DNA from: Chrysophaeum taylorii
Taxonomy: Eukaryota > Sar > Pelagophyceae > Pelagomonadales > Pelagomonadaceae
Assembly (NCBI GenBank): GCA_029834535.1
Contig: JAQMWT010000424.1
Coordinates: 1 to 64,000, forward strand
Direction of reading: 5' to 3'
DNA: 64,000 bases
Part shown: in pieces, positions 1-64,000 of the stretch
Numbering within the stretch: position 1 is the first letter of the stretch
Layout: every line of letters begins with the position of its first letter
The notes under the pieces: model-generated
What the model was told of the DNA's origin: nothing
Seen by the model: the letters and a program-made list of their open reading frames with translations, nothing else
Database searches by the model: none
Made by a program: the position numbers and the translations under genes

Positions 1-143
1 TTGGACTTGGCGAACGAAGAACGAAGATAGAAGAGTCTTCAGATTCACATGAGAGCGGACGGAATGTTCTGAAGCATGAGAGCAACTTGTCACGTAGATG
101 AAGGAGGTGATCGTCCAGGGAGGAGTAGTTGGCAGCATGTTGA

Positions 144-1123
144 TCATGAGCGGTGAGTATTAAGCGAGACAACAGCTCTGTAATCTTGTACGGTGCAAGT
201 AACACGTGGGTGTTGGCTGTAGGAAGAGCCGGTTCTCCAGGGAGGTGTTTCCGAGTTGGTCGACTTGTTGGCACAAGAAGTCGGAATCAACAAGCGAAGC
301 AGAAGGCGTAGGTAACGGTGGCGAAGATATTCCAGAGTAGCGTCTAGCGTGGAGGGTGAGTAGTTTAACGACGTTTCGGTCAACGTTAAAAAAAGAAAGG
401 TGCAGGAAGCCTTAATGTTCTGCCTGAACATAAGTGTGGCCGAACATTACATCCCGGAGTAATAGCGGTTCTGTATCATCAGAGGATGATGCGTAGTTGT
501 TAAGATGTTGTACACGCGATCAGATAACAGTATGAATCACATGGTGGTATTTGTGGCTTGAACATAGCCTGAGTTTTACGAGCTGTTTGCTCGAGCGTTA
601 CAAGAAAGTTAAGATGCTCCAGGTGCATCTGAGTAATAAGCCGAAGATCCAGTGCCAATGGTAATTGAGTAGTGGAGTCTGTGGCTGCATCGGTTACTGA
701 TAAGACTAAATGAGCAAGTGACGAATGTTGCGTTAGATTGCTGGTCAAGAATATGTGGCTCCTTTGGCAAATGATACGTGCGTATGATGGTTGCGCGTAT
801 ATGACCAGCTGAGCACCCGTTACAGGAGGTTGGAAGGAAGTAGCATTACGCACATACGTTAGGTTGTATGGGCGCTGATCGGTGTTGTGACAAGCACAAC
901 AAATGTTAGTGGTGATAGTTGAGATGGGAATATGACCATTCTTCTTGTGGTCATCTGTGTTAAGGTGACTCAGCACTTCAGTGGGGAGTTCACTAGGTGC
1001 TTGTGACTTCGAATTATATGTGTGGTAGAAGCAAGAAATGTAGGTGGATGACAGGATGAAACGTTCACGTCGTTTGGGGCCTCTGTAGCAGCCAATAGAA
1101 GTAATAGCAGGAGCAGCTTCCAA
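144..1123 (-). pseudogene. ORF3 remnant of element A (extra ORF downstream of RNase H)
   Basis: Two open stretches (144-431 and 500-1123) match, part by part, the longer ORF3 at 38858-40480. They lie downstream of the RNase H end on the minus strand, where most Copia elements have only the 3' untranslated region. Shared words include the Cys-rich NICCACHNTD and LNTDDHKKNGHIPIS. The function is unknown and the copy is broken. Confidence 0.6.
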
Positions 1124-1533
1124 AATGTAGTAATGGGTAGGCGCATGGATATGAACGTCGTAAGTTCAACAAACGTTAAGAGCCAGCAGATTCATATGTC
1201 GAGTTGAGTGCCGTAGAGATTTCCGCTCGCATAACAGAAGAGAGAAAGGGCGTGGCAGGAGTACGGAAGCTCTCAGAACGAGAATCCTCGTTCAATCAGG
1301 GCAAATCCATGTTGAGGCCATCGCTGGTGTCGGTGAGACAGTAGCAGCCTGGGAGGTAGTAGGAGTGACAGTGGTTATGGGTTGTCGCTTTTGAAACAAC
1401 TTGGGAGAGATGCCACGGCCACGGGAGTGTCAAGAAGACATGAACAACACTCGCCCGTGTACAAAAAAAGTGGCAAGAGAAGGTAAGGCCAGGGATAGTT
1501 TAACGACGTTGCGGTCACTAGAGTTAGGTATCT

Positions 1534-2657
1534 TCAATCCTTTAAAGGATTCACGTCAGAGGCATGATGCATACCGAGTAGAGAACGAAAAGTGGAGAAC
1601 TCAGCTGCATGTGGTTTTGTAAAGCCATCCGCCACGTTCAGCTTGCCGGGAACATGATGGACTCGTATTTTCTGAAGCGATATGTACTCACGAATCTTAA
1701 ACCATCTAGTCGACAATGCCTTGGATCGAGAGGACCCATCTGGGTTATTAGAGGTGTGAACAGCGGCAGCATTGTCAGACAAAAGAGGTAGGCTTCTGAT
1801 GAATCGCATATCTTCAGCAATTGGGTTGTCATTGTCATCGAAGTCAACAGGGTCAGCGGTGTTCTCACCATTAGCATTGTTGACGTAGAAGGTGGGGTTG
1901 ACGACAAAGGAGAGTTCCAACAGCAGCTTGCGTAGCCAAACAGCTTCATCAGCACAAATACTGAGGGCAATCAACTCAGCTTCGTGAGTTGAGCAGGAGA
2001 CAATCGGTTGAAGTTTGCTTTTCCAGCTAATAAGGCAGTTGAAAAGATAGAAGACAAACCCGGTGGTAGATTTCCTATCTTCCTGTGCTAAGGAAGGGCA
2101 TTGTCAGCGTCAACCATGGCAACTAAGGGGTCAAACTGTCCAGTAGATACATCCTGTGGTTGGTAGTCGACCACAGTGGATAGATCAATTCGACTAGCGG
2201 AGACAGTGCGAAGGTGAGCGGTTTTCCGGCTTCTTGAGGTAGCGAAGTAAATGCTCTAGCATTTGGACGTGAACATATGTGGGTGCATGCATACCACGCG
2301 AACATCTGCCCAAGGCTTGCGAGAAGTCGGGTCTGCAGGCAACTTGCATGAACACCAGCTTGCCAAGGAGGGTGGCAAAGTGCGAGTTGATGTACAACTC
2401 TGTTTCAGTGCTGGGAGTGCCATCTTTATACTTGAAGGACGATGACATAGGAGATTTAAGCGGGTCAGTTGCTGCAAGACTGGGTGATCAGCGAAGAGTT
2501 CATCCAGCTTGGCTTGCACATCCAGAGAAATGGAGCCGCCAGATGTGCGACACACACGCATGCCTAGGAGGGTATGGACAGGTTCAAACTGCTCTACAGC
2601 ATACCGTTTGTGGAGGGCATCCTGTAAGTCTGTACGAAGAGGGTCGTCATTGGACAC
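1534..2657 (-). pseudogene. Copia RNase H and C-terminal reverse transcriptase region, element A
   Basis: The translated pieces contain hallmarks of the Copia RVT_2/RNase H module: a LLGMRV word, the ACRPD...LGRCSRGMHAP stretch, EAELIALSICADEAVWLRK, and the closing HVPGKLNVADGFTKP, equivalent to the usual ADxFTKxL end of Copia RNase H. The same region reads openly in the plus-strand fragment at 31437-32393. It is a fossil part of element A. Confidence 0.8.
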
Positions 2658-2671
2658 AATAACAATGTCGT

Positions 2672-3337
2672 CTACAGACAGACTGCATACGACGAACTTG
2701 GCATGTGCGGATACTGGAGCATATAGGCAAGAGTCCGAATGCAGGCGTTGTAACCAAGGCTACGGAAGAAGCCGTCTATCTCTTTGTTCCAAAGGGATGG
2801 TGATTGCCTAAGTCCATAAAGTGACCTCAGCAGTTTCGGTAGACGTCGGCCCTTGTACTTAGCGTCATCGGGGTCGATAAGCTTGATGCCGTCTGGTAAT
2901 TGAACATAGACATTGGCATCGATGTCAGACTGAACGAAGGCGTTCGGGACGTCTGCATGGTAGACAGGCAATTGCTTGTATGCTGCAATAGCTAGTAGTA
3001 CCCGGATTGCGGTCATAGTGGCCATGGGGCTGAAGGTACCAAAGAAATCGGCGCCAAGAGATGCCAGGAAGCCACGTAGTACGAGGCGAGCCTTGTGCTT
3101 AACGTATTTGCCTGCAGAGTCTGTTTTAATCTTCAGCACCATCTTGCTGTCAATAGGACGAGACACCGTCGGGTAAGGAAAGTTTGAAGCAGCCAAAGCG
3201 CATAATGTCGTGGAGTTCCTTGGCGATGGCCTTGAGGTAGGCGTGCCTGTTTTCAGGCGACAAACCGTGGAGGCACTTAAGTTTATATTCGTCAATGGAA
3301 ACGTCCGCTTCTTGGACCTTATATTCGTCAGGACCAA
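2672..3337 (-). pseudogene. Copia reverse transcriptase core, element A
   Basis: The frame carries the Copia RVT_2 signatures FGTFSPMATMTAIRVLLAIA, the YHADVPNAFVQSDID stretch and SLYGLRQSPSLWN. A VDD catalytic pair (SVDDIVIVS) is encoded just to its left. This is the polymerase that copies the element RNA into DNA in the particle. It belongs to a fossil copy. Confidence 0.85.
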
Positions 3338-4569
3338 CAGTGGCTGGTGAATTATAGTTTAGCGACGTTGCGGTCGAGGCAGTGTGCGCAACTTCGGGAT
3401 AATGGAATCAGCGTCGGTAGGAGTAGTAGGGCAGATTCCAGTTGGATATGGATAGTAGGGTCGGTACGTAAGACCTGGGTGATAAACTCTGTAGAGACCA
3501 GAAGGTATTCCTCCAAGTCAGCCAGAGATGCAGAAGTAGCGCCAAAAAGCTGGTCGGCGCCAGGTACGTAAGTGCATATTGTAAGGAAGAAGTGCCGAAG
3601 GCAGCAGCGTGTTCAGTGAACGCAGATAAAAGGGGCTGAGGAATAGGGCACGCAGGTGAACCATCAGCAGTTAAAAAGGTTGCAGCTGGGATGCTGGATG
3701 CGCACTTGGCGTGGGCGAAGTAACCATCGACGTGCGGGTAGCGGGCAAGTAAGTCAGTGCGCAACGGGAGAAGAAGACGAGCTAACAACGCATGTTCCCC
3801 TCTGAGCAGATAGCAGACCAGAGGATACCACCACCGAGATGAAGGGCGGAGAGGGCGGGAGACTTGAACGTAAGAAAGTGGTGGCGAAGATCCCAGCGGA
3901 AATCGGCGAGCTTGCCACCAGCGGCTTTGTAAGCACCAATAGTAGACGCTTGTAACCGGGCTCGGATAGTTTTCATAGAAGTGGCCTTGCGAGTGTTAGG
4001 CTGTTTGGAACCTGGGACAAGAATGAGGTCATCTTGTGCAAAAGGTCTTTGTAAGAAGGAAGCAAGGGCGGCGGTGACATAGAGCCAGATTCGTCGACGG
4101 TAGCGTCAGAAGATGGAGAAGAGGCCGGAGTAGGGGACGAAGAAGGAGGAGCTGAAGGAGGTGGGAGTGCCTCTGATGATGAGGAGTCTTTGTCCCCCTC
4201 TGAATGACATGGTCTTGGATCGTGGTGTGGGGTGTGAGCGAGAAAGGCGCGGGAGGAGCGTGAGGCGGAGGAGCTAGTTCAGGATCAGGAGTAGGATGCT
4301 GCAACATGGAATTGCAGCTTGGACGAAACACGAATTTGTCCGTTTTCAGGGTTGAGGACGACGTCAGCGAGATGGTCGACGCGGGGGGAGACGAGCGGGT
4401 TTTGCGCGTTGGCGCAACAGAGATACAGATATTTGCGGCGGCACGGTTCCCACTTGGTGTTCATGTCGTTCGAGCATGGAGCCAGGCCGGACCGACAGAG
4501 CCAGTCCGGAATCAGAGACGAGTAACATTGACCAGCGCCACGAGGAATCGATGTGACTGCGATAATCCG

Positions 4570-5523
4570 TCACTGCGAAGTTGGGGAGGAGGTAACATTC
4601 AGCGCCAAAATCTTGAGCATATCGTGTTGGGGAGTGAGTTGGTTGTAGAGTAGCTGTTGCGGACTCAGGATAGCATGGTGAATGCGCTCGAGCGTGACGT
4701 TCGGGAGAAGGTTGTAGCTTTGTACGGTGTGTATCACCGCCCAGGGGAACATTATGGCTGGTTCCACGATCTTGGCGCCACGATAGTGAGCATTAAGGAG
4801 AGAACGAAGGCGAGTTGAGGAGGCGGAGGCGATGAAACCGATGGCAGACTCAACTTCAAAGTTAAAGTGGTGCATGTACGGCGGGAAGGCGATGAGTTGA
4901 ATGCCCTTATCGACGCGGTACGGGGAGGTAATGTGCTGGCAAAAGTAAGGCTTGAATGCATCGGAGTAGAGGGTGCGCATGTGCACATTGAGTTGTGTAC
5001 GACAGAAGTCATACACAAAATCCAGAGCTTGAGTGAACTCCGTGGCGTTGGTGGTGCGTGTAAAGTACACCAAGAGAAATTTCGAAATGAGTTCCTTGAA
5101 GACGATGATATGTGTGAAGCCTCCCCATTCGGATGGGATGGTCACATAGCCGCCGTCGCACGCCCAGACTTCACCGGCTTTGTGGGTTTGCTCAAAAGAA
5201 GGCTTGGTCGCATTGAAATGCTTGTGCGGGTGGCGCTTGTTGTGTGCGATGCAGTCGGTGCATAAGTCGCGATATGGTATGTCAGAAGCAGAGAATCCAG
5301 GGCGAGCAAGTACGTTGGGGGCCTTGGCAGCGACGTTGTCGGGGCAGTGATGCACCCGGTGAAAGCGATTAGCACGTTCTTTGGCATTGAGATATTCGGT
5401 GGATCCGTGTGCGAGGGACTTACGAGGAATTGGATGAGCGGGAATGTGCCGTTTGCGCCGAACATCGAACTTGAGTTCGGTGTCTAAGGCAGGGGAAGGC
5501 GGTGCGTCGTCATCCTGGTGCAC
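4570..5523 (-). pseudogene. Copia integrase with HHCC zinc-binding region, element A
   Basis: A 317-residue frame begins with the zinc-binding part (HRVHHCPDN followed by CTDCIAHNKR). The catalytic core of rve type follows: WACDGGY holds the first Asp, LYSDAFKPYF the second, and FEVESAIGF the Glu. Integrase joins the DNA copy to the host chromosome. It is closely matched by the integrase pieces of elements B and C. Fossil. Confidence 0.85.
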
Positions 5524-5551
5524 AGCAGGGTCACTTGGAGGTACGTCCTCA

Positions 5552-6700
5552 TTATCCCGAGTAGCGAGTATCTTCGTAGGACGACGATATATAGTTTAAC
5601 GACATTTCGGTCAAGCAGCTGCTGGAAATAGACATCATAAAAGATTGTGCCAAAGACAAGGTATCTGTGCTGCACGTGGTGGAGGCTTGGTCAACGGTCA
5701 TGAAATTGGATACATAGGATTTCTTCGTCACGGCAGCAGTATGTTGGAAGGTAGGGTCCAACATAAGGGATTTAATATCGGCGACGATGAGCGAAAGGTG
5801 CTTGTACAGAGTGCTGTACGTACCGGCAGGCAGAGCATTGCTGAGCATGTCACAGCAAAGGTCATGGCGTCGAGACAAGAGGAAAGACTCCTGTTGTTTG
5901 GTGTGGTTGTTAGCTCGAATCAACTCCGGTCGAGTGGGGTAGCGTAATTTCCCGTTGCGAGGGTCGAGTAAAATAATATTGGCGTACCCTCGGACGGTTG
6001 GCAATGGAGCAAGCATTGAGTGCATTTTAGAGCCGAGCTTGCGGTCACTTCCACGAAGGTACCCTATATAGCGACTATGAGATAGGTGATGATGTTCCAG
6101 AGCAAAAAGAGAGTCCTTGTAATCGAAAGAGTTGTCGGTGGCCTTGTAGGTAAGGCAGCCAGGCATCACGAGAGCGCATCTGGACACGAGGTTTTGTATG
6201 GCGGTGCCATAGGTGGTAGCGGAGCCAACTTGGGGTAGCGGAGCCAACTTGGGGAAGGGCTTGGACTATCCACAAGTAACCCATAAACGGCTCCAGATAT
6301 ATGGACCTGTCCCGGTCGCTGGGGATATCGGAAGCAGTGAACGTATACGTGCTCCCAAAGGCGTTAATGGGAGTGGAGTTTTTTGTGGTGGCGTTCTCTA
6401 TGGTCAGGTCGCCGTCGGAATGGTGGCCACCAGTTAAGAAGTAGGAGTTGTGTGATGTTGATGAGGTTGTAAGTAATAACCTGTGTGACGGTTGGTTAGT
6501 TTCGAAAACGGTTATGCAATAGGACACAGGAGTGGGTGAATTAGTATGTAAGCTTGCAAACACGTTATATAGGATTATAAAAATATCGACGTGTATAGGA
6601 TGTGTTGCATTGGGTAATGGCTCCATAGAGGAGCGTTTAAAGCACAACGGATGGTAAGTACACTCGGGTTGAACAGAGTGAGTACGTTGCTCGTGAGCCT
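5552..6700 (-). pseudogene. Conserved region of unknown function between methyltransferase and integrase, element A
   Basis: This stretch matches 12834-13614 of element B and 34849-35600 of element C. Shared words include NQPSHRL, TGGHHSDGDLT (TGGRHTGGDIT in the relatives), INAFGSTYTF, and a later part with SDRKLGSKMHS and RHDLCCDMLSNALPAGTY. It could be the tail of the methyltransferase or a separate pol domain. I recognise no known family in it. Confidence 0.6.
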
Positions 6701-7625
6701 GTTGTGAGTGAAGGCGAAGTAGTAACATATGGAGGGATTTAAGGTCAGCCATAGTAAGCTGAGCAGAACCTGTGCGAGAGTAAGGTGCCAACGTTTTAGG
6801 AACGGATATGTATGGAGGATCGGGGAACACCCGGATCCAGTCTTTGGATATGTGGTTAGGTAGCCAAAGGCGCTTGGGAATAGCTTGTAGATCATCCACG
6901 ATCTTTAGGAAGGGGCGTGGATGGAGGATGGGCCACGATGATAGTTTAATTGGTCCAGTAGAATATCTGCGTGCGACGCATATCCACCTTTCTCTAGATT
7001 GGTAGTCGCCACATAGGTAGGTCGGGAACCTATCAACAACATCGACACAGTAATCAAGAGTAGCATAGATAAGGTTGGCCACTGTGATGTGGTCTTGGTG
7101 ACAGTACTTATGCGGAGGCGTCATCTCAGCCAGTAGTACCAAGGGCTGGAGTAGTTTGATGACAGACAGCATGCTGTCGAAAAGAGAATCGTCCAGCAGG
7201 CTGTGTAAGTCTTCTGACTTTTGTTGTTTTAGTAAATTCCTGTTTGTGCAGGGAGGAGTGATCTCAATTATATCACAATAGAATGTGCGCCTTTCCTCTG
7301 GTGAGATTAGGTGAAGATGGTTAATAAAGGCGGGGAGAGATTCAAATAATAGTACAGTAGGAAAACGGTGGCGTAACATACGAACAAGCGTATCATCAGA
7401 CTCAACAACAACTTTTACATTGATATTTAAGCCTAAGTCATTAGTGGCTTGAGACAGGAACGCCGGAGTTGACAAACCAGAACAAAGTAACATGACAGAG
7501 GGTTTGCGGAGATTGGACTCTTGTGAGAGAAAATTGGCCGTGAAAGTAGTCAACTTAATGGCTGCGTATTTTGCTGAACAAATTTGTTCTGTTTCCGAAG
7601 ATTGAGAACCAAAGGGCGAATCCAC
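6075..7625 (-). CDS. DNA cytosine-5 methyltransferase-like ORF of Copia element A
   Basis: This 516-residue frame begins within the end of the gag-protease frame. Residues 42-300 show C5-methyltransferase motifs in order: motif I-like VMLLCSGLSTPAF (44-56), an acidic motif II pair in VVESDD (73-78), motif IV EITPPCTNRN with the candidate catalytic Cys126, motif VI LLAEMTPP (Glu167), motif VIII YQSRERW (208-214), and a motif IX-like SRTGSAQLTMADLKSL (283-298). I see no clear motif X. The family transfers a methyl group from S-adenosylmethionine to cytosine C5 in DNA. Residues past 300 form the conserved unknown region. Copies B and C keep the same motifs. The subclass (DNMT1, DNMT3 or other) cannot be judged, and activity is unknown. 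Confidence 0.8.
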   Translation of the reverse strand: MDSPFGSQSSETEQICSAKYAAIKLTTFTANFLSQESNLRKPSVMLLCSGLSTPAFLSQATNDLGLNINVKVVVESDDTLVRMLRHRFPTVLLFESLPAFINHLHLISPEERRTFYCDIIEITPPCTNRNLLKQQKSEDLHSLLDDSLFDSMLSVIKLLQPLVLLAEMTPPHKYCHQDHITVANLIYATLDYCVDVVDRFPTYLCGDYQSRERWICVARRYSTGPIKLSSWPILHPRPFLKIVDDLQAIPKRLWLPNHISKDWIRVFPDPPYISVPKTLAPYSRTGSAQLTMADLKSLHMLLLRLHSQQAHEQRTHSVQPECTYHPLCFKRSSMEPLPNATHPIHVDIFIILYNVFASLHTNSPTPVSYCITVFETNQPSHRLLLTTSSTSHNSYFLTGGHHSDGDLTIENATTKNSTPINAFGSTYTFTASDIPSDRDRSIYLEPFMGYLWIVQALPQVGSATPSWLRYHLWHRHTKPRVQMRSRDAWLPYLQGHRQLFRLQGLSFCSGTSSPIS

Positions 7626-10324
7626 GGCCGATCTGGTAAAACTCGTTGGAGTAGGTAATTGTAGTATGCCAGTAGGTCCCTGTTTTCATGGTATCGCTTG
7701 AGGGGAAATGCAAGGGAGCGAAGTTCCAGCCGCTTGTCGCGCGCGATGTTGTAAGTGATACAAGGGAGAGCGGGTAAATTAGCTGCTACATAATGTATGG
7801 GTATACGTACATCGTTGTCTATGCGGCTCGTGACAGCGCTGAGCTTTGGCTCAGCTCGATCGTTGAACACGGTGGTAAGATTGGTCTGGTTCCATTCGAG
7901 CATGCTCAGGATAGCGAGATGTCGGTCATGCACTGGTTGAAGACATAAAGCGAAGTCGATCTTAACGTAGCCAACTTGTGGATGATCTGGTAGGGGAATA
8001 ACGATGTTGCGTGTTAACATCATGTGTGATGCCCGTTGTTGTCCTGTTGCCGTCTGAATAACAATCGGAGCGTATGTGGAGTCCAATGGAATTATATGAT
8101 TGGGTATTGCGAAATCGTAGGTGGACATCAATGAGATGGTAGCACAAGAGTCAAAATATAGAAAAGAGCAATGTGGAGGGACACTGTTTACCTTCATGTA
8201 GTTGGTGAGGAAGGCGTTTTCCGAATGTGGGCAAGTAGTGGAGAGGCTGGCTGTAAAGAAGTTCTTCAGCAATAACAGATTCGTTGGAATAATGATCGGT
8301 TGAGCAGGTGGTGATGGCTCGTCAGCCTCATCAGCCATGCCGTGTTTTTCGTCAAATGACGATAGAGAGGTGTGATCGGCATCCCTTTTGGTTTCGGCTT
8401 GTGACGGTAGGTTGAGGGCAGATTGGACCTGTGAAGATAGCGAGGACAATAATGCTGGTGGTAAAGCCGAGATGGCGGAAGCGGTAAAGAGGTTAGACAC
8501 AGTATTGGAAGGATTACCCTGTGTGTTTGTAGTAGGAGGAGTTGTTGTTGGGGTGGGAGCAGTAACGACAGTATGGTGTTGTGGCTCCACGTAGTTTAAC
8601 GACTTTTCGGTCGAGGATAGATGAACGTCTACATCATAAATGATGTCTTCTGCAAACACGAGCTGTTCGTTTATACGAAGTAAACTACTGTTGTCCTCAG
8701 TAGATGTTCTTGACAGGATATCGGCTGATTGTAGCAAAGTCTCAAATAACTTGTTGATTTTATGTTGTAGCTGAGCCGTGGTATCATTACCTGTCACATG
8801 CTTCGTGAGTTCGCTACACTGTTCTCGCAGGGTGTTTAAGGTGTGGTTTGTTCGATCTAATAATTTCATGTTAGACCGAGAGGACCTGTCAAAAGTGCGG
8901 GGGTAAATTGGACGGTCATGGGACTGTCCGGCAGTTTTCTTGGTGACGTAAGAATCACCAGGACGATAATACGATAAATCGCTGCGAGAGAAAGGCTGGC
9001 GAGCATCATTAGAGTTACGCAAGCGTCTAGCATTGAACGTGGAAGATGTACCAGGTTGGGACGAAGTGATGAAGGCGAGTGTGTTAGCAGTTTGAGTCAG
9101 ACTTTTGTCCGATGAGTCCAAAGTGTGTGTAAGGAGTAACTTTGGCTTTGATTGGGATGATAAACCTTCGACATAGGGTTGCCAAGAAACAGGGCGTTCT
9201 AAGCGCCTTTTGTTCGACCCATTTGATACGACATTGTAAAGGTCTAATGCGTATTCTAAAATGTAGCTTGGGTTGGTAGGGTGACACAATCGTTCAGCTT
9301 CTGGTACAGGTCGAGATGAAGATCGGGTTTCGTACATATAACACCAATCTACCCAACCACGATCGTAGCGGTTGTTGCTGGTATTATCGGCATAATGCCG
9401 ATGTATCTCTTCACAGATTTTTATGCAAAGAGCACCAAAGTCGAATTGAAGGTCAGTCTCTTCCTGGTTAAGTTGGTAAGAGATTTGCCTAATTGCTAGG
9501 ACAGCTTCGATAAATACATGGACATACCAGTTAGGATTATAAACAACAGAGTTAAATTGCTGTTTCAAATAAGACACATCAGTAGTCGTAACAGACTCGT
9601 AGTGACTAAAGACGATGAGCATAATAGCTCGAGCCTGGTTGGGTAAATAGCTTTTGTTGCATATCTCACTGATGGCGGGCCAGGCCGCAAGTGCCGGTTT
9701 TCCAACACTTTCAAGATTGAAGTAAGTATGCAAGAATGTAGCGTGCGTGTTCTGGTAAGTGTGCCAGTCAGCTGCAGTTAAAGAAAACATGGTAACCGGG
9801 GCACGAACACGAGTGTCGAAAGCTAGTGCCTTCGGGTGGGCGCGATTTAAGATTCGTTCCTCTTCTAAGAAACGAGCGTTGATTTCAGGACGTAATGCCT
9901 TGACTTCATAGTCGCAACAGACGGTAGTTAGCTGAGCTACTTCTGCATCAGGTAAGTGGGGGAAAGCTTCGTTGGTGAAATGCCATTCCTGATACTCAGG
10001 GGGTAACTCATCAACAGCTAAACGGAGATCAGCAGCCCTATCGGCCTTCCATTCCAGGAAAACGCGATTGAGAATTTGATTCCGGAGAATTTCGTAGTCC
10101 TTGCATGACCGAGTATATGCTTCATACGAGTCGTACTCGAGGAAAGCATCGGCATGACTGGACCGTAGTAATTGCTTGATATGCTTGATTTGCAAGGATA
10201 CCTTGCGGTTCTGAACCTGAAAGCGGTTGCCCTCATTAAGAAACTCAACTACAGGAGCTTCGAGCTTCAATATATCCGCACCTGTGATCGCCTTAGGTGC
10301 GGCTCGTGCTGCGCGTTCTGCCAT
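7550..10324 (-). CDS. Gag-protease polyprotein of Copia element A
   Basis: The frame stays open for over 900 residues. The Met at 10324 (MAERAARAAPK) is preferred because homology to the other gag copies starts just after it. Everything upstream is leader and inserted SINE, although the frame runs on to 10453. The gag part is alpha-helical and conserved with B, C and F (for example EYDSYEAYTRS near residue 60). The C-terminal third holds a retropepsin-like domain with FDSCAT in place of the usual DTGA/DSGA, followed by a GYVKIDFAL strand. It should encode the particle shell protein and the protease. I see no CCHC knuckle. The frame looks whole. Confidence 0.75.
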   Translation of the reverse strand: MAERAARAAPKAITGADILKLEAPVVEFLNEGNRFQVQNRKVSLQIKHIKQLLRSSHADAFLEYDSYEAYTRSCKDYEILRNQILNRVFLEWKADRAADLRLAVDELPPEYQEWHFTNEAFPHLPDAEVAQLTTVCCDYEVKALRPEINARFLEEERILNRAHPKALAFDTRVRAPVTMFSLTAADWHTYQNTHATFLHTYFNLESVGKPALAAWPAISEICNKSYLPNQARAIMLIVFSHYESVTTTDVSYLKQQFNSVVYNPNWYVHVFIEAVLAIRQISYQLNQEETDLQFDFGALCIKICEEIHRHYADNTSNNRYDRGWVDWCYMYETRSSSRPVPEAERLCHPTNPSYILEYALDLYNVVSNGSNKRRLERPVSWQPYVEGLSSQSKPKLLLTHTLDSSDKSLTQTANTLAFITSSQPGTSSTFNARRLRNSNDARQPFSRSDLSYYRPGDSYVTKKTAGQSHDRPIYPRTFDRSSRSNMKLLDRTNHTLNTLREQCSELTKHVTGNDTTAQLQHKINKLFETLLQSADILSRTSTEDNSSLLRINEQLVFAEDIIYDVDVHLSSTEKSLNYVEPQHHTVVTAPTPTTTPPTTNTQGNPSNTVSNLFTASAISALPPALLSSLSSQVQSALNLPSQAETKRDADHTSLSSFDEKHGMADEADEPSPPAQPIIIPTNLLLLKNFFTASLSTTCPHSENAFLTNYMKVNSVPPHCSFLYFDSCATISLMSTYDFAIPNHIIPLDSTYAPIVIQTATGQQRASHMMLTRNIVIPLPDHPQVGYVKIDFALCLQPVHDRHLAILSMLEWNQTNLTTVFNDRAEPKLSAVTSRIDNDVRIPIHYVAANLPALPCITYNIARDKRLELRSLAFPLKRYHENRDLLAYYNYLLQRVLPDRPWIRPLVLNLRKQNKFVQQNTQPLS

Positions 10325-10381
10325 AGCAGTTGACGGGGAACCTGTGGGTTCAGTCACGCAGTTGACACTGTCTAGACATTC

Positions 10382-10740
10382 CCTTACCCTGATCGCCGAC
10401 TGCGGTTGCGATGGAGGACGGTGCCTCATGAATCCTGAGCCTTGCGAGGGCATCCGCCCTCCCGGCGTAGGTTGGCACCTATTCGCCTCCCAGGCGGGCC
10501 GGTTGGCAGCCGGAACGTTCGCAGTGGGACGGGGTATGGCCGGGGGGCGAAGACGGAAGGTTATCGGCGAGTTGGTTGTCAGTCACATCGCGGTCTCCTC
10601 GTCGCATTGCGACAAGCTTGATGGTCACTCTCCGCCGACCGACCTTTCGGCGCTCCTCGTCTACAGGCCCGTGATTCCGGACTGGCTCCTGTCGGTCCGG
10701 CCTGGCTCCCATGCTCGGGAGAGGTCTGAAGTTAGTTAGT
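10382..10740 (+). mobile_element. SINE-like element S1, full length, with TTAG tail
   Basis: A 359-bp non-coding unit begins near CCTTACCCTGATCGCC, contains GCGATGGAGGACGG and CCCGGCGTAGGTTGGCACC, and ends in GGTCTGAAGTTAGTTAGT. It is flanked by a perfect 9-bp target-site duplication, TAGACATTC (10373-10381 and 10741-10749). It sits in the leader of element A, just upstream of gag. The short repeated 3' tail and the duplication indicate insertion by LINE-type machinery. I found no convincing polymerase III A or B box, so the source of its head is unknown. Confidence 0.8.
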
Positions 10741-11198
10741 TAGACATTCTAAGGGGGTCTGTCTATCGGTGTCTATGTACACTCATCGATTTTTTCGATG
10801 GAAAATGTGTCTATATGACGACTGTGCAAGCCGTGAGTCCAGAGTAGTGTCGCTAAGCGTAGTCACTCAGGCAGCTGGTTAGTTTTGGTGCTTTCGAGGA
10901 GCTTGTTAAGCATTGCCATGTAATGTACGAGTGGACGTACCCAAAATATTCCATAACATGTGTGCAAGAGTATAGGTTAGCCAATTACACACACATCAAC
11001 ATTAACATGACAATACGATGCTATGAACTGGTGCACACAAGGTTACACGATCACGTGTGCAAGAAGATATTATATACAGCCCAATGGTAATGGCGATGTA
11101 TTGACAAGCGTGTCACATGTCGAGGCTAGGTCGGCGCGGTAACGACCCAATACCCATAGGTGACGTGCATGTTGACACATGGTTTTCTCAGGGACCCG

Positions 11199-11213
11199 CC
11201 TGGGCCCATAACC
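11199..11213 (-). promoter_or_regulatory. Primer-binding site, element A (initiator-Met tRNA anticodon arm)
   Basis: The plus strand reads CCTGGGCCCATAACC directly beside the LTR. CTGGGCCCATAACC is identical to the anticodon-arm sequence of eukaryotic initiator-Met tRNA, so the element RNA (minus sense) is complementary to it. This matches the half-tRNA priming known for Drosophila copia. Confidence 0.8.
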
Positions 11214-11525
11214 TGCAGAGCATTTAGCAAGCAGTGGTAAGTCACCTGGGAAACCATCCCGTCTCTCCGAACGTCTGGAAAGGCTAATTCGGGGAATGAA
11301 AGGTTATGTTCCCTATATCCTCAGAACACGACCGGCGGCATCTAGAACTACACGAGAAAGATTAAGTGTATAGTGCTACATACCTCGGGACGCGCTACAC
11401 CATGATGATGAGCGTAGGCACAAATCAGAGGACTATTTGATTGTGTAGAAAGGAAGAATAAGGGTAAGGAAGAGATCACGTTCTCAACGGACGGATAAGG
11501 GTAAGAGGCAGCAGATTTCTCTGCA
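11214..11525 (-). repeat. 5' LTR of element A (312 bp)
   Basis: The repeat is bounded by perfect 7-bp inverted ends, TGCAGAG and CTCTGCA. It abuts the primer-binding site on its left and element B integrase sequence on its right. A close relative lies at 38390-38704, there preceded by a polypurine tract, which confirms both LTR ends. Family termini are TG...CA as expected. Confidence 0.85.
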
Positions 11526-12585
11526 AAATGATTAACATGGGGTGTTATTAAAGGGTTTATAACGTTAGCACCACATAAGTAGATGTAGGGCCGACATAGG
11601 GGTTCATATTTATGAAATTCGTTAGGTTCCAAATGCAAATAACAAACAGAACCAAAAGGTTCGAGGTAGTATTGTTGGGGAACATTACATTGGTCTAACA
11701 AAACTTGTTGGGGGCTTAGGACATTATTATAGATACGTTCGAGGGAAACGTTAGGGAGGAGATTATATGATTGGATAGCTTGTATAACAGCCCACGGGTA
11801 GTGTGGTGCCGGATCTGTTAGGGGGTGACCTTTATAGGATACATTAAGCATATGCCGGAGTCGTGTAGACGCGGCAGTGGCTATGTGACTAACAGCGGCT
11901 TCGACTTCATGATTAAAGACATGTAAGTAAGGGGGGAACGCGGACATATTAATACCATGGTCCACACGGAAGGGGGTTGTAACATGCTTGGATAAATAGG
12001 GTTTAAAGGAATCACAATAAATTTGTTTTAGTTGTACATGAACATAAGTAGAACAAAAATTACGAACAAACTCAAGGGCGTTACAAAATTCGCTGGAGTT
12101 AGTGCTACGACAAAAGTACACTAACAGAAATTTAGAAATGAAACACTTGAAGACAATGATATGTCGAAAGGACCCCCATTCCGAGAGCACAGAGACGTAA
12201 TCACCATCACATGCCCAAGCTTCACCAGGTTAAAATTTTTTTTCGAATGATGGTTGCTTGATAAGGTGGTGTGGATGAGGAAAGCGTTTTTTATGAATCG
12301 TACAATCCACACAGAACTTACGGTAGGGTACGTCAGATGGGTGGTGTCCAGGACCGGCAATAACCCGAACAGCTTTTGTGGCTTGAGAATCACTGGAATG
12401 GTGAATGTTGTGAAAATTGGTAGCTCGTTGTTGCGCATCTCGAAATGCAAGGGTGCCCCTGGCATGGACTTTCTTATCGAAGGGTGCATGCTTCTCATGG
12501 AGCTGTCTTGGCGTTGTAAGGGGTATTTGTTTTTCTTTAGTAGGAGATGATATATCTGCGGGTGAGATGTTAGAGAGGAAAGCAT
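11526..12585 (-). pseudogene. Integrase, element B
   Basis: The HHCC part and the rve core of element A are repeated here (WACDGD-like stretch, ISKFLLVYFCRSTNSSEFCN, QIYCDSFKPYLS, FNHEVEAAVSHIATAAS). The catalytic D, D and E positions are recognisable. The open frame runs artificially on to 11348 because it reads into the LTR of element A. Fossil. Confidence 0.8.
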
Positions 12586-12833
12586 GAGCTACTGAATCAG
12601 TATGAAAAGAAGGAAGTTCGTGGTTAGAAGTGATAGTATCACAACATAAGAGTTTTTTATTGGATATGTAGAACATAGTAATGGAACTCTGGTGTAATGT
12701 TAAAGATGTATCTGTTGGGAATATATTTGTGAATAAGGCTGACCTATAGTTTTTGGTTAGAGGAGCGTGATCAGGGTCAAACGATGGTGATAGTGTTAAT
12801 ATACGCAAGTCATAAACAAGCTGACACAAATGT

Positions 12834-13614
12834 TTATAAATTATATATATGTTCCAGCTGGAATAGCATTTGCGATGATATCACAGCATAGGTCAGGGGA
12901 CAAAGACAAAAGAAAATTGATTTGGTACGCTGTGAAGTTATTGGCGCGTGCCAACTCGCGAGTTGAGTAGTGTCGAATGCGATCGAGTCGTGGATCGTAC
13001 ACCAGCATATTATCAAATCCACGAATGGTAGGAGTGGGCGTGTATATTGAGTGAACTTTGGCACCCATCTTCCTATCGCTTGATGTTATAAAGCCCAAAT
13101 ATATGCTTTGGGACAAATGCATATCACTTAATGCAAATACTTTGTCGATAAATTCGAGACGATTTTCCTGAGGGTAGAAGACAAAAGAATCGTGAAATAC
13201 AGGAGAGGTATAGGAAGCCAGTGCTTGTACTAGACGACGCGTGTCTTGATTTTCATTATTATGATGGTATGCTTAGCAAAGTCGAAGAAAACCGGTAACA
13301 GGTTCGAGAGAAGCAGTCTTATCGATTCCGGCATCGTGTGTTAAAAGGGCGTAGGTTTAGCCAAAAGCATTTATGTGTGCCTGGTATTTAGAAGAAGAGT
13401 TAGAAACTGTTATGTCTCCGCCTGTATGTCTTCCACCAGTGATGTAAATGATGGATGAAGTAGAGGATTTATTTAAGAATAACCTGTGAGATGGTTGGTT
13501 AGATTCGATAGTTGTAATACGAAAGGACACAGGTAATATGATGGATTTAGGGAATAATCGTCCCATAATATTATAGAGGAGCACAAAAGCTTTGAGTTCA
13601 ATAGGGGATCTCAT
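12834..13614 (-). pseudogene. Conserved post-methyltransferase region, element B
   Basis: It contains ITGGRHTGGDITV, NQPSHRLFLNKSSTS and LSLSPDLCCDIIANAIPAGTY, all shared with element C and more distantly with A. No known domain is recognised. Conservation in all three copies argues that it is a functional part of the family. Confidence 0.6.
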
Positions 13615-14537
13615 GCAAGCAAGTGTCTTCTTGAATTAGTCATTAATCCCAGGCGAAAGTTGGAAATGCCCTCCATTTCATCTTGACTGGGATGTTCGAC
13701 TGTTTTATTAGAGTGCAGACGAAGGAACAGCATAGTTAAGGTTTCAAGCTCAGTCACAGTTAAGCGCACGGATCCTGTACGACTGAAAATATTGCAGGTT
13801 TTAGGTGTGGACACAAATGGTATGTCAGGAAAGACCTGCGTCCAAGGTTCGTCGACTATTAACTTGCGACTGATGGAATTAGCGTGGTCTGCAATATCCA
13901 GAAAGGAAGCGACTCGTTTATTAGGCCATGAAAGCAGATCAAGAGGGCCGGTGTTATACTTGCGTGCGACGAGGATCCATCTTTCTCTGGCTTGATAATC
14001 TCCACATAAGTAGCGTGGAAATCGGTCACATATGTCCACCGTATAGTGTATCGTTGAGAAGATGAGATTGGCAACTCGCATATGATCTTCATACGATGCG
14101 GAGTGTGGTGGAGTCATTTCCATGAAGAGAACAAGCGGCTTTAAAAGCTCAAGTACACTTAGAGCACTTGGGAACAAATAATCATCCATATCGCGCTCGA
14201 AGGTGGAAATGGATCTCCCGTTGATTATGTTGCGATTTGTGCATGGTGATGTCAATTCCACTATGTCAGTGTAATATCGTGCACGTTCAACGTCCGATGC
14301 TCGATGGAGATATGTCAAAAACTTGGGTAAGGATGGGAAAACTTCGATGGAATTACCAAAACGTCCTCGTAGCATGTGCGTGATATTGTCGTCGCTCTCA
14401 ACAAGAACTTTAACGTTGATGTTGACTTGCAAGTCATTAGAAGCGCAAGCTAAGAATGCAGGAGTGGACATCCCAGAGCAAAGTAAAGTTACTGTAGGTA
14501 TTCGTGGGCTAGTATATGAAGTTACTGTATGGAGCAA
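13611..14537 (-). CDS. DNA cytosine-5 methyltransferase-like ORF of Copia element B
   Basis: This 308-residue frame carries the clearest motif set: TVTLLCSGMSTPAFLA (15-30, motif I), VLVESDD (44-50, motif II), YYTDIVELTSPCTNRN (88-103, motif IV with Cys99), PLVLFMEMTPP (134-144, motif VI with Glu140), CGDYQARERWILVARK (178-193, motif VIII) and SRTGSVRLTVTELETL (252-267, motif IX-like). Spacing and order fit the DNA_methylase (PF00145) fold up to motif IX. It lies between the protease and integrase regions of the same element. The target specificity cannot be predicted. Confidence 0.82.
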   Translation of the reverse strand: MLHTVTSYTSPRIPTVTLLCSGMSTPAFLACASNDLQVNINVKVLVESDDNITHMLRGRFGNSIEVFPSLPKFLTYLHRASDVERARYYTDIVELTSPCTNRNIINGRSISTFERDMDDYLFPSALSVLELLKPLVLFMEMTPPHSASYEDHMRVANLIFSTIHYTVDICDRFPRYLCGDYQARERWILVARKYNTGPLDLLSWPNKRVASFLDIADHANSISRKLIVDEPWTQVFPDIPFVSTPKTCNIFSRTGSVRLTVTELETLTMLFLRLHSNKTVEHPSQDEMEGISNFRLGLMTNSRRHLLA

Positions 14538-14555
14538 ACGTGTTGTAACCTTGCG

Positions 14556-17100
14556 TCATACAGGAGGTGGGAAGTGCTTGCGTATGTAAGGCAGCTGCGA
14601 ATGCATTGACTCCCGGATGGTTTTAAGCCATGGGACGTAAATTACTCGTTCCATGAGGGAGGAATATAGTTTGAGAATTTCGCGTTGTTCATTAAAAGCA
14701 CATAGTCTGAACTGTAGTGAGCGAAGTTCCATTTTACGCGCTTTTGCTTGTTGTAGCGAGCAAATTGGTAGAGTTGGCAACAGGTTACTGAGTCTAAACA
14801 AAGTAATCTTGACATTATCATCAATTTTACTCTGGATAGATGATTGTCCTTTGAATTCAACTCCATAAAGATGTATACCGAGTTTATCTTCTCCCCATTG
14901 AGTCATACTGATGATGTGCAGATCGGGATCGTTATGGTCGTTTTGCTTGGGTAGAAAATGCGCAACGTCTAGCTTTACATATCCCACATTTGGGTGCTTT
15001 GGGAGAGCGGGAATGACGGTCCTTATAATCATAGCATGTGTGATTCTCTGCGTATCCGTAGCAGTCTGGATAGCAGGTGATAAGGACTCGGGTAGCTTTA
15101 CGATGTGGATAGGACCAGCATACCTTTTAAAGTTAATTACATGTTGAGAAGCACATGTGTCAGCATATCCTGGCGTAGTCATTAGCGGCAAAATTGTACT
15201 CGTAGTACAGTTTAAGCATTGTTGCATAACAGGCATGTGTTGAGTTTTGACCAAACATGTACTGTGTCATGAAACTTTGCGTTTGTTCGGAAGGCACAAC
15301 GACGAGTGTAAAACCAGTATTTAATTTTGGTAGCAACACAGGGGGATCTGTACCATCTTCATTATCTTCATTGGTTAAATTACTGGGGAGCTCAGAGTGC
15401 GAGGAAGTTTCCCGAGCTTGACGACGAACGATAGCATTCTGAGCTTTAGCCTTTATGTGCTGCAATAGCGGCTGAGGGATGTTATCGATTTCATCATCTT
15501 TAATGGACAGAAGAGTGTGGAACATTTTCTCTGTATCAGCAGCCCCCCTCTGCTCCGCATCACTGGGGGGCGCTTCAGGAGCAGATGTTTCAGTTTGATA
15601 CTTTTCTTCTGAAACAAGAGATTCCTTATCGGCTTCTAAGAGGTTCGATATGGTATTGGACATAGTATCAACTCGAGATAAGTAGAGATGAACTTGGGTG
15701 GCTTCGTCAGGATCTAAGGACTGTGTCGAAGCTTGAGAAGCGGTTGTCCAGAGGGTACTCAATAAGCTTTTCATTTCCTCCTGTACCATTTTAGAGTCAG
15801 TGGAAGGGTTGGGATTCGCTTCCTGTAATTTACCAAACAGGTGACGAAGACGACCAACTTGATAAGTAGCCCGGTCCATAAGAGACATATTAGAGCGTGC
15901 ATTGCGGTTAGAGGAAGATGAATAGACAGGACGATCGAAGCTGGTACCTTTGACGTTATAATTTGAGGGTGGACGATAGTACGACGTGTCACGGGGTGAA
16001 AATGTCGATGCTTTGTCTTTTGCATTACGAAGCTTACGAGCGTTGAAGCCAGACTGTCCAGCTACAGTGGCTAACAACGAGTAAGCGTTGTTTAGAAAGT
16101 CGCGGGATTGATGAATAGTATCCATCAATAATACCTTAGGTGGCTTGGTAGCGGTAGTACCAATGATGTAAGGGATCCAGGAAGCGGGTTTATCCAAGCG
16201 TCGGTTGGAAGAAAACTTTGTCTCATTGTATATTTTTTTAACAATAATTCCAATAGTGGACGAACGTCGTTAGGATCAACTAGCTTTAACAATTCGGGAT
16301 CGTGACTCGAGTTGTTACCAGAGCGTGTCTCGTAGAGTTTACACCATCCCAATAAAGATTGAGAATAGCGCTCGCGATCCGATGGATTAGCATATAGACG
16401 GTAGATCTCCTCGTGAGCTTTAAGAGTGATTATGGAGTTATTAAATTGGATTGATGCTTCATCATTATTTAATTGCTTTGCCTGAGATTGAAAGGCAAGG
16501 CGTTGTTCGACAAGTACATGGGCATACCAATTAACATTTATAGACATTCGATTAAACTGAGATTTGAGCTCAGTTACATCTGTACAAGACACTGTCTCAT
16601 AGTAATGGTCGGCTAAAAGCATTACAGCCCGTAATTTATTGGGATGTGCAGTAATTGCATAAATTTTCTTTAGTTGAGGCCACATAGCGAGAGCGGGCCT
16701 TTCCTGTGACTCCAAGTTAAAGAATGTGTACAAGAAACCAGCATAAGTTTCGCAGTGTTTGATCCAATCGGCATTAGAGAGACCTGTAACGGATATGTTA
16801 GTTAAAGATGAATCAATTACAATTGATTTAGGGAATCGGGTATATAATAAAGTGAGGACACGTTTGACATCACTATTTAATTCAGGACGAACAAGATTAT
16901 ACGACTCTTGGTAGTGCAGTCGTTCGATATTGTTACGGACATCAACTGTTAGTTGATGGGAAGAGCTGACGTGCCAAGTCTTTAAATGTTCGGGCAGGGC
17001 ATCTTCATTAATGCAGATGTAATTCGTTAATTGTCTCGGATATCCATCTTGAAAAGATGGTATCTACTTCGTTATCAAGGATTTGGCTGTATTCCGGAGC
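14556..17100 (-). pseudogene. Gag and protease region, element B
   Basis: Open pieces at 14556-15254, 15160-16197 and 16125-16733 cover protease and gag. The protease carries YADTCASQHVI, i.e. Asp-Thr-Cys-Ala at the place of the usual DTGA. The gag region has FFNLESQERPALAMWPQLK and the MSLMDRATYQVGRLRHLFGK helix. The 5' end of gag near 17100 is recognised by similarity to the intact start at 28574. Fossil. Confidence 0.75.
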
Positions 17101-17597
17101 ATTCCGGATATTGGTATTGTTTAGGAGGTATCGTGACTGATCAAGGTAGGTTAGAGGATTGATAAACAGATTCGACACATAAGAATGAAGGGCTTCTCAA
17201 GTGCGGGTTATATGTACAGTACGCTATTTTAAACGTGGGCTTATTTACAAGACCAAACAAATCAGCATGCTATTTAAACAGGATGACTTGAGACTGAAGA
17301 ATGGATTAGTTCTCGAGCAGTCCGTCTTTTGTTGGGGAACGGAAGGAAAAACCCGTACAAGTTTCCGCGGCTTGTATAGGAAAATTGTTTATTTTATTGG
17401 TTATGCGAGTGCATGTGACCAGTGACCGACCCAACTCGGTCACAAACCAAATTAACTGGTGGGCACATACCGTCACACAACAAAAATATGTACAGTAGAC
17501 CACCGCCAAACAAATTGTCGCATTGTACTCGTGATCAGGCGCATATTGATCACTCCATTTAGACGTACAACACAGCTGGGCTGACACACCTACGCAT

Positions 17598-17610
17598 CTG
17601 GGCCCATAAC
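17598..17610 (-). promoter_or_regulatory. Primer-binding site, element B
   Basis: CTGGGCCCATAAC on the plus strand repeats the initiator-Met tRNA anticodon-arm match seen in elements A and C, directly next to the inner end of the LTR. The leader (about 17100-17597) contains no ORF that I can support. Confidence 0.7.
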
Positions 17611-17611
17611 A

Positions 17612-18000
17612 TGGCGAGAGTTGACCCTCTCTGGGTACATGGTAGAGACTGCGTGCAGTCTTAGGCGTGTACAGACCATTCCGCTTGCCACATGCTACTA
17701 CACAAGGTAGGGATTTAAGCCCTAACTCCTTATGGAAATTAGGTCCCATAGAAGCGTTTACACTGACAACGAGGAACGAAGCCTCTGTTAATTAAACAGA
17801 AAACCCCGTACCTGACGGTACGCACCTGGAGGCCTACTCCATGTTGGAAAAGAGCTTCAGACTGGGTTCTTCATAATAATTGCGGAAGGGTAAGCAAGGA
17901 AGGGAAAAGAGGGAAAGCCGTATTACGGAGAGAAAACCCTCGTGTAGAGATAGGTGTGAAATGTTCCAGTGTCGCACGCATAATAGTGTAGCTCTCTGGA
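17612..18000 (-). repeat. 5' LTR region of element B
   Basis: The region beyond the primer-binding site matches 42778-43178 of element C almost throughout. Its inner end reads TGGCGAGAG on the plus strand, i.e. ...CTCTCGCCA in element sense. The outer end is placed where similarity to the C copy stops. I see no clear TG there, so the LTR may be clipped. Confidence 0.6.
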
Positions 18001-18699
18001 GATCCGACGCACCCTCGAGTGTGTCCTCGCATTTGACTACGTGCATCGTGCTTCAAGACTTACTGGCTTTGTTTTATCGTCTCGCGTTTCGTACCGATGA
18101 ATGTGGTTGTACCCTTGAGAAGCTCAACAACAATCAATTTAGATGGCATGCACAACCACTTCCGCCGCGCTATCCGCCGCGTCGTCAGCCACGACTTCAG
18201 ACTCTTCCAACTGACCTACCCTCGAAGCTCCCCTTTCCCAACAACCTGGCTCTACTCGATTCCGACGCACTACCCAATGTCATTTTGGCGGCTGCAAGGA
18301 TCACTTTAAGAGGGACTGCCGCACGTTCCAAAGTTCCTAGCTATTCCACGACAATGCGCTACCCACCATCGCCGTTCTTCTCAACAGCGCAACACTTCCA
18401 ATGACTCCAAAAACACCCAACAACACCAACCCACCACCACCAACACTACCTTTTCTGCTCCTATGCCTACTCCCACCTTGACTGATTATAGTTCCACTCC
18501 GCCGCTTTTCTTAATACCACCATCTATTCCACCCCCTTCACCGCCTTAAACGGCCACACCCACCGTCTCACATACCCCTCCCGATACTCTGTCTCATGCC
18601 AATCAAGATAATTCCAAGTCAGCGTGTGTACCGCCGAATGTCTGATGCAAGCACATCAACAACCCCATCCCACGGAAGCCCCTCGTTTTTGTTTTTAGC

Positions 18700-19240
18700 T
18701 CCCATTGCACTGGCGCCCTTCGTTCTGTATTTTCCGCTATTCGTTGTTCAACCCCTCGTTCTGTATTTTCACCTCGTCGTTGCTACCGTTCTGTATTTTC
18801 ACCTCGCCGTTGCTCCTCTCCTCGTTCTGTATTTCCCCCTCGTCGTTGCTCCTCTCCTCGTTCTGTCTTTTCACCTCGTCGTTGCTCCCCTCCTCGTTCT
18901 GTATTTTCACCTCGCCGTTGCTCCTCTCCTCGTTCTGTATTTCCCCCTCGTCGTTGCTCCTCTCCTCGTTCTGTCTTTTCACCTCGTCGTTGCTCCCCTC
19001 CTCGTTGTCTTTTCACCTCGTCGTTGCTCCCCTCCTCGTCCTGTATTTCGCCTATTCGTTGCTCCACTCCCCGTTGTGCATTTTCAGCTATTCGTTGATC
19101 CACTCCCTGTTGTGCATTTTCAGCTCTTCGTTGATCCACTCCCCGTTCTACATTTTCTGCTATTCGTTGATCCACTCCCCGTTGTGCATTTTCACCTATT
19201 CGTTGATCCACTCCTCGTTGTGCTTGTCGGTTTTGGTAAA
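18700..19240 (+). repeat. Pyrimidine-rich minisatellite, about 36-bp units
   Basis: Units of the type CTCGTTCTGTATTTTCACCT followed by CGTCGTTGCTCCT repeat roughly fifteen times, with a variant set (ATTCGTTGATCCACTCCC) in the right half. The repeat-made open frames on both strands are not genes. The array has expanded inside the degraded gag region of element D. Confidence 0.7.
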
Positions 19241-19787
19241 ACCAGCGAATCACGTTCCATCGCGCATTTCATCCGCCACAACTAAGCTGTGCGTGTCAGT
19301 TTTTCGCGTGCGCAGCTTTCGTGCTTCCTATGTGGTTGGATCGCTCATCTTCGGGATCATGGACCGCCGCTTCTTTGCTGTGTTATTCGGCTTCTTCGTC
19401 TACGGTATCAACACAATGTTGTGGTTCTCCTTCGCGCACTATCGCCTTTTCGCCGCTTTTCTGACCTTTAAAATCCGGTTTAGCTATCGAAGTCAATTCC
19501 GTGCTCAGCACCCGCGACGCTATCTGCAATGTTCTTGCGTGTCACTGCGACGCTATCTGCAACGTTCTTACGTGCCACAACTGTTATGCCACTATCGCCA
19601 ACTTCTACCGCAGTCTATTCGAGCATGACGAGCAAAGATCGCCGCTTGCTCCTCCAACGTTGGCTCATATGGCAACTTCGTTCTTGCGAATGCGAAAACG
19701 GGCCACTTTCTTATCTGCCACAGCAGGCTGGCATACAGCAGCCTGGTCTCCCCGTGTTCGTTCCTTACACCGCTGGCATGGCAATGG

Positions 19788-20047
19788 CTCCGCAAACCCT
19801 CTGTCATGTTACTTTGTTCTGGTTTGTCAACTCCGGCGTTCCTGTCTAAAGCCACTAATGACTTAGGCTTAAATATCAATGTAAAAGTTGTTGTTGAGTC
19901 TGATGATACGCTTGTTCGTATGTTACGCCACCGTTTTCCTACTGTATTATTATTTGAATCTCTCCCCGCCTTTATTAACCATCTTCACCTAATCTCACCA
20001 GAGGAAAGGCGCACATTTTATTGTGATATAATTGAGATCACTCCTCC
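19788..20047 (+). pseudogene. Captured fragment of the retroelement methyltransferase inside element D
   Basis: About 260 bp is nearly identical (about 99% by eye) to element A at 7252-7511, covering motif I up to just before the motif IV Pro-Cys. Identical 42-bp direct repeats (19736-19777 and 20047-20088), made of element D sequence, flank it. A piece of one Copia family was thus pasted into another, with duplication of the recipient sequence. Confidence 0.8.
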
Positions 20048-21029
20048 AGCAGCCTGGTCTCCCCGTGTTCGTTCCTTACACCGCTGGCGCGTCAGAAGTC
20101 TTCCATCTTCGCGTACAGGACGCGGTCGTGCCCATGGCAACTTGCTCGCGCCACAACAAACAAACACCCAACGTTCGCATCAACCCTGTTTACGCCTGTT
20201 TTTGCTTCAGTCGCCTCCGACCATCGTCATAACCTGGTCACCATACAACATATCTGCCCAAAGGCAACGTTCTCATCCGACGTCTGGTACACTGCCATCA
20301 CATATACCAGCCTGTGTTCCCGCTCTCTTTACCCCGCTGCGATTCTCAGTGGCAACAATCGCCTAACGCTAGTCTTCCCAGGCACTTTTGTCGCTATTCT
20401 TCTTCAGACCTCGCTTTTGCTGACAGTTTCGCTTATCATATTTCCTGCAATGTCACCCACCGAAGGCACTTCAACGTTGTTCCGACTTTTTCGAATCACG
20501 CTTCCAAGCTCTCGTCTACTGTTGCCCCATTGTCACCTGTTCCTGCTGTTGCCCGGTCGTCACCTGTTCTTCCGCTGTTGCCCCCTTGTCCCCTGTGTTT
20601 GATGAGAATGCGCCGGTTTCACTGGGACTGATCACCCCATCACGTGAACCGACCATTCTACGAGCTCATGAACTCCGCCGAACCAAAGAGAGAAAACAAC
20701 AACGTGCAAAACAAAGTCGAGCCAACCAGAGCCGACAAAACAACAAGCATGCAAAACAAAAAGCATGCAAAACAAAGTCGAGCCAAACGGAGCCGACCGC
20801 GCAAAGTCGACAAAAAGCGCACATTATTCAGAAACAAATGGAGAACCAACTCAAACCCACAATACTGGCGCTTTACCACGCACTGTTGGTTCTGTGTCAT
20901 CTCATGTCGATTCTGTGTCATCTTGTCATTCCCTTCGATTCTGTGTCATCTTGTCATTCCCTGTACGTTAATTTTTCTAGCTTTCGTTTGTTAGTTCATT
21001 ATGTCATCCTTCCCCTCTGTCTCGCCCAG

Positions 21030-22524
21030 CCCATCCAAATCCTGCACGTCGGTTACAAGCCCTTGCCAAAGAATATCATTCCCTCGGTCAGCTCGGTTGC
21101 TCGGATGTTATTCGCGTTCCTTCTCCTTTTTCTGGCACCATCTGCCCTTTGAAGTGGGTCCACCGCACGAAGTATGAATCTGGCCTCTTCAAATCGCACA
21201 CTGCTCATCTCGTTGTCCGTGGTTACACCCAGGTTCACGGCATTGCTTACCACGACACGTACCGTCCTGTATATGTCATCTCTGCTTTCATACAAGCCCC
21301 TGTCTGGCGTTGCTGTTCACGACTGGGATTTGCATAAGCTGGATGTCAGCTCCGCTTTTATCCAAGCTCCCACTGACGAAGACATCTATGTCTGGCCACC
21401 CGACGGTTATGCTCATCGCCAACCCACCGATGGCTTCAAATTCCTTTACACGCTCGGTCGCTCTTGGTACGGTTGCCCGCAAGCATGTCCCCGCTGGTGG
21501 CTTTACTTAGAACGCTTCCTTGTCAATGATTGTAGCTTTGTCAGCGATTCTGGTGCCACTTGCCGCTACACACACATGCTTAAGTGTACTGTCTTCAGCG
21601 CCTTGTTCTTGTCGTAGATGATCTTCTTGTGGCGCACCCTCGTCATTGCCTTGGCCATTACCAAGCCTTCTTCCTCCGTTTCAAGCCTTCACTGATGTCA
21701 ACGAGCTCGATCTTCACACCTACGTTGGTCTCCGCATTACGCGTGATCGCGCATCCCCGGCTATCCGTGAAATCCTCCCCGACCATCGCTTCATCCACAG
21801 TAAACCAGCATTGACTCCCGCTCCCAAAGTTCTTCCTCTTTCTGCGGCTGCTTCTCCTGCACCTGGCTCCCCTGCTCACGTCTTCATGGCACGCATCCCT
21901 TTTCGTCGTATTCTCCGTTGTGTCTTGTTTCTTTCTGTTATGCCTCGCCCTGATATCACCTGGACCGTCAATCCGTGTGCGCCTTTTACTGACAATCCTG
22001 GTAAACCCCCCTGCAATGGTCCTCAAGATCTTGCCCTTGTTCTTGGTCGCGATTCTACCCTTCGTCTCTTTGGTTATTCCGACTCCAGCTGGGCCGACGA
22101 CCCTGATGACCGCCACTCCACTACTGGCTTTTGTTTTCTCCTTGCTGGCTCTATGATATCCTACTGCTCACGCTCGCAGTACCTCCTCGCCCGCTCCTCT
22201 TTTGAAGCTGAATTCCTCGCTCTTTACGCCGCTACTGCTGAGCTCTCTTGGCTTCTCAAACTTTTTGATGCCTTTGATCTCCCTCGTCACACGGCACCAA
22301 TGTATGTCGATAACAGCACCACCGTCACCCAAGTCCGTCTCCAATGTCTCACGCGGCGCACCCGCCATGTTGCCATTCGCTTTTACAGCACCGCCGAATA
22401 TCGTCGCAACCACATCATTGATCTCCAACACAATCCCCGCCTTGACAACCTTAGCGATATCTTCACCCGTCGTACGGAAGCTCCTCCCTTCCTCCGGCTT
22501 CGAGCTCGCTACCTCACCTCGTGA
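21030..22524 (+). pseudogene. Reverse transcriptase and RNase H, element D
   Basis: Signatures include HKLDVSSAFIQAP, YVWPPDGYAHRQP, RSWYGC, a VDDLLVAHPRHC catalytic stretch, and the RNase H part FGYSDSSWADDPDDRHSTTG with SSFEAEFLALYAATAELSWL. This is the standard Copia RVT_2 plus RNase H order. Fossil. Confidence 0.85.
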
Positions 22525-22602
22525 CTTCGCCCGACATCGCCTGTCTCTTTCTGCAACAATGCCTTTCCTGACGTCTTTAAATGTCGACTGCTAAGAGGGG
22601 GG

Positions 22603-22869
22603 TGTGTGTGGGGAGCATGAAGGATGTGGGTGGGTTTGTGGGCACTTTCCTGACGTCTTCCTTCAAGCTTCTCCTCTGTGAGCGTCTCACTTACCCCTTT
22701 CTCCTTTTCTTTCCAGCACCTGTGTGAGGACCTCACTTACCCCTTTTTCCTTTTCTTTCTTTTCCAGCACCTGTGTGAGGAAGCTATGACACTTACCCCT
22801 GCACCACGTATCCAGTATCCCTACGTCATTCCCTTCTCGCTAGTCTAACGCCCCTTTCCTTTCCAGTTG
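22603..22869 (+). repeat. 3' LTR of element D with preceding polypurine tract
   Basis: The tract CTAAGAGGGGGG (22591-22602) is followed by TGTGTGTGGGGAGCATGAAG, the LTR start shared with 22899. Inside, a pyrimidine-rich stretch ending in CCAGCACCTGTGTGAGGA is repeated. The far end joins a short piece of internal 3' sequence (22870-22898) before the next LTR, a tandem arrangement expected from recombination between copies. Confidence 0.7.
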
Positions 22870-22898
22870 TCTTTAAATGTCGACTGCTAAGAGAGGGG

Positions 22899-23141
22899 TG
22901 TGTGTGGGGAGCATGAAGGATGTGGGTGGGTGGGTGGGGTAGGAGGGATGTGCCTGACGGGCGGAGATAAGTACGCGGGACCTAGTCGGGGTCATCGCCG
23001 AGTCGTGGGGCAGGCGAAGAGAGGACGGGCCCCAGTTGTCACACCTGTGAGGAAGCTATGACACTTACCCCTGTACCACGTATCCAGTATCCCTACGTCA
23101 TTCCCTTATCGCTAGTCTAACGCCCCATTCCAGTTGTCACA
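22899..23141 (+). repeat. 5' LTR of element E (243 bp)
   Basis: It begins TGTGTGTGGGG after a GAGAGGGG tract and ends TTGTCACA directly before the primer-binding site, giving the expected TG...CA ends. Confidence 0.75.
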
Positions 23142-23151
23142 TGGTAGCAGG
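23142..23151 (+). promoter_or_regulatory. Primer-binding site, element E
   Basis: TGGTAGCAGG follows the LTR. It is complementary to the 3' end of initiator-Met tRNA, whose acceptor end reads about CTGCTACCA. This family therefore primes at the tRNA 3' end, unlike the anticodon-arm site of elements A to C. Confidence 0.65.
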
Positions 23152-23227
23152 TGCAGCGTTCGTTCGTTTCGATCGAATCTGTGCTTGACTTCACGTCGAC
23201 TCCTCACTGGCTTCAGTTCATTGCTAC

Positions 23228-23990
23228 GTGTTCGGTTCGTTCTCGTCTATCATGTCCTCGATCGAAATTAAAGATAGCAAGCTCTCGCACAAACTTGATG
23301 CCTTCAGCGGTGAGCGACATCTTTTCCACCAATGGACACGGCGCCTCGAAAACATGATCATTTCCACCGGCGATCGCATTATCTTGACCAACGACACTTG
23401 GACCAGCATTTCCGCCTCTGGCTGCTCTGAAGAAGAATTTGGTGTTAAGCAGCAACGTTGGTACTCTGCACTGTTCATGGCACTTCCAACGCATGATACT
23501 GATCGTGCGGATATCCGTGAAAACCGTGATATGAACTTCACGCGGCTCTACAAACGCATTACCGATGTTTACATGGGCCATGGGGATCGTGTCGCCCAGT
23601 CTGCAATTGCTTCCTTGCATTCCTTGGTATGCAACAATATCGATGAACTTGAGTCTACAATATCGATGAACTTGAGTCTTTTCTTAACAAGTTCATGACT
23701 GGTGTTCAAGTTGCTCGACATCATCAAGATTTCCCTGACACTATTGCATTGCAATTGCTTCAGACGAAAATCCCCGACTCGATCTTGTCTAAGGATATCA
23801 TTGCACTTGACCCTAAACTGCGCACATATGATGGTTTCGTTGATCGCCTCAACAGTAAATTTTTCGATTATCTTCAGACCAAGTCTGCGCTTGTCCATGC
23901 TACGCTCCGTGAGGGTCCCTACCATCGTGACCGTTGCAACTTTTGCGGTCGTACCAACCATCCATCGGATAAATGCCTTCATCGTCTCAA
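23228..23990 (+). pseudogene. Gag region of element E, 5' part
   Basis: The translation IKDSKLSHKLDAFSGERHLF and WTRRLENMI resembles the N-terminal gag domain of plant and algal Copia elements (UBN2-like). At the end, CNFCGRTNHPSDKC is a CCHC zinc knuckle that binds the element RNA. It is followed at once by SINE S2. Fossil. Confidence 0.75.
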
Positions 23991-24299
23991 AGCCTTGCGA
24001 GGGCATCCGCCCTCCCGGCGTAGGTTGGCACCTATTCGCCTCCCGGGCGGGCCGGTTGGCAGCCGGAACGTTCGCAGTGGGACGGGGTATGGCCGGGGGG
24101 CGAAGACGGAAGGTTATCGACGAGTTGGTTGTCAGTCACATCGCGGTCTCCTCGTCGCATGGCGACAAGCTTGATGGTCACTCTCCGCCGACCGACCTTT
24201 CGGCGCTTCTCGTCTACAGGCCCGTGATTCCGGACTGACTCCTGTCGGTCCGGCCTGGCTCCCATGCTCGGGAGAGGTCTGAAGTTAGTTAGTTAGTTA
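23991..24299 (+). mobile_element. SINE-like element S2, 5'-truncated
   Basis: This 309-bp copy is about 97-98% identical by eye to S1 from AGCCTTGCGAGGGC onward. It lacks the first 56 bp or so and ends in GAAGTTAGTTAGTTAGTTA. A 7-bp target duplication, GTCTCAA (23984-23990 and 24300-24306), interrupts the gag knuckle region of element E. The 5' truncation with duplication and repeated tail is typical of LINE-driven insertion. Confidence 0.85.
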
Positions 24300-24310
24300 G
24301 TCTCAATGCT

Positions 24311-26482
24311 TTGCGCTCCCAACAGCGCTCTCGCCTTCGCCCACCTTTCCGTTCCCGGCCTTCGCCTCCATTTTCCCGTGGTTCTTTCCATCGCAAGCGC
24401 CCACGCCCTACTGACCTTTGTCACTTTTGTGGTATTCCTGGCCATCACCAGAAGGATTGTCGTAAGCGCCAGCGCTATATGCTCTCCCAAGCCGCAGCCC
24501 GCCCTCGCCCTCGTCCCCAATACCCACCTCGATCCAATCCCCAATACCCACCTCGACCCCATCCACCATTCTACCAAAACTATCTTTCCGCCCCCATCCC
24601 ACTCTTGCCCCCATCTCAACCCTCTCCGCCGCTTCTTGCGTTGCCACCATCCACCACACCCTCTGTACCACCTTCCACCGCCATCTCCCCTCCTGACCCA
24701 TCTCTTTCTGCACCCACCTATCCGTCTTTCAATTTCCATCTTCTTTCCATCTCCGCCTCCATTCACCAAGTCCTTTCCTCCACCAATGCCCTTACCGCTC
24801 TGCGCACCGCTCGTGAGCGCGACTACCTGCGCAGCAACAACCTTCGCCTCGTCGTCTACGATACCGGCGCCAACGTCAATCTCTTCAATTCTCCTGCTGG
24901 TTTCACTGCCCTTGACAACACTCAACAGCACTCCATCACTTCTGCTATCGGCACTGGCTCTGTCTCTGGTTCTGGCACTGCTCACTTAACGTTCCCTTCA
25001 ATTGGTCCTCTTGACAATCGTGGTCTTCCTTCTTCTGCACCCACTCTTTCCGCCCCTCATGGCATCCATGTCGCGTTCCCGCATACCCTCATCTCTCCTG
25101 GCCTTGGTGACAGACGGATTCTTTCGGATCATGCCCTTGAGCAAGTTGGTTACGATTGTCATACGATTCAGGATGTTGGCCATACTCATCCGCAACGAAT
25201 TTTACGTCTCCGTCAAACGCATCACGTTATTCCCCTGCTTCGTCGCTGTGGTCTTCTTTTGATCGTCGGTTGGATCGGCAATACGACCGCTGCGCCCTAC
25301 GCGGACTTCGCTTCACCTTTTGTGGCATTTTCTTCTTGCCCTCGCGTACATGACCCTTGTGCGTTTCCCGTTGTGTCTCAACGCACTCAACTTACCTTCG
25401 ACCTTTGGCATGCTCGTCTTGGTCACTATAGTCCCTCTTATATCCGACGTTTGTCTTCTCTCGCTGTTGGCGCACCGCTTTTCCCCAGCTCCGCGTCTCT
25501 TTCTTTTTGTCCTGCTTGTGCTCTCGGTAAAATGCATGCTGCGCATGTTGGCCAACGTAAAGCACATGCCCCCACTTCCACCTCGATTCCTGCCACCGAG
25601 CCTTTTTCCCGCCCACGTGCCGTTGCGCCCTATCTTATTATCCACGCAGATCTCATGTTTACAGGCGTTTCTTCTTTCATTTACCACGACCGTGCCATCC
25701 TTACGTTTGTCGATGATCATAGCCGCCGCCGCACACGTTACTTTGCCCCACGACACGATGCACTTACGAACGCTCGTCAACTCGAACTTCTCCTGTCTAC
25801 CGTAGTTCGCCCATTTGGATATCGTATCGCCCTCATCTACACCGATCGTGACCGCTCTCTCATGGGCCAATTCGAAACCTTATGTCAGGGCAACAACATC
25901 GCCCTCAAACGGGCTCCTGCTGCTCAGTCCAAAACTTCACAGGCGCACGCTTTTTCGGGTGTTGTGGAACGCTCTCATCGCGCAACTGCTGGTATTACTC
26001 GCACTCTTTTGGTGCATGCGCACCGTCCACCTGATTTTTGGCGTTGGGCCATGGAAACGGCTGACTTCATTTCCGAGCGCATGCTAAACGCCTCTAACCC
26101 TGGTTACATGACGCCATATGAAATGCTACATGAAACTCTCCCCCGTGTCGATTTTCTTCGTGTTTGGGGCTGTCCTGCTGCAATTCTTACTGGCGACAAA
26201 TGGCCTACCAAAGCTATAACAGGTATCTTCATTGGGTATCCCTCTGCCGGACCTGGTTATCGCATATTGCTTCAACGCTCCACTGGTCCCGTCATCCATA
26301 CATCTATTGACGTTGTTTTTGACGAAAATTTTGCTATGCGTAAGTCTCTGTCCTCCCAACCCCTTCCTCCTCTGTGGATTCTCGTTTTCCTGGCTTATTT
26401 TATTATGACCCTCGTTTGTCTACCGCTGTTGCTCCCTTGTCTCCTGTTTTTGATGCTCAGGAGCCGGCCTTATCGGGACTGA
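24311..26482 (+). CDS. Gag tail, protease and integrase of Copia element E
   Basis: This is a 723-residue open frame. Residues about 37-56 hold a second CCHC knuckle (CHFCGIPGHHQKDC). A proline-rich linker follows, then a retropepsin with VVYDTGANVNLF (the regular DTGA). Next is the gag-pre-integrase HHCC stretch (WHARLGHYSPSYIRRLSSLA, then CPACALGKMHAAH). The integrase core comes last, with HADLMFTG, the second Asp in IYTDRDRSLMGQFE, the Glu in GVVERSHRATAGITRT and PYEMLH. It is a canonical Copia polyprotein segment and serves as the in-window contrast to the unusual protease of elements A to C. Confidence 0.85.
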   Translation: MRSQQRSRLRPPFRSRPSPPFSRGSFHRKRPRPTDLCHFCGIPGHHQKDCRKRQRYMLSQAAARPRPRPQYPPRSNPQYPPRPHPPFYQNYLSAPIPLLPPSQPSPPLLALPPSTTPSVPPSTAISPPDPSLSAPTYPSFNFHLLSISASIHQVLSSTNALTALRTARERDYLRSNNLRLVVYDTGANVNLFNSPAGFTALDNTQQHSITSAIGTGSVSGSGTAHLTFPSIGPLDNRGLPSSAPTLSAPHGIHVAFPHTLISPGLGDRRILSDHALEQVGYDCHTIQDVGHTHPQRILRLRQTHHVIPLLRRCGLLLIVGWIGNTTAAPYADFASPFVAFSSCPRVHDPCAFPVVSQRTQLTFDLWHARLGHYSPSYIRRLSSLAVGAPLFPSSASLSFCPACALGKMHAAHVGQRKAHAPTSTSIPATEPFSRPRAVAPYLIIHADLMFTGVSSFIYHDRAILTFVDDHSRRRTRYFAPRHDALTNARQLELLLSTVVRPFGYRIALIYTDRDRSLMGQFETLCQGNNIALKRAPAAQSKTSQAHAFSGVVERSHRATAGITRTLLVHAHRPPDFWRWAMETADFISERMLNASNPGYMTPYEMLHETLPRVDFLRVWGCPAAILTGDKWPTKAITGIFIGYPSAGPGYRILLQRSTGPVIHTSIDVVFDENFAMRKSLSSQPLPPLWILVFLAYFIMTLVCLPLLLPCLLFLMLRSRPYRD

Positions 26483-26928
26483 TCACCCCAGAAACAATAC
26501 TTGTGGCAACCGTCAACGGACAATACGAAACGTGCACCATTACGTCGAGCCAAACGGGGCCGACCGCGCAAAGTCGACCAAAGCGCATTACCAACAAAAC
26601 CAACTCAACCATCGAACTTTCATTCTGGCGTTTGTCCACAACGCAATGTCGATTCTGTTTCATCCTGTCACTCTCTGTATGTCTCTTATTATAGCTTTCG
26701 TTTGTTAGTTCATTATGTCTTCCGTCCCCTTTGTCTAGCTCACACCCTTGTTGATCCCCATGCACATGTTCATTACTCTGCTTCCGAAGAAACCTCACAG
26801 TATTCATACACTGACGATACAAATATCACTTCCGCCCATTTACGCGAAGCTTTAGCTCAGACAAATCCTGAGCGTCCTGGCTGGTTGCAAGCCATCGCCA
26901 AGGAATATCATTCCCTCGGTCAGCTTGG

Positions 26929-27935
26929 TTGCTGGGATGTTGTTCGCGTTCCTTCGACTTTTCTGGCAACATCTGTACCCTCAAGTGGATCCCCCGCAAG
27001 AAGTATGACTCTGGCCGCTTCAAATCGTACAAGGCTCGCCTCGTTGTCCGCGGTTACACCCAGGTTCACGGCATTGATTATCACGACACCTACTCGCCAG
27101 TTGCCAACATCGTCACCATCCGTTTCTTTCTAACTTTTGTTGCTGTTCATGACTGGGATTTGCACAAGTTAGACGTCAGCTCCGCTTTTATCCAAGCTCC
27201 CATTGACGAAGTCATCTATGTCTGGCCACCCGAAGGCTATGCTCCTCGCCAACCCACCGATGGTTCCAAAATCGTTTACAAGCTCCGTCGCTCTTGGTAT
27301 GGTTGCAAACAAGCTTGTCGTAATTGGTGGCTTTATTTGGAACGCTTCCTTGTCAATGATTGTGGCTTCGTCCGCGGATCTGGTGACACTTGCAATTACA
27401 AGCTCGTGCTTAATTCTACCGTTGTCCTACGTCTCGTTCTTGTCGTTGATGATCTTCTTGTGGCGCACCCTCGTCATTGCCTTGGCCATTACCAAGCATT
27501 CTTCCTCCGTTTCCGAACCTTCACTGACGTCAACGAGCTTGATCTCACCACCTACGTTGGTCCTCGCATTACGCGTGATCGCCCTCGACGCACGCTCACT
27601 CTTGACCAATCCCATGCTATCCGCGAAATCCTTACCGAACATCGCTTCATCAACAGTAAACCCGAACTGACTCCCGCTCCCAAAGGTCTTCATCTTTCTG
27701 CGGCTGATTGTCCTGCTCCTGGCTCGCCAGATCACGTCTTCATGGCGCGCATCCCTTTTCGTCGTATTGTTGGCTGTGTTTTATTTATCTCCATCATGAC
27801 TCGCCCTGATATCACTTGGTCCGTCAATCAGTGTGCGCGTTTTTCACACAATCCTGGTAAACCCCACTGGCACGCTTTATCTCACACTCTGCGTTATCTC
27901 AACGGTTCTCAGGATCTTGCCCTTATTCACCGGGC
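26929..27935 (+). pseudogene. Reverse transcriptase, element E
   Basis: Contains ARLVVRGYTQVHGIDYHDTY, HKLDVSSAFIQAPIDEVIYV, RRSWYGCKQACRNWW, the VDDLLVA catalytic stretch and MTRPDITWSVNQCARF. It stops abruptly near 27935, where unrelated sequence begins. The stretch 26483-26928 is linker with partial similarity to element D. Fossil. Confidence 0.85.
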
Positions 27936-28095
27936 ATTTGTATTGCTTTCTTGCTGTCTTCTTGATATTACCCTCTTTTGATTGTCCGATTTCGTGATGG
28001 CGTGAGGTATTACGCTGAGATCGGGCGTGTGGTGGTTTCACCCGCGGTTCGGGTTGGGAGGAAGGGTTGTTGAGGCCCCCGGTCCGGCCAGGAGC

Positions 28096-28970
28096 ATGGG
28101 CCCAGATGCGTAGGTGTGTCAGCCCAACTGTGTTGTGCGAATAATGGAGTGATCAGTTTACGCCTGATTACGAGTACAATGCGACAATGTGTTTGGTGGT
28201 AGTCTACTGTACATATCTGTTGTGTGACGGTATTTGACCCCCAGTTAATCTGAATTGTGACCGAGTTGGGTCGGCCACTGGTCATATACACTCGCATAGC
28301 CAATAAAATTAAAATTTTTCCGACACAAGCCGCGGAAACTTGTACGGGGCTTCCCTTCCATTCCCCAACAAAAGACTGACTGCTCGAGAATTAATCCATT
28401 CTTCAGTCTCAAATCATCATGTTTAAATGACATGTTGCTTTGTTTGGTCTTGTACATAAGCTCACGCTTAAAATAGCAAATTGTACATATTTTTCTACAT
28501 GTTAGAAACCCTTCAATCAAACATGTCAACCTGTTTTATCCATCCTACAACCTATTTTCCATAGGTCACGACGATGTCAAAACCAAAACCAATATCCACC
28601 ACGGATATTTACAAACAAGAACAAATCCTCGTTGATAAACTCAACTCCGGATTGCGCTTTAAAGACAATTCGACGGTGAGCTTACAACTTGAGATGCTTC
28701 GCAGACATATGACAAGTCCATACGTGGACGCGTTATTCTGCGTCGATTCGTATGACGCTTACACCCGGAATGCTCCGGAGTATAACCAACTTCTCGAACA
28801 CGAAGTTGATATCATTTTCGCTCAATGGAAAGCTGAAAAAATCAACGAATTGCATTTACCCAATGAAGACGCCTTGCCTGATCATCTTAAGACTTGGCAC
28901 GTCAACTCTTCCCATCGACTATCAGTTGATGTTCGTAATAATCTCGAACGACTGTTCTTTCAACCTAGAG
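28096..28970 (+). mobile_element. Fragment F: leader and gag start of the methyltransferase-bearing Copia family
   Basis: 28096-28573 matches, in reverse orientation, the leader next to the element C primer-binding site, starting at an altered ATGGGCCCAG. From 28574 the gag start MSKPKPISTTDIYKQEQIL is open to about 28968 (SYDAYTRNAPEYNQLLEHEV and related words). The fragment is cut at 28970 by duplicated unrelated DNA. It shows the true gag start of the family. The 160 bp between 27936 and 28095 holds nothing I recognise. Confidence 0.75.
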
Positions 28971-29060
28971 ACTTCATGACAAGCCGATTCTTGATATTCT
29001 CGCGGGCGTACTTTTGCTTCTCGCTCCTCGCGCCCTCCTCGTGTATCTGGCAGCTGTCAC

Positions 29061-29512
29061 TACTAACTACTAAACTAAAGGCCGGCCCAATGCATGGGGC
29101 GTCGGCTATTTACTCCCAGCACCGTGGCGCGTGCAATGAGAGTCACCGGGCGATCAGAGGGCACGTGGATGGTCTGTCGCCAGTTGCCACGGTCTTGAGC
29201 GAGGGAGTATCATATTTCACACATATCTTCGTGCTTATGTAAGATATTCGGAGTGCCTTGATGAGACCCGGCCGTACGTGAACTATCTTCGCATCGTTTT
29301 TGAGACCGCGGACATTTTGACTCACTGTCAACTTCGTCGTCAACTTCCTTCCTCGCCCCCCGGCCACACCTCGTCCCGCTGCGAACGTTCCGGAAGCCAA
29401 CCAGCCCATTCGGGAGGCGAACAGGTGCCAACCTACGCCGGGAGGACCGATTCCTTCAAAAGGAGCGGGTTCGGAAGGAACCGTCCTCCATCGCGAAAAG
29501 TATGGCGCTATG
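29061..29512 (-). mobile_element. SINE-like element S4, reverse orientation
   Basis: On the minus strand it reads GCGATGGAGGACGGTTCC, then TCCCGGCGTAGGTTGGCACC, shared with S1, and ends in a degenerate TTAG-type tail (complement of CTACTAACTACTAAACTAAA). It is longer than S1 because of a diverged middle. No target duplication was found. Confidence 0.6.
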
Positions 29513-29521
29513 AGAGACTTG

Positions 29522-29610
29522 AAGCAAGGGGTTATTGATAACCCCTTGCTTGAAGCATCAATAACCCCGTGCTTGAAGCAAGGGGTTATCAATAACCCCT
29601 TGCTCGAAGG
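29522..29610. repeat. Tandem perfect hairpins
   Basis: 14-bp arms AAGCAAGGGGTTAT and their complement, separated by only TG, form a hairpin at 29522-29551. A second one follows at about 29576-29605, with the loop orientation inverted. The same cluster occurs in R2 near 31297-31385. It marks the junction between SINE-like DNA and a gag fragment. Confidence 0.75.
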
Positions 29611-29612
29611 TT

Positions 29613-30020
29613 GAGAGTAGAATCAGGGTAAGGGTCAAGAGCGCGCCATTTATCATCTTTTTTGGTATCGGAATACTTATACCAGTCGGAATTAGAAAGA
29701 CCTGAGAAGGATATATTGGTTAGAGATGGATCATGTACAGTTGATTTTGGGAATTGGGCGCTTAAATTCTCAAGTACAAGTTTAACATCGTCATTTAATT
29801 CGGGGCGAACAAGATTAAAAGACTCTTGAAAGAAAAGTCGTTCAAGATTATTGCGCTCATCGACAGATAGTCGATGAGTGTGATTTATATGCCACGTCTT
29901 GAGGTGGTCCGGGAGTGCATCTTCATCTGGAAGATGAAGCTCGGTGACTTTCTCTAATTTCCAACGAGAAAAGATGATATTGGGCGGGTATCTGAGAAAA
30001 CCACTACACGCCATACACAC
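29613..30020 (-). pseudogene. Gag fragment K of the methyltransferase-bearing Copia family
   Basis: The translation (LPDHLKTWHINHTHRLSVDE, NNLERLFFQESFNLVRPEL, SLTNISFSGLSNSDW) matches gag of fragment F and element C. It is a third, more diverged gag variant, cut at its left by the hairpin cluster. Fossil. The 30021-30149 stretch to its right holds nothing recognisable. Confidence 0.7.
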
Positions 30021-30219
30021 TTTTATACCGTTATACTTCTTACAATGTAGATAATCTCTCTCTCTCCCTTTCTCAACGGAACGAATGCAACCTGATTTGC
30101 CTACATACTACACTTGTACAAGTGACGTACATATAGACGAACTACTGCTGTGCACTCTGGCTTGACGTGTTCGTCCGCTTGGACCCTCAGGCAGTCAAGC
30201 GCCCGCAAAGGTGTTGCGT

Positions 30220-30746
30220 TTAAGACGCGGCCATATCGACGTCGGAAGCGGTTGAAGGTGAGGTGGGCGGGAACGGTGCGGCGGGCGCGGGCGCGGGAGC
30301 GGGAGCGAACGGAGCGGGCGCCTCTTTGGCCGAGGGGCGGAGTGTCCCGAGGAAAGCCTTGCGGAGCTCGGCGACTTTCATCTGGCGCGTGCCGGGCTTG
30401 CCGTCGGTCCTAGGGACTTGGAGCTTGAGGCCCATCAGCTTGGCCCTTCGCACGAGGTCCATCCTTTTTGCCGTCTCGATCGACGTTGGCGGCAACTCTT
30501 CGCACAGGGCCGCGAGGGCATCACGTTGGGCATCTCGGGTGGCCTCCTGAGCAGCAAGCCGTGCGCCCGTCGAAGGCTGCGGCGCCGAGGGCTTGAACCA
30601 CTTGACCCTGCCGAGGGCTTGAACCACTTGACCCTGGCATACTTGTGTTCGAACTGGTCGAGGAAGGCGTCGAGCTTCTTCCAGCCGATCTCGACGTAGT
30701 TGACCGGCCGCTACAGCTGCTCACTGCCGTTCAGCTGATTCTTGAA
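30220..30746 (-). CDS. Unknown basic protein fragment with a SAP-like C-terminal stretch
   Basis: The GC-rich minus-strand coding sequence differs in composition from the retroelements around it. The open frame 30220-30627 (135 residues) contains RRAKLMGLKLQVPRTDGKPG followed by RQMKVAELRKAF, resembling the small helix-extended-helix seen in SAP-like DNA-binding modules of viruses and mobile elements. It ends in an Ala/Pro-rich tail. Upstream sequence (to about 30850 and again in R1) encodes a basic helical stretch (EKQKYARENIKNRLDMKFKN). It is likely a broken gene of a host or mobile element. The family is not recognised and the function is unknown. Confidence 0.35.
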
Positions 30747-31439
30747 CTTCATGTCAAGCCGATTCTTGATATTCTCGCGGGCGTACTTTTGCTTCTCGCT
30801 CCTCGCGCCCTCCTCGTGTATCTGGCAGCTGTCACTACTAACTACTAAACTAAAGGCCGGCCCAATGCATGGGGCGTCGGCTATTTACTCCCAGCACCGT
30901 GGCGCGTGCAATGAGAGTCACCGGGCGATCAGAGGGCACGTGGATGGTCTGTCGCCAGTTGCCACGGTCTTGAGCGAGGGAGTATCATATTTCACACATA
31001 TCTTCGTGCTTATGTAAGATATTCGGAGTGCCTTGATGAGACCCGGCCGTACGTGAACTATCTTCGCATCGTTTTTGAGACCACAGACATTTTGACTCAC
31101 TGTCAACTTCGTCGTCAACTTCCTTCCTCGCCCCCCGGCCATACCTCGTCCCGCTGCGAACGTTCCGGAAGCCAACCAGCCCATTCGGGAGGCGAACAGG
31201 TGCCAACCTACGCCGGGAGGACCGATTCCTTCAAAAGGAGCGGGTTCGGAAGGAACCGTCCTCCATCGCGAAAAGTATGGCGCTATGAGAGACTTGAAGC
31301 AAGGGGTTATTGATAACCCATTGCTTGAAGCATCAATAACCCCTTGCTTGAAGCAAGGGGTTATCAATAACCCCTTGCTCGAAGGTTGAGAGTAGAATCA
31401 GGGTAAGGGTCAAGAGCGCGCCATTTATCATCTTTTTTG
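30746..31439. repeat. Direct duplication, copy R2 (694 bp)
   Basis: Second copy of the unit described at 28971-29664, here still attached on its left to the coding sequence it derives from. R2 therefore looks like the source and R1 the daughter. Confidence 0.85.
30836..31287 (-). mobile_element. SINE-like element S5, reverse orientation
   Basis: The copy of S4 inside the duplicated block R2. It shares every feature with S4 and is not an independent insertion. Confidence 0.6.
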
Positions 31440-32393
31440 CCATCGCATATATTTGGACCCAGTCCGGTACTGGTAGAGAAACGTCCTCCGAAAGACATCG
31501 ATCTCGATCGACGTCTCGGACAAAGGCTCCGGATTTCCAGGCAAGAGCAATCTCCTGAAGTTCCTGAAAGTTCTAATACCGTAGTCCAGTCTCATCGCTT
31601 ACTACTGGTGAACAAGTGTGAACAAAGTGTGAAAGGCACACTCACGCGTACTACTGACGGTTCTATATCACTGGGCTGTCAGGCTAAACTTGGTGCATTG
31701 TTCGAAGAGTACCCTATTTTAATGCAGTTACGTCCCACTTCTACACCGATGTCACCATCAACCACGTATAAAACTGGAGAGCCATCTTCTGATATGGACA
31801 AGTTTATTCTTCATACCTTCTCCACCTTACTCGGCAAGCTTACTTTTGTCCAATTGGCTTGTCGCCCTGATCTATCCCAAAGCCTTAGTCGTTGCTCTCG
31901 AGGAATGCATAATCCAGCATTTCTACATGTTCAAGTACTAGCAGGAACTCTCCGCTATTTGCGCAAGCCCGAAAATCGCAATCTTCGACTCTGTTACTAT
32001 GCTGGCTCTTCCGCACTAATGGACCATCTTAGACTTCTCATCGGCAATCGCACTGATATGGCAACCATGTTGGATTGCACTAAAGAACAAGTCAATTCAA
32101 GTAACTTTGATCCATTGGTCGCGTTCGTTGATGCCGATAACGCACCCTCTTATGAACAAGACCGCAAGTCTACGACCGGTTACGCCATCTTTTTGTTCGG
32201 TTCTCTCATCACTTGGAAGTCTAAACTACAGCCAATCACCGCTACTTCTACGCATGAGAGTGAACTCATCGCCCTTAATATGTGTGCCGATGATGTGGTC
32301 TGGTTACGCAAATTGCTAACGGAAATGGCATTCGCTATAAATCCTCAATACTATCTTCGGCAACCTTCAGGGAAAGATTTGTTACTCGATTAT
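31437..32393 (+). pseudogene. Fragment G: reverse transcriptase end and RNase H of the methyltransferase-bearing Copia family
   Basis: The open stretch encodes QAKLGALFEEYPIL, VQLACRPDLSQSLSRCSRGM, DADNAPSYEQDRKSTTGYAI and HESELIALNMCADDVVWLRK, colinear with 1534-2657 of element A but on the plus strand. It is cut at 32393 by Helitron-like DNA. Fossil. Confidence 0.8.
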
Positions 32394-33092
32394 GACAAGT
32401 GCAGGCCAGTAAGTTCACCTAGTCCCAATCTCTAACCCCAGTAAGTTCACCTGGTCCCAGTAAGTTCACCTAGTCCAAATCTCTAACCCCAGTAAGTTCG
32501 GCGTAAACCCACTCGTGCTCACACCCACTCCTTTGAGCTCGTCGCTCTCACCCCCGCCAATCCAAGCTGCTTTGATCCGCACGCGCCGCCAGCCCTTGAG
32601 TTTACTCTAAAACCCCCAGTAAGTTCACCTGGCTTTGATCCGCACGCGCCGCCAGCCCTTGAGTTTACTCTAAAACCCCCAGTAAGTTCACCTGGCTTTG
32701 ATCCGCACGCGCCGCCAGCCCTTGAGTTTACTCTAAAACCCCCAGTAAGTTCACCTGGTCCCAGTAAGTTCACCTGGTCACTATATTCACCTAGTCCCAA
32801 TCTCAAACCCCAGTAAGCTCACCTGGTCCCAGTAAGTTCACCTACAGTGCGCGTGTAGACGCCGGGAGGGGGCTTATCGGTATTGCGCAGCACGTGTGGG
32901 GTAGGGCGGAGTCGTCGACTCAGAAGAGCATATCCTCGGGGTTGCCGATCGACAGAGAGCCACGTAGAGCTGGACGTGACAGAAGACGGGCTTGGGCAAG
33001 AGGACGCCGACCTCGCGGGGCGTCTGGCCCTGGCTCTTGTTGATCGTTTGGCGTCGGCGGGCCTTAAGGGATACAGGTTGGAGGAGCCTCGG
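32394..33092 (-). mobile_element. Helitron-like remnant, copy 1
   Basis: It shares its left terminus (GACAAGTGCAGGCCAGTAAG) and its sequence with 40738-41335. On the minus strand the right part encodes a worn version of the Pif1/Helitron helicase C-terminus. The left part is a minisatellite built from CCAGTAAGTTCACCTGG and a unit of about 62 bp (CTTTGATCCGCACGCGCCGCC...) present three times. It lies between fragment G and an integrase fragment. Confidence 0.6.
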
Positions 33093-33752
33093 ACGCTTCC
33101 CTCATCCACACCATCTTACCAAGCAACCATCATTCGAACAAAATTTTCAACCTGGTGAAGCCTGGGCATGTGACGGTGGTTACGTATCTGTTCTATCGGA
33201 ATGGGGATCCTTTCGCCATATCATTGTTTTTAAGTGTCTCATTTCTAAATTTTTGTTAGTGTATTTTTGTCGTAGCACTAACTCTAGCGAATTTTGCAAC
33301 GACCTCGAGTTTGTCCGCAATTTTTGTTCTACTTATGTTCATGTACAACTAAAACAAATTTATTGTGATTCGTTTAAACCTTACTTATCACAACATGTTA
33401 CCACTCCCTTTCGTGTTGAACACGGTATTAATATGTCTGCCTTCCCCCCTTACTTACATGTTTTTAATCATGAAGTAGAAGCCGCTGTTGGTCATATTGC
33501 AACTGCCGCGTCTACACGACTGCGGCATATGCTTAATGTATCCTATAAAGGTCACCCCCTAACAGATCCGGCACCACACTACCCGTGGGCTGTTATACAT
33601 GCTGTCCAATCATATAATCTCCTTCCTAACGTTTCCCTCGAACGTATATATAATAAAGTCCTAAGCCCCCAACAAGTTTTGTTAAATCAATGTAATGTTC
33701 CCCAACAGGACCACCTCAAACCATTTGGTTCTGTTTGTTACACAAACAGAAC
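33093..33752 (+). pseudogene. Inverted partial copy of the element C integrase
   Basis: The plus-strand open frame (PSFEQNFQPGEAWACDGGYV, CRSTNSSEFCNDLEF, NHEVEAAVGHIATAASTRLR) is the same integrase that element C encodes on the minus strand immediately to the right. 33094-33525 pairs with 33753-34184 as an inverted repeat of 432 bp without indels. Fossil. Confidence 0.85.
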
Positions 33753-34184
33753 CCGCAGTCGTGTAGACGCGGCAGTTGCAATATGACCAACAGCGGCTTC
33801 TACTTCATGATTAAAAACATGTAAGTAAGGGGGGAAGGCAGACATATTAATACCGTGTTCAACACGAAAGGGAGTGGTAACATGTTGTGATAAGTAAGGT
33901 TTAAACGAATCACAATAAATTTGTTTTAGTTGTACATGAACATAAGTAGAACAAAAATTGCGGACAAACTCGAGGTCGTTGCAAAATTCGCTAGAGTTAG
34001 TGCTACGACAAAAATACACTAACAAAAATTTAGAAATGAGACACTTAAAAACAATGATATGGCGAAAGGATCCCCATTCCGATAGAACAGATACGTAACC
34101 ACCGTCACATGCCCAGGCTTCACCAGGTTGAAAATTTTGTTCGAATGATGGTTGCTTGGTAAGATGGTGTGGATGGGGGAAGCG
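33094..34184. repeat. Long inverted repeat, 432-bp arms, 227-bp spacer
   Basis: Arms at 33094-33525 and 33753-34184 are nearly identical in reverse complement. The spacer continues the plus-strand integrase copy. The transcript of either strand could fold into a long hairpin. Such near-perfect arms point to a recent rearrangement, or to an assembly artefact. Confidence 0.85.
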
Positions 34185-34538
34185 TTTTTTATGAATCGTA
34201 CAATCCAGACAGAACTTACGGTAGGGTACATCAGAAGGATGATGTCCCGGACTGGCAATAACCTGAACAGCTTTTATAGCTTGAGAATCGCTAGAATGGT
34301 GGATGTTGTGAAAATTGGTAGCACGTTGTTGCGCATCTCGAAATGCGAGGGTGCCCCTGGCATGAACTTTTCTATCAAAGGGTGCATGCTGCTCATGGAG
34401 CTGTCTTGGAGTTATGAGAGGAATGTTTCTCATTTTAGTAGGAGATGATGTATCTGCGGATGCAGTGTTAGAGAGGAAGACGTGAGCTACTGAATCGAGA
34501 TGAAAAGGTAAATGTTTGGGATTAGGTAAGATTGTCAC
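33753..34538 (-). pseudogene. Integrase, element C
   Basis: The HHCC part (NIHHSSDSQAIKAVQV, then FCLDCTIHKKRFPHPHH) and the rve core (WACDGGYVSVLSEWGSF, IYCDSFKPYLS, NHEVEAAVGHIATAAS) are in register. The catalytic D, D and E positions are visible. The left end is the rearrangement point. Fossil. Confidence 0.8.
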
Positions 34539-34848
34539 AACATGAAAAATTTTTATTAGAAATGTATAGCATTGTATTGGAACTCTGGTGTGAAATTAAG
34601 GATTTGTCTCTGGAAAATATATGGGTGAAATAGGTTGACCTGTAATTTTTGGTTATTGAAGCATGATCGGGGTCAAAGGATGGTGATAACGTTAATTTAC
34701 GTAAGTCATAGAAAATCTGACATAAATGTTTATAAATTACATGATATGTTCCAGCCGGAATAGCATTAGCGATTATGTCACAGCATAGGTCCGGGGACAA
34801 AGACAAAAGAAAATCGATTTGGTACACTGTGAAATTATTGGCGCGTGC

Positions 34849-36369
34849 CTATTCACGAGTTGAGTAATGTCGAATGCGATCGAGTCGTGGATCGTACAAG
34901 ATCATATTAGCAAACCCACGAATGGTAGGAGTGGGAGTGTATATAGAATGAACTTTGGCACCCATCTTCCTATCACTTGATGTAATAAAGCCAAGGTATC
35001 TGCTTTGAGACAGATGCATGTCACTTAAAGCAAAATTTTTATCGATAAATTCGAGACGATTTTCCCGAGGGTAGAAGACAAAAGAATCGTGAAGCACAGG
35101 TGAAGTATAGGAAACCAGTGTTTGTACTAGACGACGCGTGTCGTGATTTTCATTATTATGATGGTATGCTTGACAAAGCCAAAGAAAACCGGTAACAGGA
35201 TCGAGAGAGGCAGTCTTATCGATTCCGGTGTCGTGTGTTAGGAAGGTATAGGTTTCACCAAATGCATTTATATGTGCCTGGTATTTAGAAGAGGAGTTAA
35301 AAACTGTTATGTCTCCACCTGTGTGTCTTCCACCGGTGATGTAAATGATGGAGGAAGTAGAGGATTTATTTAATAATAACCTGTGAGATGGTTGGTTAGA
35401 TTCGATAGTTGTAATACGAAAGGACACAGGTAATGTGATGGATTTTGGGAATAAGCGTCCCATAATATTATAGATGAGAACAAAAGCTTTGAGTTCAATA
35501 GGAGATCGCATACAAGCAAGGGGCTTTCTTGAATTAGTTAAGAATCCTAAGCGGAAGTTAGAAATGCCCTCCATTTCATCTTGACTTGGATGTTCGACTG
35601 CTTTGTTTGAGTGTAGACGAAGAAACAACATGGTTAAAGTTTCGAGTTCAGCAACTGTTAAGCGAACGGATCCTGTGCGACTGAAGCTATTATGAGTTTT
35701 TGGTGTAGACACGAATGGTATGTCGGGAAAGACCTCCGTCCAAGGTTCGTCGACTATTAACTTGCGACTGATGGAGTTAGCGTAATCTGCAATATCCAGG
35801 AAGGAAGTGACTGAGTTGTTAGGCCAGGAAAGCAACTCTAGATAGCCGGTATTATAATTGCGTGCAACAAGGATCCATCTTTCTCTGGCTTGATAATCTC
35901 CACACAGATAGCATGGAAATCGGTCACATATATCCACCGTATAGTGCATCGTAGAGAAGATGAGATTAGCAACTCGCATATGGTCTTCATACGATGCGGA
36001 GTGTGGTGGCGTCATTTCCATGAAAAGAACGAGCGGCTTTAAAAGCTCAAGTACACTTAGAGCACTTGGAAAGAAGGAGTCGTCCATATCACGCTCGAAA
36101 GTTGAAATGGATCTCCCATTGACTATGTTGCGATTTGTGCATGGGGATGTCAGTTCCACTATATCAGTGTAATATCTTGCACGTTCGACGTCCGATGCTC
36201 GATGGAGATATGTGAGAAACTTGGGTAGTGATGGGAAAACTTCGATGGAATTACCAAAACGTCTTCGTAGCATGTGCGTGAGATTTTCGTCGCTCTCAAC
36301 AAGAACTTTAACGTTGATGTTGATTTGCAAGTCATTAGAAGCGCAAGCCAAGAAGGCAGGAGTGGACAT
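34849..36369 (-). CDS. DNA cytosine-5 methyltransferase-like ORF of Copia element C
   Basis: This 506-residue open frame starts within motif I (MSTPAFLACASNDLQ) and keeps VESDEN, motif IV VELTSPCTNRN, motif VI LVLFMEMTPP, motif VIII DYQARERWILVARN and motif IX-like SRTGSVRLTVAELETL. It is colinear with the ORF of element B. It continues without interruption through the conserved unknown region (TGGRHTGGDITV, HINAFGETYTFLTHDTG, VHSIYTPTPTIRGF), so methyltransferase and unknown region are one polypeptide here. That supports a two-domain protein in the family. Confidence 0.8.
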   Translation of the reverse strand: MSTPAFLACASNDLQININVKVLVESDENLTHMLRRRFGNSIEVFPSLPKFLTYLHRASDVERARYYTDIVELTSPCTNRNIVNGRSISTFERDMDDSFFPSALSVLELLKPLVLFMEMTPPHSASYEDHMRVANLIFSTMHYTVDICDRFPCYLCGDYQARERWILVARNYNTGYLELLSWPNNSVTSFLDIADYANSISRKLIVDEPWTEVFPDIPFVSTPKTHNSFSRTGSVRLTVAELETLTMLFLRLHSNKAVEHPSQDEMEGISNFRLGFLTNSRKPLACMRSPIELKAFVLIYNIMGRLFPKSITLPVSFRITTIESNQPSHRLLLNKSSTSSIIYITGGRHTGGDITVFNSSSKYQAHINAFGETYTFLTHDTGIDKTASLDPVTGFLWLCQAYHHNNENHDTRRLVQTLVSYTSPVLHDSFVFYPRENRLEFIDKNFALSDMHLSQSRYLGFITSSDRKMGAKVHSIYTPTPTIRGFANMILYDPRLDRIRHYSTRE

Positions 36370-36453
36370 CCCGGAACAAAGGAATGTTACTGTAGGTGTT
36401 CGTGAACTTGGAGAGGTAGTTACCGTGTGGAGAAAGCGTGTGGTAACCTTGCG

Positions 36454-38386
36454 TCATACAGGAGGTGAGAAGTGCTTGCGTATATAAGGCAGCTGCGAAT
36501 GCATTGACTCCAAGATGGTTTTAAGCCATGGTACGTAAATTACGCGTTCCATGAGGGTGGAATATAGCTTAAGCATTTCGCGTTGTTCGTTAAAAGCACT
36601 TAATCTGAACTGTAATGAGCGAAGTTCCATTTTACGCGCTTTCGCTTGTTGTAGCGAATAAATTGGGAGAGTAGGCAACAAGTTATTTAATCTAAACAAA
36701 GTAATCTTGACATTATCGTCAATTTTACTCTGGATAGATGATTGTCCTTTAAATTCAACCCCATAAAGATGTATACCAAGTTTATCTTCTCCCCATTGAG
36801 TCATGCTGATGATGTGCAGATCGGGATCGTTATGGTCGTTTTGCTTGGGTAGGAAAAGCGCAACGTCTAGCTTTACGTACCCACATTTGGATGCCTTGGG
36901 AGAGCGGGAATGACAGTTCTTATAATCATGGCATGTGTGATACTCTGAGTATCCGTAGCAGTCTGGATAGCGGGTGACAAGGACTCGGGTAGTTTAACAA
37001 TATGTATTGGATCAGCGTAACGTTTAAAGTTAATTACATGTTGAGAGGCACACGTGTCAGCATATCCTGGCGTCGTCATTAGCGGTAGATTGTACACATT
37101 GTACAGTGTACAGCGTAACGTTTAAAGTTAATTACATGTTGAGAGGCACACGTGTCAGCATATCCTGGCGTAGTCATTAGCGGTAGATTGTACTCATTGT
37201 ACAGTTTAAGCATTGTTGCGTAACAGGCATGTGTCGAGCTTTGACCAAACACGTACTGTGTCATGAAACTTTGCGTTTGTTCGGAAGGCACAACGACGAG
37301 TGTACAACCATTGTTTTATTTTGGTAGCAACACAGGGGGATCTGTACCATCCTCATTATCTTCGTTGGGTTGATTGTTGGGGAGCTCGGAGTGCGAGGAA
37401 GTTTCCCGAGCTTGACGACGAACAATAGCATTCTGGGCTTTAGCGTTTATGTGCTGCAGTAGCGGCTGAGGAATGTTATCGATTTCATCATCTTTGATGG
37501 ACAGAAAAGTATGAAACATTTTCTCTGTTTCAGCAGCCCCCCTCTGCTCCGCATCACTGGGGGACGCTTCAGGAGCAGAAGTTTCAGCTTGATACTTTTC
37601 TTCTATAACATGAGATTCTTTATCGGCTTCTAAGAGGTTCGATATAGTATTGGACATAGTATCAACTCGAGATAAGTATACATGAACTTGAGTAGCTTCG
37701 TCAGGATCTAAAGATTGTGTCGAAGCTTGAGAGGCGGCTGTCCAAAGGGTACTAAGTAAGCTCTTCATTTCCTCCTGTACCATTTTAGAATCGGTGGAAG
37801 GATTGGGATTTGCTTCCTGTAATTTACCAAACAGGTGGCGAAGAAGATCAACTTGATAAGTAGCCCGGTCCATAAGAGACATGTTAGAGCGTGAGTTGCG
37901 GTTAGAGGAGTGTGAGTAGACAGGACGGTCGAAACTGGTGCCTTTAACGTTATAATTTGAAGGTGGACGATAGTAAGACGCATCACGAGGTTAAATTGTC
38001 GATGCTATATCTTTTGCATTACTACGCTTACGAGCGTTAAAGCCAGACTGTCCAGCCACAGTAGCCAGCAATGAGTAAGCATTGTTTAGAGAGTCGTGGG
38101 ATTGATGAATAGTATCCATCAATAATACCTTAGGTGGCTTGGTAGCGGTAGTACCAGGGATGTATGGAATCCATGATGCGGGTTTATCCAAGCGTCGGTT
38201 AGATCAAAATTTTGTTTCATTATATATCTTTAACAAGAAATCCAATAACGGACGAACGTCGTTAGGATCGACTAGCTTTAAAACTTCAGGATCGTGAGTC
38301 GAGTTGTTCCCAGAGCGTGTCTCGTAGAGTTTACACCATTCTAATGAAGACTGAGCGTAGCGCTCGTGATCAGAAGGATTAGCATA
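36454..38386 (-). pseudogene. Protease and gag 3' part, element C
   Basis: Open pieces at 36454-36804, 36873-37291, 37316-37882 and 37991-38191 match B. The protease reads YADTCASQHVI as in B. The gag linker has ALLQ-type helices (MSLMDRATYQVDLLRHLFGK) and an acidic stretch before the protease. Fossil. Confidence 0.75.
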
Positions 38387-38389
38387 GAG

Positions 38390-38704
38390 TGCAGAGCATT
38401 TAGCAAGCAGTGGTAAGTCACCTGGGAAACCACCCCGTCTCATCATGAACGCCTGGAAGTATTTAATTCGGGGAATGAAAAGGTACGTTCCCTATATCCT
38501 CAGAACACGACAGGCGGCATCTAGAACTACACGAGAAAGGTAAAGTGTATAGTGCTACATACCTCGGGACGCGCTAGACCATGATGATGAGCTTAAGCAC
38601 AAATCAGAGGACTATTTGATTGTGTAGAAAGGAAGAAGAAGGGTAAGGAAGAGATCACGTTCTCAACGGACGGATAAGGGTAAGAGGCAGCAGATTTCTC
38701 TGCA
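38390..38704 (-). repeat. 3' LTR of fragment J (315 bp)
   Basis: It has the same TGCAGAG...CTCTGCA ends as 11214-11525 and about 93-95% similarity by eye. Directly outside its start, CCCCCTC (38705-38711) is, in element sense, the polypurine tract GAGGGGG. That identifies it as a 3' LTR. Confidence 0.8.
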
Positions 38705-40440
38705 CCCCCTCGAGATGTCTTAAGCGCAAGGTGCGACTATAGAGCATCTCTTGAGAAAGATGATGATGAAGGAAAGAAAAAAAAAGAAAAAAAAAGGGAA
38801 TACAGTCTTGATGGTCACAGAGGTCACATACGAAGCATCAAGAGTGTAAGACATGTCTTAGGACTTGGATTTGGTGGAGCTGAGAGTCGACTTGACGCTT
38901 TTGAACAGAGCATTACGAAACACTGGTACAACAGACAGTGTGTTAGGATTATCTGAGGTGGTAGACATCGTTACTGGTTCGAGAGTATCGGTATCGTCGT
39001 CGTCAGCTTCTGTTGTAAGGTGGTGAACACCAATAGCAGAATGGTGTGGTACCATGCGAAATGTAAGTGCAAGTAAAGCATTCAGTATGGATGGCACCAA
39101 TGAGTCAAGTTGTGGAGTATCCAGTTGTGTTTCCAAGAAGTTGGACTCAGCGAACGGATCTGAGAAGATAGAAGGGTCTTCCGATTCACATGCTAAGGGA
39201 ATGCTTTGAAGACACGAGAGCAGATTGTCACGCAGATGATGGAGGTGATCGTCCGGGGAGGCGTGATTGGCAGCATATTGGTCATAAGCTGTAAGAGTTA
39301 AGCGAGACAGCAGCTCTGTGATCTTGTACAGTGTTATGAGTAACACGTGTGCATTGGCAGTAGGAGGAAAGAGCCGGTTCTCCAGGGAGGTGATTGAAGC
39401 AATGGCAGCCTGTAGATCAGTGCGCAGAGATAGATTTTCAGCGCTGAGGGTGTTGACTTTGCGGATATATAGGCGAAGAGTTTCCTGGAGTTGCTCGACT
39501 TGCTGATGTAAGGCATCGACATCAGCCGAGGCAGAAGAAGCAGGGTGTGTCGATGGTGAAGTCCTTTCCAGGGTAGGTTCTGATGTGGAGAGTGAGGAGT
39601 CTAACGACGTCTCGGTCAACACATGCTGTGCAAGTAGGGGGTATTTCGCGTTTAGAAAGCGCAGAAAGTCTTGATGTTCTGCCGGAGTATAAGTGGGGCC
39701 GAACATTACATCCAGGAGTGATGGCGGTTTTGTCTTATCTGAGGATGATACGTAGTCGTCAAGATGTTGTACCCACGATTGGACAACAGTATTAATCACA
39801 TGGCGGGATTTGGAGGGCTTGAACATAGCCAGAGCTTTGCGACTCTGTGTTCGAACAAGAGTTACAAGTAAGTTAAGATGCTCAGGGTGCATCTGTGTAA
39901 TAAGCCGAAGATCCAGTGCGAAAGGCAGTTGAGTGGTGGGATCTGTGGCTGCATCGGATATAGATAGGAATAAATGAGCAAGTGACGGGTATTGCGTTAT
40001 ATTGCTAGTTAAAAGAGTATATAACTCCTTTGGCAAATGATAGGTGCGTATGATGGTCGCGCGTATATGACCAGCTGAGCGCGCATCACAGGGGGATTGG
40101 AAGGAAGTAGCATTGCGGGCACATACAGTAGGTTGTATAGGCACCTGATCGGTGTTGTGACAAGCACAGCAAATGTTCATGGTAATAGCAGAAATGGGGA
40201 TGTGACCATTCTTCTTATGGTCGTCCGTGTTGAGGTGACTCAGCACTTCAGTGGGGAGTTCACGAGGTGTTTGTGCCTTGGAACTGTATGTGGTAGAGAC
40301 AAGGAAGGTTGGTTGTCCCAAATTGTTGAAGCATTGCGTACAGAAGGATGACAAAATGAAACGGTCGCGTTTGGGGCCTCTGTAGCAGCCAATAGAAGCA
40401 ATAGCAGGAGCAGCTTCCCAAGGTCTGAGTTTGGAAAGCA
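38390..40440 (-). mobile_element. Fragment J: ORF3, polypurine tract and 3' LTR of an A-type relative
   Basis: In minus-strand order it holds ORF3 (to 38858), a short untranslated stretch with an A-rich run near 38775-38802, a polypurine tract and a complete 3' LTR. It sits inside the gag of element C. Its upstream end (near 40440) has no LTR, so only the 3' part of the element was inserted or retained. Confidence 0.75.
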
Positions 40441-40480
40441 AGGAGTTGTTCGACGAATACATGAGCATACCAATTAACAT
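38858..40480 (-). CDS. ORF3 of the methyltransferase-bearing Copia family (coiled-coil protein, unknown)
   Basis: The frame of 540 residues is open throughout. The true start is unclear, because the first 20 or so residues read gag of element C. The N-terminal third has paired cysteines (FCTQCFNNLG; NICCACHNTD) that could bind zinc, and an HLNTDDHKKNGHIPIS word conserved in element A. Residues about 315-375 form a coiled coil (DVDALHQQVEQLQETLRLYI region with heptads). The C-terminus is acidic, then basic. I see no signal peptide or membrane segment, so it does not look like an envelope protein. It lies between RNase H and the polypurine tract in both copies. A nucleic-acid-binding or particle-assembly role is only a guess. 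Confidence 0.6.
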   Translation of the reverse strand: MLIGMLMYSSNNSLLSKLRPWEAAPAIASIGCYRGPKRDRFILSSFCTQCFNNLGQPTFLVSTTYSSKAQTPRELPTEVLSHLNTDDHKKNGHIPISAITMNICCACHNTDQVPIQPTVCARNATSFQSPCDARSAGHIRATIIRTYHLPKELYTLLTSNITQYPSLAHLFLSISDAATDPTTQLPFALDLRLITQMHPEHLNLLVTLVRTQSRKALAMFKPSKSRHVINTVVQSWVQHLDDYVSSSDKTKPPSLLDVMFGPTYTPAEHQDFLRFLNAKYPLLAQHVLTETSLDSSLSTSEPTLERTSPSTHPASSASADVDALHQQVEQLQETLRLYIRKVNTLSAENLSLRTDLQAAIASITSLENRLFPPTANAHVLLITLYKITELLSRLTLTAYDQYAANHASPDDHLHHLRDNLLSCLQSIPLACESEDPSIFSDPFAESNFLETQLDTPQLDSLVPSILNALLALTFRMVPHHSAIGVHHLTTEADDDDTDTLEPVTMSTTSDNPNTLSVVPVFRNALFKSVKSTLSSTKSKS

Positions 40481-40736
40481 TTAAGGACATTCGATTAAAC
40501 TGAGATTTAAGCTCAGTGACATCTGTACATGACACTGTCTCATAGTAATGGTAAGCTAAAAGCATTACTGGACGTAGTTTATTAGGATGTGCAGTAAGTG
40601 CATAAATCTTCTTTAATTGAGGCCACATGGCGAGGGCAGGGGGTTCTTGCGATTCTAGATTGAAGAATGTGTACAAGAAACCGGCGTATTTGATCCAATC
40701 GGCATTAGAGAGACCTGCAAAGGATATGTTAGTTAG
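40440..40736 (-). pseudogene. Gag middle part, element C
   Basis: Encodes SLTNISFAGLSNADWIKYAG, FFNLESQEPPALAMWPQLKK and RMSLNVNWYAHVFVEQ, colinear with gag of element B (16490-16800). It lies between the two insertions in gag. Fossil. Confidence 0.75.
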
Positions 40737-41747
40737 AGACAAGTGCAGGCCAGTAAGTTCGCCAGTAAGTTCACCTGGTCCCAATCTCTAACCCCAGTAA
40801 GTTCACCTGGTCCCAGTAAGTTCACCTAGTCCCAATCTCTAACCCCAGTAAGTTCGGCGTAAGCCCACTCGTGCTCACATCCACTCACCCCACTCTCCTT
40901 CGAGCTCGTCGCTCTCACCTCCGCCAATCTAAGCTGCTTTGATCCGTACACGCCGCTAGCCCTTGCGTTCACTCTAAAAACCCCAGTAAGTTCACTTGGT
41001 CCCAGTAAGTTAACCTGGTCACTTAGTTCACCTAGTCCCAATCTCAAACCTCAGTAAGTTCACGTGGTCCCAGTAAGTTCACCTACCGTGCGCGTGTAGA
41101 CGCCGGGAGGGGGCTTATCGGTATTGCGCAGCACGTGTGGGGTAGGGAGGAGTCGTCGACCCAGATGAGTATATCTCCTCGGGGTTGCCGATCGACAGAG
41201 AGCCACGTAGAGCTGGACGTGGCAGAAGACGGGCTTGGGAAAGAGGACGCCGACCTCGCGGGGCGTCTGGCCCTGGCTCTTGGTGATCGTTTGGCGTCGG
41301 CGGGCCTTACGGGATACAGGTTGGAGGAGCCTCGGTGACAACGACACGATCGATCATGTATCTGGTACCGTTGCAGTGGCCGTGCGACGGGTCGAGGTTG
41401 AGAAGACATTAAGCTCGCGATCAAAGTCAGCATGCCGTTGGTTGTCAGGGAGTTGAAAACTCTACTGTAAAGAGCGAGGCGTCGTCTTCCGACCCAGCCT
41501 AGTCAGCCGAAAAGAACTCCGACGCCTCGTCTCCGGGAAAAAAAGGCCGCGGTCATGCGCGCGTTGTCCGCATCGACAACATCGTTTCGACGGGGCGTGA
41601 GAATGGCGCGCTGAAAGAGCCGCCGCGGGTCGTGGAAATAGTCTGCGAGGTCGCCGTAGACGGCTTGGAGGATCACTTTCTGGCTCTCGCGCCTACCTGA
41701 TGCTTACTCTCGCGCCTATCTGATCCTTACCCTAAATCGAGGGACAA

Positions 41748-41778
<31 letters not shown>

Positions 41779-41794
41779 AACATCTGTCGATTAG
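40737..41794 (-). mobile_element. Helitron-like remnant, copy 2, nested in gag of element C
   Basis: On the minus strand, 41336-41399 encodes NLDPSHGHCNGTRYMIDRVV and 41190-41290 encodes ITKSQGQTPREVGVLFPKPV followed by QLYVALCRS. These are the C-terminal motifs of Pif1-type helicases as found in Helitrons; the part normally between them is deleted. To the left follow a CAGTAAGTTCACCTGG minisatellite and the terminus GACAAGTGCAGG. To the right (41400-41794) are GC-rich sequence of unclear coding, an inverted repeat CGAGGCGTCG...CGACGCCTCG and a CAGA/CAAA run. The whole insertion is bounded by TAGTTAG (40730-40736 and 41795-41801). Such a duplication is not usual for Helitrons, so it may have been carried by another element. 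Confidence 0.6.
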
Positions 41795-41797
41795 TAG

Positions 41798-42295
41798 TTA
41801 GGATGAATCATACGCAATTGATTTAGGGAATCGGGTATCTAATAAGGTTAGAACACGTTTACCATCCTCATTTAATTCGGGACGAACAAGACTGTATGAC
41901 TCTTGAAAGAACAGTCGATCGAGATTACTACGAACATCGACTGATAGTTGATGCGAAGAATTAACGTGCCAAGTTCTAAGATGATCAGGCAAGGCATCTT
42001 CATTAGGTAATTGTAATTCGTTGGCCTTTTCAGCTTTCCACTGAGAGAAAATAATATCAACTTCGTGTTCGAGAAGTTGGTTATACTCCGGAGCATTCCG
42101 GGTGTAAGCGTCATACGAATCAAAGCAGAACAACGCGTCCACGTATGGACTTGTCATATGTCTGCGAAGCATTTCAATTTGGAGGCTTCCTTTGGTTGAG
42201 TTGTCTTGGAAGCGTAATCCAGTTGTGAGTTTATCAACAAGGATTTGTTCCTGTTTGTAAATATCCGTGGTGGATATTGGTTTTGGTTTTGACAT
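41798..42295 (-). pseudogene. Gag N-terminal part, element C
   Basis: The 165-residue frame begins MSKPKPISTTDIYKQEQILV, identical in its first residues to fragment F at 28574, which fixes the start. It contains SYDAYTRNAPEYNQLLEHEV and the ALPDHLRTWHVNSSH stretch, and ends where the Helitron-like insertion begins. Fossil. Confidence 0.8.
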
Positions 42296-42763
42296 AGTCG
42301 TGACCTATGGAAAATAGGTTATAGGAAGGATAAAACAGGTTGACATGTTTGAATGAAGGGCTTCTAACATGTAGAAGAATATGTACAATTCGCTATTTTA
42401 AGCGTGAGCTTATGTACAAGACCAAACAAAGCAACATGTCATTTAAACATGATGATTTGAGACTGAAGAATGGATTAATTCTCGAGCAGTCAGTCTTTTG
42501 TTGGGGAATGGAAGGAAATACCCGTACAAGCTTCCGCGGTTTGTGTAGGAAAAATTTTAATTTTATTGGCTATGCGAGTGCATATAACCAGTGGCCGACC
42601 CAACTCGGTCACAAACCAGATTAACTGGGGGTCAAATACCGTCACACAACACATATGTACAGTAGACTACCACCAAACACATTGTCGCATTGTACTCGTA
42701 ATCAGGCATAAACTGATCACTCCATTATTCGCACAACACAGTTGGGCTGACACACCTACGCAT

Positions 42764-42777
42764 CTGGGCCCATAACC
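42764..42777 (-). promoter_or_regulatory. Primer-binding site, element C
   Basis: CTGGGCCCATAACC on the plus strand is identical to the initiator-Met tRNA anticodon arm over 14 bases, directly beside the LTR end (TGGAGAG on the plus strand). The leader 42296-42763 has no supported ORF. Confidence 0.8.
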
Positions 42778-43178
42778 TGGAGAGATTTGACCCTCTCCGG
42801 GTACATGGTAGAGACTGCGTGCAGTCTTAGGCGTGTACAGACCATTCCGCTTGCCACATGTTACTACACAAGGTAGGGATTTAGGCCCTAACTTCTTAAG
42901 GACATTAGGTCCCATAGAAGCGTTCACACTGTCAATGAGGAATGAAGCCTCCATTAATTAAACAGACAACTCCATACCTGACGGTACGCACCTGGAGGTC
43001 TACTCCTTGTTGGAAGTGAACTGCAGATCTAATTCTTCATAATCTGAGATATAAGGGCGGAAGGGTAAGGAAGGAAAGAGGGAAAGCCGTATTACGGAGA
43101 GAAAACCCTCTTGTGGAGATAGGTGTGAAAGGAGTGAGAAGTTCCAGTGTCGTACACACAATAGTGTAGCTCTCTGGA
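42778..43178 (-). repeat. 5' LTR region of element C
   Basis: Matches 17612-18000 of element B nearly end to end. The inner end in element sense is ...TCTCTCCA. The outer end is defined only by loss of similarity at about 43178. The two copies differ by scattered substitutions and a few small indels. Confidence 0.6.
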
Positions 43179-43344
43179 GGTTCTTTGTTCTGGCAAAAAT
43201 AGCATTGCTCGTATACCGCCTCCTGATGTCCTCGCGCGTGATGGGTCGTAATCCGGCAAGGCATTGCGCGTTAGAGAGTTTCGTCCGAAGGTAAGACGAG
43301 GCACAGCAACCGGAACGTCCTTCGGAGGGTCTCATGCTGTTCCC

Positions 43345-43870
43345 CCTAACTAACTATCTTACTCATTCCATTTTTGCGTTTTTGCTACTTCCTTGTTTCC
43401 CTCTGCGCTCAACTCATTCCCTTTACGTTCTTGCCACTTCCTTGTTCCCCTCTGCGCTCATCCATTCTGGCTCTTTGAGCGTGGGACTTGCAAACCACAA
43501 TAGTTTTAACTTACTACACGCCAGCCCACGTACGCTAATCCCAGCGTCGTAGCGCGCAGGATCGGAAATATTATCACACTCGTTTTTTTGGACGAGGGGC
43601 GCAGATAAGGAGCGTCGGGGAGAGTTGGCGCCTCTAGCCGCGCGACGCGTTGAGTCTCCGCGATTTGAATACCGACAACAAGCTCCTCGAAAAACAACTC
43701 TTCGTTCTGCGCCCCCCGGCCATACCCGCCCCATTGCGAACACGTGCCGGCTTCTAACCCGCTCGCCCGGGAAGCGATCAAGTGCCAACTACGCCGGGAA
43801 GACGGATGCCCTGGTTCAAAATGCACTGTCCTCTATCGCAACCAAGCGGGTCGCGATCAGGTGGAGGGTC
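43345..43870 (-). mobile_element. SINE-like element S6, diverged, reverse orientation
   Basis: On the minus strand, TTGGTTGCGATAGAGGACAG, CTTCCCGGCGTAGTTGGCAC and GGCCGGGGGGCGCAG match the 5' half of S1 and S3. The 3' end may be the TAGTTAGTTAG complement at 43347-43357. The middle contains two copies of a stretch of about 45 bp (ACTTCCTTGTTCCCCTCTGC type). It is older than S1 and S2. 43179-43344 and 43871-44139 hold nothing I can support. Confidence 0.5.
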
Positions 43871-44139
43871 TCGTGCTCTTCGGATCACGACAAACATGAT
43901 CCGCGTGTGTGAATGAGGCCGCGATGCACATGACATCAACGCCATCACGGGGATTCCTGATTCTGAAAACTACCTCTATAATGCCCTGGCATCATCCCTC
44001 CGCATACACCGCCTGTCTCAATCGGCCCTTGGAATAAAGACTCGGGAGAGCATGCATTGGTTGGAGGTGAGGAGGCGACGCGTCTGGGCAACATATGTCG
44101 CCGCACACGTTGTAAGTAGTCTGCACGATGGCCTTCGGC

Positions 44140-44700
44140 GTATGTACGCGTAAGGATCGATACGCAATGGCTCGAAGGAAATAACAAGTAGCGTGGTGAG
44201 CAGGAGGCATCATACGGTGGGGGGAACAGTCGAATACGCTATGGCTCGAAGGAAATAAGAAGTAAGAGGTTGCGTGGTGAGCAGGAGGCATCATACGGTG
44301 GGAACAGTCGAATACGCAAAGGCTCGAAGGAAATAACAAGTAGTGTGGTGAGCAGGAGGCATCATACGGTGGGGGGAACAGTCGAATACGCAATGGCTCG
44401 AAGGAAATAAGAAGTAAGAGGTTGCGTGGTGAGCTGGAGGCATCATACGGTGGGGGGAACAGTCGATTACGCAATGGCTCGAAGGAAATAAGAAGTAAGA
44501 GGTTGCGTGGTGAGCAGGAGGCATCATACGGTGGGGGGAGCAGTCGATTACGCAATGGCTCGAAGGAAATAAGAAGTAAGAGGTTGCGTGGTGAGCAGGA
44601 GGCATCATGCGGTGGGGGGAACAGTCGATTACGCAATGGCTCGAAGGAAATAAGAAGTAAGAGGTTGCGTGGTGAGCAGGAGGCATCATACGGTGGGGAC
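44140..44700. repeat. 81-bp tandem satellite
   Basis: About seven units containing GGAGGCATCATACGGTGGGG and AATGGCTCGAAGGAAATAAG, mostly 81 bp (27 codons, hence open frames on both strands). The leftmost units are shorter variants. Units differ by few bases, so the array is young. It separates the retroelement cluster from the gene-dense part. Confidence 0.85.
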
Positions 44701-44728
44701 GAGAGTCGAGGAGGATGAACGAAGGGTT

Positions 44729-45010
44729 CTACCCACACGCCTGGGCCCAGAGGATGGCCTTCTGCCGGCGGGCTTGGATGAAGGCGATGGTGTGCTGCTT
44801 GGCGACGTGGAGATTGGCTGAGACGGACTTGGCCTGGGTCTCGTAGGCGCCGTGAATACGCTTGCGCACGAAGCGGGCGATTTTGGTCGCCGCGTCGGCT
44901 TGATTTTCAAGAAGCACGGAAAGTTCCTTTGGTACGTACCGCTTCATGACTTTGATCGCCGTCAGGCTCGCTTTTTTCATCTCGCGGCCCGCCCATCGCA
45001 CCTCCACCAT
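44729..45010 (-). CDS. Small basic helical protein, unknown
   Basis: The product is 93 residues from the Met at 45010 (MVEVRWAGREMKKASLTAIK). A start three codons earlier (45019) is possible. Codon use is GC-rich at third positions like the proven host genes downstream. The sequence is rich in Lys, Arg and Ala, is predicted helical throughout, has no signal peptide or membrane segment, and ends in a Trp-Ala-Gln-Ala-Cys-Gly tail. No family is recognised. It is divergent from the BTB gene, with about 250 bp between starts. Confidence 0.5.
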   Translation of the reverse strand: MVEVRWAGREMKKASLTAIKVMKRYVPKELSVLLENQADAATKIARFVRKRIHGAYETQAKSVSANLHVAKQHTIAFIQARRQKAILWAQACG

Positions 45011-45264
45011 GGCACACATCGTCGGACAGAATCTTTAAACAAATCCGGAAAGGAAGAACGGCAGGCGTCGGAAAAAACGCGTGCCCGCCACGTCGTACAT
45101 ACGCACATACATACTTCGAGTATTTATTATTCTTGGATACCGGTCGCGAAAGATCGCGTTGTCCTTGACACGTTCTGGATAGTCACAATGTTGAACTCGT
45201 TTCCACCATAACTGTTGGTCGCAATCTTATTGTCTTGTTACTCGTGAAGAAGAAGAAGAAGAAG

Positions 45265-45741
45265 ATGGTCTACGAGAGAGAGACGTCGATGATCGAGGAG
45301 AGGCTGGAGATGATCGCCAAGAAGACGCTCGCTAGCGCGTTTGCCTCGATGCTCGTCGTTGGCGACGACCCCATCGCCGCGCGCGACCGCGCTGCCGACG
45401 TCGTCCTCAACTGCCGGGACGGCCGGCGGTTCGCGCACCGGTGCGTGCTGATAGCTCGGTTCCCGGAACTCGCGCGACAAGTCAAGCAAACCCGCACCAT
45501 CGTCACGGCAAACAACTGCATCGCGGCAGTGATGCCTTTCGTTATCGACCTCGATCTCCCCGCGGAAGGCGTCGACGTTGCGCTCGTCTTCGTGTACACG
45601 GGCACTCTGGACGGCACAGCGGTGCTTGATGACGCGCTGGAGGCGTCGCCAGAGTTTTCCCAAGCCCTCGCCACGATTTCGCTCAACCAGCCAGCACGCG
45701 ATGAATCCCCGTCGGTGAAGGCTCTCCCGTTGACGTTGTAG
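45265..45741 (+). CDS. BTB/POZ domain protein
   Basis: The product is 158 residues from the Met at 45265. A frame start at 45235 only adds a lysine run encoded by a GAA microsatellite. Residues about 43-125 form a BTB fold: ADVVLNCRDGRRFAHRCVLI (the usual DV-x-hydrophobic...F-x-AHR-x-VL-x pattern), a middle helix region, and VDVALVFVYTGTLD, equivalent to the YTG motif of BTB proteins. The family forms dimers and often serves as adaptor for cullin-3 ubiquitin ligases. Here the domain stands nearly alone, with a short C-terminal tail and no Kelch, ankyrin or zinc-finger partner, so the partner is unknown. Confidence 0.7.
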   Translation: MVYERETSMIEERLEMIAKKTLASAFASMLVVGDDPIAARDRAADVVLNCRDGRRFAHRCVLIARFPELARQVKQTRTIVTANNCIAAVMPFVIDLDLPAEGVDVALVFVYTGTLDGTAVLDDALEASPEFSQALATISLNQPARDESPSVKALPLTL

Positions 45742-46349
45742 TCGACACCCGAAGAACCCGGCTTCTCAACAGAAGTGACGACGACGACGACGACGACCTT
45801 TCTCCAGAGATCCGCGGCCTCTGATGATGAAATGTACAGGAAGGGGGAAATAAATTAGTGTGTTTTATCCTGCTGCATTAGATGATGATGGTGAAATGCA
45901 GCCCCGTATTTTGTCCTCGATGATAGCTCACTGGGTGGGTGCCTACCTTTCCGACCATTGGTCGGTCGGTCGGTCGGTCTGATGCGTGCGTGCGCGAGCA
46001 CTGAGGAAGCTTGGCGGCGGCGCCACACACCAGACACACCCGCGTGACTAGTGGCGAGGCGCCACGAGCGATTGTAGGCCCCTTAGCTTCGGAAGGTGGT
46101 GTAATAGAAGAATGATATAATATAGAAGACGAGGGCAAAAGAGGTGGAGTTTTCGAAAAGCAGCATGTCCGCCGTCTTGGATGTGGAGGAGGAAGTGAAG
46201 TGTTGTGGTCGGGTAAGTCGACGCGCGGTCGTCGAGTTCCGAAAAAACAACAACAACAAAGGCGGCGGCACCGTCCGGTAAAAGGAAAGCTGTCTGTGTG
46301 TCTGTGTGTCTGTCACCGAGGAAGCAAGCAGTCGTAGTAGAAAGGATGC
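45742..46349. other. Intergenic spacer with microsatellites
   Basis: It contains an ACG run (about 45778-45800), a TCGG/GGTC run (about 45958-45980), and GTCTGTGT repeats near 46297. It is the 3' space of two convergent genes. I see no further gene or RNA here. Confidence 0.5.
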
Positions 46350-47831
46350 TCATCGGGTGGGTCGGCCGGCGAGAAAGTCGTCGACGTCCGTGGCCTTGTT
46401 AAGGTCGACCTTGTTGATGCGGAGGCAGGCGAGGAGGCCCTCCGGGAGCTCGTCGACGGCGCGGCCCTCGACGAGCCAGCCGATGTCGATGATGAGCTTC
46501 GGGAAGGTGTCGCGCATGGCGAAGAGGGCATGATTCGAAACGGCGGCGAAGTCGGTACCGACGTCGAGGGCAAACTCCAAGTAGTCGGCGTCGCGCGAAA
46601 TTTTGACGACGCCGGGCCGTTCCCCGACGATGGCCGAGGCGGCCATGAGAACCGGTTTCGCGTTGTACTGTCGCACCAAGCGCGGGAGGCCGAGGGTCTT
46701 GTCGTGGAGATTTTCGACGCTCGCGACGCCCTTCAAACATCCGTTAAGGACGGGCATCGCGTCGGCGCGCGACGAGTACTGCTTCCAGAGGCGGAGGTGG
46801 GGCGGCCAGGATTTAGGGTCGGAGAGGATACGGACGGTCGCCGGCGAGACGCGCCAGTAGCAGACGACCATGTAGCCCTTTGGTCTCGCGGCGGCGTCGC
46901 GGACTTCGGGGGCAGGCCCGACGAGGGGCGGGGGCGTCCCGGGGAAAAACATCGTCTGGCAGACGACGCGCGGAAGCCATTCGGGGAGACCGGTTTCGTG
47001 GGGTCTCGGCGGGGGGAGCCGGACGCGGCGCGGCATGTCGAAGACGGGGGTGGCCGCGCGGAGGAGGTCGACCGCGAAGGGTTCGTAGAGGGGGGGCGGC
47101 GACGGCTGCTTCTTCTTGTCCTTGAGATAGTTTGGGCCGCGCAAGCGAAAACTCGTCGCCTCGGCGACCGTCCACGTCATGGGCTCGCCGGGGGTGTCCG
47201 AAAAGCGCATCGAGGCTCCCGCGTCGACGAGTTTCTCGGGAAAATCGTCCCCCCGCGCGCGCTTGGCGCGGCGCTTCGCCGCCTCGAGCATGCCGAGGGT
47301 CTGGAAGCGCGAGAGGTCGTCCACGGGACACCGTCGGAGCGTTCCGACGTTGCTTTCGTCGCCGCGGCTCGTCGCGAGGAGCCAGGCCGCGGGGGCTGCG
47401 ATCGCGAGGGGCCAGGCGAGCCTTTCGGCGGCCGTCGCGCCCAGCAACCACACGAGCAGCGCGCCGTGACCCGCGAGGAGACACGCCGACCAAGCCGCGC
47501 GGTGCGCGGCCGTCCGGAACCACTGCTTCTCCGGCACCGCCTCGAGGGTCTGCCGCGCTTCGGCGTTGAGCACTTCGTAGTCGAGCGCGGCGAGGTCCAG
47601 CGGTGCCCGCTCGGCGCCCTCATCCTTGCGCTGGGGCTTAGCGAAGGCGAGGAGGCTCAACGTGGCGCGGCTCAGGTTCCGCGCCTTGGACTCCACCGCC
47701 GACGACAACGCCTCGACCTGGCCGTTCACGGCCTCGAGCCCCGCGACGTTGTGGAGCGACTCGCGCCAGAACGCGATCTCCGTCTCCGACGCCGAGACCG
47801 GCGGCGCTTCCATAATAAGTTTCACTCTCAC
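46350..47831 (-). CDS. EDR2 C-terminal (DUF1336) domain protein with two membrane segments
   Basis: The product is 493 residues from 47831 (MRVKLIMEAPP); a second Met six codons later is also possible. Residues about 113-131 and 138-153 are hydrophobic and may be membrane segments. From about 218 to 489 the protein follows the EDR2_C pattern: WTVAEATSFRLRGPNYLKDK, a middle KGYMVVCYWRVSP strand, a VLNGCLKGV turn, YNAKPVLM, RDADYLEFALDVG, LIIDIGWLVEGRAVDELPE and LLACLRINKVDL. In plants this domain follows START and PH domains and is linked to lipid binding and defence. Here those partners are absent. It is convergent with the BTB gene, and SINE S3 lies just 52 bp upstream of its start. Confidence 0.8.
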   Translation of the reverse strand: MRVKLIMEAPPVSASETEIAFWRESLHNVAGLEAVNGQVEALSSAVESKARNLSRATLSLLAFAKPQRKDEGAERAPLDLAALDYEVLNAEARQTLEAVPEKQWFRTAAHRAAWSACLLAGHGALLVWLLGATAAERLAWPLAIAAPAAWLLATSRGDESNVGTLRRCPVDDLSRFQTLGMLEAAKRRAKRARGDDFPEKLVDAGASMRFSDTPGEPMTWTVAEATSFRLRGPNYLKDKKKQPSPPPLYEPFAVDLLRAATPVFDMPRRVRLPPPRPHETGLPEWLPRVVCQTMFFPGTPPPLVGPAPEVRDAAARPKGYMVVCYWRVSPATVRILSDPKSWPPHLRLWKQYSSRADAMPVLNGCLKGVASVENLHDKTLGLPRLVRQYNAKPVLMAASAIVGERPGVVKISRDADYLEFALDVGTDFAAVSNHALFAMRDTFPKLIIDIGWLVEGRAVDELPEGLLACLRINKVDLNKATDVDDFLAGRPTR

Positions 47832-47883
47832 TCTCCGTATAGGGGTTGGTTCACTTTATTTATTTATTTATTTATTTATCAAA

Positions 47884-48303
47884 CCCCTAACCCTGCGGTC
47901 GCTACCCGTTGGTTGCGATGGAGGACGGCGCCTAACACGCTTGCTCCCTGCGGCGGCCCCGGCCGTCCCGGAGTGAGACGGTGCCTGCTCGCCTCCCGGG
48001 CTGGCCGGTTAGCACCCGGAAAAAAAGTCCGCGCTGGGAATCATGGGGTTCGCTCGGTTGGGCAGAACGCGACGGACTGGTCGATTGTTCGTGGACCAAC
48101 ACGTCCGCGGCCCGCGACGCTTTTGCACGACCTCGCTCAAGACCGCGGTCCGCAGTGGCGGTCCACCATCAACAAGTCCGTCCTCGTCCCTCGCCTCTGC
48201 CCCAACTGCGTGAATTTTCTCTGTGATTCCGTACCGGCTCCTGCCGGTCCGGCCTGGCTCCCATGCTCGGGAGAGGTCTCAAGCTAGTTAGTTAGTTAGT
48301 TCG
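47884..48303 (+). mobile_element. SINE-like element S3, 420 bp
   Basis: It starts CCCCTAACCCTGCGGTCGC, contains TTGGTTGCGATGGAGGACGG, and ends GGCCTGGCTCCCATGCTCGG...AGCTAGTTAGTTAGTTAGTTCG. The ends match S1 but the middle is different. Flanks TTATCAAA (47876-47883) and TTATCCAA (48304-48311) form an 8-bp target duplication with one difference. It lies immediately upstream of the EDR2-C gene and might affect its promoter. Confidence 0.7.
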
Positions 48304-48311
48304 TTATCCAA

Positions 48312-48844
48312 TCCGGCTGACTGACTGACTGACTGACTGACTGACTGACTGAAAAACTGTGTTATTTATTATACAACACGACGACGAGGCGAAAATCCAA
48401 GCAGAAGAAAGGGGTGGAGATCATACATTCAAGCAAGAACGACGAACCAAAAGGAAGGGTGGTTGTTGTTTTGCAGGAGGCGCGTCGTGTTGTGTCGTCG
48501 GAGGAGGAAACGTGGCCGGCGGCACGGCGTGGGCGACTCACATGCGACAAGTGAGGGCCATTTTTTGATGGTGGAGGAGGACCATCCCATCATCTTCTTA
48601 AACGTGTCGTGGCGCCGGCAGACATCGCGAGAGAGACAGAATTAACTCGGGGGTGGGGCCAAATAACAAACAAATAATCAATATGCGGCGAGCGGTCGTA
48701 GGCGACGACGAGCGTAGCGTAGCGTAAAAAGAAACTCGGTTCAAACAAACAGACAAACAGACAAACAAACGAAGTCGGTCGGTAAAAAAAAATCGTCCAA
48801 GAGTGAGCGACAAGTCGTCGCTCAGCGCGGCGAGGTCGCGTCGC
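48312..48844. other. Intergenic spacer with TGAC and CAAA microsatellites
   Basis: A CTGA run of about eight units lies at 48319-48350, and an ACAGACAAAC run near 48745-48772. This is the space 3' of the CCCH gene. No gene is supported. Confidence 0.5.
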
Positions 48845-49927
48845 TCAGCGCGGCGAGGTCGCGTCGTCAGCCCTGAAACTCGTCGCGTCGTCAGCCCTGA
48901 AACTCGTCGCGTCGTCAGCCCTGAAACTCGTCGCGTCGTCAGCCCTGAAACTCGTCGCGTCGTCAGCCCTGAAACTCCAGTCGGGCTCGTGTCGGAGCGG
49001 GTCGCGGTAGGTCCAGGGGTCGTCGAGCGGGGGTATTTCGGCGAGACGGGGCGAACGCTGGGGCGAGCGCGAGCCGCTCTTGCGGGGGGACGCGGGGGGC
49101 GGCGAGCGGCGCCGGAGTTCGCCGGCCGAGTGCGCGAACTGGCAGGTCCCCGAGGCCGAGAAAGGACAGTGTCCCGCGAGGAAGTACTTGCACAGTTTGG
49201 TAAAACGCTTCTGTTCGAGCGAAGCCCGGAGCGACGAGTTCTCGGGCCTCGGCTGCTGGGTCGCGACCACGACCCGCGCGCTCTGCTGTTGTCGCTGCGG
49301 CAAGACCACCACCTTGGCGGGCTTGTCGGCCGACTCGCCGCCGTTCAACGCGGTCGAGTACCACGCCTCGAGAGCCGTCGGCCGCGGAGAATAGGTCGGC
49401 GGCGACCGCAACTCCTCCTCGCTGTGCGCGAACTGGCACGTGTTTGTGGCGGCGTACGGGCAGTGCCCGGCCATGTGGTACTTGCAGAGGCGCGTCTTGA
49501 AGCGCCGCGCCGACGCGCCGTGCGTCCCGCTCGACGTCCGCAGCTCGTCGACCGAGTGCGCGAACTGGCACCGCCCGACGGCGGCGAACGGACAATCGGC
49601 GAACGAGTACCGGCACAACTTGGTCTTGTACTCGGCGCAAGCCGACCGAGGCATCGACCTCAGCTCCTCGACGCTGTGCGCGAACAGGCATCTCGCGCCG
49701 TGAGGACACGCGCCCGACGCCAGGTACACGCACAACCGCGTCTTGAACTGCCGCTCCTGGTAGCTCGGCGGCTGGTACTGCTGCGCCCCCACATGCAGCT
49801 GCTGCAGCTGCTGCGCCACCACCTGCGGCTCGAGCTGACCGTCGCCCTCCTGGATTTCACCACCCGACACCCTCAGAGGACCCCACGTTGTCAGAGGACC
49901 GCTCTCCATCTCCGCCTGCACAGCCAT
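48845..49927 (-). CDS. CCCH zinc-finger protein with four fingers
   Basis: The product is 360 residues from MAVQAEMESGPL. Four CCCH fingers lie at about 66-84 (C-x7-C-x5-C-x3-H), 105-124, 148-168 and 246-266 (C-x6/7-C-x7-C-x3-H). Each is preceded by a KTRLC/KTKLC/FTKLC lead-in and followed by SxxELR. This layout resembles the tristetraprolin-type and related RNA-binding CCCH families, which bind AU-rich mRNA and control stability. The longer C-C spacing and four repeats are unlike metazoan two-finger proteins. Residues 35-55 are Gln-rich, and 275-300 Ser/Pro/Arg-rich. The C-terminus is five copies of SFRADDAT, made by a 24-bp minisatellite (48847-48975). Confidence 0.85.
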   Translation of the reverse strand: MAVQAEMESGPLTTWGPLRVSGGEIQEGDGQLEPQVVAQQLQQLHVGAQQYQPPSYQERQFKTRLCVYLASGACPHGARCLFAHSVEELRSMPRSACAEYKTKLCRYSFADCPFAAVGRCQFAHSVDELRTSSGTHGASARRFKTRLCKYHMAGHCPYAATNTCQFAHSEEELRSPPTYSPRPTALEAWYSTALNGGESADKPAKVVVLPQRQQQSARVVVATQQPRPENSSLRASLEQKRFTKLCKYFLAGHCPFSASGTCQFAHSAGELRRRSPPPASPRKSGSRSPQRSPRLAEIPPLDDPWTYRDPLRHEPDWSFRADDATSFRADDATSFRADDATSFRADDATSFRADDATSPR

Positions 49928-51185
49928 GCTGCGCGTCTCGTCTCCTATTTTGCCTATCTTGGACTACACTCCTTCAGGCCATATCACCACCACTTGGGAT
50001 CATCAATCGCTCAACTCGGTGCAGTGCAGACAGACACCCGAGGTGTCATCAGTATAGTAGTCAAAGGAAAGGAATCCACCCAACGGAACGGAAACCACCC
50101 CTTCACCCAGGTTCAACTCGGCGGTTAGACTTTGATCAATAACGTTCGTTCACCAGTCAGTTTTCCGGACCAGTTTTCCGGGCACGCACACTTTTTGTCT
50201 TTGGTTGTGGGGGGTGTACCGGCTGGGAGGAGGGGAATAAAAAATAACAATTTCATTCATTCTGAACATTCATTCATTCATTCATTCATTCATTCTCTTG
50301 TGGGCCGAGCTTGTGGTGGTTACTACCGCTTTATCTACCTAGCGAAGAAAAGTGTATGGCCGGAGAAGCCGCCCACACACTTTCGTAAGGTGCCTCCGAT
50401 CCAGAGATGATCTCCAAAGCCGCAACATCGCGATTTTCTTCTTCTTCTTCTTCTTCTTGGGGTGGGGGGCTCTTCCGGAGAAAACCGTCTTTCTATGCAC
50501 CCTCGTCCCGGAACTTGAAGGAACGGCCTTGGGTCACTTCGCGCGACACTCCCCCTTTCTTTCGGAGAGCGGTCCCGCTTCGCTTCCAACTCAATGGGCG
50601 CCGCCCCACGTTGTCGATACCTGCCTCGTTGTGCCCCAATATGCTCGTCATGCCCAAGAAGACCTGGGCGTTCGTGCTGACCTCTCTCTCTCCTCTCTCT
50701 CTCTCTCTCTCCAGGCCCTGTTGTTGTTGTTGTTAGCAACCTTGGCTTGAATGTAGCAGCGGCCTCCCTCCCTCCCTCCCTCCCTCTCATTGCTCAGCCG
50801 AACATGATGGACGACGGATGGGTGCTCGCAACGTCGTCGTCGCCCGATGCATCTTGCTGCAACACAGTGTGGTGACCGCCTCTGCACCACAGCGGACGTC
50901 GTTTTCGTCGCCATGCGCCAAGTTGCTGCCCCTCTCCAGTATACGTAGTACTCTCGGTGTGCGATGCGACGCGCAAACCACCACTAGAAGAGAGGTGGAC
51001 GGACATCTGTGCGCTCATTACATTATTACTACAAGTAATTCATTATAACTGGGGTCTGAACATAGTAAAATAGTTGGTGACTACAAGAAGGTGCCCGAAT
51101 AATTTTGTTGAACGCAGTCAACGGCCAGTCGGTCCCAACGGCTTACGACACAACGGTGTGGAGGAGACGTTGTTCTCCGTCCGTT
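49928..51185. other. Intergenic region with several microsatellites
   Basis: It includes an ATTC run (50262-50294), a TTC run (50436-50458), a CT run (50686-50712) and a CCCT run (50767-50786). Open frames here are short or driven by the repeats, and I support none. It contains the divergent promoters of the CCCH gene and the secreted-protein gene. Confidence 0.5.
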
Positions 51186-52412
51186 ATGGCGCGTGCGCTT
51201 CGTCTCGTCGCAGTCTTGGACTTGGTCTTGGGTCAGGAGGGTTGTCCCTACGCAAGCATTTATGATGTGGCCGTGCCTTTGACGCCCGAAGAAGGAGTTA
51301 TCCACGAGGGGCTCCTGGTTCGAAACAAAACGCGACGAGTCGCCGCGATGGGCAAACAAGCCTGGAGATACTGGAGTGTCCTCGAGTCACCTGCGGGACT
51401 GTGGGTCGTCGCGAAGACTGGCAAGTTCCCGCACGCGATAAAAAACGCCAAGACGATCGCATTCGTCGATTGCGACGCGAAGCTGCGGACGGGAAACAGG
51501 TCGTGTCTCGAGTCGCCGATCGTCGTCGTAAACGACAGTCGCGTTGCTCACAACCTGGGCCTCGCAATCGAGGGCGATCTCGTGTGGGGCATTGGCGGCG
51601 AGACCCTCGTCGACGACAACATCACCGCGGAGACGGTGAGGGTCTTTGGCAGTTCGAACGACGTGTCGCTCTTCCGCACCGAGCCCGGCGGCGTTCGAGC
51701 CGCGAGCCCCGGCTGCATAGAGCGTCGGGAAAAGTACGCGCCGCTCTGCCAGTTCGACGGCCGGTTCTCGGTGTGCGTGCGTGGCGAGGACCGTCTGTTG
51801 TACGCGCGCGCCAACACGGCCCTCGCCGGAGGCCGTCACGTCTCCGTCGCGAGAAGACTCGGCCGCGCCGAGTGGTCGCGGTTCGAGCTTCTCACCTTCT
51901 TGAACGCCGGCGAGGACAACGCGTTTGCCCGCGTTTTTAGCAACGAGTCCCTCGCACGCGAGGCCGGCGACATCTACGTCGCCGCGGTCAACGCGATCCG
52001 AGGCGCGTTCGTCGGTCTCTTCTCCGCGACGGTTCAACTCCCCTCGTCCAATCCCCGGGCCTCTATATTTCTTGCCATTTCCTGCGACGGCGCGCACTTC
52101 TCGCCCCCCACGCCGCTCGTCGCCGCCATCGCCGTCGGCAAGGGCGAAATTTTAGACCACGCCGCGGATGGACTCCTGCTCGCCGACGACCTCGTCTACT
52201 TCTACGTCCACCACGGCGTACAGGGTCCATTGCACAGAGGCACGCGCCGATGCCCCTTTGCCAAAGAGGAGGCCAGACTCCACCGCCTCCCGTCGAGCAT
52301 GCTCGTCCGCTACGCCTTCGACCGCCAAAAACTCCTCGCCGAAATCCGACGCCGCACGCTCCAGCTTTATGCCGCCGGCTTCTGCCCAAATCGACGACCC
52401 TCCTCATCATAG
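51186..52412 (+). CDS. Predicted secreted protein, possible beta-propeller hydrolase, unknown
   Basis: The product is 408 residues from the Met at 51186 (MARALRLVAVLDLVLGQEGC), chosen because it gives a plausible signal peptide; the frame is open from 51105. Repeated strand patterns such as WRYWSVLESPAGLWVVAKTG, LVWGIGGETLVDDNI, VSLFRTEPGG and ILDHAADGLLLADDLVYFYV recall five-bladed beta-propeller glycosidase-like proteins, which are common in marine algae. I cannot identify catalytic residues. N-x-S/T sites are present (for example NDS, NKT, NIT). It probably enters the secretory route. The function is not known. Confidence 0.55.
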   Translation: MARALRLVAVLDLVLGQEGCPYASIYDVAVPLTPEEGVIHEGLLVRNKTRRVAAMGKQAWRYWSVLESPAGLWVVAKTGKFPHAIKNAKTIAFVDCDAKLRTGNRSCLESPIVVVNDSRVAHNLGLAIEGDLVWGIGGETLVDDNITAETVRVFGSSNDVSLFRTEPGGVRAASPGCIERREKYAPLCQFDGRFSVCVRGEDRLLYARANTALAGGRHVSVARRLGRAEWSRFELLTFLNAGEDNAFARVFSNESLAREAGDIYVAAVNAIRGAFVGLFSATVQLPSSNPRASIFLAISCDGAHFSPPTPLVAAIAVGKGEILDHAADGLLLADDLVYFYVHHGVQGPLHRGTRRCPFAKEEARLHRLPSSMLVRYAFDRQKLLAEIRRRTLQLYAAGFCPNRRPSSS

Positions 52413-53061
52413 CATCCCACACCACGGAACGAACGGACGAACGAACGAGCGAATTCGACGCCGTCGCGTCCTTAGGACTCCTCTTTAACTCTGCGACTGG
52501 AGTGGAGTGGAGTGGTGACAACAACAAGTTGGTTGGTTGTGTACCAGTGCTGGACTACACCACCCAAAAAAAAAAAGGTCGAGTCTGCACTGCGCTCTCG
52601 AGCCCGTACCAAAACCGGCAAGAGTGTCCTCTGGAGACAGAACAATTTCCTAGTACAACTCGCATGCGTCCACCACAATGCACAGCTAGCTTGCACCCCA
52701 CCTAAAGCACTGAGGACGTAAAAGACTCATCTTCTCAAACGTCTTCTTTCTTCCCGAGAAACTCCTCCCACGAAGAAGGAGCCCACATTCAATCGGTCAT
52801 CACACCGAAGAAAACCAAGTGGTGCCAGTAATTATTACCTGTGCTCGTATCAATCAAAAAGGTTGAACAATTCTGCAAAGAAGCAATACAAAGATTGACA
52901 CCTTGGTCGTTCACTCGCGACGACTTATCTTCATTCCGACCAACTTCACGCGGTACGCTCCGACGTGTCACAGAAACAATTCTCGCTCGTTTTCACTCTC
53001 TCTCACGGCCGAACATCGTTCAGGCTTGTATGCGCGAGCGGTTCGACGAGCATCAATTCGC

Positions 53062-53093
<32 letters not shown>

Positions 53094-54340
53094 CGGAACG
53101 CACATATGCTGAGCTATTACAACAACGCCACGACTGAATTTCGCTCACACGACGAGCAAAGAAAAATGCCGCGACGAAGTTCAGACAAACCAGGCCAAGA
53201 CACAGGCCAGCCTCTGGCCCACAATACCAAGCCCAGACACCATCAGGGCCCTCGCATCCCGCCCCGGCCAGCGTCATCCGTAGGCGTAGCCGAAGTCGCC
53301 GTTGCGGAGTCACGTTGTAGCTAGCTTCTGGCTCGCCTCCTGCGCGGTCCCCGCCTCATCAGGCCGTGCTTTCTGTCCTCCCACGTTAAGCAGTCAGGTG
53401 TTAAAAAACGTTGCGCGAGGGGGTGCAAACACGGTTTAATTTCCGCGCCGGAGATAGATATCGTCAGCGACTGATTGTCTTAAAACGCGTGCAGTTCAAT
53501 TGGATTGCGCATCGAGGCGCAGTCCCAATAGTCCCCCATAAGTAGGAAACAACACCGACGATGCCTCCGTAGCAGAGCAGGTCTTTGAGAAAGTATACAA
53601 CCTGAATGCGAGCATCGCCGGCAAGGGCGGTGTCACGCACCTGGAGGGATCGTGCGCGACGGCCGGCAGGCATATCGCGCTCGCTGCCTCGAGGACGCTC
53701 TAGTCGGCATCAGGACCGTACAGTACATCCTCAACGCCGTAGACGATTCTCTCGCTCGACGTTATTGGCATGGAGTCGAATGCGTAAGCTTAGTCGCTCC
53801 CTGGCGATGATGGCTGTCTCTAGATGCTCGAGCGCGACTTTTGCCTCAACCTCCGCAAACGCGGCTAAGTCGTAGTCTCAGCGATTCGCATCCACCGGCG
53901 ATAGAGGCCCGACCAGATGATCAATCGCAGCAGCCGAGCCAAAACAGCACAACGCCACAAAGTCTCTTGCCCCACAGAACGCATGGTATTGTGCGTCCTA
54001 TTGTCGTGCGACCGCCGTTTTGGCTGTTTCCCGCAGGGCAGTCACTGAGTTCTTTACTTCCTGCCACCCAAAGTAAAAAGTACCGTCCCAGGAGGACGCA
54101 TGTGAGCTCTTGGATAGAAAGCATGGATCGTCGTCGAGAGCCACAAGCGCGGAATTGTTGCTGATATTTCGCCCCTGAAGCGCATTGCAAATACACTTCT
54201 CCTCCTCCCAGAGAGAGAGAGAGAGAGAGAGAGGACTTGTGCACTGAATTCGCAAAAATCAAGCAGGACTGCTTGGAACCGATTGGATCGTGCTATAACT
54301 CCCTGGCACTACGGGTGGACTAATTGTTTTTTTAGAAGCA
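52413..54340. other. Gene-poor region with CAG and GA microsatellites
   Basis: A CAG run (53062-53091) and a GA run (54208-54232) stand out. Apart from the weak minus-strand candidate at 53464-53673, I see no gene. 53676-53880 on the minus strand encodes a helical stretch (EVEAKVALEHLETAIIARER) that could be an exon, without proof. Confidence 0.4.
53464..53673 (-). CDS. Weak candidate small membrane protein
   Basis: The frame has 69 residues, with a hydrophobic segment VVYFLKDLLCYGGIVGVVSY (about 26-45) after a basic N-terminus. Neighbouring upstream sequence in another frame (53676-53880) looks coding, so this may be the last exon of a small spliced gene. No family is recognised. Confidence 0.2.
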   Translation of the reverse strand: MPAGRRARSLQVRDTALAGDARIQVVYFLKDLLCYGGIVGVVSYLWGTIGTAPRCAIQLNCTRFKTISR

Positions 54341-56426
54341 TCACAAAAGAGCGTACTCTGTGGGTTGGAGTTTCGTCTGGAGGTAGGCATCTTGCGCTCG
54401 CTTTCCATCGAGCGCGGCCCACTCGAAGAAGGGAATGTGTGAGATGTCCCAGCCAAGCCTGTGCAGCAATCGTGACTTGAGGCGCGTAGGGCCATCCTCG
54501 ATCCAGCAATTGTCGGCACCTTGGAGGTAGCGCGACGGTCCGTCGACTTGGATCGCGCACTTGGTCTCGGGCTGCGCCATGTCGAGCGACAAACCGTCCG
54601 GCGTCACGTGGTCGACAACGTGCGTCCAGCCAGTTCGGTCTAGCGCGGCCGACACGTCGCGCTCGAGCTGGGAGGGTGTCGTCTGACTCCAACGTTCGTA
54701 GGCAGATTGAGCAAGCATTTGCTGGCAAGAAGACAAAGGAGAGCTTCGATCGGGCCATTCCAAACGAAAGCGTATAAAGGCGAGGTGAAGGCGAGACAGG
54801 GTGCGATCACCACCACCACCATCACCACCCAAGGAATCTGCTGCCTTACCGGTGAGCTCAGCGAAAAGCAAGGGGTCCTTTTTCCAGTCGACGCAAGCAA
54901 ACGCCCACGCCGTATTGGCGTAGTCTTCGGCGTCGAACTCGTTCAACCGCGATCGGGACGCCCTGGCGATCGCGTCATACAATCGCGGCGCGTCGACGCC
55001 TTCTGTTGCAAACGACCACGCCGCGTTGGCCAAGCCGTGCGCGTCGATCTCGTCCAGTCGCGAACGAACCTTTTCGGCGATGTCTTCGAAGAGTCGAGGT
55101 GCGGACATGCCCGCCGTCGCGAAAGACCACGCCACGCGGGCCATTTCCTGCGGGGAAAACTCGGCCAGTTTCGATCGAGCCGCGTCTGCGAGCTTCTCGA
55201 AGAGTTGAGGCGCCTTGACGCCCGCTGTCGCGAAGGCCCACGCCGTATTGACGAAATCATCCTTCGAGAAGTTGTCCGCGTGCGATCGAGCCTTCTCGGC
55301 GATCTCCTCGAAGAGCCGAGACGCCCTGGCGCCCGCCGTCGCGAACGACCACGCCGTGTTAACCAAGTCGCGCGCGCCCAAGTCCCCCAGCCGCGGTCCC
55401 GCCGCGGCGGCGATCTCCTCGAAGAGCTGCGGCGCCGCGACGCCTGCCGTCGCAAAGGCCCACGCCGCGTTGGCTAAACCCCGCGCGCGGAGCTCGTCGA
55501 CCCGCCGTCGAAGTTTGGAAGATACTGCGTCGAAGAGCAAAGGTGCCTCGACTTTAGTCGTCGCAAAGGCCCAGACCATGTTGGCGAGCGCGTAAGGTTT
55601 GAACTCGGCGAGCTTGGATCGAGCTACGTCGGCGATCGCGCGAAAGAGGTCGGGTGCCTCGACGCCCGCCTCGGCAAAGGCCCAGACCGTGTTGGCGACG
55701 TCTTGGGCGTTGAACTCGAGCAGGCGCGGGCGTGCCGCCACCGCGATCGCCTCGAAGAGCTCGGTCGCTCGAAAGCGCACGGTCGCGAAAGCCCACGCCG
55801 TGTTTGCCAGGTTCTGCGCGTTGAAGTCGCCCAACCGCGAAGATGCCACGTCGGCGATCGTGCCAAAGAGCTGAGGTGCCTCGGCGCCCGCCGTCGCGAA
55901 GGCCCACGCCGTGTTGGAGAGCTCCTGCGCGTTGAACTCGACGAGCCGCGACTGTCCCGCTTCGGCGAGCTCGTCGAAGAGCTCGATCGAATTGACGCGC
56001 GCCGTCGCGAACGCCCAGGCCGCGTTGGCGAATTGTCGCGCGTCGAACTCTCGGGCGCGCGCTCGACACGCCTCGACTAGAGCGATCAGGCGGCCGTCGT
56101 GTTGCAAGTCGCGACTTTTGCCTCCAAATTTGGCGATGCGGTGGGCGGCCGTCGCCAAGTTCCTCGGTTCGAATTTTTTGCCGTGAGCATCAAAGAGCGA
56201 GAGGATCGTCTCGACGGTCGCGCCGCGTTTCGTCATGAGTTTGCTCCACGCGACTTGCTGCCATCGCGGCGCGGTACCGCCGAGTCCCGTCTCGTTCGAG
56301 CGTCGTCGTTCTCGCCTCGGCGACGACGGCGGCGGCGATCGCCCCTCTCTTCCGCGGGGACGGTGGTCTTCGCAGCGGCGTCGGGCGTCGTCGTCGTCGT
56401 CGTCGTCGTCGGAGCCCGCGCGACGG

Positions 56427-56462
<36 letters not shown>

Positions 56463-56737
56463 TCTCGCCATGTCTTCTTCTTCTTCTTCTTCTTCTTCTT
56501 CTGCGGAGGAGGGCTCGGGCGATGCAGCCTCAGGCCCCACCGATCTGAGATACAACAACTACTACTACTTCTATCTGGGGGGCGTCGTCCTCCGCCTCCT
56601 CCTCCTTGGCTGCTGCTGTTCGTCGGCGAGAGAGAGCGGCGTCGATCCTCGTGGCGCGGGCGTTTCGCCGGCGGCCGATCATCGCGCGACGACGGCGAAG
56701 AGCACTGACTGTGATGATGATGATGATGATGATCCAT
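54341..56737 (-). CDS. Heptatricopeptide-repeat and RAP-domain RNA-binding protein
   Basis: The product is 798 residues from the Met at 56737 (MDHHHHHHHSQC). The frame is open further upstream, but that part overlaps the divergent gene. Residues 1-150 are homopolymer-rich (His, Ser, Lys, Thr, Asp), from coding microsatellites. From 231 to about 635 there are eleven repeats, ten of exactly 37 residues, of the type FNAQELSNTAWAFATAG. A further degenerate one lies near 192. These are heptatricopeptide (HPR) repeats. The C-terminus (about 724-782) is a RAP domain: AIQVDGPSRYLQG, then RLLHRLGWDISHIPFFEW. HPR-RAP proteins act in mitochondrial or plastid RNA processing and ribosome biogenesis. The RAP fold resembles a nuclease, with the DGPSRY motif kept here. 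Organelle targeting is not evident from the low-complexity start. Confidence 0.85.
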
Positions 56738-56815
56738 GGCCACAGGGTGGAAGCGTGGTTCCGTCCGTTGAGGATCCGGCGGTGGTGGTTGGTTACCAGG
56801 AGCAGCAGCAGCAGC

Positions 56816-58895
56816 ATGATCGAGGCCAAGGTGATGTTGGACGCGAGCGGGCTGGCGGGTGTGCTCGAGGAGTTTCGGGTGGCGCTCGCGCAGCAGCAGG
56901 CCTCGATCGAGCGGCACGAGAGTGCGCTCTTGACGTTTGAGCGCAAAACAAGCTCCGAAGTCGGAGAGCTGCGCGAGAAGTTGGAAGCGCGGCAGGAGGT
57001 TGTCGGGTCGGAGCGGCGGCGGCTCGAGGCGAAGATTGCGTCGGCCGTCGAGGGCGTTCGGCAAATCCGGATCGAGTGGACCTTCCACCGCGCCGCGACG
57101 AAGATCAACGAGTGGTCGCGGACGAGGTCGCGTCGCGTTAAAGGTCGACGGTTCGAGCGGTGGCGCGAGGTCGCTCGTCTCGAAAGTGCGAGGGAAAGGC
57201 GGCGGCAAGGGGTCGTGCGGCAGGTCGTCGCGCGGCTCTCGCACCGGCAGACGGCGCTCGCGATGGACCGGTGGCGCCCCGAGTGCCGGCGGCGGCTCGG
57301 ACTCGCGAGAATTTTCGAATCTTTGGTCTCGCGCCGGAGCCGCGCCTTCCGGCACTGGTGGGAGGCGGCGATCATGGTGCCGCTCGAGGAGGCCAACGCC
57401 GAGCATGACGCGGCGGCGGCGGTGTGCGAGGCGGCGACGCGGCCGTACGCGACGGCAGTCGCGGCCGCCGCAAACCGAGGCTGCTTGGAGAGACCGCGTT
57501 CGCGCTCCGGGCCTCGACGGTGATAGCTCGCGTGCTGGATCGGCAGGCGCGCCGAAATGTGAGCGACGAGTCGTCGGCTTTTGACGCGCGCGTCTTTGCG
57601 CTTCTTCACAGCTTTCGCGACAGCGCGCGCCGCGACTTGGAGACCTACGTCGACCGCGCCGTCGCTTCGTCGGGCGACAGCGCGCGCCGCAACTTGGAGA
57701 CCTACGTCGACCGCGCCGTCGCGACCGAACGCGAGCGCTCCCGCCGCGAGTCGGAGGAGGCTATAAATCATCGCGTCGAGGAGGAGGCGAGGGCGGAGGA
57801 TTTTTTTTCGGAGGTCGCCTCGAAGATCGAAAGCGCGACGAGCCGAGAGACGCGCGACGCCGAAACTCGATGCCTCGAAGGGTCGCGCCGCGATATCGAG
57901 GCCCTCGAAGAGCGCGTCGACGAGAAGGTGGCAGCCGCCGCGGCCGCCGACGACGCGAGCGCTACGGCGCTCGCGCGCGCGCTCTCGAGCCACTCGACCC
58001 GACGCGCGAGCCGTGCCGTCGGTCTCGCCTCCGACGTCCGCGTCCTCGGGGACGCAATGCGAAACCAACTCGAAGACATCCGCGACAGGATCGACGCGGC
58101 GCCCCCGCGGCCCGACCCCGCGAGGGTGGCAGAAACGGTGTCGGGCGCCTACGAAGGAAGACCTGGCCGCGAACGCGAAGCGCGTCCCGCTCGTCGCGTC
58201 GCACCTCGCAATCCTCGCGGCGACCTTCGCGAGGGCGCTCGCGCGGCACGCGGCAGCGAAAGCAAACCTCGAACAGCTCGCGCGCCTCGCGACGACCGCG
58301 CGACGGAATGCGGCGTCGACGCCGTCGCCGAGCGACGCTCCGAGATCGTTGCCGCGTTTATCGCCGACCTTCGGGCGGCGTGCGTCGCGCAGAGGCCGCA
58401 CGCCGGCGCGCTCCGCCTCGAGGCAAGGGTCCGCGTCTGCAAGCGATTCGCTACGATCGTCGATGCCGCGCTCTCCGTTTACGACCAGGTCGTTTCGGAC
58501 GCCAAGACCTTGCTCGGCCGGGTGCCCGTCCGCGTCGCCTGCAACCGACCGCTCCCCACCAAGCACCGCTTCTTCTTCGAGTCGACGTTCGAGGCCCTGC
58601 GCGCGGCCGAGGGACCGCCGCCGCCCGCGCGCCCCAGTTCGGCGGCATCGGGCCCCTCAAGTCTTCGTCTTGGTCGTCGTCGTCGTCGTCGTCGGATCGC
58701 GCGACCAAGATCCTCCTCAAGACCCTCGGCGCCCCGCCGCCCCACGGCGCCGCGGCTGTCGACGCCCTCTGCTGCTGCGACTCCCCCCTCGACAATGATC
58801 CTGTGGCTCGGCATCGCAACGCCTTTCCCCCCGGTGCCGCAAGGAGGGTCATCGTCACGAAGCTTCCCCCGGGATCTGGCCGGGCGCTTTTTTAG
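56816..58895 (+). CDS. Coiled-coil protein with Trp-containing helical repeats; frame changes along its length
   Basis: The start MIEAKVMLDASGLAGVLEEF at 56816 is preferred over the longer microsatellite-derived frame. The N-terminus is a coiled coil (IERHESALLTFERKTSSEVG). Next come Trp-spaced helices (WTFHRAATKINEW, RRFERWREVARLESA, MDRWRPECRRR, RAFRHWWEAA), reminiscent of SFI1-like centrosomal or basal-body proteins. Past about 57480 the likely coding continues in another frame (IARVLDRQARRNVSDESSAF, two copies of RR(D/N)LETYVDRAVA). Further changes occur near 58150, 58320 and 58640, ending GGIGPLKSSSWSS...LPPGSGRALF at 58895. This could mean short introns, assembly indels or a decaying gene. 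I see no clear GT-AG pairs. The stop is 5 bp before the next start. Confidence 0.5.
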
Positions 58896-58900
58896 AAAAA

Positions 58901-59881
58901 ATGGAAAAGGGAAACGCGGCTGCACAAGCCGGCGACTTCGAGAGCGCGATCCGGCACTTCCGGACGGTCCCCGAGAGCCCCCAGGCCCTCGAGTCGGCCG
59001 CGCAATGCTTGATCATGGTCGGCGACGACCAAGGAGCGGTCGAAGCGGCGCGGCAAGCGGTCGAGCTCGCCCCCGAATGGGGTCCTGGGTGGGTCACCCT
59101 CGGGCGCGCTGCCCTCAACCTGCGGCACTTCGGCGACGCCGTATCGTGCCTGCGCCGCGGCGCGGCCCTCGGAGGAGGAGAAGAAGAAGAAGAAGAAGAA
59201 ACTGATGACCTCGAGACGGCGACGCTTCTTGCCCGAAAAGCGTCGGAGAAGATCGCGAGCGTCGGGGGCGTCGCGGTGCGCCTGCAGGAGTGGCGCGACG
59301 TCGAGACGACGGGCGCCGTGATCTGGGAGTGCGGCGTCGTTCTCGCGCACTTTCTCCGGAAGGAGGAGGTCGCGGGTCGGCGCGTCGTTGACCTCGGCAG
59401 CGGCTGCGGCGTCGTCGGCCTCGCCGCCGCCGCCCTCGGCGCCCGCGCCGTCTGCACCGATCAGCGCGACGTGGTCGAGGGCGTCCTGAGGGCCAACGTC
59501 GAGAGAAGCGGCCTCTCGGCCGTTGCAAAGGTCTTCGACTGGACCGACCCCTACTTCTTCTTCCGAGAAGAAGAAGAAGAAGAAAAGTTTCCTGTCGTCG
59601 TCGCCGCGGACGTCGTCTACCGCGACTCCTCCGCTCGCCCCTTTGTCGAGGCCCTCGCCCACGTCCTGCACCCCCAGGGCACAGCCTACCTCGCCCACAA
59701 GAGACGACGTCCGCACGTCGACGCCGCGCTCCTCGACGCCCTCGACGACGCCTTCCTCGTCCACGACATCCCCTACGACCAACACCCCCCCGCCCACCGC
59801 TCCCCGACGATCTCGATCTTTCGGATCACCTGGCGTCGTCTCGTCGATAGGTGCGGCGATGCTCGACATAAACAACACTAG
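58901..59881 (+). CDS. TPR-fused class I methyltransferase (Methyltransf_16, METTL21/EEF2KMT-like)
   Basis: The product is 326 residues. Residues 1-85 form two to three TPR-like helices (EKGNAAAQAGDFESAIRHFR; WVTLGRAALNLRHFGDAVSC). An acidic run (93-103) follows, then the methyltransferase. It has TTGAVIWECGVVLAHFLRK (137-155), the typical G-x-x-x-W-E entry; VVDLGSGCGVVGLAAAALGA (162-181), the SAM-binding motif I; a CTDQRD acidic strand end; and AADVVYRDSS (235-244), in place of the usual DVIYS. The family methylates lysines of proteins such as elongation factors and chaperones. The TPR part may select the substrate. The stop codon overlaps that of the convergent apyrase gene. Confidence 0.8.
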   Translation: MEKGNAAAQAGDFESAIRHFRTVPESPQALESAAQCLIMVGDDQGAVEAARQAVELAPEWGPGWVTLGRAALNLRHFGDAVSCLRRGAALGGGEEEEEEETDDLETATLLARKASEKIASVGGVAVRLQEWRDVETTGAVIWECGVVLAHFLRKEEVAGRRVVDLGSGCGVVGLAAAALGARAVCTDQRDVVEGVLRANVERSGLSAVAKVFDWTDPYFFFREEEEEEKFPVVVAADVVYRDSSARPFVEALAHVLHPQGTAYLAHKRRRPHVDAALLDALDDAFLVHDIPYDQHPPAHRSPTISIFRITWRRLVDRCGDARHKQH

Positions 59882-61575
59882 GCGGGCGAGGCGGAAACGC
59901 CGCCGCCGCCGCCGCCGCCGAGGACGGGCTGGTATTTTTGGTAGAGGCGGGGCCAGGACCTGTTGCGCGATCTTTCGGGCGTTTTCGTCATAAAAGTGGT
60001 CGTCCGCTGGGGCGAGTGGGCGCGACGAGGGTAGATGACGTCGTCGGCTTTAAAATCGTGGTCGATGATGGTAGGATCCTTTGGTGGCGACGTGGGCGTC
60101 GGGGTCTTTCCTCCCCAGCGACGCTTCGGGTCGTCGCGCTTCCTTTTGGTCGATCGTTTTCGTCGACGCGCGACGTAGACTACGATTAAGAGGAGCGCCA
60201 GGAGGGCGCAGAGGAGAGGACGCCACCAGTCGTCGAAGACATGTCGTCGTCGTCGTCGTCGTCGTCGACGCCTGCGTGCGTCGTGGAGCACGACGCCGAG
60301 CGTCCAGTCGAGGTCGACGGCGCCGACCTTGGTCGCGACGGAGACGACGTTCGGCAAGTCGGTCGGCAGGCCGAAGACGGACGCGAGAAGGATGTCGACG
60401 TAGGCGAGATCGAAACAGCGTCGAGGGAGTTCGGCCCGGCGCCTCTCGGCGTTCCCGAGCGCGCGGTCCCACCTGCCGCCGGAAGCGGCTAGAGATTCGA
60501 GCTTTTCGGAGGGCGTCGAGCATAGGAGTCTCGCGCCCTCGCGGACGGCGTCGAGCGACGGCGCCGGCCAGTCGCGCTCGATGCGGTCCAAGACGAGCTC
60601 CGAGCCGTTGAGGTGTCTGAGGACGCTGGGGAGGGTCACCCAGGCGTAGTAATAAGACGAGGTCGCGACGAGCTTGCTCTCCTCGCTAATCTTCTCGTCG
60701 TCGGCCCGAAACCGCGGCGACCGGATCGCGGCCCGGGTGGTGGTCCCGACCCCCCCGAAGAAGAGCTCGGGGAGCGCGCAGGTCAAGTTTCTACTCCTGC
60801 GGCACTCGGCGATCCCCAGAAGCTTGGATATCGCACGGGCGCAGCTCTCGAAAGCATCGGACGACCCGCCGCCGCAAGGATCGTTCGCGCCGATTTTCGC
60901 GTACCGGCTCGCGACGCGTTCGACGCCGTACCCCAGGAAAGTCGCGACCCGGAAGTCGGCGCTCGTGACGCGCGAACCCAAGCCCTTGACGGGCACGGCT
61001 ATCTGCGCGCTCGCGCCCCCGAGGTCGAGCGCGCCGAGCAGGTCGTCGTTACCCCGCCTCGTCCCTCGCGCGTCCACGACGCCAAACGCGTAGTTCACGG
61101 CCAAAGCGGCGAAGTAGGCTTCGTCCTCGCCGCTGATCGTCCGCACGTCGTCGCGCCGCGTCGCGAACCCGCGAACGGCTGCGTACGCTCTCGCGTACAA
61201 CGCCGACGCGTCCGACTCGGGAATCAACCGCATGCCCGCCGTCGCCAAAATCTTAAACGGCGTCGCGCCACGGTGCGCCTCGGGGACCCTTTCCTTCGCG
61301 TAGGTCACCAGGGGCTCGATGTACGCGCCGAGCACCTCCGCGTTGGCACCCACCATCGCAGCCAGCCCCGGGGTGGCCTTGGGCCCCTTCGACCCGACCA
61401 CCCTGCCAACTGACGAGCTCTCGTACACGTACACGCGGCACCCCGTCGACCCCGCGTCTACCACAACGCTGTACCGCGTGAGACCGCGCAAGTTCTGGTA
61501 CTTTTTGCTACCGCCGGCGCCGCTGGTGCTGGTGGTGATGATGACGACGACGACGACGACGCTAAGCAGTCGCAT
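59878..61575 (-). CDS. GDA1/CD39 family nucleoside di/triphosphatase (apyrase)
   Basis: The product is 565 residues from MRLLSVVVVV. Residues 4-14 are a hydrophobic N-terminal anchor or signal. Apyrase conserved regions follow: ACR1 VVVDAGSTGCRVYVYES (37-53), ACR2 ILATAGMRLIP (109-119), ACR3 ISGEDEAYFAALAVNYAFG (147-165, with Asp-Glu where many members have Glu-Gly), and ACR4 LDLGGASAQIAV (183-194). Residues 453-469 form a C-terminal membrane segment, with a basic tail of about 95 residues. The enzyme hydrolyses nucleoside di- and triphosphates, in Golgi lumen (supporting glycosylation) or at the cell surface. The tail contains a CGTCGT-coded Arg run. It is divergent from the next gene, with about 80 bp between starts. 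Confidence 0.9.
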   Translation of the reverse strand: MRLLSVVVVVVIITTSTSGAGGSKKYQNLRGLTRYSVVVDAGSTGCRVYVYESSSVGRVVGSKGPKATPGLAAMVGANAEVLGAYIEPLVTYAKERVPEAHRGATPFKILATAGMRLIPESDASALYARAYAAVRGFATRRDDVRTISGEDEAYFAALAVNYAFGVVDARGTRRGNDDLLGALDLGGASAQIAVPVKGLGSRVTSADFRVATFLGYGVERVASRYAKIGANDPCGGGSSDAFESCARAISKLLGIAECRRSRNLTCALPELFFGGVGTTTRAAIRSPRFRADDEKISEESKLVATSSYYYAWVTLPSVLRHLNGSELVLDRIERDWPAPSLDAVREGARLLCSTPSEKLESLAASGGRWDRALGNAERRRAELPRRCFDLAYVDILLASVFGLPTDLPNVVSVATKVGAVDLDWTLGVVLHDARRRRRRRRRRRHVFDDWWRPLLCALLALLLIVVYVARRRKRSTKRKRDDPKRRWGGKTPTPTSPPKDPTIIDHDFKADDVIYPRRAHSPQRTTTFMTKTPERSRNRSWPRLYQKYQPVLGGGGGGGVSASPA

Positions 61576-61655
61576 GATTATGATGATGATGATGACCGTT
61601 TTTGCAAATCAACGAATCCATTTCTTTTTCCGGAACAGTCTATAATAATAATAGT

Positions 61656-62108
61656 ATGGACCAACCACAACAACAACAACTAGAAGTCGAATTCGAGTTC
61701 GGGACCGTGCCCAGCGCCTACGCCTCGGTGGCCGTCTCCTCCTCCACCACTGCCCACGCCCTCGTCACGCTCTCCCCGCCGGGAGACGACGCCTTCGAGA
61801 CGAGGGTTTTCTTCTCGCCGTCCCTCGGCCTCGATTCCCGGACCAAGGCGAACTTTGAGGAGGAACTCCAACTTCTCCTGCACCGACTCCTCCAGACCCG
61901 AATACCAAACGATGCCGGCATCCTCGTCGACGTCTTGGCCTTCAACCTCGACCTCGGCGACCTTTCCCTCCTGGCCGACGCGGTCAAGCAAGCCTTCGAC
62001 GCGGCGCCGTCTCGACCGCCGCAAACCACGACGACGACAAATACTAATGTGGAGGGTGGGGACCACCACCGACGACGGGTGGGGACCACCACCGACGACA
62101 AATACTAA
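61656..62108 (+). CDS. Small protein running into a minisatellite; weak resemblance to an RNase PH-type exosome subunit
   Basis: The product is 150 residues from the Met at 61656 (MDQPQQQQLEVEFEFG). Residues about 55-105 (FFSPSLGLDSRTKANFEEEL, LLQTRIPNDAGILVDVLAFN, LSLLADAVKQAFDAA) show the helix-strand-helix pattern found in the middle of RNase PH-fold exosome subunits such as Rrp46 and Mtr3. The match is weak and the family is uncertain. The last 25 or so residues are encoded by the first units of the 37/38-bp array. The gene has therefore lost its original end, or continues after splicing beyond the array. Confidence 0.4.
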   Translation: MDQPQQQQLEVEFEFGTVPSAYASVAVSSSTTAHALVTLSPPGDDAFETRVFFSPSLGLDSRTKANFEEELQLLLHRLLQTRIPNDAGILVDVLAFNLDLGDLSLLADAVKQAFDAAPSRPPQTTTTTNTNVEGGDHHRRRVGTTTDDKY

Positions 62109-63480
62109 TGTGGAGGGTGGGACCACCACCGACGACAAATACTAATGTAGAGGGTGGGACCACCACCGACGACAAATACTAATGTGGAGGGTGGGACCAC
62201 CACCGACGACAAATACTAATGTAGAGGGTGGGGACCACCACCGACGACAAATACTAATGTGGAGGGTGGGACCACCACCGACGACAAATACTAATGTAGA
62301 GGGTGGGGACCACCACCGACGACAAATACTAATGTGGAGGGTGGGGACCACCACCGACGACAAATACTAATGTGGAGGGTGGGACCACCACCGACGACAA
62401 ATACTAATGTAGAGGGTGGGGACCACCACCGACGACAAGTACTAATGTAGAGGGTGGGGACCACCGCCGACGACAAATACTAATGTGGAGGGTGGGGACC
62501 ACCACCGACGACAAATACTAATGTGGAGGGTGGGACCACCACCGACGACAAATACTAATGTAGAGGGTGGGGACCACCACCGACGACAAATACTAATGTA
62601 GAGGGTGGGGACCACCACCGACGACAAATACTAATGTGGAGGCTGGGGACCACCACCGACGACAAATACTAATGTGGAGGGTGGGACCACCACCGACGAC
62701 AAATACTAATGTAGAGGGTGGGGACCACCACCGACGACAAATACTAATGTGGAGGGTGGGACCACCACCGACGACAAATACTAATGTAGAGGGTGGGGAC
62801 CACCACCGACGACAAATACTAATGTGGAGGGTGGGGACCACCACCGACGACAAATACTAATGTGGAGGGTGGGGACCACCACCGACGACAAATACTAATG
62901 TGGAGGGTGGGACCACCACCGACGACAAATACTAATGTGGAGGGTGGGGACCACCACCGACGACAAATACTAATGTGGAGGGTGGGGACCACCACCGACG
63001 ACAAATACTAATCTGGAGGGTGGGACCACCACCGACGACGTACTAATGTAGAGGGTGGGGACCACCACCGACGTTGACGCATACAAAATAAAACCACCAC
63101 CGACGACAAATACTAATGTAGAGGGTGGGGACCACCGACGACAAATACTAATACACCACCACCGACGACAATACTAATGTAGAGGGTGGGGACCACCACC
63201 GACGACAATACTGGGTGGGACCACCGCGACGACAAATACTAATGTGGGGGTGGGGACCACCACCGACGACAATGTGTGGAGTGCCACCGACGACGAAGTT
63301 GCCAATGTAACGCTGGAGACCACCGTCGACGACACACACTAGATGTAAGGGTGGGACTCACTTACTAGGACCGGGTTTTCACCACCGACGACAAGTACTA
63401 ATGTAAGCAGATGGCGACGTCGACGTCTACTGGGTCCCACCACCGACGCATACAATACATGTGACCACCACCGACGACAA
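62031..63480. repeat. 37/38-bp minisatellite array with 151-bp higher-order period
   Basis: Units read about ACAAATACTAATGTGGAGGG then TGGGGACCACCACCGACG. Some 27 regular copies run to about 63060, then degraded copies with other sequence between them to about 63480. Variants differ by GTGG or GTAG and by GGGACC (37 bp) or GGGGACC (38 bp). Around 62291-62593 a four-unit order repeats at exactly 151 bp. Open frames inside are repeat products. Confidence 0.9.
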
Positions 63481-64000
63481 TTATGTGATGGGGACCACTT
63501 TTTGTAGAACGGCCACACGGTCGTGTGGCCCCCCTTTTGTCGCGCATACAAATACACGCCTTCCTAGCCCCGAAGAAGTGGTAATATTTTACCCACTATA
63601 TATGGGGCACTCGCACACAGGGGTATATATAGCCCCGGGCACTCGCACACACCAGGACCGGCATTCCTACCCTCACCTTTTGTTACCACCTTCTTATTAC
63701 CACCTTCTTCTTGAACTAATAGTCAGCGTTGGGAATTCACTTCAGCAAGTGAACGTGAACCACTCCACCAGCCACGCAATATTGGTGAAGTGATTTGAAG
63801 TGAACACGTCACCCTACGTGGCCATCGTGAACCTTTGTGAAGTGAACGCCACTTTTTTTTTTTTTTTTTTATAAAGCCAGCGTCGGTCCCTGCCGCGCCC
63901 CGTCAGTTCCGTGCCCCCCGCGCGCTATTGCATAGGTCTGATGCTCTTAGATTCATTCGCGTTTTGGGGCGAAGGAGGAGTTGCCGTGGATGGGGTTCAG
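63481..64000. other. Right end of window, no gene recognised
   Basis: It holds GGGCACTCGCACAC twice (63605 and 63638), a TATATATA stretch inside GGGGTATATATAGCCCC (63620-63636), repeated AAGTGAAC words (63720-63850), and an 18-20 bp T run directly before ATAAAGCC (63852-63878). The TATA-like words may belong to a promoter of a gene to the right of the window, which I cannot verify. Confidence 0.4.

Follow-up and report, generated by a model that had tools for sequence, protein, structure and literature searches.

Cytosine methylation usually silences transposons, and elements that themselves carry a cytosine methyltransferase (MTase) are therefore a puzzle. LINE, DIRS and Gypsy elements with DNMTs have already been published, as set out in the accessible text of de Mendoza et al. 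2018 (PMC5890265). These include KnitGypsy-Dnmt3 of Klebsormidium nitens, in which a C5-MTase lies inside Pol and Ka/Ks is below 0.2. According to the same text, two SymbioDIRS DNMTs methylate CG in yeast, and the LINE and Gypsy DNMTs had no activity in yeast, a result called inconclusive by the authors. Marking of the element's own DNA copy is proposed there for DIRS elements, and the Copia superfamily in Symbiodinium is presented, in the accessible portion, without any DNMT domain. One sentence of a 2025 MBE article, in its accessible part, places some DNMT3 members in 'LTR Copia and DIRS' with reference to the 2018 paper (PMC12344493), and the accessible part of another source (PMC12477816) describes an N4/N6-type methyltransferase in a Sola DNA transposon. 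No Copia element such as that considered below is described in the accessible parts of PMC9998398, PMC12477816 and PMC11347835, and a literature search that covered mostly papers outside subscription returned no description of a Copia clade of this kind. What appears to be new here is a clade of Copia elements with a Pol-fused MTase, the MTase-bearing LINE, DIRS and Gypsy elements being already known.

Window elements and the place of the domain in Pol

The window is the whole 64,000-nucleotide stretch analysed from contig JAQMWT010000424.1 of Chrysophaeum taylorii, and it holds three elements (A, B and C) of a Copia family named Fam1. The minus strand is the coding strand of all three. On the plus strand, positions 6725-7502, where the original prediction had placed the MTase of element A, contain many stops and no open frame; the motifs that it quoted are nevertheless all present, in the order given, in minus-strand frames of A (6075-7685), B (13611-14555) and C (34849-36453). 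By alignment, A is 49% identical to B and 46% to C, and B and C resemble each other closely. Fam1 is treated as two subfamilies, A and C, with B grouped with C. The features are listed below; L067 is a marine contig and L070 another genomic copy, both discussed later.

7550..10582, minus strand: element A open frame of 1010 aa for a gag-like part and protease, with the protease-like site DSCATISLM; gag and protease by eye, no convincing Pfam match in this frame
6075..7685, minus strand: element A MTase frame, with motifs I-VIII and the first part of the target-recognition region; L067 match at E 1.1e-27
7455..7493, minus strand: element A motif I (MLLCSGLSTPAFL), from sequence
7239..7256, minus strand: element A motif IV with the catalytic Pro-Cys, PPCTNR, from sequence and alignment
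7113..7127, minus strand: element A motif VI, EMTPP, from sequence and alignment
6984..7001, minus strand: element A motif VIII, QSRERW, from sequence and alignment
5552..6265, minus strand: element A C-terminal part of the MTase on a second frame (copy frame-shifted); near-identical letters in a single frame in L070
5921..5947, minus strand: element A motif IX, LRYPTRPEL, from sequence and L067 comparison
5828..5851, minus strand: element A motif X, DMLSNALP, from sequence and L067 comparison
4570..5595, minus strand: element A integrase frame; Pfam rve E 0.0033, under the curated cut-off, HHCC and DDE by eye
2256..3358, minus strand: element A Copia reverse transcriptase (RT), two overlapping frames; RVT_2 E 7.8e-30, the second 1.1e-5 and below cut-off
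1534..2103, minus strand: element A RNase H-like frame, by eye; no Pfam match
13611..14555, minus strand: element B MTase frame, motifs I-VIII, from alignment
11348..12229, minus strand: element B integrase frame; weak matches to rve (0.069) and SH3_retrovirus (0.011), neither reaching its cut-off
34849..36453, minus strand: element C MTase frame, with motifs I-VIII plus the recognition region and a stop inside motif IX (...HYSTRE*), from alignment
36454..36993, minus strand: element C frame immediately preceding the MTase, on the protease side, by eye
19779..20055, plus strand: detached subfamily A MTase fragment covering the region of motifs I to IV; inverted relative to 7252-7511 and about 99% identical to it, with other repeats beside it

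Element A is frame-shifted, element C is stopped inside motif IX and the frame of element B ends in the recognition region, indicating that the window copies are broken. A copy whose frame stays open across MTase, integrase and RT is present in the genome (L070, subfamily A), with all three in a single 1691-residue frame and an MTase 93% identical to that of element A over 434 residues. Ahead of RVT_2 this frame has matches to rve (0.0076) and SH3_retrovirus (0.00056), both below cut-offs, with HHCC and DDE residues seen by eye. The Copia-type RT (RVT_2) was found in both L070 (E 7.7e-42) and element A (E 7.8e-30). In a second Copia family, Fam2, one 1769-residue frame (L056) similarly takes in PF00145 (4.6e-7) and the beginning of RVT_2 (1.7e-12), along with a protease site recognised by eye. 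The MTase lies in Pol with protease on one side and integrase on the other, in agreement with the arrangement originally predicted.

The association with Copia RT was also counted across the genome. Among the best 150 of 1670 genome candidates for RVT_2, an MTase of subfamily A or C precedes the RT by 2-7 kb on the same strand at 61 sites (A at 43 and C at 19, one site having both), and 28 of the 43 A-type MTases lie 4.0-4.3 kb upstream. The control pairings gave 0/150 on the opposite strand and 0/150 downstream. Secondary fragments and Fam2 were excluded, so that the count rests on 146 of the 149 A rows and 81 of the 87 C rows; on that basis, 89 of the 150 sites have no A or C MTase listed. 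An MTase-free Copia element in the window (24293-27981, plus strand), with a zinc knuckle (zf-CCHC), gag_pre-integrs, integrase and RVT_2, demonstrates that the domain is not in every Copia element. Flanking LTR pairs were recognised neither in the window nor in seven long loci, stretches that are possibly too short for this purpose.

Several other repeats were observed in the window. A short repeat of 110-300 bases occurs in both orientations (10438-10743, 23991-24296, 29302-29494, 31093-31269, 43658-43861 and 47911-48021), with 98% identity in two copies. A 700-base direct repeat (28971-29670 and 30746-31445; 99%, 1.8 kb apart) possibly represents the LTRs of a short element. Tandem arrays are found at 62042-63133 (about 38 bases), 18685-19251 (about 36), 44157-44734 (about 81) and 54897-56050 (about 111), the last inside a minus-strand frame with FAST/RAP domains (54341-57760). 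Elsewhere in the assembly, a 103.6-kb plastid-like contig (G000:C697; L050, L068, L069) carries psaA, psaB, psbA, atpB and tatC as well as psbV- and ilvB-like genes (names by eye), its PsaB being close to photosystem I chains in PDB. This contig marks the host as an alga, probably one whose plastid is of the red lineage.

Identity and relatives of the methyltransferase

Direct searches with the window copies are silent on the identity of the domain. The PF00145 search that had been proposed for the window frames failed, with no match for any of the three MTase proteins in a Pfam scan; phmmer of the window proteins against PDB returned no MTase, and a Fam1-only profile (11 sequences) against PDB returned six unrelated chains (E 1.2-1.7) and no MTase. 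A Pfam scan of 11 Fam1 members saw PF00145 as the sole family, in 2/11 and at a best E of 0.037, too weak to count. The missing Pfam match in the window copies would fit an unrelated domain that resembles MTases in its motifs by chance, a reading that is scarcely credible beside the database relatives, their PF00145 scores, the collinearity with L067 and the PDB profile matches described below, on which it was rejected.

A Fam1 profile run against 5.8 billion proteins found five relatives (E 2.3e-77 to 6.6e-20), three of which exceed the PF00145 cut-off of 22 bits (P0006, 23.0; P0008, 41.8; P0009, 32.2) and two of which are below it. A wider profile, for which the best 7999 candidates were scored, added six proteins, namely five L067-like proteins and one bacterial C5-MTase (8.9e-4). 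The combined profile of 13 rows, four of them Fam2 (A8), matched 29 PDB chains, 27 of which are labelled cytosine methyltransferase (DNMT2/tRNA ones included), with a best E of 1e-7, M.HhaI at 2.6e-7 and DNMT2-type chains at 0.021 to 0.28. The other two are a proteasome subunit and a Rad8 chain, the latter presumably a DNMT5 entry, and none of the 29 bears a DNMT3 label. When the Fam2 rows were omitted (A7), 11 of 12 PDB matches were labelled MTases but were weak (best 0.029), indicating that Fam2 supplies much of the strength of the PDB test. The C5-MTase identity proposed at the outset is upheld by the relatives above the PF00145 cut-off together with the A8 profile; on sequence grounds, the domain is a C5 cytosine methyltransferase whose homology is shown only through its relatives.

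The 13 rows (four Fam1, four Fam2, L067 and four database proteins) share 21-31% identity with the first row, and their invariant columns include the Pro-Cys of motif IV, the Glu of VI and the Arg of VIII. The original labels of these three motifs stand, whereas that of motif IX does not: the pattern SRTGS..LT...L lies within the target-recognition region (element A frame 6075-7685), and the true motif IX-X of element A (LRYPTRPEL...DMLSNALPAGTY; frame 5552-6265, with IX at 5921-5947) is found beyond that region. Alignment of Fam1 with Fam2 by hhalign runs motif to motif but is not significant (E 0.053), and no relationship was detected by hhalign between a Gypsy-borne MTase of this genome (Fam3, below) and either Fam1 (E 0.27) or Fam2 (E 0.44). 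Two AlphaFold models, with low pLDDT values of 52 and 56, show strand-helix alternation, plausible mainly in the N-terminal part.

The C-terminal end of the domain was recognised through L067 (NHBR02000125.1), which contains gag, protease (by eye), MTase motifs I-X and integrase in one 1962-aa frame, open at both contig ends. This contig is filed as a Muricauda (bacterial) MAG contig, and its source is probably eukaryotic. Its C-terminal pattern PTIT...RYLSIAEM...IANAVP is the textbook motif IX-X ending, and the same pattern stands before the integrase in Fam1 and Fam2. The PF00145 match of L067 continues through profile position 285 at 19.0 bits, below the cut-off. By blastp L067 is collinear with Fam1 (I-VIII, E 1.7e-25; IX-X, E 1.5e-12) and matches Fam2 at E 6.6e-9 and 1e-4. 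Motifs IX and X are complete in L070, L051 and L067, and lie on the second frame in element A. The IX-X pattern and the L067 alignments together indicate that the MTase is complete (motifs I-X). In L070 it comprises about 550 residues, with motif I at residue 21 and motif X at 561. The spacing from VIII to IX is 345 residues in L070, 340 in L051 and about 317 in L056 versus 115 in L067, indicating that the recognition region is enlarged in the Copia families of this genome.

Fam2 (L056, L057, L058, L011-L028) has an MTase with the canonical ENV motif that passes PF00145. Both Fam2 and L067 have a related MTase at the same position, and MTase and integrase are collinear in Fam1, Fam2 and L067. 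A single aligned stretch between Fam1 and Fam2 begins ahead of motif IX and continues into the integrase (E 2e-16). Furthermore, the RTs of Fam1 and Fam2 are 42% identical over 126 residues, compared with 29-34% for either against the MTase-free window element. In a 16-row tree, Fam1, Fam2, L067, P0005, P0006 and P0008 form one group (support 95/95), separate from the bacterial enzyme, the Gypsy-borne enzyme and the two apparent host DNMT genes (L009 and L010, one DNMT2-like and one GTEAP-type with an acidic N-terminus). The tree was rooted at its midpoint and carries long-branch warnings, with a possible false Fam3-DNMT2 join flagged; consequently, only the separation of Fam1, Fam2 and L067 from the others is used, and cautiously. 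An origin of the Fam1 domain from a DNMT2-like enzyme or a host DNMT was rejected by sequence comparison and by this separation. The sequences fit one MTase capture before the Fam1, Fam2 and L067 lineages split.

The same genome contains a Ty3/Gypsy family (Fam3; L049, L052-L055, L066) with a C5-MTase of its own (GAGGST...SPPC), located between a protease region (by eye) and RT; RVT_1, RT_RNaseH and Integrase_H2C2 are found among L053-L055. No similarity between the Fam3 MTase and that of Fam1 or Fam2 was detectable by blastp, and its closest match among the proteins compared is the DNMT2-like host gene, weakly (0.001). Many more partial PF00145 matches (profile positions 2-53 and 7-77) were seen and are maybe copies of the Fam3 MTase. 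A search for long polyproteins (805-2562 aa) found none at E 0.001, and viral contigs likewise yielded none. More speculatively, a single ancient capture may have founded an undescribed marine-protist Copia clade in which the enzyme gained a long recognition region for selective marking of the element's own cDNA, the independent Gypsy capture making this a repeatedly winning strategy; we regard this larger picture as doubtful.

Spread, constraint and proposed role

Within the 70.8-Mb assembly there are at least 149 matches to subfamily A and at least 87 to subfamily C, fragments included, numbers that place the domain beyond chance. Nothing of weight favours a recent chance pick-up of a host silencing enzyme or an assembly or contamination artefact, the filing of L067 under a bacterial MAG being what could be cited. 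Such an event is very improbable, since A and C differ at about half their residues with the domain at the same position and Fam1 has no close relationship to the host DNMTs L009 and L010; it is also contradicted by the match counts, the RVT_2 pairing and the tree.

The full set of motifs I, IV, VI and VIII is present in 18/20 A copies and 8/8 C copies, falling to 6/8 C copies if motifs IX and X are also required. Motifs IV, VI and VIII occur together in 16/18 Fam2 copies and, with looser patterns, in 7/7 further Fam1 copies; taken singly, each of the three is retained in 19-20 of 20 A, 8/8 C and 16-18 of 18 Fam2 copies. Motifs were counted in any of three frames over the whole locus, so that a neighbouring copy could substitute, and the loci had been chosen by similarity. 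Ratios of dN/dS are 0.055-0.10 in nine of ten C-type pairs (dS 0.42-2.1) and 0.45 in the tenth, a close pair (dS 0.07). Across the 8 fetched C copies dN/dS is 0.087 for the MTase and 0.102 for the following region. Among 16 A copies the within-family value is 0.28; of the diverged A-type pairs, two were scorable (0.15 and 0.46) and four saturated. The copies used are the best-scoring ones, and four A copies with stops (L032, L040, L043, L044) were omitted, which biases dN/dS towards low values, the between-lineage ratios being less affected. Together with the match counts, these ratios agree with the initial view of an old, selected part of the family and support purifying selection on an old domain.

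Loss of catalysis, with the domain retained in Pol to bind nucleic acid or SAM and so to help particle assembly or target choice, is improbable. The divergent motif VI of Fam1 (EMTPP, versus ENV) and a sequence too diverged for Pfam would suit it, but few columns are invariant across the 13 diverged rows, those of the catalytic residues among them, and nearly all copies examined retain these residues.

The preferred reading is that a clade of Ty1/Copia retrotransposons carries a complete C5-MTase (I-X, long recognition region) between protease and integrase, and that this enzyme probably methylates the element's own cDNA. The MTase would be packaged with RT and integrase inside the particle, where it would methylate cytosines of the fresh DNA copy before or at integration, and new insertions would then be already marked on entering the genome. 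Such a mark might hide, protect or moderate the copy; the original prediction likewise envisaged methylation of the element's own DNA copy or of host DNA, possibly tuning its silencing. The sequences establish the family and place of the domain, its in-frame fusion with integrase and RT, its spread and the purifying selection on it; co-packaging and methylation of the DNA copy are what we infer. The yeast activity of the SymbioDIRS DNMTs is a published precedent for this reading, and the yeast inactivity of the LINE and Gypsy enzymes stands against it.

The CpG composition and mutation pattern of the elements also speak against this reading. Heavily CpG-methylated genomes show a several-fold C-to-T excess at CpG. 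The observed/expected CpG ratio of elements A-C is 0.94-0.95 (not depleted), and that of a GC-rich host stretch 1.38. C-to-T rates at CG, CA, CC and CT are 0.028, 0.019, 0.030 and 0.022 among A copies, 0.053, 0.050, 0.038 and 0.059 among C copies, and 0.071, 0.041, 0.057 and 0.093 among Fam2 copies. The CpG rate is 1.20 (A), 1.06 (C) and 1.14 (Fam2) times that of the other three contexts pooled, coding constraint included, so that the A, C and Fam2 copies have no strong CpG mutation footprint and at most a slight excess. The lack of a strong footprint would also agree with RNA as the substrate, in which case the element's own RNA or the primer tRNA, and not cDNA, would be methylated in DNMT2-like fashion. 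The long recognition region (345 residues in L070 and 340 in L051, versus 115 in L067) points the same way, as does the suggestion of RNA methylation for a LINE-borne DNMT in the accessible text of de Mendoza et al. (PMC5890265). RNA is nonetheless an unlikely substrate, as bacterial DNA MTases lead the profile matches with DNMT2-type chains far lower (0.021 to 0.28), and the domain resides in Pol together with RT and integrase.

The enzyme has persisted across deep divergence in a common type of LTR element and accounts for over 200 matches, counting fragments, in the 70.8-Mb genome of this alga. This retention and abundance, together with comparable versions having short and long recognition regions, make the question of what a transposon gains from DNA methylation directly testable.

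Comparison with known methyltransferase-bearing elements

Similar to Fam1, SymbioDIRS-Dnmt3 and SymbioLINE-Dnmt of Symbiodinium have many DNMT-bearing copies; in contrast to Fam1, these are, as far as the accessible descriptions go, a tyrosine recombinase element and a LINE, respectively, and not LTR-integrase elements. The 'LTR Copia' of PMC12344493 would share a DNMT in Copia, although the 2018 paper cited for it says Gypsy and the accessible text gives no anatomy; additionally, the members mentioned there are DNMT3, and the Fam1 MTase has no assigned DNMT class.

The Fam3 Gypsy elements of the same genome also have a C5-MTase after a protease region (by eye) and before RT. They differ from Fam1 and Fam2 in having a different MTase on a separate tree branch and in their Gypsy-type RT, RNase H and integrase zinc domain. 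L067 shares the order gag, protease (by eye), MTase I-X and integrase, its RT being outside the available contig stretch, and differs in its short recognition region, with 115 residues between VIII and IX. Finally, KnitGypsy-Dnmt3, as described in the accessible text, resembles Fam1 in being an LTR retrotransposon whose Pol frame includes a C5-MTase that is under purifying selection. KnitGypsy-Dnmt3 is a Ty3/Gypsy element with a Dnmt3-type enzyme, whereas the elements described here are Ty1/Copia and carry a divergent MTase without an assigned DNMT class and with an enlarged recognition region.
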